DNA from: Candidatus Methylacidiphilales bacterium
GTDB taxonomy: Bacteria; Verrucomicrobiota; Verrucomicrobiia; Methylacidiphilales; JANWVL01
DNA length: 41,455 nt
Assembly (NCBI GenBank): GCA_025056655.1
Contig: JANWVL010000148.1
Span: 1 to 41,455, forward strand
Direction: 5' to 3'
Below are positions 1 through 41,455 of this stretch, in pieces. A program made the translations under genes and the position numbers. The notes below the pieces were generated by a model that was not told where the DNA came from, ran no database searches, and saw nothing but the letters and a program-made list of their open reading frames with translations. Every line of letters starts with the position of its first letter. The first letter of the stretch is position 1.

Positions 1-119
1 GCCATGCCTATAGTAAACATGAGCTGTATAGAACCTTCGCCGAACTCTTTTATAGCCTTACATCCACTCAAATAAGACGCAGACAGCAAGAGCATCAATT
101 TCCATGGCAACTTCATCAT
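1..119 (-). CDS. Lipoprotein, N-terminal part (runs off left edge)
   Basis: Reading leftward from position 119, 39 codons stay open to the window edge. The protein begins MMKLPWKLMLLLSASYLSGC: a basic start, a hydrophobic core and a lipobox (LSGC, Cys at about residue 20), so it is probably a lipid-anchored exported protein. After the Cys it continues as an amphipathic stretch ending FTIGM. This start resembles the lipobox proteins at 21839-22195 and 36706-37065, which continue into two membrane segments, but the rest of this gene is outside the window. A TATAAT box lies 10 nt upstream, so the mRNA would have almost no leader. ATG at 119 or 116 is possible. Exact function unknown. Confidence 0.6.
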   Translation of the reverse strand, partial: MMKLPWKLMLLLSASYLSGCKAIKEFGEGSIQLMFTIGM

Positions 120-129
120 ACTTGTAATA

Positions 130-135
130 TTATAT
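130..135 (-). promoter_or_regulatory. -10 box (TATAAT) of the left-edge lipoprotein
   Basis: TATAAT on the minus strand, 10 nt before the ATG at 119. This predicts a transcript starting about 3-5 nt before the start codon. Confidence 0.55.
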
Positions 136-322
136 CACATCCCTGGCGAAGCAAAAAAGATACATAAGTCAATAAATTACAATCTAGCTGTTATTGCGCG
201 TATTTATTAAAAAATAAAAACTAATAAATCGAGGCTCAAATAATAATGAATATCAATTTATAGAGCGATGTTGAATATAAAGCAAATCATGTCGGCATAA
301 AGTGTAAGACGTTTTCACAAAA

Positions 323-991
323 TTACGGAAATATTATTTTAATCTCTGATTTATTATTTTTTATCACAATAAACGACAAGTTATCCTCCAAAAATATACT
401 AATCTCATCCTTGTTTTCTTTTGTACAAGTAAAAGACCTCCCTTTTTCGTCTTTATTTAGCGAGACCCTTTCTTTATATTTACAACTCTCAGGTATTGTG
501 ACGCCATCTTTAATTTCAAGTGGAACTGTATACTCTTCTAATTGGATTAATCCTTTATTGCAATCTAAATAAAAAGAAACACTACTATAAAGATCAAAAG
601 GCATCACATATATTTTATCTTCTACATGTATTACATCATAATATACTTCCTTGTTGTTTTTATTCAGCGCGGTTAATTTTTTGTGGCCTTTTAATTTATT
701 ACATAGCTCTGTTTTGTAATTTTTGGGATCATCTATTTGTAAAACAGGGGTTAGCTCAATAGGCTGGGATGTCGGAAAGGTATCGGCAGTTGAACGAATT
801 ATGGCCATGTGTGATTTGGCTACCGGTGTTTGATCATTATTAATAACATCCTGCGATGAAAAGATATCGGCACTTTCCAAATTAAATGCAGAGGATAAAA
901 AAAGTAGTATAGATAAAGTGATAAGAACCACGCAAGATAAAATAGTCAATAAAGCAACATACCTCTTGTACAAAAACTTATTATCGGTCAT
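323..991 (-). CDS. Membrane-anchored extracytoplasmic protein, unknown function
   Basis: A 222-residue protein with a basic N-terminus, one hydrophobic helix (about residues 12-34) and a soluble remainder. This suggests a single-pass protein with its C-terminal domain outside the membrane. The soluble part has four Cys residues (in ELCNKL, LDCNKG, ESCKYK and FTCTKE) that could form disulfides. Its ATG overlaps the TGA of the giant gene upstream (ATGA), and a GAGGTGA Shine-Dalgarno motif precedes it, so it is the last gene of the unit that starts at 8395. I do not recognise the family. Its position suggests a partner or anchor for the giant exported protein. Confidence 0.75.
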   Translation of the reverse strand: MTDNKFLYKRYVALLTILSCVVLITLSILLFLSSAFNLESADIFSSQDVINNDQTPVAKSHMAIIRSTADTFPTSQPIELTPVLQIDDPKNYKTELCNKLKGHKKLTALNKNNKEVYYDVIHVEDKIYVMPFDLYSSVSFYLDCNKGLIQLEEYTVPLEIKDGVTIPESCKYKERVSLNKDEKGRSFTCTKENKDEISIFLEDNLSFIVIKNNKSEIKIIFP

Positions 992-3900
992 GCACTTTCA
1001 CCTCGATGACTTTACCGTTTTGGCTATTTACATTCATTATACTATTCATTATACCATTATGAACTGCCCAAGTAAGTCGCATTCTGTACTGGCTTGGCGC
1101 TTGATACCCGCCATAAGGTATTGCTTCTATAGTCCATATAGAATTTAAATCTATATATGATTGGCTTGATATGTGAATATTAAACATCACCTCTCTATCT
1201 ATAGCACTACTAGCCCATTCGTATAAGTATACACGTTCTCTGCATCCCTGATGACATCGGAGCGTAATCAGAGTGGGCGCTTCTGTAAACATGCTAATAC
1301 TATAAGTATAAGTCACTGGTGTCGAAGATATAGGTCTTGTAAGCACAAATTTTGTCCAATCTTTATGACTACCTGCGTATAAAACCAGGTTCTTTGTTTT
1401 TACTGTGTCCATAGCTAACGTACTGGCCTGGCTAAAATTATTGTCCGGTTCATACTGATCATGGTATTCACATGTATGACAAATAAGAGGTAAGTATGCT
1501 AGCCAAGGCTTAGCTTCAGTTGGTAATGAAAACCATACGTTATCTATATCATGAGCATATCCCATCAAATCATAATATGTAAGTTGCATGATCAAACGAA
1601 GCGGATATCCATTTGGATGAGTAAGCAACAAAGATGGAACTTGTATTTGATCTGAAATATAAGTGCTACCTGTAATAATGATTGTGGGCGTATTCTTCCA
1701 GTTGCCAATAGGCGGATATAGCATAGATACATTTTGCGGCCTATACCATACCTGAACTGGGATTGCAGTACTGAATGGATAATCGATATGAATAGTAATT
1801 GGTGCAGTTGTGTTATACCTGACAAAAGGTTGCTGAATTACTGCCGATAAAGTTAATACTTTGCGTGGATCTATCCCTTGAATATGCCACGGTTCTCCTC
1901 CCTCTGCATCTGTGTAATATATACAACCCAAATCGCTGCACAGACGTATCGTCCATGTTACAAGCTCACCTCCTCCAATAGTGCGAATTGCAGATAGCGT
2001 ATGAGGTGAAGAGTGCTGACATATATTGCGATAGCAAAGCCGAGTATGATGGATAAAGGTGCCATGTGAGGCAGTCATTATCCAGGATAAATTTAGTGAT
2101 CCGGACGGCACATTTTGCCAATTAATCGGAGACAACCGAGAGATATATGGATATGGAGGGTTCGGTGTAGGTAAACCGGATAGCGCCTTGCCGAAATAAA
2201 CGGAATGCGATGGTTGGACTGCAGTTAAAACAACTGATTCAGGAGTCGTAGCTGAAAATCCATGTGGTGTCTGTGAAGAAACTGTATAAACACCATGTGG
2301 AAGACATCCAAAATGATAAGCAAAATTAGTTCTATTTTGCAAACCATTACTTGTTGTTACTAATACGGATAATGGTAAAGGCTTATCAAAACCATAGACA
2401 AATACGCCGTTATTGAGCGTATCTGAATATACGATGCCGCCGATTGCAGAATATCCGCTAGGACAGCTGTGGAAAATTGGTATATCTAAGCGTATCCCGT
2501 GGCTGTGATCCGATAGCCATAATGGCATCGGCATTGGAATCAAAGTTTGCTCAGGCCCTGATAAATTTACCATTATTGTGAAATAATTCCCATGAGACAA
2601 AGGAAGCAGTAAAGCGTAATACCCGTCATTTCCGCTGGTAGTTGTAATAATATTTCCGATCGGATCCGTTACTGTAATTATGCGCGATAACGGCATATCT
2701 GTGGTGGCGTCATAGATCCACTCACCTGGGTTTATTTGTCCATCTTGATCCGCATAGACAAAACCGTAAATCCATTTGAAACCGGATGGGGGTGTTGTGC
2801 AATGGATAAGACCTTGGCAAGTAGCGAACCCAAAATGATGTGTATTAGAATTTGAGCTATTGATTGTGAAGCTAATAGGATTTTGTGTTGTCGGCCAGCC
2901 GAAGCCAGAAGGAATTGGTGAACTTATTATCACAGTAGTCGAGACAGGTGCAGTTAAAATATATCCGCCGTAAAGATTGGTTGTATATATTTGATTACCC
3001 CAAATAGTATGACCTATGAGGGGGGTATCTACTGGTGGATTGTAGTATCCATCAGCGTTTAGGTCTGCAAATGCTGTACCTCTTATGATTCCATAACTAG
3101 TAGATGTCGAAAGCGCGTAGAACAATAATTCATAGACATGTCCTGATCTAATCTCATCAAGCAGAATATGAGGACGATCAACGACAATGTATTCATCAGT
3201 CAAATATGAGATATAAATCAGAGCACTTTTCTTTTCATTTTCATCCAAAAATTCTACGTAAAACTCTGCCCATCCATCTTCATCAGTAATCCTAGTTTGT
3301 GCAGGTGATATCATAGAAACTGGTACACCAGTAATAACAGTATGAGTGTCTAAGGCTAAAACCTTTGCCTTAATCAGTGCATAATGTGAGTTGTTTATGT
3401 TACTATGTATACTTGGAGCTTGAGCGACTAGCGTACTACCTGAGTAAAGCAATGCGTTATGATAATGCATAATATGCGGTGAATTTGTTATTCCCATCGT
3501 CCAAGTAATATAAACGGTCTCTGATGGAATAATTTGGCCTGTCCAGATTAATTCTTTAGTAGAAAATTGATAGCTTAAAATATCCTTTGATGCAGCATGT
3601 TGGCCGGGTAGATAATGAGCATGAGTTGCCAGTGGTGATCTTAACACTAAGACAGGCGAGGTAATTAATCCGGTATTCGTAATTCTTATGAAATAGGTAA
3701 TCGCACTGGTGGATATCTTCGCTTCTTTATGTAAGATTAGGCCGTAATTACCCTTTATGATGGTATGGGCAAATGCATTTAGTGCTGTTGAACTTCCTAT
3801 GTGTGTGGCGGTAATATAATTGAAGACTTCGGTAGGTGTGCCAGGTGCTTTAGCAGTGATCACAAATGAAATAACTTGATTAGGAGATAAGTGACCGGTC

Positions 3901-6900
3901 CAAGTTGCACTATTTGAAAGAATATTTAACCCTCCAGTTGCAGATAAAAATGTAATACTCGAAGGAGCTACGTCGCTAATTGTTATACCTGGCACGTTGA
4001 ATCCTGAATTATTTTTGATTGTGATAACGTAACTGTAAACATCATTTACGTTCACCTGAGACGGGATGGACTGCTTGATGAGCTGCACAGAATTTAATGG
4101 CGATAAAACATTAAGGTACGCACAACGTTGTGTTACTTGATGTCCATCATCTATGTCCGCACAGTTAGTGAGTATCCCGTGACCAGATGTGATAGTGGCA
4201 TTCAACGTCATTACTCGTCTGCTATGGGGTGGTACTTCTGCGGTTGCTGTCAGTGTCCCGGAAGAAAATAAATATGAAATACCAGCTTCTGCGTTTATCG
4301 TATTCAATAACATTGTAGGAGGGATGACATCCGTGATTCGCACAAATGTAGTTATTCCGATGTGATTACTCAAAACGATAGTAAACGTCACGGGTGAACC
4401 AATCAATGTGGTTGTAGGGGTCACAGTTTTTACGCTTGATGATAGATTGGGTATTATAAAATTCGCAGATGCGTTTAACTCGAATTCTGGGACACTATTA
4501 TTTTCAGAAACGATCAGAGCATCTATATTTACACTCGTAGCAGTATTTGTAGTTGCCGTGAATACTAAGATCTGTTGTTGGTTTGTTTCTAAGGGTATAC
4601 CTAACCATGCAATTCCACCCGGGGGCATTACAATGGAGCCGCCAGTTGCAGATATACCAAGCAAGGATAGATAGGATGGTATGGGGATCTGCACGAATGT
4701 TGTCACTGGTGATGTCCCCGTATTGGAAAGTGTGAGTGTCCATTTTACGCCACGACCTACGATCTGATGAAGAGGTGTGGCCGAGAATGTACTATTTTGC
4801 AACGCGGGTGCACTTTTAATAGTAACTCCATCTGAGAACACTGGCTCAGAACCTTTACCATCTGTGTATACTGCGATGACTTCAGCAAAATATCGTTCAT
4901 CGTTAATCAAGTAGCCGAGTATATCTGGGTAACATATTTCTACCTCATAAGAAGTTGCAAAAGTATCCGTGATCATTTTATATTGATTCAACATAGGGGC
5001 ACCGTAAGCATCGCGCAACATCAGGTTGTAGTGAGAAATAGACTTTGAAGTCAGTGGGCGTTGCCAAGAAGCCTGATAACATAACCGCGATGACTGAATA
5101 TCAATATCGGAAAGGCCGATGCCATCCTTAAAGTTACGTGGAGAGGGGTAATCGAAACGATCAACGAAATGTAGGCCGAAAAGATCGCCGTTTTGAGTGA
5201 GGGCATAGATTTCAGCAATGCCGTCACGATCCAAATCTGCTATGGCTATACGTGCCAAGGCGCTGAATAGTGGATATGAATACAACAAGTCAATCGTCTT
5301 CGGAATAGTGGCGTTAACTCTAAAAACATATATTAAGCCGTTAGCGCCTGCGCTGACAATAATCTTATTGTTGTTTGTCGTGGATATAATCACACTTTGT
5401 ACTACAGGCCGAAATCCACCGATTGCAGCGCATCCAGGGATCTGACGAATATGGTCAGCATCACTTCTTCTTATGATATTAGGCCTTTCCGGATAGCTAT
5501 ATATACAGTATCCGTTCTCGATCAGGAGAGCATAGCCGATATCAAAAGCGATATCACGAACTATTCGTATCCCTTCGGGGGATGAGTCTTGATCTATACG
5601 ATAAAGAATAAACCCAAATTCAGATGGGACGATAATTTCACCAAGATGTCCGGCGGCTGAGTTGAAGAATAAATCACCAACCGCTAGATCATAATTTCGT
5701 ATATCATGATCGTAGCGTGAAACAGTCGCAGTAAATGCTGTTTGTATGTTAGCGATGTTAAAATCTATAGCAGATACAGTAGGGGCATCTCTGCGATATA
5801 CTTGGATTATTCTATTTTTATTTGCCCCTGGATATGGATCAACGATGAAATCTGTATTATATGAAAATAAAACATTGGGGTGGCCTGATGTGAATATGTC
5901 AGATCCGGTTAATCCGTTAAGGACGGCAAAATAAGGATGAGGCAGGCCGATACGAATGAGATCAGGGATACCATCGCCACTCCAATCGTGAAGCGGGGAA
6001 TACAAGATGGTGTTTGCGCCTATTCTTGATCGCCACAACAGAGATCCACTACTGCTGAAAGCGAACATGTTCAGGGCGTCTGGTGATAAAGTAAAGTTTG
6101 AGTAAGCATTAGGAAAACCTACGACAAGACGATTTCCTTTAATATGAGCAAGAGGAATGACATTTAGTCCGTATGTGCTGCTATAAGGGTATATTAAAAG
6201 AGAAGAGGAGGTCGGTGATAGATTTACAAGGTGTAGAAGAGATAGACCGCTATGATGTGGATTATGTTCTGTGGCAAGATATTCCAAGCGTCCATCTGCG
6301 TTCAGATCGGAAATGCTGAAGTATGGTTGCCCTCCTATGTGGTAGTAATATTTCTGTGGTGAATTCAGGAGATTAGCATGGGTCACGCTGATAAAGCCAA
6401 AGGGATGAAGAACAAACGCGTCTGATATGACGCGATTATATAAACTATTAACCGCATATATTGGGGCATTATATGCCAGTGTCTTTTCATAATGTTGCCA
6501 CTCTTCGTCTGTAATGGCATCAACAACACGATTCCCATCAATCAGTGTATGATATCTTCCTGAAAAGGCAGCGAGATGGTGGTTGATTGTGATTGTTTTT
6601 GTTTGCGTGAAAACAAAAGAGCCGTGATAACCGATCTCATATATCACGGCTTGCTTACCGGTAGAAATCACCTTGGTCAGCGCAATCACGGGATTAGTCT
6701 GACCGCTGACACGGATAGGGAACAAGCTGGCTGATTGTGTTGGCGTGGCGTAATCATGTAGTACATCGATATATTCATTCGCATTAAATGGCATCACTTG
6801 TATCAGGCTGGATCCACTCAGATGATATGCCCCTCGTCTTGTGTCAGCGCAGAAAAAGAGTAACCCTGGCCTTCCAGGCCAAAGTAAATAATAGGGAGCG

Positions 6901-8105
6901 CTTCCATGAACGCGTATGAATTCCATAACAACATGGTCGGGGCATAATCTATTTAAAGCAGCGTTGCTCATGTCTGCATCGGGAATCACCTGTGCCCATG
7001 TTGGTGAACCATTCGTTGCATATAACCCTGTATATAGGGTACCGGCAGAGTCTTTGAAAGTAACAAGGATGTCACCGATGCCGTCGGCGTTTAGGTCTGG
7101 TGTACCTAAGGATAAACTCGCACCTACTATTTCACCTGTGACGGGGAGGGAATGTATTAATGTGTGACTTAGCGGTGCAAGGTTAATTACATATAATAAA
7201 AATGGTGATGGCTTAGCTACGGGGGAAAGGGCAATAGCATCGTGAGTCGAACTTACTTTGATAACAGCAATAATAGGCGGGCCGTACAGCCCGCTGATAT
7301 TATAAATATTCGGCGTAGCCGACAAATTAGATAAGGGCAATAAAGCAATGCCGGAAGGATGAACTGCATCTGAACTGAGAGCAAATACTAAGTGAGGTGT
7401 GCCACTAACTGAAGCTCTAAGCGGGGGTCCTACGATTAAACGGTTGAAATTGACGACATGTGAGTTCAAAGTGCGATCTGGATTAAATTCCACGATGGGG
7501 TATTCTGAGGCATAAACAGAACCTTGATATATTTCGCAGTGGTTATCTCCGTCAAAATCAGTAACAAATACGCTACGAATTTCTGTTACATGGGGCGATT
7601 TGTAATTATATCTCGCCTCTATCTTTCCGTTGTGAATGCCGATGAAGAAGACATCGAGAGTGTTATTTTGGACTGAAACAGCCGCGATTACAGGATCGCC
7701 GTTGTCCCAGCATCTCCCTATGTTAGCTATTTCTGTAATTGGCTTGAGGATGGGCGATCGCCAGAGAACATCGCCAGTATTTATATCATAACGAATGATT
7801 CGATCTTGTGTCGCAAGGATAACAGATTTGTAAACATCATCTTCGTAAATATATGCCCTAGGGAAGTTAGAAAAAGCATTTGGGTATACCCATTTTTTAG
7901 TTAGCTTAAAATTATTGAAATTGGCAGGAATTTTTGGTGCGGCAGGCTGAACCGCCATATTATTAGAGTTCAGATGATCGTATCTGGGGTACCACCATTC
8001 TGATGGAGAGGGAGTATAAGGAATTGGCGATGACGCGAACGCGCCGGTAGCAGTTAAAAATATAAATAATAAACTTATCGCGATTTTAACTTTCACAGGT
8101 ATCAT
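981..8105 (-). CDS. Giant exported multidomain adhesin-like protein (FG-GAP, DUF11 and SdrD/CNA-B-like modules)
   Basis: A 2374-residue exported protein with a signal peptide (residues 1 to about 25, ending ATGAFA-SS). Residues of about 50-990 look like beta-propeller or FG-GAP/VCBS repeats, with Ca-binding-type loops such as DFDGDNHCE (about 182), DLNADGIGD (about 340), DLNADGRLE (about 605), DWSGDGIPD (about 708) and DLDRDGIAE (about 957). A fibronectin-III-like segment follows (about 995-1095), then four DUF11-like modules (about 1105-1570), an Ig-like piece, and three SdrD/CNA-B-like modules (about 1672-1980, e.g. GTAFADLNADGYY). The C-terminus has WLAYLPLI followed by DQYEPDNNFSQA and a PPC-like beta domain, a pattern I associate with exported Chloroflexota proteins. 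I see no sortase motif or C-terminal membrane helix. It is translated from an ATGA overlap with the 97-residue gene upstream and has a GGAGG site. Probable role: surface or matrix protein, by domain content only. Confidence 0.85.
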   Translation of the reverse strand: MIPVKVKIAISLLFIFLTATGAFASSPIPYTPSPSEWWYPRYDHLNSNNMAVQPAAPKIPANFNNFKLTKKWVYPNAFSNFPRAYIYEDDVYKSVILATQDRIIRYDINTGDVLWRSPILKPITEIANIGRCWDNGDPVIAAVSVQNNTLDVFFIGIHNGKIEARYNYKSPHVTEIRSVFVTDFDGDNHCEIYQGSVYASEYPIVEFNPDRTLNSHVVNFNRLIVGPPLRASVSGTPHLVFALSSDAVHPSGIALLPLSNLSATPNIYNISGLYGPPIIAVIKVSSTHDAIALSPVAKPSPFLLYVINLAPLSHTLIHSLPVTGEIVGASLSLGTPDLNADGIGDILVTFKDSAGTLYTGLYATNGSPTWAQVIPDADMSNAALNRLCPDHVVMEFIRVHGSAPYYLLWPGRPGLLFFCADTRRGAYHLSGSSLIQVMPFNANEYIDVLHDYATPTQSASLFPIRVSGQTNPVIALTKVISTGKQAVIYEIGYHGSFVFTQTKTITINHHLAAFSGRYHTLIDGNRVVDAITDEEWQHYEKTLAYNAPIYAVNSLYNRVISDAFVLHPFGFISVTHANLLNSPQKYYYHIGGQPYFSISDLNADGRLEYLATEHNPHHSGLSLLHLVNLSPTSSSLLIYPYSSTYGLNVIPLAHIKGNRLVVGFPNAYSNFTLSPDALNMFAFSSSGSLLWRSRIGANTILYSPLHDWSGDGIPDLIRIGLPHPYFAVLNGLTGSDIFTSGHPNVLFSYNTDFIVDPYPGANKNRIIQVYRRDAPTVSAIDFNIANIQTAFTATVSRYDHDIRNYDLAVGDLFFNSAAGHLGEIIVPSEFGFILYRIDQDSSPEGIRIVRDIAFDIGYALLIENGYCIYSYPERPNIIRRSDADHIRQIPGCAAIGGFRPVVQSVIISTTNNNKIIVSAGANGLIYVFRVNATIPKTIDLLYSYPLFSALARIAIADLDRDGIAEIYALTQNGDLFGLHFVDRFDYPSPRNFKDGIGLSDIDIQSSRLCYQASWQRPLTSKSISHYNLMLRDAYGAPMLNQYKMITDTFATSYEVEICYPDILGYLINDERYFAEVIAVYTDGKGSEPVFSDGVTIKSAPALQNSTFSATPLHQIVGRGVKWTLTLSNTGTSPVTTFVQIPIPSYLSLLGISATGGSIVMPPGGIAWLGIPLETNQQQILVFTATTNTATSVNIDALIVSENNSVPEFELNASANFIIPNLSSSVKTVTPTTTLIGSPVTFTIVLSNHIGITTFVRITDVIPPTMLLNTINAEAGISYLFSSGTLTATAEVPPHSRRVMTLNATITSGHGILTNCADIDDGHQVTQRCAYLNVLSPLNSVQLIKQSIPSQVNVNDVYSYVITIKNNSGFNVPGITISDVAPSSITFLSATGGLNILSNSATWTGHLSPNQVISFVITAKAPGTPTEVFNYITATHIGSSTALNAFAHTIIKGNYGLILHKEAKISTSAITYFIRITNTGLITSPVLVLRSPLATHAHYLPGQHAASKDILSYQFSTKELIWTGQIIPSETVYITWTMGITNSPHIMHYHNALLYSGSTLVAQAPSIHSNINNSHYALIKAKVLALDTHTVITGVPVSMISPAQTRITDEDGWAEFYVEFLDENEKKSALIYISYLTDEYIVVDRPHILLDEIRSGHVYELLFYALSTSTSYGIIRGTAFADLNADGYYNPPVDTPLIGHTIWGNQIYTTNLYGGYILTAPVSTTVIISSPIPSGFGWPTTQNPISFTINSSNSNTHHFGFATCQGLIHCTTPPSGFKWIYGFVYADQDGQINPGEWIYDATTDMPLSRIITVTDPIGNIITTTSGNDGYYALLLPLSHGNYFTIMVNLSGPEQTLIPMPMPLWLSDHSHGIRLDIPIFHSCPSGYSAIGGIVYSDTLNNGVFVYGFDKPLPLSVLVTTSNGLQNRTNFAYHFGCLPHGVYTVSSQTPHGFSATTPESVVLTAVQPSHSVYFGKALSGLPTPNPPYPYISRLSPINWQNVPSGSLNLSWIMTASHGTFIHHTRLCYRNICQHSSPHTLSAIRTIGGGELVTWTIRLCSDLGCIYYTDAEGGEPWHIQGIDPRKVLTLSAVIQQPFVRYNTTAPITIHIDYPFSTAIPVQVWYRPQNVSMLYPPIGNWKNTPTIIITGSTYISDQIQVPSLLLTHPNGYPLRLIMQLTYYDLMGYAHDIDNVWFSLPTEAKPWLAYLPLICHTCEYHDQYEPDNNFSQASTLAMDTVKTKNLVLYAGSHKDWTKFVLTRPISSTPVTYTYSISMFTEAPTLITLRCHQGCRERVYLYEWASSAIDREVMFNIHISSQSYIDLNSIWTIEAIPYGGYQAPSQYRMRLTWAVHNGIMNSIMNVNSQNGKVIEVKVHDR

Positions 8106-8395
8106 CTATTTTCCTCCACTACAACAACCGCGTCCCATTTGAATTCTTCGATAATTTGTCGTTGCTGCGGGTTAAAACGTGAGGTTGATTGAATCACTAC
8201 GCGAATAATTCGCCCATTATGATCTATTGTCCAACCCGTTTTACGAGCGAACTTAAGTTTAGTTGGTGTTAAATGGGCCTTACGATTTTGCTCAGTCTGA
8301 TTAGGGCGATCATTTTGGGCCCATGCGTTTGCTGGTGATAATATTGAAGAGAGTAAAGATGATAAAAATAGGCACATGAGGATTAATTTTCTCAT
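8102..8395 (-). CDS. Small exported protein, first gene of the giant-protein operon
   Basis: A 97-residue protein with a clear signal peptide (MRKLILMCLFLSSLLSSILS, likely cut after ANAWA). The mature part of about 70 residues is Arg/Lys/Gln-rich in its first half and ends in a predicted strand (DAVVVVEEN). No known family is recognised. Its stop overlaps the start of the giant gene. A TAAAAT -10 box lies exactly 6 nt before the ATG, predicting a leaderless mRNA. It may be a secreted accessory or chaperone for the giant protein, but that rests on context only. Confidence 0.75.
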   Translation of the reverse strand: MRKLILMCLFLSSLLSSILSPANAWAQNDRPNQTEQNRKAHLTPTKLKFARKTGWTIDHNGRIIRVVIQSTSRFNPQQRQIIEEFKWDAVVVVEENR

Positions 8396-8401
8396 GGGCG
8401 T

Positions 8402-8407
8402 ATTTTA
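8402..8407 (-). promoter_or_regulatory. -10 box (TAAAAT) of the giant-protein operon
   Basis: TAAAAT on the minus strand with a 6-nt gap to the ATG at 8395. Transcription would start at or next to the A of the start codon. Confidence 0.55.
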
Positions 8408-8486
8408 TCACTCCATATATAAACATAACAAGAAAGATATGCGACATAATATATAAATTATTCGCTATTCGTGATGTATAAATAAT

Positions 8487-9119
8487 TTACTCTTCGTATA
8501 AAAATTGATAGACGGATCTCCTATTTTCATATATTGTTTCGTCGAAAATAATGCCATGATGAATTGCTAATTTTATATTGCGTGTGATAGGAAAGAGGCT
8601 ATATCCCCAGATATCCTCTTTGAAATCATAATCGCAGTTTATATCAACAACATCATTAAACACTTTCCGATTAATTATATACTCAGAGTTACTGCGGCTC
8701 AAATGACAAGTAACCAAAATATTTGTCAAGGGATCATTCGTTTGTAATTTATAATGATAACGGCCTTCTTTATAAACCATGAAAAGACCTTTTGCCTCGA
8801 AGACGGTGCCTGAAATAGATCTATAAGAAAAAATGGATAGATTATCTTGCTCATTACAGACAAGAAAGAAAGCCTCATCACCATTATATATGGTAACAGC
8901 CCCACTTTTTATTTCATAAGCTACTCGCTTATGAATTGACTCTTTATTTCTATCCCCGTGAGATAAGACCAAGATAGACCGTGTTTTGTCCTGAGGAAAG
9001 TATTGCATTAAATCACTACATCTTTCTTTTTTATGAAATGAAGCGCATGATGATAGAGCGAGAGTACATGATAAATATATAGAGATTACAAGTACGGTTA
9101 TCTTATCTCTTATCAACAT
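8487..9119 (-). CDS. Lipoprotein, unknown function
   Basis: A 210-residue protein starting with a lipoprotein signal: a hydrophobic core and the lipobox LSSC (Cys at about residue 25), so it is probably tethered to the membrane. The mature part is mixed alpha/beta with several Cys residues (ERCSD, LVCNE, VTCHL, INCDY), compatible with disulfides outside the cell. The ATG lies inside the 3' end of the upstream lipoprotein gene (17-base overlap), so translation is coupled. It is the last gene of the unit starting at 11725. No family recognised. Confidence 0.75.
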   Translation of the reverse strand: MLIRDKITVLVISIYLSCTLALSSCASFHKKERCSDLMQYFPQDKTRSILVLSHGDRNKESIHKRVAYEIKSGAVTIYNGDEAFFLVCNEQDNLSIFSYRSISGTVFEAKGLFMVYKEGRYHYKLQTNDPLTNILVTCHLSRSNSEYIINRKVFNDVVDINCDYDFKEDIWGYSLFPITRNIKLAIHHGIIFDETIYENRRSVYQFLYEE

Positions 9120-9855
9120 AATTGACGTAACTCTTGGCTATACCTTCGAAGTTTCTGGGATATCCATCAGGACGTGATTCTATGAAAACGACACTGACAA
9201 CTGTACTATGCAAGGCATTTTTAGTCTTTGCGACATAAGTCAAACATAAAATAGAATGATACAACCCATTATTTTTATCTTTTAGGATAGTATAAAAGTA
9301 AACACTTTCATTCCCCTTTATCTCTCCGCCCTTTTCTTTAATATACCCTCTATCTATGAATATTTCTATTAATTTATCATGCAAGCCGGATATCACTTTT
9401 TCATCTCGATTGATATTGCTGATACTATTGACTATATAACTTAATGTAGCGCTAATTTCTTTCTTCTTGTCCAGTGATATCTGGACTGTATTATATCTCA
9501 ATTTTCGAGCTATAGCATTCGGAGGGTAGTATAAATCGGCGCCTAATAAAGTAAACGATTTCCATTCTTTCATTTGCATATTAGACGACCAGTGAGAAAG
9601 AATGTCCTTAGCATTATTGTCATCATTATCTTTTATTGAGATATAGGGGGTTGGAGAGACAGATGGTGTTTGTTGAGCTTGAGTAGGAGTTGGTGTGAGT
9701 GTTGTTTTGGGCTTCTTGACCAATTTAGGTGTTGCCTGGATATTTGCAGAATCTGCAAAAGGATCTTCTACTTGTCTCGGGTTAACACATCCACACAGGA
9801 TCGTGGCATATATAGATGCGATAATAGTCAAATTTCGTAGGATAAAGCTATCCAT
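9103..9855 (-). CDS. Lipoprotein with Pro/Thr linker
   Basis: A 250-residue protein. The signal ends in the lipobox LCGC (Cys at about residue 23). A Thr/Pro-rich spacer follows (about residues 43-72, e.g. TLTPTPTQAQQTPSVSPTP), then a globular domain of about 175 residues. This is the layout of a surface lipoprotein holding a domain away from the membrane. The start overlaps the upstream gene by 28 bases and has a GTGAGGT motif just before the ATG. The same kind of Pro/Thr linker occurs in the neighbour at 9828-11270, which suggests both act in one envelope structure. No known domain recognised. Confidence 0.75.
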   Translation of the reverse strand: MDSFILRNLTIIASIYATILCGCVNPRQVEDPFADSANIQATPKLVKKPKTTLTPTPTQAQQTPSVSPTPYISIKDNDDNNAKDILSHWSSNMQMKEWKSFTLLGADLYYPPNAIARKLRYNTVQISLDKKKEISATLSYIVNSISNINRDEKVISGLHDKLIEIFIDRGYIKEKGGEIKGNESVYFYTILKDKNNGLYHSILCLTYVAKTKNALHSTVVSVVFIESRPDGYPRNFEGIAKSYVNYVDKR

Positions 9856-11270
9856 ACCTCACTTTCAATCAACACATCGATGCCTTTGAGGTTAAATATT
9901 CGACTGATGATGTCGCTAATGATAGCGGCGTCATCTTGTTGAATTTTTTGAACAGTTCTCCGACTATACGTTTTCATGAGATCATCCTTGTTTTTATCTT
10001 CATATGATTTGATGCCATCCGGCGTAGACAATAAGATTATTTTTTCTTTACCACTACGCGCGACACCTCTTAATAACAGTGTTGGTTTATCTTCATCATA
10101 ATCCACAACTTCCATCGTTACCTTTCCAGCAAGATATACGCGATGGTCAGATAAGATTCTTTTAATTCCAACCATAAACGATCGCAGGGGGTCTTGCGCT
10201 TCTTGTGTAGAGAAATATGTATGTCTTAGTATTAAATATGTAGCGTTGATCAAGTGCCGTATACGTCGTAGGTGCCTAGACAATAGAAAATAAATAATAG
10301 CCAACAAAACAATTAATATAATCCATGGCATTATCATAAATATAACCAAATTCTCTAATTCCATCGTTTGACGTTCCGCTGTTTTAGATAAAACAAAATC
10401 AACCCGTCCTCCTCCTTCCCTATAGCGTTGACCTTCATATTCGGCAAGGTTTAAGAATATACCGCCGTTTGCAACTATTTCATAATAACCTGCGGCATTT
10501 GTTTTCGTTCTGCTCAATTTATAGTCTTGATCAACATATAATATTTCTACATCATTAAGTAATGTGTCATCTTCCTCGCAGGATTCTTTTTGTATCTCGG
10601 AAAGACATACGTAGCCATAAGTTTGCATTGTTGGGCATACCGTAATAGTAATTGGAACTAAACGAATGACTGGTTGTTGTGTAATGATTTGCGTCACGAT
10701 TCTTGTGCTTTCTACAGTGACCGGAAAAGAAAATATAGGAATAACAAAAGGCGTAGGCGTAAATGTAGGGAGCGTATCGGTAGCGCGTATGGGTGTTGGC
10801 GTTTCCGTAGCCGTCGAAGTCGGCGATGGGCTTTCTGTCGGATTAGGTGTTTCAGTAGGTTTTTCTGTAGGTGTCGGAGTGGGCGTAAATGTTGGCGTGG
10901 GTGTTTCTGTAGGTTTTTCTGTAGGTGTCGGTGTGGGCGTAAATGTTGGCGCGGGGGTTTCTGTCGGTGTTGGTGTTTCAGTTGGAATGACAATAATTAT
11001 TGGAGTATTAGTAGGAAGTTGATTGGGTATTAGCAAGGATAAATAGGCATTAGGCAAAGGCGCAGATGTAGGATTTGAAATAATTTTGGATGTCGGTGAT
11101 ATCGCCGTTTTAGCTAATTTCTGGATCGAAGAATCATGCGTTTCAGTTTTGGCGACAAATATTGAAGCATAATCATTGGCAAGTGATTTGACATAATATA
11201 AATGAGTAATGATCGGAATAACTAAGCCAAGAAGTGTAACCAAAACGTAGCGTTTGCGAATAAGCATCAT
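9828..11270 (-). CDS. Two-helix membrane protein with long Pro/Thr-rich extracellular tract
   Basis: A 480-residue protein. Helix 1 is at about residues 8-26. A long extracellular part follows, with a Pro/Thr-rich tract (about 90-175) built partly from an 18-residue tandem repeat (TFTPTPTPTEKPTETP core). Next comes a Cys-containing beta region that includes TKTNAAGYYEI, like a carboxypeptidase-regulatory or CNA-B-type fold (about 225-290). Helix 2 (about 308-332) is followed by a cytosolic domain of about 145 residues (RSFMVGIKRILSD ... IESEVWIALSYEI). The topology of outer domain plus inner domain would suit a signal-transmitting or anchoring protein. It lies 5 nt after the TadE-like gene, and its 3' end overlaps the next lipoprotein gene. 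Family unknown. Confidence 0.75.
   Translation of the reverse strand: MMLIRKRYVLVTLLGLVIPIITHLYYVKSLANDYASIFVAKTETHDSSIQKLAKTAISPTSKIISNPTSAPLPNAYLSLLIPNQLPTNTPIIIVIPTETPTPTETPAPTFTPTPTPTEKPTETPTPTFTPTPTPTEKPTETPNPTESPSPTSTATETPTPIRATDTLPTFTPTPFVIPIFSFPVTVESTRIVTQIITQQPVIRLVPITITVCPTMQTYGYVCLSEIQKESCEEDDTLLNDVEILYVDQDYKLSRTKTNAAGYYEIVANGGIFLNLAEYEGQRYREGGGRVDFVLSKTAERQTMELENLVIFMIMPWIILIVLLAIIYFLLSRHLRRIRHLINATYLILRHTYFSTQEAQDPLRSFMVGIKRILSDHRVYLAGKVTMEVVDYDEDKPTLLLRGVARSGKEKIILLSTPDGIKSYEDKNKDDLMKTYSRRTVQKIQQDDAAIISDIISRIFNLKGIDVLIESEVWIALSYEI
10847..10954. repeat. Two tandem 54-bp units coding for Pro/Thr repeats
   Basis: Two adjacent 54-bp copies (10847-10900 and 10901-10954) differ at only a few positions. 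Each codes for 18 residues of Pro/Thr linker in the gene at 9828-11270. Long reading frames on the plus strand here (Val/Gly-rich and Arg/Cys-rich) are shadows of this repeat. Confidence 0.85.
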
Positions 11271-11275
11271 AGGAT

Positions 11276-11725
11276 TTAGTTCGATATCTGGCAGTAGGCG
11301 GTGAAAGATCCTTGCCCTTTTGCGTGATCGCGGGATTGAAAAGCATCTGTATAATATTTATAAGATATATCGTAATTTAGTTTGCCAGAACCCAACATAT
11401 CTGGCGCACTTCCTTTTGCGTTTAAAGTAATGATATTTTTCCTTTCGTCTCTTAATAGTCTATATCTTATTTCTTGATTTTCAAATCTTCCCATGTCTAT
11501 TTGCTTAGATCGATTATAGGCTATGGTACCTGTGCGGCAAGCATTGACGCTATTAAGATTGAGAATTGACCATCTCATGGCTGATGAGATAGTTTCTTGT
11601 ACACGAATATGATACTGGGTGGTAAACTGAATCCTCAGTATCATATACGCAAATATCATCATTATTAATATAAAGACAGGTGGGACAATAAAAGCAGCGG
11701 TTCCTTTTCTTCTCATGCACATCAT
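11276..11725 (-). CDS. TadE-like pilus-assembly / pseudopilin-like protein
   Basis: Up to 149 residues. A short basic start (MRRKGTAAF) is followed directly by one hydrophobic helix (about residues 11-30) and an extracytoplasmic domain of about 110 residues with Cys residues near VNACRTG and at TAYCQ. This is the shape of TadE/TadG minor pilins, but the assignment rests on architecture. Three in-frame ATGs exist (11725, 11722, 11716). The -10 candidates TATGAT and TACAAT place transcription start at about 11722 or 11716, so MRRKGTAAF at 11716 is a good alternative start. It heads the unit TadE-like, Pro/Thr protein, lipoprotein, lipoprotein. Confidence 0.6.
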   Translation of the reverse strand: MMCMRRKGTAAFIVPPVFILIMMIFAYMILRIQFTTQYHIRVQETISSAMRWSILNLNSVNACRTGTIAYNRSKQIDMGRFENQEIRYRLLRDERKNIITLNAKGSAPDMLGSGKLNYDISYKYYTDAFQSRDHAKGQGSFTAYCQISN

Positions 11726-11734
11726 TGTATCATA
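11724..11734 (-). promoter_or_regulatory. Overlapping -10 boxes TATGAT / TACAAT
   Basis: TATGAT (11734-11729) has a 6-nt gap to the ATG at 11722. TACAAT (11729-11724) has a 7-nt gap to the ATG at 11716. Either gives a leaderless mRNA. The promoter sits in the short gap after rpoC, so the envelope operon can be transcribed independently of rpoC. Confidence 0.5.
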
Positions 11735-11766
11735 TTTGTAGAAGAGAATGTAGTATTGGGCTAATC

Positions 11767-14700
11767 TTACATAGAAGCTCCCTGCGCAAATTCATCTAGA
11801 AAATCATTATTATTATTTAGACGGCTTTGTTTTTTATTCAACCGATTAGTTTGATTATCGCGCATGTCCTGCGTATGAAGTGTAATGCCTTCATATTCTT
11901 TGATCTCATGATTGCGCATACCTGTGCCACAAGGGATCATTTTGCCGATAATCACATTCTCTTTCAGGCCGGACAGAAAATCTACTCTTCCCTCTATGGC
12001 TGATTGTATAAGCATTTTTGTTGTGTGCTGGAAAGATGCTGCCGATAAAAAAGAATGAGTCATTAGAGCAACTTTAGAAATACCCAATAATACCGGCACG
12101 CCAACAGCAATATTCTGTCCTTCATTCTGCAATTTCTTGTTTATTTCATCCAGGACAAAATAATCTACATAATCGCCGGGCAAAAAGGGAGAATCGCCAG
12201 GGCTAACAACCTGAACTTTAGAGGTCATTTTTCTAATAATAACCTCGAAGTGTTTATCATGTATATTCACGCCCTGAATCCTATATATCTTTTGTATTTC
12301 AGATAGAATATGTAATTGGCACGCTACTCGCCCTTTATATTTCAGAACAAGATGGGGATTTTTAATCCCATCTGTAATGGCATCCCCCGCTTCGACATAT
12401 GTATTTTCTTGGACGGTCAAACGGACATGGGCAGGAATTGGATAAGTGGCCGTGCGTAGCTCCTGCGAATGAACACGTAAGATTCGCCCTACTCTTTCGA
12501 TGATTCCGGCATGCTTAGTCGTAATCCTACGTGCGCCGGATGTAGCTAGAAGATCGCCAGTCGTTACTTTTTGTCCTTCCGTGACCTTGATGGAATACCC
12601 ATTAGGTATTGGATAATCATAAGACCCACCATGGCTTTCTACTACGACATATAGTTTATTATTTGGTTCTTTCTTGAGTGTAATATTTCCGGATATCTCG
12701 CTTATAATTGCCTCACCCTTTAGGTTTTTACGAGCTTCGAATATCTCTTCAACACGGGTTAGGCCTTGCGTGATATCGCTGCCCATAGCTACGCCCCCCG
12801 TATGGAATGTACGCAATGTAAGCTGAGTTCCTGGCTCACCTATAGATTGTGCGGCGATAATACCGACGGCTGCACCAATAGCAACCATATTGCCCCTTGC
12901 TAGATCCATTCCGTAGCATTTCTTGCATATACCATGCTCTGCGCGGCAAGTAAGCGGCGATCGCACATGAACTTCTTGGATATTCAAGCGCTGGATCTCT
13001 TCTGCCTTTGAAGCATCTATAAGAGTTCCGGCCGGATAAATAATGCCAAGCTGAGGATGTACAACATCTGAAGCGAGCACTCTGCCGAAGAGACGATCGC
13101 GCATCTTTTGCCCGAATGCGTCGGTAGCTCGGATGTAGATGCCCTGATTTGTGCCACAGTCATCCGTGCTAATGTACACATCTTGTACAACATCAATGAG
13201 ACGACGGGTGAGATAGCCAGCATTTGCTGTGCGCATAGCCGTATCGACCAAACCTTTACGCTGGCCATGTGTGCTAATAAAAAACTCTATACTACTCAAT
13301 CCTTCTTTAAAGTTTGACTGTATCGGCATCGGGATAATCCGTCCGGATGGATCAGCCATGAGGCCTCGCATACCTGCGATTTGCGTAATAGGCACAAATC
13401 CGCCCTTTGTTGCGCCGGAGACAGCCATCATGCTCAGATCATCATCAGCCGCCATCGATCTTTTTACAGCAGCGGCGATTTCGTCCTTAGTCTCGCTCCA
13501 GACACTGATAGTTTTGTTTTCGAGTTCTTCTTCAGTCATGAGCCCTCGGCGATATTGTTTGTTTAAATCATCTATTTTCTTATTTGCCTCAAAGATGAGC
13601 TTTTCTTTGTCAGTTGGTGTTTTGATATCGCCGAGTGAAAATGTAATGCCGGATTTTGTAGCGAAATGAAAGCCCATGTCTTTTACGGCGTCGGCAAATT
13701 GCACCATACGATCCCGTTGTTCTAATCCAAAAATACGATATGCTTCGGTTAGTAGTACCTGGAGGTCGCTCTTATTCAGCGTCCTATTGATATATTGAAT
13801 TTCCTTAGGTACGATATCGTTAAAGATGGCACGGCCTACGGTTGTTTCGATAATTCTTTTCCTTGGCTTGTTATCTTGGTAGCGAACATTGTTTTCATCA
13901 TAATAAGTCTCGGTATAAAGTTTTATGCGTGCGTGGATATCGACTTGCTTGAGATGATAGGCCGCAATAACCTCATCTATGCTAGCAAAGGCGCGATTAT
14001 CTCCTTTGTGAGGTTTTTGGTCATGAAAAGTAAGATAATATATGCCCAATACCATATCTTTAGTCGGATTGACAATAGACTCACCATCAGCAGGCTTAAG
14101 CAAGTTATTAGTGCTCATCATGAGCTTCCGCGCTTCTTCAACTGCTTTCTGGCTTAGTGGGACATGCACAGCCATTTGATCGCCATCGAAGTCAGCATTA
14201 AAGGCTTGACAAACTAGCGGATGCAATTGAATTGCTTTTCCTTCAGTGAGGATTACGTCAAAAGCTTGTATGCCGAGGCGATGCAATGTGGGGGCGCGAT
14301 TGAGCAAGACGGGTCTTTCCTTGACAACATCTTCCAATATATCCCATATATATGGGTCACCTCGTTCTATAATTCTCTTGGCGCCTTTAACGTTATATGC
14401 GTATTCACGCTTAATTAATTCCCTGATGACAAATGGCTTGAACAATTCAATTGCCATGACTTTCGGCAGACCACACTGATTGAGCTTAAGGTTTGGTCCG
14501 ACGACGATGACTGATCTACCGGAGTAGTCTACGCGTTTGCCGAGCAGATTTTTTCTAAATAAGCCCTTCTTTCCCCTTAACATGTCACTGAGCGATCGGG
14601 GGGTTCGTTTTATATCTTGTGTGCTTCTGCGTACTGTGCTACTATCGATGAGTAGATCAACGGATTCCTGCAGCATGCGCATTTCATTGCGCAAGATGAT

Positions 14701-16056
14701 TTCCGGGGCACCGCTTTCGATGAGTTTTTTCAGTCGGTTGTTTCTATTAATCACTCTTTTATAAAGAACGTTGAGGTCAGATGTTGCATAACGCCCGCCA
14801 TCCATTGTTACCATTGGGCGCAAATCCGGAGGGATCACTGGTAATACAAACAAGATCATCCATTCAGGGCGCGCATTTGACTTTCTGAATGCTTCTACTA
14901 TGCGCAATTTTCGGATGCATTCTTTTACCTTGATTTTGTTTTTACCCTGATCTATCTCTTGTCTTAGGGACTTAGCCATTTCATCGAGATTACATCTTTT
15001 CAATATTTCATATATTGCATTGGCTCCAGATCCTGCCTTGAATATGTTACTATATTTTAAACTTAATCTTTGATACATAGATTCTGTAAGTATTCTGCCG
15101 GTATAGATCTCATTAATCTCCTCGATTTCTTTATTGTAATTTTCCTCCAATTCATCGGCTTTTTTACTGAGATCTTCAAGAGATTTTCTGAGTTCTACAT
15201 TTACCTTGAGTTGCAAGTTATTGATTTCTTTCTCTATTGGAGCGATCAATTCATCTTTATCCCTCTTCATCTTCTCCTCTATATTTTTAATTATCTCATC
15301 ACACGTTGTTTTAACTTTATTTAAACATTCCCTAGTAATTTCTTGACCTCCTTCGACAATGACACTATCAAACAAGACGAGGGGAGTATTAATAGTATGG
15401 CCAATATTCTTTTCTATTTCTTGTTGTACAACTTGTGCCTGACCCATGAGGTGATTAACCTCATCTATTAATTTCTTATCATACAAAGTATTAATCTCTG
15501 ATATTTTTCTTTTCAATTCCAATATCTTATCAAAATTCCGGCTACCTTTCCCTTTATTATACCGTTTGGCCTCTTCTTTAATCTGTTCAAGTTTGAGTTT
15601 GTATTCATCGTTTAGTCTTTTAATTTCCTTTTTCCTCTGATTTTCGTCTATGTCATATATAATATAGCGTACATGATATATTATTTGCTCTATATATTTC
15701 TTTTTTATTCCCAATAATATACTGATTGGGCTGGGTGTTCTTTTGAAATACCAGGGATGAACAACTGGAGCTGCTAAGCGGATGTGGCCCATGCGCTCAC
15801 GCCGCACGCTATTATCGTTTACTTCAACACCGCATTTATCACATACAATATATTTATATTTAGGACCTTTGTACTTTCCACAACTGCATTCATAGGGCTT
15901 TACCGGCCCGAAGATGACCTCATCAAATAATCCTCCCCTTTCCGGCCGCTGGTTACGATAATTAATTGTTTCTGCGCTTGTCACTTCGCCGTGTGAAAGT
16001 GAAAGGATGCTTTCTGGGCTAGCTAAAGATATCCTTAATCCTCGTATATCTCTCAT
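11767..16056 (-). CDS. rpoC: DNA-directed RNA polymerase subunit beta'
   Basis: The 1429-residue beta' subunit. The N-terminal zinc ribbon has C57, C59, C72 and C75 (ECSCGK ... VCDKCGVEV). A long Lys/Glu-rich coiled-coil insertion follows at about 115-300. The catalytic Mg motif NADFDGDQMAVH lies at about 620, the trigger loop region (MRGLMADPSGRIIPMP ... STHGQRKGLVDTAMRTANAG) at about 885-945, and the second zinc site (DDCGTN, then CRAEHGICKKCYG) at about 965-1048. The C-terminal region is complete, and all landmarks are intact. It catalyses RNA synthesis together with beta. rpoB is normally directly upstream in bacteria; here the upstream DNA is a gene fragment and a decayed IS. The gene has its own near-leaderless promoter. 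Confidence 0.98.
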   Translation of the reverse strand: MRDIRGLRISLASPESILSLSHGEVTSAETINYRNQRPERGGLFDEVIFGPVKPYECSCGKYKGPKYKYIVCDKCGVEVNDNSVRRERMGHIRLAAPVVHPWYFKRTPSPISILLGIKKKYIEQIIYHVRYIIYDIDENQRKKEIKRLNDEYKLKLEQIKEEAKRYNKGKGSRNFDKILELKRKISEINTLYDKKLIDEVNHLMGQAQVVQQEIEKNIGHTINTPLVLFDSVIVEGGQEITRECLNKVKTTCDEIIKNIEEKMKRDKDELIAPIEKEINNLQLKVNVELRKSLEDLSKKADELEENYNKEIEEINEIYTGRILTESMYQRLSLKYSNIFKAGSGANAIYEILKRCNLDEMAKSLRQEIDQGKNKIKVKECIRKLRIVEAFRKSNARPEWMILFVLPVIPPDLRPMVTMDGGRYATSDLNVLYKRVINRNNRLKKLIESGAPEIILRNEMRMLQESVDLLIDSSTVRRSTQDIKRTPRSLSDMLRGKKGLFRKNLLGKRVDYSGRSVIVVGPNLKLNQCGLPKVMAIELFKPFVIRELIKREYAYNVKGAKRIIERGDPYIWDILEDVVKERPVLLNRAPTLHRLGIQAFDVILTEGKAIQLHPLVCQAFNADFDGDQMAVHVPLSQKAVEEARKLMMSTNNLLKPADGESIVNPTKDMVLGIYYLTFHDQKPHKGDNRAFASIDEVIAAYHLKQVDIHARIKLYTETYYDENNVRYQDNKPRKRIIETTVGRAIFNDIVPKEIQYINRTLNKSDLQVLLTEAYRIFGLEQRDRMVQFADAVKDMGFHFATKSGITFSLGDIKTPTDKEKLIFEANKKIDDLNKQYRRGLMTEEELENKTISVWSETKDEIAAAVKRSMAADDDLSMMAVSGATKGGFVPITQIAGMRGLMADPSGRIIPMPIQSNFKEGLSSIEFFISTHGQRKGLVDTAMRTANAGYLTRRLIDVVQDVYISTDDCGTNQGIYIRATDAFGQKMRDRLFGRVLASDVVHPQLGIIYPAGTLIDASKAEEIQRLNIQEVHVRSPLTCRAEHGICKKCYGMDLARGNMVAIGAAVGIIAAQSIGEPGTQLTLRTFHTGGVAMGSDITQGLTRVEEIFEARKNLKGEAIISEISGNITLKKEPNNKLYVVVESHGGSYDYPIPNGYSIKVTEGQKVTTGDLLATSGARRITTKHAGIIERVGRILRVHSQELRTATYPIPAHVRLTVQENTYVEAGDAITDGIKNPHLVLKYKGRVACQLHILSEIQKIYRIQGVNIHDKHFEVIIRKMTSKVQVVSPGDSPFLPGDYVDYFVLDEINKKLQNEGQNIAVGVPVLLGISKVALMTHSFLSAASFQHTTKMLIQSAIEGRVDFLSGLKENVIIGKMIPCGTGMRNHEIKEYEGITLHTQDMRDNQTNRLNKKQSRLNNNNDFLDEFAQGASM

Positions 16057-16065
16057 ACCAATAAT

Positions 16066-16093
16066 ATTATATGCTACTTCTACGCTAGATCAA
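16066..16093 (-). promoter_or_regulatory. rpoC promoter (-35 TTGATC, -10 TATAAT)
   Basis: TTGATC (16093-16088), a 16-bp spacer and TATAAT (16071-16066) on the minus strand. The -10 box ends 9 nt before the rpoC ATG, predicting a leader of only about 3 nt. This promoter may have replaced read-through from rpoB. Confidence 0.6.
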
Positions 16094-16094
16094 C

Positions 16095-16202
16095 CTAGAG
16101 GAGAAAATCTTCCGCTATTTTTTTGAACAAATACTCCTCCAATTCATTGAAGGTATACAAAGTATTATATTGCTTCCATGCTGCTTGTAATACTGGTATC
16201 GG
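16095..16202 (-). pseudogene. C-terminal fragment of an unidentified AT-rich gene
   Basis: A 35-codon open stretch ending in TAG, just upstream of rpoC. It reads PIPVLQAAWKQYNTLY, then TFNELEEYLFKKIAEDFLL. It looks like a genuine helical C-terminus, but it is cut at its 5' side about 10 bp from the ISAs1 element. I cannot identify the gene; it does not look like the end of RpoB. It may be random coding-like sequence. Confidence 0.3.
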
Positions 16203-16210
16203 TTAGGGCC

Positions 16211-17466
16211 TCAGAGCTTACGAATCACATAAGCTGATAATCCGGCACGAGTGACGAGATACCTCCAGCTATCAAACTGCTCTTCAAACACACCAGGCCG
16301 ATCCAAGACTTTCGCCGCGACCTCAGCAAGCGCACTATCCGATGTGGCATATGGCCATCCTTATCGTCGTCGGCAGCGCTGATCGTTGACTGGGCGTCGC
16401 TGCCTTCTGGCAAGCTTGCCCTACCTTGAGTCGGCAGCTGTTTGGGCACGACCCAAGACACCCTTGACCACGACACCTTTCGGCAGGTGTTTGTGCTGTT
16501 GCCGTTTGCTAGCATTCAGCGCTGTTTCAGGGACTGGCTGGCAGCGATGCAAGCGGCTAGCGTCTGCGGCTGATCGATGAAGAGGGGCTTGCCGCCGACA
16601 GCAAGGTGCTGCGCGGCAGTCGTGAGCAGAGCACAGGCAAAGCCGCCTTGCAGAGGGTGACCGTGTATGGCCTGTATAGGCCATGTATGCCACTCAGACA
16701 AGCGTGGTGCTAGCGCAGGAAGTGGCACGCGCGGAAGCAGCCAGCAACGAGATTGCCACGTTGCCCAGCGTGCCAGCACAAGTCGAGCTGCTCGGTCACG
16801 TCGTAGTGACCGATGCGGCGCACGCCAGAAGCACAATGCCCGTGCCATCACCACGCGCGGGGGCAAATATGTGTTTGCCTTGAAGCACAATCATGCGCGG
16901 CTGTTTGAGGCACTGCAGCAAACCTAGTAGCGCGAGCAGCCGAGGGGTTTCGTCAGGTGCAGCATGAATACTCGCACACCGAAGAGCACGAGCACGGGCG
17001 TTGTGACCGACGCGAATGCTGGCTGGTTGCTGATGTGGAGTATCTGAGCTATTTCGCTCCGCAGGTGGATGCCCGGCCGAATCTTGGCGCGGTTGGTCTT
17101 GTGCGCCGCTGGCGACGGGTCGGGGAGAACGAACGTGAACGGGTGAGCTTCGACCAGTCTGAAGCAAGAGGTCAAGCGTTTTGCGCGCGCCGGAGCGCGC
17201 CTACTGGCGGATTGAGACCAGCCAGCACTGGGCGTTAGATGTGGTGTTTGGCGAAGCTCTGAGTCGGGTGCGCACTAGGCACAGCGCAGAGCACTTTGCC
17301 GCGTTTGCGACGGGTGGCATTAAACATTCTTGGCAGTGGGCAGTCTGAGGATGAGGAAGGGGGAGTCGCCATCAAAGCAAGGCGCTTGCGCGTAGCGACG
17401 ACTTCTTGCTCACGGTGCTGGCTTGCACCGCGCAGAACCTTAAAATTCTTGATGCGTAAGCCATGG
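16211..17466 (+). mobile_element. Decayed ISAs1-family insertion sequence, copy A, with 8-bp target duplication
   Basis: About 1256 bp bounded by imperfect inverted ends (TCAGAGCTTACGAATCA on the left; TGCGTAAGCCATGG on the right) that match those of the copy at 30669-31934. The flanks carry the direct repeat TTAGGGCC at 16203-16210 and 17467-17474, an 8-bp target-site duplication as I would expect for this family. GC-rich inside an AT-rich surround. Confidence 0.8.
16265..17459 (+). pseudogene. ISAs1-family transposase, many frameshifts and stops
   Basis: Pieces in all three forward frames match the ISAs1 (DDE) transposase pattern seen in copy B: a start with IQDFRRDL, a central FRDWLAAMQAA-like part, FALKHNHARLFEALQQT near 16880, CDRRECWLVADVEYL near 17010, and a C-terminal RRVALNILGSGQS piece near 17300, ending at the TAA of the right inverted end. 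No continuous frame remains, so the gene cannot make a transposase. Confidence 0.8.
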
Positions 17467-17504
17467 TTAGGGCCTTGTTACAGAATTGATAAAGGACAGT
17501 GTGC

Positions 17505-17640
17505 CTAAAGCCAAATATGTGCCTAGTCCTGCAGGTAGCTCGGATAACTCGGAGGCGCTTAGTTGAGGCGCTGCCGTCGGTTTCAGCAGCCCAACCGATC
17601 GTGGCAACGCTTCCACACCGGTGTACCGTCAAGCACTCGG
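17505..17640 (-). pseudogene. IS1-like transposase, C-terminal relic
   Basis: The minus-strand sequence aligns by eye with the 3' ends of the relics at 18655-18879 and 32830-33539: GTTATCCGAGCTACCTGCAG, then ACTAGGCACATATTTGG and a TAG. These correspond to the usual GY.SYPRDYASIWF end of this transposase group. An internal stop and frame changes are present. The ISAs1 copy A inserted about 30 bp beyond this end. Confidence 0.55.
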
Positions 17641-17676
17641 GAAGAGCAAGGGCTGGATTCGCTAGCGCTACATTCT

Positions 17677-18203
17677 TTAATCGCCTAGCAACTGCCTAAG
17701 CAGCCTGCCTTGCTCTGCAAGGAGCGCCTGCTGTTCTTGAATGAGTACCTGCTGCAGTCTGGCGAGCCGGTCATAGCTCTGCAAGATTAGCTGGTATTTC
17801 CTCTGCAGCGCTTCAGCCGCCTGTTGTTGCTGCTGCTGCAGACGCCGCAGCACCAACGCAGGACGAATGAGTTGTAGACGGCTGATGGTGAACGATCCGG
17901 TTAGGGTCAGCGGATACAGCAGACCGTCTTCTCCTTCGAAGAAGTGATGCCCGGCGAGCTCGGCGCGTGGGTTCCATAGATGGGGGTCATTAGGGCTGAT
18001 AGGAGCATAGTCGCCATTGTAACGATTGGGACATGAGCAGGAGTAGACCAAGTTTTCTGGATCGTCTGTCCAGCCTGGCTTTGCAGAACGAAGGGGTCAA
18101 TTGTGAGGTTTCCACATGCTTCCAGTTCGCTGACACCACAATACTCATACCGAAAGGCGGCGCGACGACGAACAAACTCTCGCTGCGATGCTGTCAACGC
18201 CAT
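17677..18203 (-). pseudogene. HNH endonuclease family gene, frameshifted and active-site deficient
   Basis: Two minus-strand frames together spell an HNH protein of a type common in Chloroflexota and cyanobacteria. The first frame (from 18203) has FVRRRAAFRYEYCGVSE then LTIDPFVLQSQAG. After a frameshift near 18070 it continues DDPENLVYSCSCPNRYNGD, then LWNPRAELAGHHFF and a Gln-rich helical tail. The family's TIDHxxP motif reads TIDPFV here, so the catalytic His is missing. With the frameshift this makes it a pseudogene. It follows the intact coiled-coil gene at 18243-18584 by 39 bp. Confidence 0.7.
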
Positions 18204-18242
18204 GCACGTTCAGAGGCCAGATAGGCCCAGCCATGGTGAACT

Positions 18243-18584
18243 TCATGCAGTTTGCTGCTGAGCAATGCGTTTGGCGAGTTGCGCACGCAAGTGCGCGTTC
18301 TCTTGCCGCAGCGCTGCGTTCTCTGCCTCTAGCCGATCAATCGTTGTCAGCAGCTCCGCCAGCTGCTTCAAAGTCCGGCGCACTTGGTCCTGCAACGCGA
18401 CGATATCGGGCTGAGGGCTCAGATTCAGCGCATGGAGCTCATCCTGTTGCTCCTGCACATACCATGCTTGTAGGGCTGCTTGCTCTTCTGGTGTCAGACT
18501 CTCGCCGCGCGTAAAACGGTCGTGAAGTTCTAATCCGATCTGCGTCACTTCACCCGAACGCATTCTCAATCTTAATACTACCAT
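18243..18584 (-). CDS. Small coiled-coil protein upstream of the HNH relic
   Basis: A 113-residue protein starting MVVLRLRMRSGE. The N-terminal half contains LTPEEQAALQAWYVQEQ. The C-terminal half is a heptad-rich coiled coil (LLTTIDRLEAENAALRQEN). GGAG lies just before the ATG at 18584, inside a small hairpin. The frame is intact despite decay on both sides. Function is unknown; its place before an HNH gene suggests the two once formed a unit. GC-rich like the surrounding mobile DNA, so probably imported. Confidence 0.6.
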   Translation of the reverse strand: MVVLRLRMRSGEVTQIGLELHDRFTRGESLTPEEQAALQAWYVQEQQDELHALNLSPQPDIVALQDQVRRTLKQLAELLTTIDRLEAENAALRQENAHLRAQLAKRIAQQQTA

Positions 18585-18654
18585 GCTTTCACTCCGCAAG
18601 GAGTTAAAAAATCCAACATGAGCGAGCTTTCGACGCGGCGGGCAACATCGAGTT

Positions 18655-18879
18655 GTGTCTGGCAAGTCGCAGCCCTGTTCGGTTGAGGCAGATCTCGCCG
18701 AGTTGCTGCACGATCTACCACGCTTAGCCCGACGAACGCGGTGCCTTTCACGGTGTGTGGAAGAGTTGCGGCGGTCGGTTGCGTCCTTTGTTCCATGCTG
18801 GAATCAGCAGCAGCTGTTAAAGCGTGCACATCTGGGTTATGCGAGCTATCCGCGGGACTACGCAGGTACTTGGTTCTAG
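18655..18879 (+). pseudogene. IS1-like transposase, C-terminal fragment
   Basis: One open frame gives the C-terminus of an IS1-type transposase: SVEADLAELLHDLPRLARR, TRCLSRCVEELRRSVASF, then CWNQQQLLKRAHLGYASYP and RDYAGTWF. The N-terminal two thirds, including the zinc-finger start and the first catalytic residues, are absent, so this is a relic. The same ending occurs at 17505-17640 (reversed), 33315-33539 and 36447-36545. Confidence 0.7.
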
Positions 18880-19283
18880 GCATTCCTGTAAAGGAGGCAC
18901 GCAGATTTGACACTATCATCGCACTCACCAGAGATGTTAACTTCTAGAAGTAAGGTGTGTTTCTCCAATAGAGTGTGGGATAACTGCGTAACCTGCCTAG
19001 TGATAGAGAAGTATGGGAGTATGTCGTGATGATACTGCTATGCCGAGATAAGTTGTCTGTTATTTATTTCATGATGAAAAATCATCAGCACATACTGTAA
19101 ATTTTCCAGACTGGCCATATTTCTAGGCAGCTTCATTGGCTGCAAAAACATCATTCAGTAGGATCTGCGCCTAATTACGTGGTGCATAATATAGAAAATT
19201 CGGGTTAGAGACAGGGTGGATCTAATCTCAAATACTTTTTGGATCGTTTTACTTCTATATTGCTATTTTGATTTATGGGGTAG
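18880..19283. other. Intergenic region without a supported gene
   Basis: About 400 bp between the IS1-like relic and the SH3b gene. Composition shifts from GC-rich to AT-rich across it. Both strands carry short frames with stops and no convincing start, repeat or RNA gene. Only the promoter at its right end can be supported. Confidence 0.6.
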
Positions 19284-19289
19284 TATAAT
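19284..19289 (+). promoter_or_regulatory. -10 box (TATAAT) of the SH3b operon
   Basis: TATAAT directly precedes the ATG at 19290 and lies exactly 6 nt before the ATG at 19296. Transcription should begin at the second ATG, which decides the start codon. Confidence 0.6.
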
Positions 19290-19295
19290 ATGCCT

Positions 19296-19862
19296 ATGCT
19301 TAAATTTTGGAGAGCCTTCTGTCTGATTATCTTAACATCTTTTTTACTATATCATGATAGGGCATTTGGACAAGGAAATGTTGTTTTCTATGTTAATGTA
19401 AAGAGGTTGAATTTTAGAAAACAGCCAAATCTCAATAGTCCAATTATAGGCGTATATCAATGTGGAGAAGAGGTTAGTGTGACGGGAGTGACCTCTGATG
19501 GATTATGGTATCAAGTAAAAATAGGAGGTAAAACAGGATTCATGTATTCTAAGTTTTTGTCTTCCATACCAACGTGTGATGGATCTTATCATACTCTCAC
19601 ATCGAATAATACTAAAACAGAAAATACGCAATATCCTATAATAAAATCAGTTGTAGCTAAGCTTACGGTCTATCAACTACCAGATAACAGAAGCAAGATT
19701 GTAGGTTTTATCATGCAAGATGATAAGATGTCGGTCACGGGATACACACACGATTTGCGATGGGCGCGTATCTTATACAAGGATCAAACGGCATTTGTAT
19801 ACATCCCACATACAAATTTGATGGATCTGGGAATTATTCCAGTAGTAAACAACAGAAAATGA
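19296..19862 (+). CDS. Exported protein with two SH3b-like domains
   Basis: 188 residues from the preferred start at 19296 (190 from 19290). A signal peptide (MLKFWRAFCLIILTSFLL ... AFGQG) precedes a bacterial SH3 domain (about residues 30-83: LNFRKQPNLNSPIIGVYQCG, then WYQVKIGGKTGFMYS) and a second, weaker SH3b-like repeat (about 112-170: LTVYQLPDNRSKIVG, WARILYKDQTAFVYI). SH3b domains commonly bind peptidoglycan or other wall polymers, so the protein probably acts outside the membrane. Its TGA overlaps the ATG of the next gene (ATGA), so the two are made together. Confidence 0.8.
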   Translation: MLKFWRAFCLIILTSFLLYHDRAFGQGNVVFYVNVKRLNFRKQPNLNSPIIGVYQCGEEVSVTGVTSDGLWYQVKIGGKTGFMYSKFLSSIPTCDGSYHTLTSNNTKTENTQYPIIKSVVAKLTVYQLPDNRSKIVGFIMQDDKMSVTGYTHDLRWARILYKDQTAFVYIPHTNLMDLGIIPVVNNRK

Positions 19863-21313
19863 GCGACTCAATCAACATGACAGGTTCAATTAGGAAACTC
19901 TATGATTATTATCAAGGATTATTAATTGACGAGGGAGAGGATCGATCTCTACAGAAAAAATATCATGATTTTACCATCGAAAGCGTGATATCTTATAATA
20001 ATCATATTCAAAGGTTAACCATGCAGATGCCACCGATATGGAGATATCGAGGGGCGCGCTACTGGTTGCATGATTACCAAGATTATCTGAACCTATTATC
20101 ATGCATGACGCCTGAAGAACAAGTGCTAATTCTACCGATATTATCGAGGATTTATCCACACATTGTTGATAAATATATTTACTCCATTCCATTATTATAT
20201 CGCTTTTCTGCATATCTCTTCTCGCCGATGACGATCAAGATAGATTATATTGACGAGCTCATTCAAGACGTAATCAAAATCAGCGCCTCATCTGATCGTA
20301 AAAATGATCTTGCCGATATCTGCATTCGTTGTGCGATAGAAAGTGCCGATCTATTATCTGAAGAAGCTGCTGAATCTGTGTGGATCCATTTAGTGAGAGA
20401 CAGTGAAGATGCTGTCATCTTTTTAAATAAACGCGCTCAAATAAAAAGAGATTTTTTGCTTAAAAAAGCGCATGACTTCATGGCCGAAAATAAAGTAGTG
20501 GATGCTATCTTTTTAGAGCTTATCGGTGGATACGAGACATCATTTTTGAATGAAAATATGCCGCGTATTATGAATATGAGATTAAGTCCAGATTTCTTAA
20601 TACAAAATTATAATATAATCAAACCAATCATTGAGCGTAAAATAAGTGGAGAATACGATGATGATTTTTTATTTAATCAGATCGATGGTCATGTAAGAGA
20701 TTGGTTAAGAAAAGCAGGAGTAGTAACAAAAAATAAAATTGAACACGATTATACTAAAGGAGGACTAACTCAAGATATTTATCTTGTCAAGGAAAATGGC
20801 ATAGATGAAAAAGGTTTGATCGAGTATATATCTAATGATATAGAGAGATTAGATGAGGTCAGTGAAGAGATGTATCGGCATGGGTACTTACACGATTGCC
20901 CTGAAGAGTTAATCATAGAAAACATAGATAAATTAAAGAATATTTATTATTTAATAGGCAGTGCCATTTCAGTTGGAAGAGATTTCATTGAGAGATATGA
21001 ACATATAGTAGAACGGCACTTAATGCGAATGCCAATTGACGATATGGCAGAGGAAGTGGCTCGAATTCTTCAGGGTGGGTATATGCCTTATTCACATATC
21101 AATCAAGGGCGAATGTCTTATAAAACGACACGTTGGGCTGAAATAAAGCCTTCTACGAAAGTAAAACTATTTATATCGAAACCTGTGAGTATAGAAACCA
21201 GGAGGTTATGTTATCGTATCATTTCAGAAGAGCTTATGAAAAGTGGCATCATTTTTGACGACATTCTATATTCATCTATCTATCAATACAATCAAGACAA
21301 AAGAGAGCCCTAG
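19859..21313 (+). CDS. Large, largely helical protein of unknown function, coupled to the SH3b gene
   Basis: 484 residues from the ATG at 19859, chosen because it overlaps the TGA of the SH3b gene. A longer frame from 19760 would run inside that gene and is unlikely. No signal peptide or membrane helix, so cytoplasmic. Rich in Ile, Asp, Glu and Tyr, with segments such as PPIWRYRGARYWLHDYQDYL (about 60) and MPIDDMAEEVARILQGGYMP (about 415), and hardly any Cys. No catalytic motif recognised. It ends with TAG. Its last 42 bases overlap, tail to tail, the end of the PrgI-like gene on the other strand. Confidence 0.75.
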   Translation: MSDSINMTGSIRKLYDYYQGLLIDEGEDRSLQKKYHDFTIESVISYNNHIQRLTMQMPPIWRYRGARYWLHDYQDYLNLLSCMTPEEQVLILPILSRIYPHIVDKYIYSIPLLYRFSAYLFSPMTIKIDYIDELIQDVIKISASSDRKNDLADICIRCAIESADLLSEEAAESVWIHLVRDSEDAVIFLNKRAQIKRDFLLKKAHDFMAENKVVDAIFLELIGGYETSFLNENMPRIMNMRLSPDFLIQNYNIIKPIIERKISGEYDDDFLFNQIDGHVRDWLRKAGVVTKNKIEHDYTKGGLTQDIYLVKENGIDEKGLIEYISNDIERLDEVSEEMYRHGYLHDCPEELIIENIDKLKNIYYLIGSAISVGRDFIERYEHIVERHLMRMPIDDMAEEVARILQGGYMPYSHINQGRMSYKTTRWAEIKPSTKVKLFISKPVSIETRRLCYRIISEELMKSGIIFDDILYSSIYQYNQDKREP

Positions 21314-21814
21314 GATGACAAAGAAACAAGTTGAAACCAGAAATGCCACATAAGGATCAAAGCTAATTTCTTTCTCCGGATATAATTTAATATTTTTATC
21401 CGCATAGGCTACAGTAGCAGACACGTCAGCGGTATTTTGATGAGAAGTGTGGGGTTTCTGTGGCTGAGATGAAGGTGCTGGCTGTTCTTCTGCAATATAC
21501 TGGGTTTCTGGGAAAGCTGTTTTGTGAATATATTTCCTCGGTTTTGTTCTTGATCTTAAATATATAATTATAAAATGCTCTGCATGATAACCACGTATGG
21601 GGACTAATGCAATTAAAAGCGCAGAAACAGCTATTCCGACTACAATCAATCCGGTTATAAAAAATCCAAGAATATCTTTTAAGATAAAGAAAGAGACAAA
21701 GCAAAAAAATAAAGCTCCACCTAGAATAATAATTTCCCTGAGGCTGATATCCTTTGTTAATCTGAAAGGACTTATTTTCAGCCTCTCAGGGAATGGGATA
21801 GTTTCACGATTCAT
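21272..21814 (-). CDS. PrgI-like membrane protein (VirB3-type T4SS component), tentative
   Basis: A 180-residue protein. A short cytosolic start (MNRETIPFPERLKISPFRL) leads into two adjacent hydrophobic helices (about 28-70). Next comes the VPIRGYHAEHFIIIYLRSRTKP-type segment, which resembles the PrgI family, then a Pro/Ser/Gln-rich loop and a third helix at the C-terminus (about 155-178). PrgI/VirB3 proteins are inner-membrane parts of type IV secretion systems and normally sit beside a VirB4 ATPase; none is visible here. It lies 24 nt after the VirB2-like gene, so the two form an operon. Similarity is judged by eye. Confidence 0.5.
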   Translation of the reverse strand: MNRETIPFPERLKISPFRLTKDISLREIIILGGALFFCFVSFFILKDILGFFITGLIVVGIAVSALLIALVPIRGYHAEHFIIIYLRSRTKPRKYIHKTAFPETQYIAEEQPAPSSQPQKPHTSHQNTADVSATVAYADKNIKLYPEKEISFDPYVAFLVSTCFFVILGLSFVLIVLIDR

Positions 21815-21838
21815 TTAATTTAACCCTATAAGAATGCG

Positions 21839-22195
21839 TCATGGTTTCATGGGATTATAGAATTGAATATTACCGCTGCCAGTAGATATCTCTCTAGCAA
21901 CGTCTGGTATGACGGATGGCCCGATGATGGCAACGGCAAGGCCGACGATTGCGATTCCGATGGACATGATCAGCCGAGCGATGGCTTGGCTGTTGTTCAG
22001 CGCGCTCTGTGCGATTGTGGTGACACCCTGATAGGTTACCACGACGGCGGTCAAGACACCAGCCACGAAGATCATCAAGCGTATGCCTTGTATTGCGAAC
22101 TGCTGGATGATGTTCTCGATTCTTGAGAAGCATCCGGTTAGCATGAGCGCGCTAACCAGAAGAAATACAACTAAAGCAATTCTTCTGCCGTTCAT
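21839..22195 (-). CDS. Small lipobox protein with two membrane helices (VirB2/TrbC pilin-like)
   Basis: A 118-residue protein. The signal has lipobox LTGC (Cys at about 22). An amphipathic stretch (FSRIENIIQQFAIQGIRL) and two hydrophobic helices (about 39-60 and 72-96) with a short polar loop follow, then a Gly/Asn tail. Signal plus two helices is the layout of VirB2/TrbC pilins of type IV secretion systems, and the PrgI-like gene follows immediately. The lipobox is unusual for VirB2. Its sequence is more GC-rich than its neighbours. A TATAAT box 7 nt upstream predicts a leaderless mRNA. Confidence 0.55.
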   Translation of the reverse strand: MNGRRIALVVFLLVSALMLTGCFSRIENIIQQFAIQGIRLMIFVAGVLTAVVVTYQGVTTIAQSALNNSQAIARLIMSIGIAIVGLAVAIIGPSVIPDVAREISTGSGNIQFYNPMKP

Positions 22196-22202
22196 ACTTT
22201 AT

Positions 22203-22208
22203 ATTATA
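22203..22208 (-). promoter_or_regulatory. -10 box (TATAAT) of the VirB2-like/PrgI-like operon
   Basis: Perfect TATAAT on the minus strand, 7 nt before the ATG at 22195. Transcription start should coincide with the start codon. Confidence 0.6.
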
Positions 22209-22264
22209 CCCATCAATGTGGCATTTCTCAAGCTTTAGAATTTAAACATAACAAGAGATTGCTT

Positions 22265-22708
22265 TTATCTGCAACATCCACAACTTAAATCCATATTATC
22301 GCACTCAGCGCCTATTTTATTCTGCTTATTAATGATATCTGACAAGGATATCAATAACAGCTCGATTTCATAGTCTATAAGTGAATTAGAGTTTGGGTTG
22401 AAAGCATCCGGATTGTCAGCAAGAAAGACTAGGCTATCTCTGATTTCACAATTTTCGCTGATCAATTGATGTACTGCGTTAGAGACAATAACATAGACAG
22501 TATATGGATCTGCATTTTTAACGTATCCATTATTAATCAATATCTCACATAAAGCTTCGATAATTCTCTGGATCTTTTCATGTGAGAGGTAATGCATTTC
22601 ATATTCTTGACCTATATCTAATGGAGAATGGTATAAGTTACGCTGCGTTGGAGGAGCCGAATCCATAATATTATGCGTATTCGCGTTCACGATCATATTC
22701 TTGCTCAT
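22265..22708 (-). CDS. Small soluble protein of unknown function with Cys-rich C-terminus
   Basis: A 147-residue protein without signal or membrane helix. A polar N-terminus is followed by a helical core (about 40-130: HEKIQRIIEALCEILINNGY, DYEIELLLISLSDI). It ends in CDNMDLSCGCCR, a cluster of four Cys within twelve residues that could bind a metal or form disulfides. It has its own promoter (TAAAAT, 6 nt before the ATG) and lies between the VirB2-like operon and the response regulator on the same strand. Family not recognised. Confidence 0.7.
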   Translation of the reverse strand: MSKNMIVNANTHNIMDSAPPTQRNLYHSPLDIGQEYEMHYLSHEKIQRIIEALCEILINNGYVKNADPYTVYVIVSNAVHQLISENCEIRDSLVFLADNPDAFNPNSNSLIDYEIELLLISLSDIINKQNKIGAECDNMDLSCGCCR

Positions 22709-22714
22709 ATTTAT

Positions 22715-22720
22715 ATTTTA
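22715..22720 (-). promoter_or_regulatory. -10 box (TAAAAT) of the 147-residue gene
   Basis: TAAAAT on the minus strand, exactly 6 nt before the ATG at 22708; leaderless type. Confidence 0.5.
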
Positions 22721-22810
22721 AGCTTGGCTAGACAAATTATCGCGCGAATAAAGTTATGTTTAATATTGTATGCTAGATACTAGCATTATGCCGAGTCAGA
22801 ATTGATATCG

Positions 22811-23545
22811 TTAATAAGTCTGTCCTATCACTTTTCTAGTTTTGGACCCAATGCCCTTGAGCATATATCCAACTCCCTTGTCTGTTAATAAATATTGAGG
22901 CTTCGAAGGGTCGGGTTCAAGTTTTTTTCTGAGATAAGTCACGTATAGACGCACATACTCGGGTTTATCTGTTTTTAAATATCCCCAGACGTTAGCTAAA
23001 ATTTCCTCTATTGGGACATACCTGTTAGCATTTTTCATTAGATAGAGTAACACATCTCTTTCTTTACTTCTTAGCGGAAGAGTGACGCCGTCTTTTATCA
23101 CGATATTTTTGCTTATATTAATAGCGAGATTATCACTCAACCGAATGATATGATCTTTAGCTTGATGTTCGATTCTGGATCTTCGAACTAACGCTGAAAT
23201 TCTTGCCAACCATTCTTGGGCGCTGATATCTCGTTTAAGATATAAATCAGCGCCTGAATTAATAGAAGATATCATCTCATCCTCATTCGTTACATCGTTG
23301 TATGCAATTAATGGCGATAATGTTTCTTTTCTTGTTTCGTGGACGGCTGCGATATTTTTAATCTCCGGATTCCCTAAATCTATCAGAATGCAAGACGGGA
23401 TAATATCTAATACCTTTTTTGCTAAATCATGATAGTTCTTGGCGAATAAAATCAACGTCTTTTCACAGATATTAAGTTTGAACAAGGGATGTGTTTTGGG
23501 ATTACGATCTAAAGCCACAACGGTAATTTTATCGTTCATTTCCAT
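22811..23545 (-). CDS. OmpR/PhoB-type response regulator, orphan
   Basis: A 244-residue protein. Residues of about 6-125 form a receiver domain: likely phospho-acceptor D56 (ILIDLG), acidic D13 and conserved Lys K104 (YLKRD). The usual Thr/Ser near residue 83 appears to be Asn (LIAYND), and only one of the usual acidic pair at the start is present, so phosphorylation switching may be altered. Residues of about 140-232 form a winged-helix DNA-binding domain (LRSKERDVLLYLMKNANRYV, VRLYVTYLRKKLEPD, DKGVGYML). No histidine kinase gene lies in the window. TATAAT lies exactly 6 nt before the ATG. Confidence 0.9.
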   Translation of the reverse strand: MEMNDKITVVALDRNPKTHPLFKLNICEKTLILFAKNYHDLAKKVLDIIPSCILIDLGNPEIKNIAAVHETRKETLSPLIAYNDVTNEDEMISSINSGADLYLKRDISAQEWLARISALVRRSRIEHQAKDHIIRLSDNLAINISKNIVIKDGVTLPLRSKERDVLLYLMKNANRYVPIEEILANVWGYLKTDKPEYVRLYVTYLRKKLEPDPSKPQYLLTDKGVGYMLKGIGSKTRKVIGQTY

Positions 23546-23551
23546 GGTACT

Positions 23552-23557
23552 ATTATA
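23552..23557 (-). promoter_or_regulatory. -10 box (TATAAT) of the response-regulator gene
   Basis: TATAAT on the minus strand with a 6-nt gap (AGTACC) to the ATG at 23545; leaderless type. Confidence 0.6.
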
Positions 23558-23709
23558 ACAAACATTAGCGCGCCATTTTTTATTTCAAGCCATGAATAGT
23601 TAACAGAAGCTTAAATATTTAAATAAAAAAGTATACGCCTAAACTCATTATATTCATTTGCAACGTGAAATATATAATCAAATCAAGTACTCGACAGATC
23701 AATAAGTTC

Positions 23710-25749
23710 TTACCTCATGATTATTTCTAAAACGGATTTTCTTATTGTTATTTCAGGCATGTTTTGGATAACCCAGTACAAGAAGGCGCTCATTTTATGA
23801 GGCACAAGATATTTAAAAACCTCCAAAACATCATAGAACCTCTCTTGATTTTGTTTAATAAAAACACAAGAGGCAATTAAAAAAGCATTATCATCTATTA
23901 AACTGTCATTGTCTTTTATATAGTCGTATTTCTTGATGTAATCTAAAAACTTGTCTGTGTTTTTTAATATAAAAAAATAAGCATCTCTATTTTTAAGACA
24001 AATAAGAAATTCGAGGCATGCTTGCATAATTAAAGGAAAGTGTTTATTCTGATTAACGATAGCATCAATAAAAGGCAAAAAATCATTAGACATGAATTCG
24101 GTTAAATATCGGATGAGATTCGCTCTGATATCTTCTTTATAATCTTGATCTAAAATGATTTCTTCGATAAAAAGCAATGCTTTTTTAGCATCAAGGTAAA
24201 TCATAGCGTCCAAACATTTCAATATTATGTCCTCATCGTTCCTATACACAAGCGCGATGTGCTTGATTATGTCATGATATATCTCTTTATTTTCTTTATT
24301 TATTTTGCTTATCAAGTAAGATACATCTTCCCTTTTGAATATATAATCACTCTTTTCTCCTTCTTTGCCGGATATGGAATTAGATATACAGCATCTTATG
24401 AGCTTTGGGTTAAATTTACATAGTATGTCAATTGATCTTCTTCTTTCAAATTCATCGTGAAGTGATAGTCGGCTCAGAAGAAATTCATCTATGATCTTCT
24501 TATATTCTGGATTGATCTTGTTATAAATTCTCAAGATATGTGGATACCAATCCCCGTATTTTCCAAGAATTAGGGCATCAAGAAGCGGTGCCAATGGATG
24601 ATTCATTAAATTATGTATTATTAAGTCAGCATAGAATCCATTATTATGTGGATCAACTTGTTTTATTTTATTCAGATATGGTATTAACCATAGCTCTTGT
24701 GTTCGATCGGCTAATTTTACAACATAAGAACAAGTCCTCGGTTTATCTTTAAATTCCATAGATGATAAAAGCGATGGTAAGAGCTGGGGATATTTCCTCA
24801 CGAACAGTTGAAGAATTAAGAGTTGAGAATGATCTGATTTATTCTGCTTTGCTATTTCTATAGCTTCTTCCGGGGTGATTAAATGAAAATGCAAAAGGGC
24901 AAAAAGTGCAGCTGATCGAACCTCTTCATTATGATGATTGATAAACTGCTTTAATTTATCTATATTATTTAATCGTTCGAAACGACATAGCGATCGTATG
25001 GCTGCTACCATTACACTTGTGTGCTCATCTTCTTTTTCTAAAATACGCTCAATCTCGTGTAACTTTTTGTAGTATTTAAGCGCGCCGATATATAAGATCG
25101 CAAATTTTCTTATATTTTCATAATCATCGCGGATAGCGATATCGATTAATTGATCTGCCATGCTCTTATCCAGTTTCAGGGCGCATCTCATTGCAAAAAA
25201 CCTGACGGATCGGTTCTCATCGCGAAGCATGGATAATACAAAATCCATGTGGCGCAATAAATTAAGATCTGATATATGCGACAAAAGAATTATTTTTATA
25301 TCTTCGCTCTCTGCTTTTATATTTTCTACGCATCCGTAATATTCAAAAACATCTTGAATACATGTGCGGCTCAATATATAATCTATGATGTTATATCTAG
25401 TATGTTCGTCACAACTTTTAATAAGGTCAAAGAGTTTATGCTTGCACTCTAAAACACCAGATTTATATAATTCAACATAAGCTTTAGCCCTCGTTTCATT
25501 ATCATCATAAACAGAGTATTTTGAGAATATGTTAGGAACAGGTGAAGCTTTTAAGCCTTTCAATCGTTTGAACAACTCTGTAGCCAAGTCAACGGATAAC
25601 TTCTCCTCATATAACATTTTGAGGAGGTAAAAAAGAATTATTCTATATTCCGCCGAAGACTTTTCATGTGAAAAATATCTGTCGGCGATAAAATTTAAAT
25701 AATGCTCATCTTTTTCGGCCATGAGTAAACTTCCCATTAACGTGCGCAT
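23710..25749 (-). CDS. HEAT-like repeat protein
   Basis: 679 residues from the ATG at 25749 (MRTLMGSLLMAEKDE); an alternative start is MAEKDE twelve... codons-scale downstream at the next in-frame ATG. A longer frame from 25833 is unlikely because it would include the promoter. The protein is a long array of paired helices typical of HEAT/ARM-like scaffolds, e.g. LSMLRDENRSVRFFAMRCAL (about 190-210), IRKFAILYIGAL and EEVRSAALFALLHF. No enzyme motif, signal peptide or membrane helix is seen. Such proteins bind other proteins or nucleic acids. Its 5' end abuts the truncated restriction helicase at 25806. Confidence 0.75.
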   Translation of the reverse strand: MRTLMGSLLMAEKDEHYLNFIADRYFSHEKSSAEYRIILFYLLKMLYEEKLSVDLATELFKRLKGLKASPVPNIFSKYSVYDDNETRAKAYVELYKSGVLECKHKLFDLIKSCDEHTRYNIIDYILSRTCIQDVFEYYGCVENIKAESEDIKIILLSHISDLNLLRHMDFVLSMLRDENRSVRFFAMRCALKLDKSMADQLIDIAIRDDYENIRKFAILYIGALKYYKKLHEIERILEKEDEHTSVMVAAIRSLCRFERLNNIDKLKQFINHHNEEVRSAALFALLHFHLITPEEAIEIAKQNKSDHSQLLILQLFVRKYPQLLPSLLSSMEFKDKPRTCSYVVKLADRTQELWLIPYLNKIKQVDPHNNGFYADLIIHNLMNHPLAPLLDALILGKYGDWYPHILRIYNKINPEYKKIIDEFLLSRLSLHDEFERRRSIDILCKFNPKLIRCCISNSISGKEGEKSDYIFKREDVSYLISKINKENKEIYHDIIKHIALVYRNDEDIILKCLDAMIYLDAKKALLFIEEIILDQDYKEDIRANLIRYLTEFMSNDFLPFIDAIVNQNKHFPLIMQACLEFLICLKNRDAYFFILKNTDKFLDYIKKYDYIKDNDSLIDDNAFLIASCVFIKQNQERFYDVLEVFKYLVPHKMSAFLYWVIQNMPEITIRKSVLEIIMR

Positions 25750-25759
25750 ACTATGACAG

Positions 25760-25765
25760 ATTATA
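25760..25765 (-). promoter_or_regulatory. -10 box (TATAAT) of the HEAT-like gene
   Basis: TATAAT on the minus strand, 10 nt before the ATG at 25749, only about 40 bp from the end of the restriction-gene remnant. Confidence 0.5.
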
Positions 25766-25805
25766 TCACTTATTGAATATAAGGCAAAGCAAAGGGGTAA
25801 ATAAA

Positions 25806-26832
25806 CTAGGCATGGCGCATCAGCGTAAGGCACATCAACACCTTCAGAACCACTATCTGCTTGGCTTCACCAGTGAAATCCTGCTTATCGCGAAAAGCGT
25901 TCAGCTCCTGCTGCAGGATGACGATGCGCTTCCCGTAGCCCTGCGTAAAGTATTCCGACAGGTTGGAGTTGTAAACGGTTGTGGCGATGTCGTGCGGGCC
26001 GGTGAAGGTCGCCGAGAAATTGAACAGGAAGCCATTGCGAGAGAGCATGGAATAGATGTGCTGCCGTTTCGACTCAGCTCGGTCTCCTCGGTGCGCTTCG
26101 TCCAGCAACACATACCACTGCCCATCGTTCTCATATGTGCGAAAGTCAATTATCTTCTCCTTCTGCTCGTCGCTGAGGTTGTCTACGCGATAGTAGAACA
26201 CTGTCACCTCGACCTGTGTAAACAGTGATGGGTACATCCGTTTAGCAAGGTCGTATTCGCTCAGGTTGTACAGACTGATGCGAAAGTTAGTTTGCGCCGC
26301 GTTGAACTCGTCGATATGGCGGTGAAGCTGCTCAATTAAGTCGTCGCGGTGCGTCAGGAACAAAATATCGTGGGGGGGTATCTCGCCGTGCTGGATGATC
26401 GTCCAGAGCATGTCGATAAGCTTCACAATCACCAGCGTTTTGCCGCTGCCTGTCGCCATCCAGATATTCATGCGGTTGATGAACGGTTCGTAGGAGTCAC
26501 CTTTGAGGTCATAGCGTTCGCGGAGTAGCTGCAGGAAGCGTGGGTTCAGTTTGCTCGCTTCGAGGCGCATTGTGTGTTCGTCGACGCCGTTGTCTCTGTA
26601 CCACTGCCAGAGAAGCGCTTTGCGCCATTCGTTGGTTGTAAGCAGCTAGTCGCGCTGATTGTCGCGCTGATAGACGACGAAGTCTTCTTAGTACTTCCAC
26701 AAGATGTTGCGTGCATTGCGCAGGGCGGCTTGCTGATACTTGCGCATCGCTTTGGTGTGTGAGAAGGTCTCCACGTCCAGATTTGTCCATGTTTCGGGCA
26801 AGCTCGACGAGTGTATAGCTTCCGCCATCAGC
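25806..26832 (-). pseudogene. Type III-like restriction subunit (DEAD/DEAH helicase), truncated with stops
   Basis: The longest open piece (254 codons from 26570) carries Walker A ATGSGKT, a DEAH box (VLLDEAHRGDRAESK) and motif III SAT (NFSATFTGPHD). This is the first RecA domain of a restriction helicase. It then stops at 25806, so the second helicase domain and the nuclease domain are missing. Upstream, the same frame continues through two stops (near 26695 and 26650: NILWKY stop EDFVVYQRDNQRD stop LLTTNEW), so the N-terminus is broken too. It lies after the methyltransferase remnant in the order expected for a mod-res pair. Non-functional as a restriction enzyme. Confidence 0.85.
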
Positions 26833-26992
26833 TGCAGCAGAATCGATACAACGGCAAATCAGCTCCGTTTGTGTCGTCGTCGCGGCATTAGGGGCGACAT
26901 TCGGACGCCTGCAGTTTTATGACCCCTTTCTTCCCCTATCTCTGCCTTAGTAAGTGTAAATGGCAGCGCAGCTCCTTATCGCACCAATGAGC

Positions 26993-29363
26993 TCACCACC
27001 AAATAAGCGGTTTAATAAGACGCCAATCTGGATTTTGTAAATCCACTTCGCTGCCGTCTGTAAAGACCACCTTTCCATGACGAGTTGGGTCAGTGAGGTC
27101 AGGAACGATCCGCTGGATCGGCTTGCCTTGCAGGTTGGAGAGGGTCTCAGCAAGGTCGATATTTGGGTATAACCGATCCAGATATATCTGCACGGCGTTG
27201 TCCTTTATTTGAAGCACATTCGTTTGCTTGGTATCGCGCAGGAACAGGTAGCACAGTGGTTCGTTGGGCGTGACCGGGTCATAGTCTGCATAGTGCGTGC
27301 GCCGCAGCGTGTCTTCAAACTGTTCGAGTTCGTAGTATTTGAAGAAACCTCCGCCCTTCCAACCTGGTTCCGCAGATACACCTGATTGTTCTTTGTACAC
27401 AACAGACTTCATGCGCCTTAACAGCACAGTCTCGGAATGATTTCCAAACTCAATCGCTATATACCGACGCATCATTTTGTGGGCGACTGCTGCGGTTGTT
27501 CCAGAGCCAGCGAAGAAATCAAGGCAAACATCTCTCTGCGAGGCAATGCCGACCACGCGATACAGGAGATGTTCGGAGTTCTCTGTCTTAAATCTCCACT
27601 TGTTCGAGTAACCCTTTATGTCTAACCAGTTGTTGTCCACAACCACTGTTTCACGAGGCGGTATCCAGTACTTGACAGCTCCAATCCCCCAATCCTCTTT
27701 CTTTATGAACTCTAAACGCTTACCCGTACGCTCCCAGTAGTTCTCTAAGCTCTACCCCGTTGCCTGCGCCATTTTTAAGTACTCTTGGTAGTTTTCTACC
27801 GCGCGCAGTGCACGGTGCTTTTCCCACATCCATTGCCCTTTTTGTGGTAGCTCTCCAAGCAACTGATATCGCAATGTCGGACGATCCTCTGCTTTCCAGA
27901 AGGAGTGCCACTGAGCTTTAGCATGCTTACTACTCGCAGGTTTGACAATGTGAGGGAACCTTGTCTCCGCGTTCTTGGAGTACCAATACAAGTTGTCGTA
28001 GTTAACAGTGAGTCCTTTGATACTATCAAATTGCTTAGTAAACTCTCCTTTCGATTCTTCTGCACGACGAACTATTATTTCGTTTCTGTAGTTTTCGCGC
28101 CCAAAGACCAAGTCCATTAACAATCGTACAAGCATGTTTCCGTCATGACCAACCCTAAAGAATATCGAGCGTGAGACTGACATCATTTCGCCAGCGATCA
28201 TCAGCCTGTTTTCAAGCATGGTTAGCCAAGTGGAATCCTTGTAATTCACTTCGTAGTCATACTCAGCTTTCTTGCCCAGATTGAATGGCGGATCGATGTA
28301 AATACATTGCACCTTTTCCCTCCATTTCGGCAAAATCGTGTTCAACGCCTGATAGTTCTCACTTTTGATGAGCCAGCCGTCCAGCGCATCATCAAGATTG
28401 TCAAACAGCCCCCGAATCCACAGCTCCAAATCTTTGAAGTAGCGCGTGTCAACTGGCAAATACTGATAGCGCGGGTTGAGCCAACGCCCACACATCAGGT
28501 CTTGCTCAACAAGCTGCACAAGCGTAAAGGTGTCATCCACCATGCCCAGCTCGCGCCACTCCTGCACCTGCCGATCAATATTCTGGTGCTTTAAAAGCTT
28601 ATCCAGCACTTTCCAACCCCCTTCACGCGCCACAATCCTGTCCAGCGTAATCACATAGTGGCTGTTCAGCACAAACTTGGGCTTTTCCCAGATTTTGACC
28701 AGGTCATCCTCAAACGCAGCAATGTAGACGATCACGCGATACGCAACGCGCTTGAGCGCTTGCAGTTGCTTGAGACGCGCTTCTGTCCATTCTGTGTTCG
28801 GCTCCTCGCCTGGCTTGCCCAGCAGGTACTGCCACAGCCACAGGTCAAACTGCTCGCGCAGGAAGCCTTTCGCGTCCTTGCAGAGGAAGTAGTCCACTTC
28901 ACTTTGCCGCTCGAACACGCGGAATGCCCGCTCCAGCGTTGCCTCGGAAGGCACAGCGTCGGTGTAGCGCGTGAGTCCAAGTGCGTTGCGGATTTGGCGG
29001 CGGATTTCAACTAGGTCAGTTTGCCTACCGCGTTCCGAGTAAGTCATTGTGAAAACCAGCGCGCCATCGCTCTGGCGTATCTCCTTGAACTCAAATACTA
29101 GCTCGCGTTTCTCGTTCGCCTTCTTATGCTCCAACGCAGAGGCATCAAAGTAGAACTTGAAGCCGTCAACTTGGGCTTCCATACTGCGGAACAGGCGATC
29201 GGTCTTCGCGTAGTAGAGGCGTTGCGTCTTCCAGAAATGGCAACTTGACTAACGCCACGTCTAGCTGCCTCGCCATGCCGCCTGTGTTTGTCAGCGGCAG
29301 AGGGTGATAGGGCATCATCTCCCATGCGGGGAGGCTGTCCCTCAACCCGAATTGTTGAGACAT
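26993..29363 (-). pseudogene. Type III-like (beta-class) adenine DNA methyltransferase, one frameshift and one amber stop
   Basis: From the ATG at 29363 (MSQQFGLRDSLPAW) the frame shifts once in an A/T triplet near 29236. It then runs as a 476-codon piece to a TAG at 27752-27754 and continues in the same frame to 26993. The catalytic motif DPPF (CIYIDPPFNLG, about 28280) and the AdoMet-binding motif DFFAGSGTT (about 27515) are intact but separated by the TAG. The domain order DPPF then FxGxG is that of beta-class methyltransferases such as Mod of type III systems. The partner helicase follows. Whether any readthrough makes active enzyme cannot be told from sequence. Confidence 0.85.
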
Positions 29364-29412
29364 GCTCCAAAGGCTGACTTTAAATTAAATTAGGCTCGGT
29401 AAAGCACAATCA

Positions 29413-29688
29413 AAGTGGCAGAAGGTGATGAGGCTTTTGAAGGAGATGGCGGAAGTCTAGGACGCAGCGATGGGCAAAGAGCAGCAGATGATCGTGTCGA
29501 GCCTGTTCGAGCGTGTGATTGTAGGTCCAGACGCATAGCAGATTGTCGAGGTTGTGCCGGTGGAAGACTGCTCCGTCTTGCTCAAGGCGGCAAGTATGCC
29601 AACTGAGGAAGCGATGGGTGGATCATACACTCCATTCGCGACAAGCCTCACCCTCTGCCGAGAGCAAATCTGCCTTGTCAACGATTGA
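29413..29688 (+). pseudogene. Possible C-terminal end of a large serine recombinase
   Basis: A 92-codon frame interrupted by two TAG codons reads KWQKVMRLLKEMAEV, DAAMGKEQQMIVSSLFERVI and QIVEVVPVEDCSVLLK. A helical segment followed by a VERVIV...VVP-type end resembles the C-terminus of resolvase-type (large serine) recombinases. The catalytic N-terminal domain is not present. The assignment is tentative. Confidence 0.4.
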
Positions 29689-29721
29689 TAACACTGCCAT
29701 TTGTCGTTCACGAGAAACGCC

Positions 29722-29990
29722 ATGACCGACACCTTATCGATCACCCATCATCGCCCGCAGATCCCACCCTGTGCGCCCGGCTCGAACGCTTCCTCTTCGC
29801 CTCCAAAGCCGATGCCACCCACCGCGCCTACGCCACCGCCTGGCGCGAATTCGACACTTTCTGCCGGGCCAACGGCTACGAAACCCTCCGCGTCCCGAAC
29901 CCTGTCAAGCTCCCTGTCATGCGCACCACCATGGCCGGCATCCGCCGCGCCCTCGGCACATACTCATACGGCAAGGCGCCGCTCCTGCAA
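29722..29990 (+). pseudogene. Tyrosine recombinase, N-terminal (core-binding) fragment
   Basis: After a start MTDTLSITHHRPQIP and a frame change near 29757, the sequence codes for a SAM-like core-binding domain (ARLERFLFASKADATHRAYA, TAWREFDTFCRANGY) and the start of the linker (MAGIRRALGTYSYGKAPLL). It then ends abruptly at about 29990, where VapC-like sequence of the opposite strand begins. The catalytic domain with R, H and Y is missing. Confidence 0.65.
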
Positions 29991-30017
29991 GGTGTGAGTG
30001 TCGAGCAGCACCTTCAT
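29991..30017 (-). pseudogene. First nine codons of a VapC-type toxin gene
   Basis: MKVLLDTHT, the usual start of a PIN-domain VapC toxin with its first catalytic Asp, begins on the TGATG overlap with the antitoxin stop. It is cut off after nine codons by the recombinase fragment. Confidence 0.5.
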
Positions 30018-30231
30018 CACATGTATGGCTCAAAGTCCTCCAGCGGCGCATCAAAATCGTCGGGCATCCAAATCATGTCCTTGTCGCTGCCGAATCGTCG
30101 GCGGTGCTTCCTGACCGACAAATGCAGCGCAGTGCCGTCCTCGGTCACGATGACGGCCTCTTCTCCCTCCGTGCCGCCTCGACCAGTGCAGGCAGATTCG
30201 CCTAGGCTTCCTCAAGCACAACTTGCACCAT
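30017..30231 (-). pseudogene. Phd/VapB-type antitoxin, one stop and one frameshift
   Basis: From the ATG at 30231 it reads MVQVVLEEA, stop, ANLPALVEAARR. After a one-base shift it continues EEAVIVTEDGTALHLSVRKH and ends MIWMPDDFDAPLEDFEPYM. This is the pattern of Phd-like antitoxins that precede VapC toxins. The toxin gene starts on its stop codon but is truncated. The module is dead. Confidence 0.6.
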
Positions 30232-30473
30232 GTGCCTTCACCTCTGCCCTCTGTATATCACCTCGTTGCCACCCCGTCGCAGCAATGTAGCTACACTGAC
30301 GCCCCAACCCATCGCTTAGTGCTTGCGGCTGTTCGGCTCTGCCCTGCGCGACGACCTTATCCCCCACCAGCGACGTTGACCTACTGGCATCGTTCATCCC
30401 CCAACGCTCGCCGAACCCTGCTCGACCTTGTCGCTGCCGAGCAAGTACTCGGCCACTGGCCTAACTGAAAGGC

Positions 30474-30499
30474 TGCGCCGTCCCAAGCAGGACGGCGCA
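30474..30499 (-). terminator. Hairpin after tRNA-Asp
   Basis: A perfect 10-bp stem (TGCGCCGTCC / GGACGGCGCA) with a 6-nt loop, 12 bp beyond the 3' end of tRNA-Asp. No U-tract follows. It is probably a transcription terminator or processing structure for the tRNA. Confidence 0.5.
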
Positions 30500-30510
30500 T
30501 GCGACGACTG

Positions 30511-30584
30511 CGGAAGCGACGGGATTCGAACCCGCGGTCTCTGCCTTGACAGGGCAGCGTGGTAGGCCTCTACACCACGCCTCA
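30511..30584 (-). tRNA. tRNA-Asp (anticodon GTC)
   Basis: Anticodon arm CTGCC-CTGTCAA-GGCAG gives anticodon GTC (Asp). The T arm is GCGGG-TTCGAAT-CCCGT and the D loop contains GG. The acceptor stem pairs at six of seven positions; position 1-72 is T-C, a mismatch. The 3' end is followed by CA rather than a full CCA. It may be functional with a weak end pair, or slightly decayed. It lies in GC-rich imported-looking DNA beside recombinase remnants, as expected for a tRNA used as an integration site. Confidence 0.75.
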
Positions 30585-30668
30585 AGGCTCAAATTGAGCA
30601 ACGAGAAATCTACCCTATCTCCGTCTTTTGCTTGCGCTTCATCCACATCAGGCCAGGGCTTAATCAGG

Positions 30669-31934
30669 CCAGGGCTTACGCACCACATAAGGTGATCATA
30701 AGGTCTAAGCGACGAGACCCCTTTGGCTATCGAGCTGCTCGCGGAGCACGCTAAGCAAATCCAGGACTTCCGCCGCGACCTCGGCAAGCGCTACCCGTTG
30801 TGGTATGTGGTCGTCCTCGCCGCCATGGCCGTTGTCGGTGGCGCTGACAGTTGGCTGGACATTGCTGCCTTCGGGCAAGCCCGCCCTGCCCTGCGTCGGC
30901 AGCTGTTCGAGCATGAATACGGCACGAACAGCCCACGACACCTTTCGACGCGTCTTTGTCTTCTTGCCGTTTGCCAGCATCCAGCGCTGTTTCAGGGACT
31001 GGCTGGCGGCGATGCAAGCGGCTAGTGTCTGCAGCTGAGCGAAGAAGAGGTGCTTGCCGCTGACGGCAAGGTGCTGCGCGGTAGCGCTGAGCGGCGCACA
31101 GGCCAAGCCACCCTACAGATGGTGACCCTGTATGGCCTGTACAGGCCATGTACGCCACCCAGACGGGCGTCGTGCTAGCACAGGACGTGGTGCGCGCGGA
31201 AGCAGCCGGCAATGAGATTGCGGCATTGCCCAACATGTTGGCGCAGGTTGAGCTGCGCGGTCACGTCATGGTGACCGATGCGGGACACGCGCAAAAGCCC
31301 AACGCCCGTGCCATTACTGAGCGCGGGGCGAGTATGTATTTGCCTTGAAGCGCAATCATGCGCGGCTGTTTGAGACGCTGCAGCAGACTTGGCAGCGTGA
31401 GCAGCCTGAGGGGATTCGTCAGGCGCAGCATGAATACTTGCACACCGAAGAGCGCGGGCACGGGCGTTGCGACCGACGCGAATGCTGGCTGGTTGCTGAT
31501 GCGGAGTATCTGAGCTATTTCGCTCAACAGGTGGATGCATGGCCGAAACTAGGCGCGGTTAGTTTTGTGCGTCGCTGGCGACGCTCTTGGGGAGAGCGAG
31601 CGTGAACAGGTGAGCTTCGATTAGCCTGAAGCAGGGGGTCAGCCCCTTTGCGCGCGCGGTGCGTGCCTACTGGCGGATTGAGAACAGCCAGCACTGTGCC
31701 TTGGATGTGGTGTTTGGCGAAGACCTCAGTCGGGTGCGTAAGTGGTACAGCGCAGAGGACTTTGCTGCGTTGCGACGGGTGGCGTTGAGTATTCTGGGGA
31801 GTGGGCAGTCTGGTGAGGAGGATGAATGCGCATCAAAGCGAGGCGCTTGCGCGCGGCGCGCAGCGACGACTTCTTGCTCACGGTGCTGGCTTGCACCGCA
31901 CAGAACCTTAAAATTCCTGATGCGTAAGTCCTGG
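30669..31934 (+). mobile_element. Decayed ISAs1-family insertion sequence, copy B
   Basis: About 1266 bp with inverted ends CCAGGGCTTACGCA and TGCGTAAGTCCTGG (one mismatch). No target duplication is evident (TAATCAGG on the left, TAAATAAA on the right). The left end is preceded by a short tandem repeat of its own tip (AGGCCAGGGCTTAATC). Less decayed than copy A. Confidence 0.85.
30723..31927 (+). pseudogene. ISAs1-family transposase, frameshifted
   Basis: It opens with AKQIQDFRRDLGKRYPLWYV and GGADSWLDIAAFGQARPAL, as in ISAs1 transposases, and shifts frame near 30920 (then TFRRVFVFLPFASIQRCF, DWLAAMQAA). Later pieces include VMVTDAGHAQKPNARAITER (catalytic Asp region), FALKRNHARLFETLQQTW, CDRRECWLVADAEYLSYF and a C-terminal ENSQHCALDVVFGEDLSRVR ... 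RRVALSILGSGQS. It ends at TAA 31925-31927 inside the right inverted end. Several frameshifts and stops make it inactive. Confidence 0.85.
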
Positions 31935-32526
31935 TAAATAAACTACAAAAATGAAATTACTGGCGACATCCATTAAACGATAATCACCAAAATTAACTAG
32001 ACGATGTCTACCGTCATTATTTAATTTCTTATATATATAATTATCTGTAAGCTAGAATTACGATAAAATAGTGAACACAGAGCATTTCACGTCGGTATTC
32101 TGCACACAATATAAATATATCATTGCGTCTAGCAAATGCTATTGTCTTTTAACTTAATTAAATAACCAATCCATTCACTGATCAAACGATAGTACAGATA
32201 TTAGTGATGGAGGAGATATAGATATTTTATGGTAGCGCTAGTTTTAATGGATATGCTGCTTGCAACAATCTTTAGCATGAGCCAAAAAGCAAGCTTGATC
32301 TTGAAGAGGGACTTCAACGGAAGAAATGAAGTTAACTGAATAGATTAATTTATATTACGATGAAATATAAGATATAAAAATACTTTTTTACGCCCACATC
32401 TAATAGGAGAATTATTTATTTGTTAAGCATGGCAAGCTGTTTAAAGTAAATTGATTTAATAGACAACTATCGAGAAACCATTCACTACTCGATGTACCAT
32501 AAGATACACAAAGATATCTCCTCTAT
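31935..32526. other. AT-rich intergenic region
   Basis: About 590 bp between ISAs1 copy B and tRNA-Asn. I find only short frames; the best is 36 codons from about 32230 (MVALVLMDMLLATIFSMSQK...), with no support beyond an ATG. No repeat, RNA gene or hairpin was found. Confidence 0.55.
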
Positions 32527-32599
32527 CTCCTCGAACAGGGCTCGAACCTGTAACCCCTCGGTTAACAGCCGAGTGCTCTGCCTATTGAGCTATCGAGGA
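32527..32599 (-). tRNA. tRNA-Asn (anticodon GTT)
   Basis: 73 nt with a perfect 7-bp acceptor stem (TCCTCGA/TCGAGGA), D arm with AGCTCAATAGGCAGAGC, anticodon arm CTCGG-CTGTTAA-CCGAG (anticodon GTT, Asn) and T arm ACAGG-TTCGAGC-CCTGT. Discriminator base G. CCA is not encoded. Confidence 0.95.
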
Positions 32600-32612
32600 A
32601 TGCTTCTATATT

Positions 32613-32618
32613 ATTATA
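32613..32618 (-). promoter_or_regulatory. -10 box (TATAAT) of tRNA-Asn
   Basis: TATAAT on the minus strand, 13 nt before the mature tRNA 5' end. This allows a 5' leader of about 6-7 nt for RNase P. Confidence 0.5.
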
Positions 32619-32829
32619 CAGCAGCAAGATTAGAAAAAAATTAAAGAGGCTGGGGTATATTACTGATCGAATATTTCATTATTTTAATGGCGTGATAGAT
32701 AAACGTTGCATGTTTAAAACAAAACGAGAGGATTGGATATAGATTTATAGAACTAATCATAATTTTCGGCAGTGAATAAAATAGAATACATGAAGTATCC
32801 AAAGAGACATAAGCGAATTGGTGGTCAAA

Positions 32830-33539
32830 TGAAGCAAGAATCACAGCAACAGCCAGCGCTACCTGTGCAAGGTCTGTAATCGTCATTTCACCCCTCAGCC
32901 CAACCCAATCGGCTACTCGCTTAGAATCCTGGCCAAGCCGTCGAGATGTATCTAGATGGCCACCGCTTCCGACGCATCGGGCGCCATCGGCGTGTCAAGT
33001 GCGTAATCGGTAGCCACCTAGGTCAAGTGCGCCGGTGAACGTGCCTTGGCTGCCCTCATCCCACAGCCCCCAACCGACGACTAACCCATCGTCGAGCTTG
33101 AGAGCAGTTCACATTCGTCGGGAGTAAAAAACGCGCCGATCTCATCACGCAGGTCGATCGCCGGCGCGCACTGCGTGATGAGCTGGTAGATGCTCTATCC
33201 CGCGATGAAGGGGTGTTGCAAGCAGTGGTGGATCAAGCACCATGCGCATGTCAGTATTGCACTGACGGCTTCAGTGGGTATGCCGCTTTGAACTACCGTG
33301 GCGGTAGTCTCTAGTTGCGCCGGGCAAGTCGCAGACCTATTCAGTTGAAGCAAGTCTTGCCGAATTGCGGGGGCTCTCGCTCACTTAGGCCGACGGACGC
33401 GGTGATTTTCGCGGTGTGTGGAAGCGCTGTTGCAATTGGTTGTGCCCTTGTGCAATGTTGGAATCGGCGGCATCCCTTCAAGCAAGCGCATCTGGGTTAT
33501 CAGAGCTATTCGCGGGACTACGCAAGTATTTGGATTTAG
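32830..33539 (+). pseudogene. IS1-like transposase, nearly full-length but decayed
   Basis: It starts within the zinc-finger region (SQRYLCKVCNRHFTPQPNP), continues VEMYLDGHRFRRIGRHRRVK in another frame, then a weak FTFVGSKKRADL piece near 33110 and CQYCTDGFSGYAALNY near 33270. It ends with the C-terminal CWNRRHPFKQAHLGYQSY and RDYASIWI. This is the order of IS1-type transposases. Frameshifts and stops separate the pieces. GC-rich within AT-rich DNA. It is the most complete of four related relics in the window. Confidence 0.75.
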
Positions 33540-33676
33540 AAACTCCCTAATTTTTCATAAGCGCAAAATAATCGACATAATTTTATATTTACCCATAGAT
33601 ATTGAATTATGCAATAATACAAGGTATTATTCGCGTGATATCTGTTACATATCACTACAAACATTTAAAGGACAGG

Positions 33677-33695
33677 TATATCTTCTTAAGATATA
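33677..33695 (+). promoter_or_regulatory. 8-bp inverted repeat overlapping the DUF1874 promoter
   Basis: TATATCTT-CTT-AAGATATA is a perfect 8-bp inverted repeat ending 3 nt before the ATG at 33699. The right arm contains TAAGAT (33687-33692), which is exactly 6 nt before the ATG and could be the -10 box. A protein bound here would block transcription, so this is a candidate operator. Confidence 0.4.
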
Positions 33696-33698
33696 AGC

Positions 33699-34082
33699 AT
33701 GGTGATACTAATGAATTCTTCTATGATGCCTGAGCCTGATTTAGCGTACTATCCCGCAAGAATATCGCGAGATAAATTTGTGGAATTAGTACGTCAAGCT
33801 CATGAGATGGGTTTGTTAGAATCTTATATCGGTTATGAAGCGACGTGTAAGCACATTGAGGATATTAGCCAAATTAAAGTCGCACTTAATCGTGAACCGG
33901 TCTCGCTGAAACATGGAGATATGATTTTAGTGTGTAAGCTAAAGTATAGGCTTGCAAACGCCGATATGAAGAATGATAAATCTTTTCAGGACACGATAAA
34001 TGCAGATGATTTTGAGTACTGGCAAATTGATGTTCGCGATTATGATTATTCAAACTATTCTTCTTCTTCAGCTATTCCGTAG
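33699..34082 (+). CDS. DUF1874 (AcrIII-1/Crn2 ring-nuclease family) protein lacking the catalytic His
   Basis: A 127-residue protein matching the family in order: N-terminal strand MVILMNSSMMP, then PARISRDKFVELVRQAHEMG, the signature SYIGYEATCKHIED, then NREPVSLKHGDMILVCKLKY and RLANA. The family includes viral AcrIII-1 and cellular Crn2 enzymes, which cut cyclic tetra-adenylate made by type III CRISPR. In the family signature GHxxT the His is catalytic; here it is Tyr (GYEAT). The Glu of the later R-L-x-E-G motif is also missing (RLANA), while the Arg is kept. It may bind a ligand without cutting it. The last 40 residues are acidic and Tyr/Ser-rich. Its end overlaps the opposite TadG-like gene by 28 bp. 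No CRISPR genes are in the window. Confidence 0.7.
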   Translation: MVILMNSSMMPEPDLAYYPARISRDKFVELVRQAHEMGLLESYIGYEATCKHIEDISQIKVALNREPVSLKHGDMILVCKLKYRLANADMKNDKSFQDTINADDFEYWQIDVRDYDYSNYSSSSAIP

Positions 34083-34498
34083 GAGAGAGTTGCTGGGCTG
34101 TAACCTACCACAGATCCGCCAAACCATCTTAGACCTAATGGCGTCACCGATCTAAATGGCAGAACAACGTATATATCATATCCGGTGTGTCGGCTTTTCT
34201 CTCTTTTGATATCTTTTGTAACTGGCCGACAGATTACCCTGATCTCCTGGTCATTACAATTTACATTCATGCATATGGCGCGCGTAGCTTCGCCACAACT
34301 ATCATAGATGGCCAGACCATTTCCGTCGAATTTAGCGCCCTGGCTAATGCTAAGCGCGCCAGTTAACGCGATGTTATTTGCGATCCTAGTCTGGATGACA
34401 TAGGCAGAAGATTCTAACGCTCCTATAGCCGATAGCATAAATAACAAGACTACGCCCATAGCTAATATGCTATGGCCTTCTCCTCTTCTGCCCTGCAT
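34055..34498 (-). CDS. TadE/TadG-like pilus-associated protein
   Basis: A 147-residue protein starting MQGRRGEGHSILAMGVVLLF: a short basic start and one hydrophobic helix (about 11-33), then an extracytoplasmic domain with Cys residues (DSCGEA, RAICMNVNCND, RVICR). The GxG-plus-helix start is typical of TadE/TadG-like 'pilus assembly' proteins. It lies 6 nt after the 51-residue pilin-like gene, so they form an operon. Its 3' end overlaps the DUF1874 gene on the other strand. Confidence 0.6.
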   Translation of the reverse strand: MQGRRGEGHSILAMGVVLLFMLSAIGALESSAYVIQTRIANNIALTGALSISQGAKFDGNGLAIYDSCGEATRAICMNVNCNDQEIRVICRPVTKDIKREKSRHTGYDIYVVLPFRSVTPLGLRWFGGSVVGYSPATLSYGIAEEEE

Positions 34499-34504
34499 TG
34501 TTTT

Positions 34505-34660
34505 TTATGGTATTGTGCCGAAGATATTTTCGACCTGTGATGCTCTCCTATTAAAGAGATTTATAAATCTTACGACAACCACAGCGATTATTCCTGCGAC
34601 AGCTAGACCGAGAATATACATCAAGATCTGGAATAGATCCCCTGCAGCTTTTCTGTTCAT
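34505..34660 (-). CDS. 51-residue single-helix protein, small-pilin-like
   Basis: Begins MNRKAAGDLFQILMYILGLA, then a hydrophobic helix to about residue 32 and a polar tail RRASQVENIFGTIP, stop TAA. A short basic start ending in Gly followed by a long helix is the form of Flp-type pilins, though the usual Glu at +5 is not present. TACAAT lies 7 nt before the ATG. It is the first gene of an operon with the TadE/G-like gene. Function tentative. Confidence 0.6.
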   Translation of the reverse strand: MNRKAAGDLFQILMYILGLAVAGIIAVVVVRFINLFNRRASQVENIFGTIP

Positions 34661-34667
34661 GCCTATG

Positions 34668-34673
34668 ATTGTA
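34668..34673 (-). promoter_or_regulatory. -10 box (TACAAT) of the small-pilin/TadG-like operon
   Basis: TACAAT on the minus strand with a 7-nt gap to the ATG at 34660; leaderless type. Confidence 0.5.
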
Positions 34674-34857
34674 GCATTACAGGAAAAAGAATCAAGGGTT
34701 ATTCGGAGTACAGCACGAAATTGTAACTAAAATGTTTATTTCGCCTGTGATATAGTTATATTAATTTCATCGTAGGGAGCATTGTAGTTATCGCTCATGT
34801 ATACCGTAAAGCCAAGTTTAACTTATAAAAGTATGGTCGGGAATAGCCGTAATAGTC

Positions 34858-34886
34858 TTGACATAGGTATATTTCTGTATTATCAT
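34858..34886 (+). promoter_or_regulatory. Promoter TTGACA-17-TATCAT
   Basis: A consensus -35 TTGACA (34858-34863), a 17-bp spacer and TATCAT (34881-34886). Start of transcription should fall at 34891-34894, on the ATGATG pair, so the first ATG at 34885 is probably not used. Confidence 0.65.
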
Positions 34887-34890
34887 GAGT

Positions 34891-35469
34891 ATGATGGAAG
34901 ATAAAATGAAGACTAACAAATACGCATCCCAGCGTGCATTCGCCATGTTAGTTCATGCAATGAGAGAGCATGGTGAAATAAATGATACGATCGAAAGCAT
35001 CAAGAATGAAGCTCGTGAAAATGGCGTCTCAGAAAAAGAACTCAACACCATTATCACACGGGCCAAGGCTTACGTGCGAAGATGTCCAACAAAGACTCGA
35101 GTTTCATCGCTTGATCGCGAACGGATCTTAAACGAAATAATTGCAGAAATGGAGCGTGGCCATGATCGCGTTGATCGTGGAGTAACATGGGTGATGAAAA
35201 CTTACGGTTTGAAGCCCCCCACTGCTTATCGCTACCTGCGACTAGCAAACATGATAGCGAAAAAAGAAGTTGAGCTAGATGAGATCGTCTGGGGGGGAGT
35301 GTCCAGGCGGGGTCGTCCTAGGAAAAACAAAGTTATCCAAGCCAGTGAATCTGATGAGATCTCTACCTCGGACGATACTCCTATCAGTGAACCCGACGAG
35401 ATCTCTACCTCGGACGATACTCCTATCAGTGAACCCGACGATACTCCTAGCAAACTAGAGCATGCGTGA
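34891..35469 (+). CDS. HTH-like cytosolic protein with acidic repeat tail
   Basis: 192 residues from the ATG at 34891 (34885 and 34894 are alternatives). The N-terminal 60 residues are helical. The middle part is basic (RAKAYVRRCPTKTRVSSLDR) and is followed by VTWVMKTYGLKPPTAYRYLR, which resembles a helix-turn-helix, then RRGRPRKNK, an AT-hook-like GRPRK motif. The last 45 residues are acidic with two copies of DEISTSDDTPISEP. This suggests a DNA-binding protein, possibly a regulator, but no family is recognised. Confidence 0.65.
   Translation: MMEDKMKTNKYASQRAFAMLVHAMREHGEINDTIESIKNEARENGVSEKELNTIITRAKAYVRRCPTKTRVSSLDRERILNEIIAEMERGHDRVDRGVTWVMKTYGLKPPTAYRYLRLANMIAKKEVELDEIVWGGVSRRGRPRKNKVIQASESDEISTSDDTPISEPDEISTSDDTPISEPDDTPSKLEHA
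35356..35439. repeat. Perfect 42-bp tandem duplication in the acidic tail
   Basis: Units 35356-35397 and 35398-35439 are identical, followed by a partial third copy (GATACTCCT). The length is a multiple of three, so copy number can change without breaking the frame. Confidence 0.9.
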
Positions 35470-35475
35470 ATTATT

Positions 35476-35510
35476 CTGCTGGGCAATCTTTAAAAATGAT
35501 TGCCCAGCAG
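35476..35510 (+). terminator. Strong hairpin after the HTH-like gene
   Basis: A perfect 13-bp stem (CTGCTGGGCAATC / GATTGCCCAGCAG) with a 9-nt A/T loop, 6 nt after the stop codon at 35469. It lacks a following U-tract and ends only 3 bp before the -10 box of the next gene, so it could be a terminator or an operator. Confidence 0.6.
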
Positions 35511-35513
35511 GGA

Positions 35514-35519
35514 TATTAT
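35514..35519 (+). promoter_or_regulatory. -10 box (TATTAT) of the lipoprotein gene
   Basis: TATTAT, 8 nt before the ATG at 35528. Its -35 position falls inside the hairpin at 35476-35510. Confidence 0.5.
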
Positions 35520-35527
35520 AAAAAACT

Positions 35528-36106
35528 ATGAAAAAGCCCTCTATTTTATCAATTCTCGGCGTTTTCGTCATACTGCTCTTGTCTGCATGTGAGCAGACAA
35601 CTTCAATAAGAAAACCGGTTTTGGCCTCAGAAGCTAATAGGATTAAGACACAAAGCAATCCAATCAATACGGTTTGTAATGGTATTCCCTTAGGTCATTC
35701 CATCAATGTCTCTAGCTATGTCATATCTCCTTATTTAGTTGGACCTTATAAATTCGGTCCTTATGAAAGGATTAATATAGAGAAAGAAAATAATTCCATC
35801 AGATGGATATCTGATAGTACAATCCTGTTACAAATGCATTGTACCAAAGATGGTATTCGAATGGGGGATGATATATGGTTTATAAAATATAATAAAGATG
35901 AGGTATGGCCATCTTTGCCTATTTATACCTTCCTCGTCGCAGATCGCTTGAATTGTAAAACGGTTGCAATTAATTCTGAGGAAATACATGTAAATTGCAC
36001 AAATAAAGGAAAAATTACAGTTTCGCGTTATCTCTATTTTACAGGAGTTATATATGAAATAGTATACAGAGATCAAGAACAATACGAGATTTTACTTTAC
36101 AGGTAA
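35528..36106 (+). CDS. Lipoprotein, unknown function
   Basis: A 192-residue protein with signal MKKPSILSILGVFVILLLSAC and lipobox LSAC (Cys at residue 21). The mature part contains a Tyr/Pro/Gly-rich segment (SPYLVGPYKFGPYERINIEK) and then beta-rich sequence with Cys pairs (MHCTKD, LNCKTV, VNCTNK). It is probably a monocistronic surface lipoprotein. No family recognised. Confidence 0.75.
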   Translation: MKKPSILSILGVFVILLLSACEQTTSIRKPVLASEANRIKTQSNPINTVCNGIPLGHSINVSSYVISPYLVGPYKFGPYERINIEKENNSIRWISDSTILLQMHCTKDGIRMGDDIWFIKYNKDEVWPSLPIYTFLVADRLNCKTVAINSEEIHVNCTNKGKITVSRYLYFTGVIYEIVYRDQEQYEILLYR

Positions 36107-36214
36107 TTCGTGAAGTAAAATAGTTTAGTCCGAATAGGGGGTTAAATAAAAAGATATAAGTGAATTTGTGAATAAATTAAATAAAATATAATTTAAATGC
36201 CCCCCACACATACA

Positions 36215-36546
36215 AACTATCATGCTTACCTGAGCAAGCTCTGTAAGTGACATTTCATAAGTCAAATGCACCGATAGCCGTGATTCATCAATTTTCACTC
36301 CAAAGCTCTTCCTAAATTTAGACTATCCTGATATTTCCACCATGCTATGTTAGACCAACTGCATGCTTATTCGGCTTAATTAAACCTTATCGAGTTGCAT
36401 CTGTACTATAGCTAGATAGGCCGAAAAGCGCCTACTTGTTGAAATCATGGGAGAGTTGCAAGGCTCGTTGCGTCTTTTGTGCAATGCTGGAATCGGCGGC
36501 ATTCCCCCCAAGCAAGCGCATCCGGGTTATCAGAGCTATCCACAGG
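36215..36546 (+). pseudogene. Internally deleted IS1-like relic
   Basis: The left part (CCTGAGCAAGCTCTGTAAGT, then GACATTTCATAAG) aligns by eye with the zinc-finger start of the relic at 32830 (CCTGTGCAAGGTCTGTAATC, GTCATTTCACCCC). The right part (36447-36545) aligns with its end (AATCGGCGGCATTC, AAGCAAGCGCATCCGGGTTA, TCAGAGCTATCCACAGG). The middle is missing. It fills most of the gene-free stretch 36107-36605; nothing else is supported there. Confidence 0.5.
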
Positions 36547-36605
36547 AAGATATAAGTGTGTTGGTTTATACACTCGATATAATTTTAGCTGCGTTTTACA
36601 TATGG

Positions 36606-36611
36606 TATAAT
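36606..36611 (+). promoter_or_regulatory. -10 box (TATAAT) of tRNA-Leu and downstream genes
   Basis: TATAAT, 10 nt before the tRNA 5' end. No other promoter is evident before the gene that begins 3 nt after the tRNA, so this box probably serves both. Confidence 0.55.
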
Positions 36612-36621
36612 AAAAACAAGC

Positions 36622-36703
36622 GGGGTGATGGCGGAAATGGCAGACGCGGATGACTTAAAATCATCTGTCTAATGACATGTGGGTTCGAGTCCCACTCACC
36701 CCA
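36622..36703 (+). tRNA. tRNA-Leu (anticodon TAA)
   Basis: 82 nt with a perfect 7-bp acceptor stem (GGGGTGA/TCACCCC), anticodon arm GATGA-CTTAAAA-TCATC (anticodon TAA, Leu), a long variable arm (class II) and T arm GTGGG-TTCGAGT-CCCAC. Discriminator A at 36703; CCA not encoded. A protein-coding ATG begins at 36706. Confidence 0.93.
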
Positions 36704-36705
36704 CT

Positions 36706-37065
36706 ATGGGTATCATGAAAAGATTATCCCTTATCTTTCTGTTTTTTATATGCGCTATACTTTGCAGCGGTTGTGGCCGTGGAAAGGACGCTGCTATAAG
36801 GATGATAGATAACGTTTTTGGGCAAATTAACAGCGCATTGTTTGATATATTGGTTTATATAATAATATTCATAATTATGTATAAAGTTATTTCTACGATC
36901 TTAGACGAAGCGATCAATAGTGATGTTTTCTTGAGGAATTCAATGGCAAAAACTGACCTTATTATGACGACAATCTCTGCTTTAATATCTTTATTATTAG
37001 CCTTCATGGCAAAAACAATCGTAAATACCATCGCTAACTTAGCTATTCAATCATTGCGCCAGTAA
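36706..37065 (+). CDS. Small lipobox protein with two or three membrane helices (VirB2-like), abutting tRNA-Leu
   Basis: 119 residues from 36706 (MGIMKRLSL) or 116 from the ATG at 36715. Signal with lipobox CSGC, an amphipathic segment (GRGKDAAIRMIDNVFGQINS), a hydrophobic helix (about 45-66) and another (about 88-110). The layout matches the VirB2-like protein at 21839-22195. A longer frame from 36679 would start inside the tRNA and is rejected. Processing of the tRNA 3' end would leave a leaderless mRNA. It heads an operon with the genes at 37099 and 37400. Confidence 0.65.
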   Translation: MGIMKRLSLIFLFFICAILCSGCGRGKDAAIRMIDNVFGQINSALFDILVYIIIFIIMYKVISTILDEAINSDVFLRNSMAKTDLIMTTISALISLLLAFMAKTIVNTIANLAIQSLRQ

Positions 37066-37098
37066 TATAAAGTATTCAATCAATAACAGGACTGAACT

Positions 37099-37398
37099 AT
37101 GGCCCAGAACCTAGTCTTGGCTGTCGCTTTATTAATATTAACAATCTTATCTCAATATTATTCTTGTAAAGGATTGTTTGAGGCGATACCCTTAAATATA
37201 TTCATACGTGATGTATTTATCATACTTATCTTACTATCTCATAATCCTTATCCCCACGTAGATTATTTATCTCAATTCCTATCGTCTCTACTTTTGTTTA
37301 CATCGGCATTTATCTTGTATTACTCAAACTTTATTATTATTCGTGCCAATGAGATATGTGCTTCTTTTGTTGGACCAAAATCTTTCTTAAAATTATAA
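37099..37398 (+). CDS. Three-helix membrane protein, unknown
   Basis: 99 residues, almost entirely hydrophobic: helices at about 3-20, 33-48 and 58-84. AGGA lies 9 nt before the ATG. It follows the VirB2-like gene by 33 nt, as the PrgI-like gene follows its VirB2-like neighbour at 21-22 kb, so it may play a VirB3-like part, but no sequence similarity is evident. Confidence 0.65.
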   Translation: MAQNLVLAVALLILTILSQYYSCKGLFEAIPLNIFIRDVFIILILLSHNPYPHVDYLSQFLSSLLLFTSAFILYYSNFIIIRANEICASFVGPKSFLKL

Positions 37399-37399
37399 T

Positions 37400-37882
37400 A
37401 TGAAAGAATTGCCACATAGAATAATGAATTTTTTAGATGATTATAGATATAGAAATATCTATCGTAGTGACAATATAGCCATCTATCAACCCTTTAGTAT
37501 AGACCACCCTCCATGGTTCGTGTATGTCATAGCATATGATGATGAATTATACATAAGTGATCTATCATATGAGTACAACAAGATTTTATTGTTCTCTCCT
37601 CTTCCATACTATTTTAAAAAAAATAGAATATCTAAACAACTCAATCTTGTCCTTAAGTCTATTACTAAAGATTTAACTGAAAACCTTTCCCGTGAAAATA
37701 ATCTAAAAAAAGATGTATTGGAAGCAGGCCTATGTTTTATTGCGTGCGAAAATGATTCATATCTACTAGGCTTTTACGCTATTGTTATAGAAGAAATAGA
37801 AGAGGATATATTCAAAAAAGTAATACACAAATTAATCATAGCAAGTACGAAAGGGCAAGCTGAGATAGATAAAAACTACTAG
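37400..37882 (+). CDS. Soluble protein of unknown function, last gene of the tRNA-Leu operon
   Basis: 160 residues, no signal or membrane helix. Aromatic-rich N-terminal half (DDYRYRNIYRSDNIAIYQPF, PPWFVYVIAYDDELYIS) and a helical C-terminal half. The ATG begins 2 nt after the stop of the membrane protein gene, so translation is probably coupled. Family unknown. Confidence 0.65.
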   Translation: MKELPHRIMNFLDDYRYRNIYRSDNIAIYQPFSIDHPPWFVYVIAYDDELYISDLSYEYNKILLFSPLPYYFKKNRISKQLNLVLKSITKDLTENLSRENNLKKDVLEAGLCFIACENDSYLLGFYAIVIEEIEEDIFKKVIHKLIIASTKGQAEIDKNY

Positions 37883-38063
37883 CATATAAGTAAAGCATTG
37901 CAGCTATCTAGAATGACTTTGTATAAATTTAAACGCAATCTTTAAATTCAGCATGATTTATACAATCTAATCAATATAATGTTAGAGAAGTCATCTTCTG
38001 CTTTATATTAAAATTAAATTTATAATATTACAAATAAATTGTACTGATAAATTATGTTGTTGA

Positions 38064-38069
38064 TATAAT
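38064..38069 (+). promoter_or_regulatory. -10 box (TATAAT) before a small reading frame
   Basis: Perfect TATAAT, 8 nt before the ATG at 38078, with the same spacing as the other genes of the window. Confidence 0.4.
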
Positions 38070-38077
38070 GATAACGA

Positions 38078-38257
38078 ATGGGTGAACTAATAAGTATGCC
38101 TAAAGATATAGATTGCTCTAGCCAATTCTTCCGCCTGTTTCTAGTGTGTGCATATTTCCAATTGTTACATGTTGACGATGCTTCATGTTTTATATGTGTT
38201 TATAAGATATACTCCTCACGAACTGTTATGTATATAATACCATCGGTAAATAATTAG
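38078..38257 (+). CDS. Possible 59-residue protein
   Basis: Open frame MGELISMPKDIDCSSQFFRL, FLVCAYFQLLHVDDASCFIC and so on, ending in TAG. It has a hydrophobic middle and four Cys residues. The only support is the well-placed TATAAT box, so it may be a small gene or chance. It is the last AT-rich feature before the GC-rich segment. Confidence 0.35.
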   Translation: MGELISMPKDIDCSSQFFRLFLVCAYFQLLHVDDASCFICVYKIYSSRTVMYIIPSVNN

Positions 38258-38273
38258 TATTGTCACGTAAATC

Positions 38274-38322
38274 CCAGCTAAAGTGCGCTCGCTGCCCTGC
38301 TCGGCAGCGAGCGCAAAGCTGG
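38274..38322. terminator. Large hairpin at the AT-rich/GC-rich boundary
   Basis: A perfect 13-bp stem (TGCGCTCGCTGCC / GGCAGCGAGCGCA) with a 6-nt loop, extended by an outer CCAGCT/AGCTGG stem. It lies just where composition changes from AT-rich to strongly GC-rich. Probable terminator, no U-tract. Confidence 0.6.
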
Positions 38323-38357
38323 AAGGATTTGGGGCGATAAGGAGAGAGGTGAGGGAA

Positions 38358-38952
38358 ATGAACCCAAACCCTGGACTCATTATACCTATCTACACCATCC
38401 CATCAAACGGCCTCGTAGAGAACGGCGCTGAGGTCGCGCCGTTCGCCCTGGCAACTCCGGCGTCACCATCGCCGCCAGCTTGATCGGCTAGGACGGGCGC
38501 GGGCGTGAGCTCGGTGTCTTGCCCGTCGAGGGCATTGACCCGACACCGATCAAGGACGACAGCCCATGGAGCTATCCACGCCCGCCGCGCGTGTACCGTG
38601 CGCGGATCGGCACGACCCGCTCGGGTCGCCCCAAGCTGATCGCCGCCGACGGCGAGCCAACGCAGGACGAGGCGATCGTCGTCCTGCGGACGGGGATCGG
38701 CTTCCGCAGCGGAAAAGCTCACACCGACGAGAGCGGCGGCGCGTGCTCGTGCGCGGCGTGATCGCGCAGGGTCACGCCGGGCGCATAGGCAGCGGCGGAC
38801 CGCTCGTCGCCGTCATTCCCCGCGGCGTCGTCTTCCGCATTGCCTACAGCGGGCGGATGTATGGTCGCCCACGCGAGTACTTCTGCCTCTACGACGGCTC
38901 GCGCGTCATCACGGCGACTCGCGACCAGCGCGAGTTGGGCGACTTGTTCTGA
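38358..38952 (+). pseudogene. GC-rich gene of unknown function, two frameshifts and a stop
   Basis: From the ATG at 38358 (after GAGGTGAGGG) it reads MNPNPGLIIPIYTIPSNGLV and ENGAEVAPFAL. It shifts by one base near 38450 (then GNSGVTIAASLIG, a TAG, DGRGRELGVLPVEG), and shifts again near 38720 (VLVRGVIAQGHAG ... YFCLYDGSRVITATRDQREL). It ends TGA at 38952, two bases before the recombinase ATG. The reconstructed protein of about 197 residues is mostly beta-type; family unknown. It probably shared an operon with the recombinase. Confidence 0.6.
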
Positions 38953-38953
38953 A

Positions 38954-39794
38954 ATGAAAATGACCGACGCCAGCGCGCCGCACACCCGCCGCGCCTACGC
39001 CAGCGCCGTGCGCGCCTGCCTGCGCTGGCTGCGTGAGCGCCTCGGCGAAGAGATCGCGCCCGAGGCGCTCACCCCGACCGACCTGCGCGCGTACGTCGAG
39101 CACCTCACGCGCAGCAGCAAAGCGCCGCGCACGATCAACGTGCACATCGCGGCGCTCAAGGCGCTCGGGCGTCAGCTCGTCGCCCAGGGTAAGCCCGACC
39201 CCGCCGCGACCTGCGCCTGATCCGCGTGGATCAGCCCATAGCCCCGCGCGCGCTTGACGAGCGCGCAGCGCTGACACGCCAGCATCCCGAACGCAACCCC
39301 GCTTGGCCGATCCGCGACCGCAGCTTCGTGCTGATGCTGCTGCACACGGGGCTGCGGCTCGGCGAGGCGCTGGCGCTGGACGTGGGCGACGTTGTCCTCG
39401 GCGAGCGCAGCGGCAGCGTGCGCGTGCGAGCGGGCAAGGGCAACCGCGCGCGCGCAGTGCCGCTCAACCGCACCGCCCGCGCCGCCCTGCGCGAGTGGCT
39501 GGACGCGCGCGCGGCGCTGCAACCAAACACCAACGCGCTGTGGCTCTCGCAGCAGCGCCGACGATGGAGCGCCAACGGAGTCGAACACCTGTTCCGCGAG
39601 CTGTCCGAGCGGGCAGGGCAGCGCATCACCCCCCCCACATCCTGCGGCATACCTTCGCCACGCGCCTAATCGCCTCAGGCATCGGCATCGAGCGCGTGGC
39701 AACGCTGCTCGGGCACGCGCGGCTGGACGCCACGCGCATCTACACCGCGCCGACGTGGGATGACCTCGCCGGAGCAGTGGAGCACCTCGGCTAG
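38954..39794 (+). pseudogene. XerC/D-like tyrosine recombinase, two frameshifts
   Basis: The core-binding domain (HTRRAYASAVRACLRWLRER ... LTRSSKAPRTINVHI) is in one frame. It shifts near 39210 to DLRLIRVDQPIAPRALDERA and the catalytic domain: Arg I in HTGLRLGEALALD, Lys in VRAGKGNRARAVPL. It shifts again in a run of eight C (39629-39636) to HILRHTFATRL (HxxR), LLGHARLDATRIY (His and the nucleophile Tyr) and the stop at 39794. All catalytic residues survive; only the frame is broken, about 280 residues in all. The homopolymer site could be a sequencing error. Confidence 0.85.
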
Positions 39795-39818
39795 AGCCAC
39801 TCAGCCGACATTTCACTA

Positions 39819-40574
39819 CTACCCCAAAAAGCGGACCACGAGGCCGAGGCCAGGGGAAAAGGCAAAGCTAACCGCAAACACGACGACAGCTTGACCCAGG
39901 GAGAGTAGCACCTGCTCGGCGACGGTCAGCGGTCTGCTGACCATTGTGCCTTGAAAATCCTGGGTATGCACGAACGCCCCCAACACCATTGAGAACGTCA
40001 GCGCCATTATGTAATCATACTGCGATATCCCGCTGCGAAAACCGTTCAACGCCACGTCGAGAGCAACGACCGCGGCGCTCCAAGCCAAGACGATCGAGGA
40101 GGGGATAGACGATTTGACAAGCCTGCCCTGCTCGTGGTCGGCGCGCACAAACGCCGACGACAGCACAGCACGTACAGCGCCAGAAGGCACAACAAAGAGC
40201 GCCAGAGGCTCGACGGATAGATAGTCCACCAGCGCCAGCCCCATGCCCACCGCGCCGATCACGGAGGATGCGGCGACAAGCACAACGCTTGCCCAGGCGA
40301 TCCAGTCGCGCGGCTCGCCACCCCCACTTTGGATCAGCCGAAAGGTAAGGCCAGTCGGAATCAGCGCGGCGAATATCAGAGCGACCGAAGTGATAGCCGG
40401 AAAGAAGGCAGATAGCCATGTCCGATTAGGAGGAGGAAATAGCGCCCCGTATGCGCCGACGACGCCTAGCGTAACTACATACATCGCGGCGATGATCAAG
40501 CCAGACCTGCGAATCCCCTGCACGTCCTCGCGAAGCTTCTGATCGTATAGGGTAGAGCTTTCAAATCTGTTCAT
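39819..40574 (-). CDS. Multi-pass membrane protein, unknown function
   Basis: 251 residues from the ATG at 40574 (MNRFESSTLYDQKLREDVQG), which overlaps the TGA of the prepilin peptidase gene; a longer frame to 40655 would run inside that gene and is rejected. Six or seven hydrophobic helices with few polar loops (e.g. SGLIIAAMYVVTLGVVGAYG, WIAWASVVLVAASSVIGAVG). Codon use is GC-rich. Coupled to the prepilin peptidase, so it may belong to the same pilus pathway. Confidence 0.75.
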   Translation of the reverse strand: MNRFESSTLYDQKLREDVQGIRRSGLIIAAMYVVTLGVVGAYGALFPPPNRTWLSAFFPAITSVALIFAALIPTGLTFRLIQSGGGEPRDWIAWASVVLVAASSVIGAVGMGLALVDYLSVEPLALFVVPSGAVRAVLSSAFVRADHEQGRLVKSSIPSSIVLAWSAAVVALDVALNGFRSGISQYDYIMALTFSMVLGAFVHTQDFQGTMVSRPLTVAEQVLLSLGQAVVVFAVSFAFSPGLGLVVRFLG

Positions 40575-41131
40575 CACATCAACACCCCCAACGCCACCGC
40601 AACGCCCAACGGCGCGAGCAGCGGCGCGCTGCGCTCGCGATCCGCGCGCGCCCACACCTCAGCAACCAGCAATGCAGCGATCAAGACCGGCACGCGCTGC
40701 ATATCGCCCAACGACAGCACAGCTATAGGCAGCGCGATCACATCGCCCAACCCGACCCCGCCGCGCGACCAGCGCAGCACCAGCGCCGACGCCAAAGCCA
40801 CCATCACGCCCAGGGCGAGCACCATGCCATCGCCGCCCCGCAGCGGGAGCGACAAGGCGGCAAACGCGCCGAGCGGCAGGATCGCCCAATCGTGCACGGT
40901 TCGGCGGGCGTAATCCACCCAGCCCAGCGCCAGCCAAGCGCAGGCAAGCCCGACGCGCCACGCCGCACCCCAACCCAAGCCGTGCATGCTCAGAGCGACG
41001 AAGGCGTAGCCGACCATCGCGCCAGCGAGGACGTGCAGCGGCAACCGCGACACGCCCGCGCCCCTAGCATGCGCCCAATACACGCCGCCCACGCCAACGG
41101 CCAACGCAGGCATGATCAGCTCTCCGATCAT
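40574..41131 (-). CDS. A24-type prepilin peptidase (CpaA/TadV-like)
   Basis: A 185-residue membrane protein with both aspartate motifs of the A24 family: VDYARRTVHDW (matching D...R.VPN, about 70-82) and GGVGLGDV (GxGD, about 127-134), separated by helices. It lacks the N-terminal methylase domain of PilD, like CpaA/TadV. It cleaves the leader of type IV-type prepilins at the inner face of the membrane. Start ATGA-coupled to the upstream gene; stop overlaps the next. Confidence 0.8.
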   Translation of the reverse strand: MIGELIMPALAVGVGGVYWAHARGAGVSRLPLHVLAGAMVGYAFVALSMHGLGWGAAWRVGLACAWLALGWVDYARRTVHDWAILPLGAFAALSLPLRGGDGMVLALGVMVALASALVLRWSRGGVGLGDVIALPIAVLSLGDMQRVPVLIAALLVAEVWARADRERSAPLLAPLGVAVALGVLM

Positions 41132-41455
41132 GACTGCCCTCCTGATGACTGCCCTCCTGATGACGATTGCGCCACGTCAGGCGTCTGCTCCGTCGGCTTG
41201 CGCTTCAGCAGCACTTTGCGCCGCTGCCCAGCAGCGCCGTTGTCGTTAGTAGCAGTAAGCCGCTCATCGCCATCGCGTTCCTCACCGTGGTGGACGGCGA
41301 AGCTCAAGGCAACAACCTCGGTGACGACCTGCTTGACCATCGTCCCGCCGATGCTGCCGAGCGCCTTGCGCGCTGCAGCATCCTCGATCAACGAGGCGAG
41401 CGAGACCTGGATATCCCGGCTGGCGATCAGCCCAACCAGCTCCAGCGTCCGCCCG
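41128..41455 (-). CDS. C-terminal part of an unknown protein (runs off right edge)
   Basis: The frame is open from the window edge to the TGA at 41128, about 108 residues. It starts GRTLELVGLIASRDIQVSLA and continues with an Ala/Gly/Val-rich helical part, a charged segment (HHGEERDGDERLTATNDNG) and a Ser/Gly/Gln tail with a small repeat (SSGGQ twice). Function is unknown. First visible gene of the GC-rich operon with the prepilin peptidase. Confidence 0.6.
   Translation of the reverse strand, partial: GRTLELVGLIASRDIQVSLASLIEDAAARKALGSIGGTMVKQVVTEVVALSFAVHHGEERDGDERLTATNDNGAAGQRRKVLLKRKPTEQTPDVAQSSSGGQSSGGQS
41132..41161. repeat. Two tandem 15-bp units
   Basis: GACTGCCCTCCTGAT occurs twice in a row, coding for the SSGGQ repeats at the end of the right-edge gene, directly before the prepilin peptidase start. 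Confidence 0.85.

What the first reader, a model, noticed from the sequence alone, without database searches (positions are those of the whole stretch)
33699..34082. DUF1874/ring-nuclease family protein with Tyr in place of the catalytic His
The protein follows the DUF1874 layout closely, but GHxxT is GYEAT and the later Glu is lost (RLANA), while the Arg is kept. From family knowledge, the His drives cleavage of cyclic tetra-adenylate in AcrIII-1/Crn2. This variant may bind a cyclic nucleotide without cutting it: a sensor, a sponge, or a repurposed protein. An inverted repeat sits on its promoter and no CRISPR locus is nearby.
Basis: partly seen in the sequence, partly recalled or inferred. 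Interest (0 to 1): 0.75.

Follow-up and report, generated by a model that had tools for sequence, protein, structure and literature searches.

The report
Ring-nuclease relatives lacking the catalytic histidine
This small protein belongs to the family of viral enzymes that destroy a CRISPR alarm molecule, but it is one of a well-separated group, otherwise found on phage contigs, in which the cutting histidine is always a tyrosine, so it most likely binds such an alarm molecule without (or hardly) cutting it.

Summary
Window 33699-34082 (+) encodes a 127-aa protein over the Pfam cut-off for DUF1874 (PF08960). Its AlphaFold model (pLDDT 91) matches AcrIII-1 and Crn2 at Z 15-16. The catalytic His (SIRV1 gp29 His47) is Tyr46, and Glu88 is Asn87. 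The two core Args are kept.

It is not a one-off. IMG/VR phage contigs encode seven distinct relatives (30-43% identical), and all have Tyr there. The 63 other DUF1874 rows compared all have His. The Tyr proteins form one branch (100/100; 99 without the motif columns). They share further pocket changes: Gln81 to Lys/Arg, position 84 to Tyr/Phe, and loss of Glu88.

Published His-to-Ala mutants of AcrIII-1 (H47A) and Crn2 (H495A) are inactive, but H47A still binds cA4 (KD about 25 nM). Best reading: a messenger-binding, non-cleaving or very slow subfamily carried by mobile elements, probably anti-defence. The ligand is unknown and nothing was assayed.

The MAG has no detectable Cas10 or SMODS gene, only type I-C and II remnants. 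The gene lies on a low-GC, T4SS-bearing set of contigs (about 320 kb) with its own RNA polymerase and replication genes.

Novelty: new variant of a known kind.

The parts
33699..34082 (+). DUF1874 (PF08960) protein of the Tyr clade, 127 aa
33714..33731 (+). codons for NSSMMP (residues 6-11) of the clade signature LMNS[AS]MMP; Asn6 = SIRV1 gp29 Asn8
   Evidence: alignment; N, S, M, M, P each 8/8 in the clade
33834..33836 (+). codon of Tyr46, at the place of the catalytic His47 of AcrIII-1
33891..33893 (+). codon of Arg65 (= Arg66 of SIRV1 gp29), invariant in both groups
33936..33959 (+). codons 80-87, KLKYRLAN: Lys80 (Gln81 of gp29), Tyr83 (84), Arg84 (85, kept), Asn87 (Glu88, lost)
33677..33695 (.). 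8-nt perfect inverted repeat just before the start codon; function unknown
   Evidence: searches give weak or no support
33576..33631 (.). two further AT-rich inverted repeats upstream of the gene

Best explanation
It is a member of a distinct subfamily of DUF1874, encoded by mobile elements, that keeps the dimeric cyclic-nucleotide-binding fold and the core arginines but has a Tyr in place of the general-acid His. Most likely it binds a cyclic oligonucleotide defence signal in the DUF1874 pocket and holds it (a sponge), or releases it only by very slow cleavage through the substrate's own 2'-OH. It would thereby protect the element that carries it. Shown here: family, fold, fixed Tyr and co-changes, mobile-element setting of the relatives. 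Inferred: dimer, ligand binding, lack of fast cleavage, anti-defence role. The ligand may be cA4 or another cyclic nucleotide.
For: Fold and family; the top structural match is the H495A mutant of Crn2 holding cA4 (8y7g). All 8 members of the clade have Tyr; 63/63 others have His. The Tyr group is one branch, 100/100, and 99 with the motif columns removed. Seven distinct copies on IMG/VR viral contigs. Published: AcrIII-1 H47A is inactive but binds cA4 at about 25 nM (PMC7213978); Crn2 H495A does not degrade cA4 (PMC7293037); His acts as the general acid (PMC7371418). A ring-nuclease family with sponge members exists: Csx15 (PMC13148439). The window's contig belongs to a T4SS-bearing low-GC set.
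Against: No binding or cleavage was measured. Tyr can serve as a general acid in some nucleases, and the in-line attack could proceed slowly without His. Pocket changes (Gln81 to Lys/Arg, new Tyr at 84) may have removed cA4 affinity. The MAG has no detectable Cas10 or SMODS cyclase, so no target signal is visible in this host. Type III systems make so much messenger that sponging may be futile (argument in PMC13148439).
Confidence: 0.5

Rival explanations
1. An active phosphodiesterase with a rebuilt active site: Tyr46, with Lys80 and Tyr83, replaces His as acid, perhaps on a messenger other than cA4.
For: Tyr is strictly conserved with Lys/Arg81, Tyr/Phe84 and Arg66, as expected of a working site rather than mere loss; position 88 is often Asp/Asn.
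Against: The position is His in 63/63 other members; His-to-Ala abolishes activity in two members (PMC7293037; PMC7213978).
Confidence: 0.22
2. A repurposed protein: the fold now acts in regulation or binds nucleic acid or a non-immune ligand of the element.
For: The host lacks detectable Cas10 and SMODS; the clade members sit among phage genes of unknown function without CRISPR genes; some DUF1874 records are annotated as DNA-binding.
Against: The residues aligned with the known pocket are the conserved ones in the clade (Asn6, Ser7, Tyr46, Arg65, Lys80, Tyr83, Arg84).
Confidence: 0.22
3. A decayed ring nuclease on its way to loss.
For: His and Glu are both gone; single copy, no other in 388 genomes of the phylum by PF08960.
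Against: Intact ORF, high-confidence fold, and the same Tyr and signature in seven other distinct proteins.
Confidence: 0.04

Closest known systems
AcrIII-1 (SIRV1 gp29, PDB 6scf/2x4i; THSA-485A and other phage homologues)
   Same: Fold (Z 14.8, 105 residues), PF08960, GxxxT loop, Asn8, Arg66, Arg85, carried by mobile elements
   Different: His47 is Tyr, Glu88 is Asn, Gln81 is Lys, Gln84 is Tyr; 17-19% identical; no activity tested
Crn2 domain of Marinitoga Csx1-Crn2 (PDB 8y7f/8y7g)
   Same: Best fold match (Z 16.0), same pocket arginines; its H495A mutant binds but does not cut, the state proposed here
   Different: Stand-alone protein, no CARF-HEPN part, no type III locus in the genome, natural Tyr
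AFV3-109 and STIV B116 (PDB 2j6b, 2j85)
   Same: Fold and family
   Different: Both carry the His
Tyr-clade proteins on IMG/VR contigs (L191, L193-L198)
   Same: Same signature LMNSAMMP...GY...K/R-L-x-Y/F-R, 30-43% identical
   Different: On phage contigs; not described as a group in the papers found
Sponges Acb2, Tad1, Tad2, Acb4, and Csx15
   Same: Proposed way of working: hold the messenger
   Different: Different folds; Acb4 is dsRBD-like (PMC11722364)

Membership tests
DUF1874 / PF08960 (STIV_B116-like) | Profile score above the curated cut-off | tested here: met
   39.2 bits against 26
DUF1874 / PF08960 (STIV_B116-like) | Fold of solved members | tested here: met
   Model pLDDT 91; Z 13-16 to six solved members
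DUF1874 / PF08960 (STIV_B116-like) | Invariant Gly46, Arg66, Arg85 (gp29 numbers) | tested here: met
   Gly45, Arg65, Arg84
AcrIII-1 / Crn2 ring nuclease | Catalytic His in GHxxT | tested here: not met
   Tyr46; His in 63/63 other members compared
AcrIII-1 / Crn2 ring nuclease | Glu88 near the active site | tested here: not met
   Asn87; but a few His members also lack Glu
AcrIII-1 / Crn2 ring nuclease | Cleaves cA4 | not testable with these tools
   Needs an HPLC or radiolabel assay
Crn2 (cellular) | Next to a type III CRISPR locus | tested here: not met
   No Cas10 over the cut-off in the MAG; none in the window
AcrIII-1 (viral/mobile) | Encoded by a virus or mobile element | tested here: inconclusive
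   Clade relatives are on IMG/VR contigs; the window contig shares IS-like repeats with T4SS-bearing low-GC contigs, but the replicon is not closed
Cyclic-nucleotide sponge (functional class) | Tight binding without turnover | not testable with these tools
   Inferred from published His mutants only

The most novel reading that the evidence does not exclude
The Tyr clade is a separate functional class built on the AcrIII-1 fold: phage and giant-element proteins whose remade pocket (Tyr46, Lys/Arg80, Tyr/Phe83, Arg65, Arg84) sequesters or cuts a defence messenger other than cA4, perhaps from a signalling system not yet described.
Probability: 0.3. Interest if true: 0.8.

Novelty: new variant of a known kind. 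Interest (0 to 1): 0.52.

Why it matters
Only enzymes are described for the DUF1874 fold in the papers found. A natural, conserved clade without the catalytic His would mean that the most widespread type III anti-CRISPR fold also gives rise to non-enzymatic (or differently specific) messenger binders, as in the Csx15 family. It also warns that annotating every PF08960 hit as a ring nuclease is unsafe.

Tried and rejected
Only genome contigs relative (L002): a radical-SAM protein matched through VRQAHEMG, false. Single-copy oddity or pseudogene: rejected after seven Tyr relatives appeared. PADLOC 'Csx16' hit: the model fires on every DUF1874 protein tried, SIRV1 gp29 included, so it says nothing special. 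Glu88 loss as proof of inactivity: rejected, a few His members lack it too. Search for the Tyr clade in plasmids and isolated phages: none by tblastn (searches give only distant His members or nothing). Phylum search with a clade member: only the own genome clearly; two weak hits at E 0.005-0.007, one with stops, not followed. NCBIfam: nothing. RNA structure of the leader: no signal. A weak Cas10 hit on C58 (E 0.6) lies in low-complexity sequence.

Full report
Observation. The ORF at 33699-34082 (+) encodes 127 aa and is a real member of DUF1874: PF08960 E 7.9e-10, above the curated cut-off, and PHROG 5063. A profile of 25 relatives finds the solved members 2j6b, 8y7f, 2x4i, 2j85 and 6scf. An AlphaFold2 model (pLDDT 91, pTM 0.82) matches only this fold: Z 16.0 to the H495A Crn2 mutant with cA4 (8y7g), 14.8 to AcrIII-1 (6scf), 14.7 to AFV3-109; the next unrelated chain has Z 2.5 (Foldseek one search agrees).

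Active site. In SIRV1 gp29 numbering, Asn8, Gly46, Arg66 and Arg85 are kept. His47 is Tyr46, Gln81 is Lys80, Gln84 is Tyr83, Glu88 is Asn87. Members were drawn from phage and plasmid records and IMG/VR. In a first set of 67 distinct stretches, 64 had His, 2 had Tyr and 1 had a gap there.

A Tyr clade. Those two Tyr proteins (near-copies, L185/L186) share ESYIGYE and KLKYR with the window protein and are 40% identical to it over the alignment. A scan with this trio found six further distinct proteins, all with Tyr. A second scan using only the pattern LMNS[AS]MM, which does not involve the Tyr, returned the same set, and a third added none. In the final comparison of 71 rows, 8 of 8 clade members have Tyr and 63 of 63 others have His. 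The clade also shares Lys/Arg at 81 (8/8), Tyr/Phe at 84 as aligned (8/8), no Glu at 88 (8/8; Asp, Asn, Lys or Thr) and Met-Met-Pro at residues 9-11 of the window protein, with Arg66 8/8 and Arg85 7/8. The tree puts the Tyr rows on one side of one branch, 100/100, stem length 1.58, and 99 when the motif columns are left out. Columns are few (91-109), so the place of the clade within the family is uncertain.

Mechanism. Established by others: AcrIII-1 uses the His as general acid (PMC7371418); H47A is inactive but binds cA4 at about 25 nM (PMC7213978); Crn2 H495A does not degrade cA4 (PMC7293037). By inference, natural loss of this His should leave a binder with little or no cleavage. Against simple cA4 sponging of type III signals stands the argument that these systems make too much messenger (PMC13148439). 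The rebuilt pocket may therefore serve another, scarcer messenger, or another chemistry. These cannot be separated here.

Setting. The MAG (2.4 Mb, 178 contigs) has one DUF1874 gene, no Cas10 or SMODS gene over cut-off, a type II locus on C42 and a type I-C fragment on C149, the subtypes read from the neighbouring ORFs. No other genome among 388 of the phylum has a PF08960 hit. The window is the whole contig C148. It is low in GC, with high-GC repeats shared with some 20 other low-GC contigs, together about 320 kb. These carry T4SS parts (PrgI on the window, a TrwB/VirD4-type ATPase on C16), RNA polymerase and replication genes. The class Ia aminoacyl-tRNA synthetases found form what looks like one set, and none lies on the low-GC contigs. 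The likeliest reading is a large mobile element, which suits an anti-defence gene; a partial contaminant is not excluded.

Neighbours. Clade genes on IMG/VR contigs lie among small genes of unknown function and replication genes, with no CRISPR genes recognised nearby (read by eye from the ORFs). The inverted repeats before the window gene are slightly more than chance but give no stable RNA.

Verdict. Observation confirmed and widened from one protein to a clade; interpretation plausible but untested; new variant of a known kind.

Noticed in passing
window 11767-16056 (-); G000 C87, C16, C144, C146, C52, C83, C108: The low-GC contigs encode a second RNA polymerase: full-length RpoC (window; 45-51% identical to all class members alike) and RpoB (C87), not linked to each other, plus shortened RpoB-like (823 aa) and RpoC-like (954 aa) paralogues and two sigma factors. 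They also carry DnaE, DnaN, DnaG, UvrD, RadA-like and DnaJ. No class Ia aminoacyl-tRNA synthetase lies there. Possibly a giant conjugative element of at least 320 kb with its own transcription and replication machinery, or a partial contaminant.
   Followed up: partly
window 16100-19100, 30670-31935, 33310-33539: Degenerate IS-like high-GC repeats, about 45 matches in the MAG, on low-GC contigs wherever the contig was read.
   Followed up: partly
window 38001-41455: Abrupt rise to 56-70% GC with an integrase and a prepilin-peptidase-like ORF: an inserted element or a misjoined contig end.
   Followed up: no
window 25806-29182 (-): Methyltransferase and helicase fragments in several ORFs, like a broken type III restriction-modification system.
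   Followed up: no
L104:2974-3513, L105, L101: DUF1874 proteins with His but no Glu88 and an R-x-[ND]-V-A motif; L104/L105 add a helical ferritin-like tail (weak Pfam hits).
   Followed up: no
L107 (Vibrio aerogenes plasmid pLMG19650): A YddF/DUF1874 gene with His beside cas1 and a RAMP gene on a plasmid: a Crn2-like setting, also without Glu88.
   Followed up: no
PADLOC model PDLC01147 'Csx16': The model matches every DUF1874 protein tried, including SIRV1 gp29, so the name may mislead.
   Followed up: partly
window 34885-35469 (+): Putative HTH/partition-like protein with a duplicated acidic Ser/Thr tail (ISTSDDTPISEPDE).
   Followed up: no
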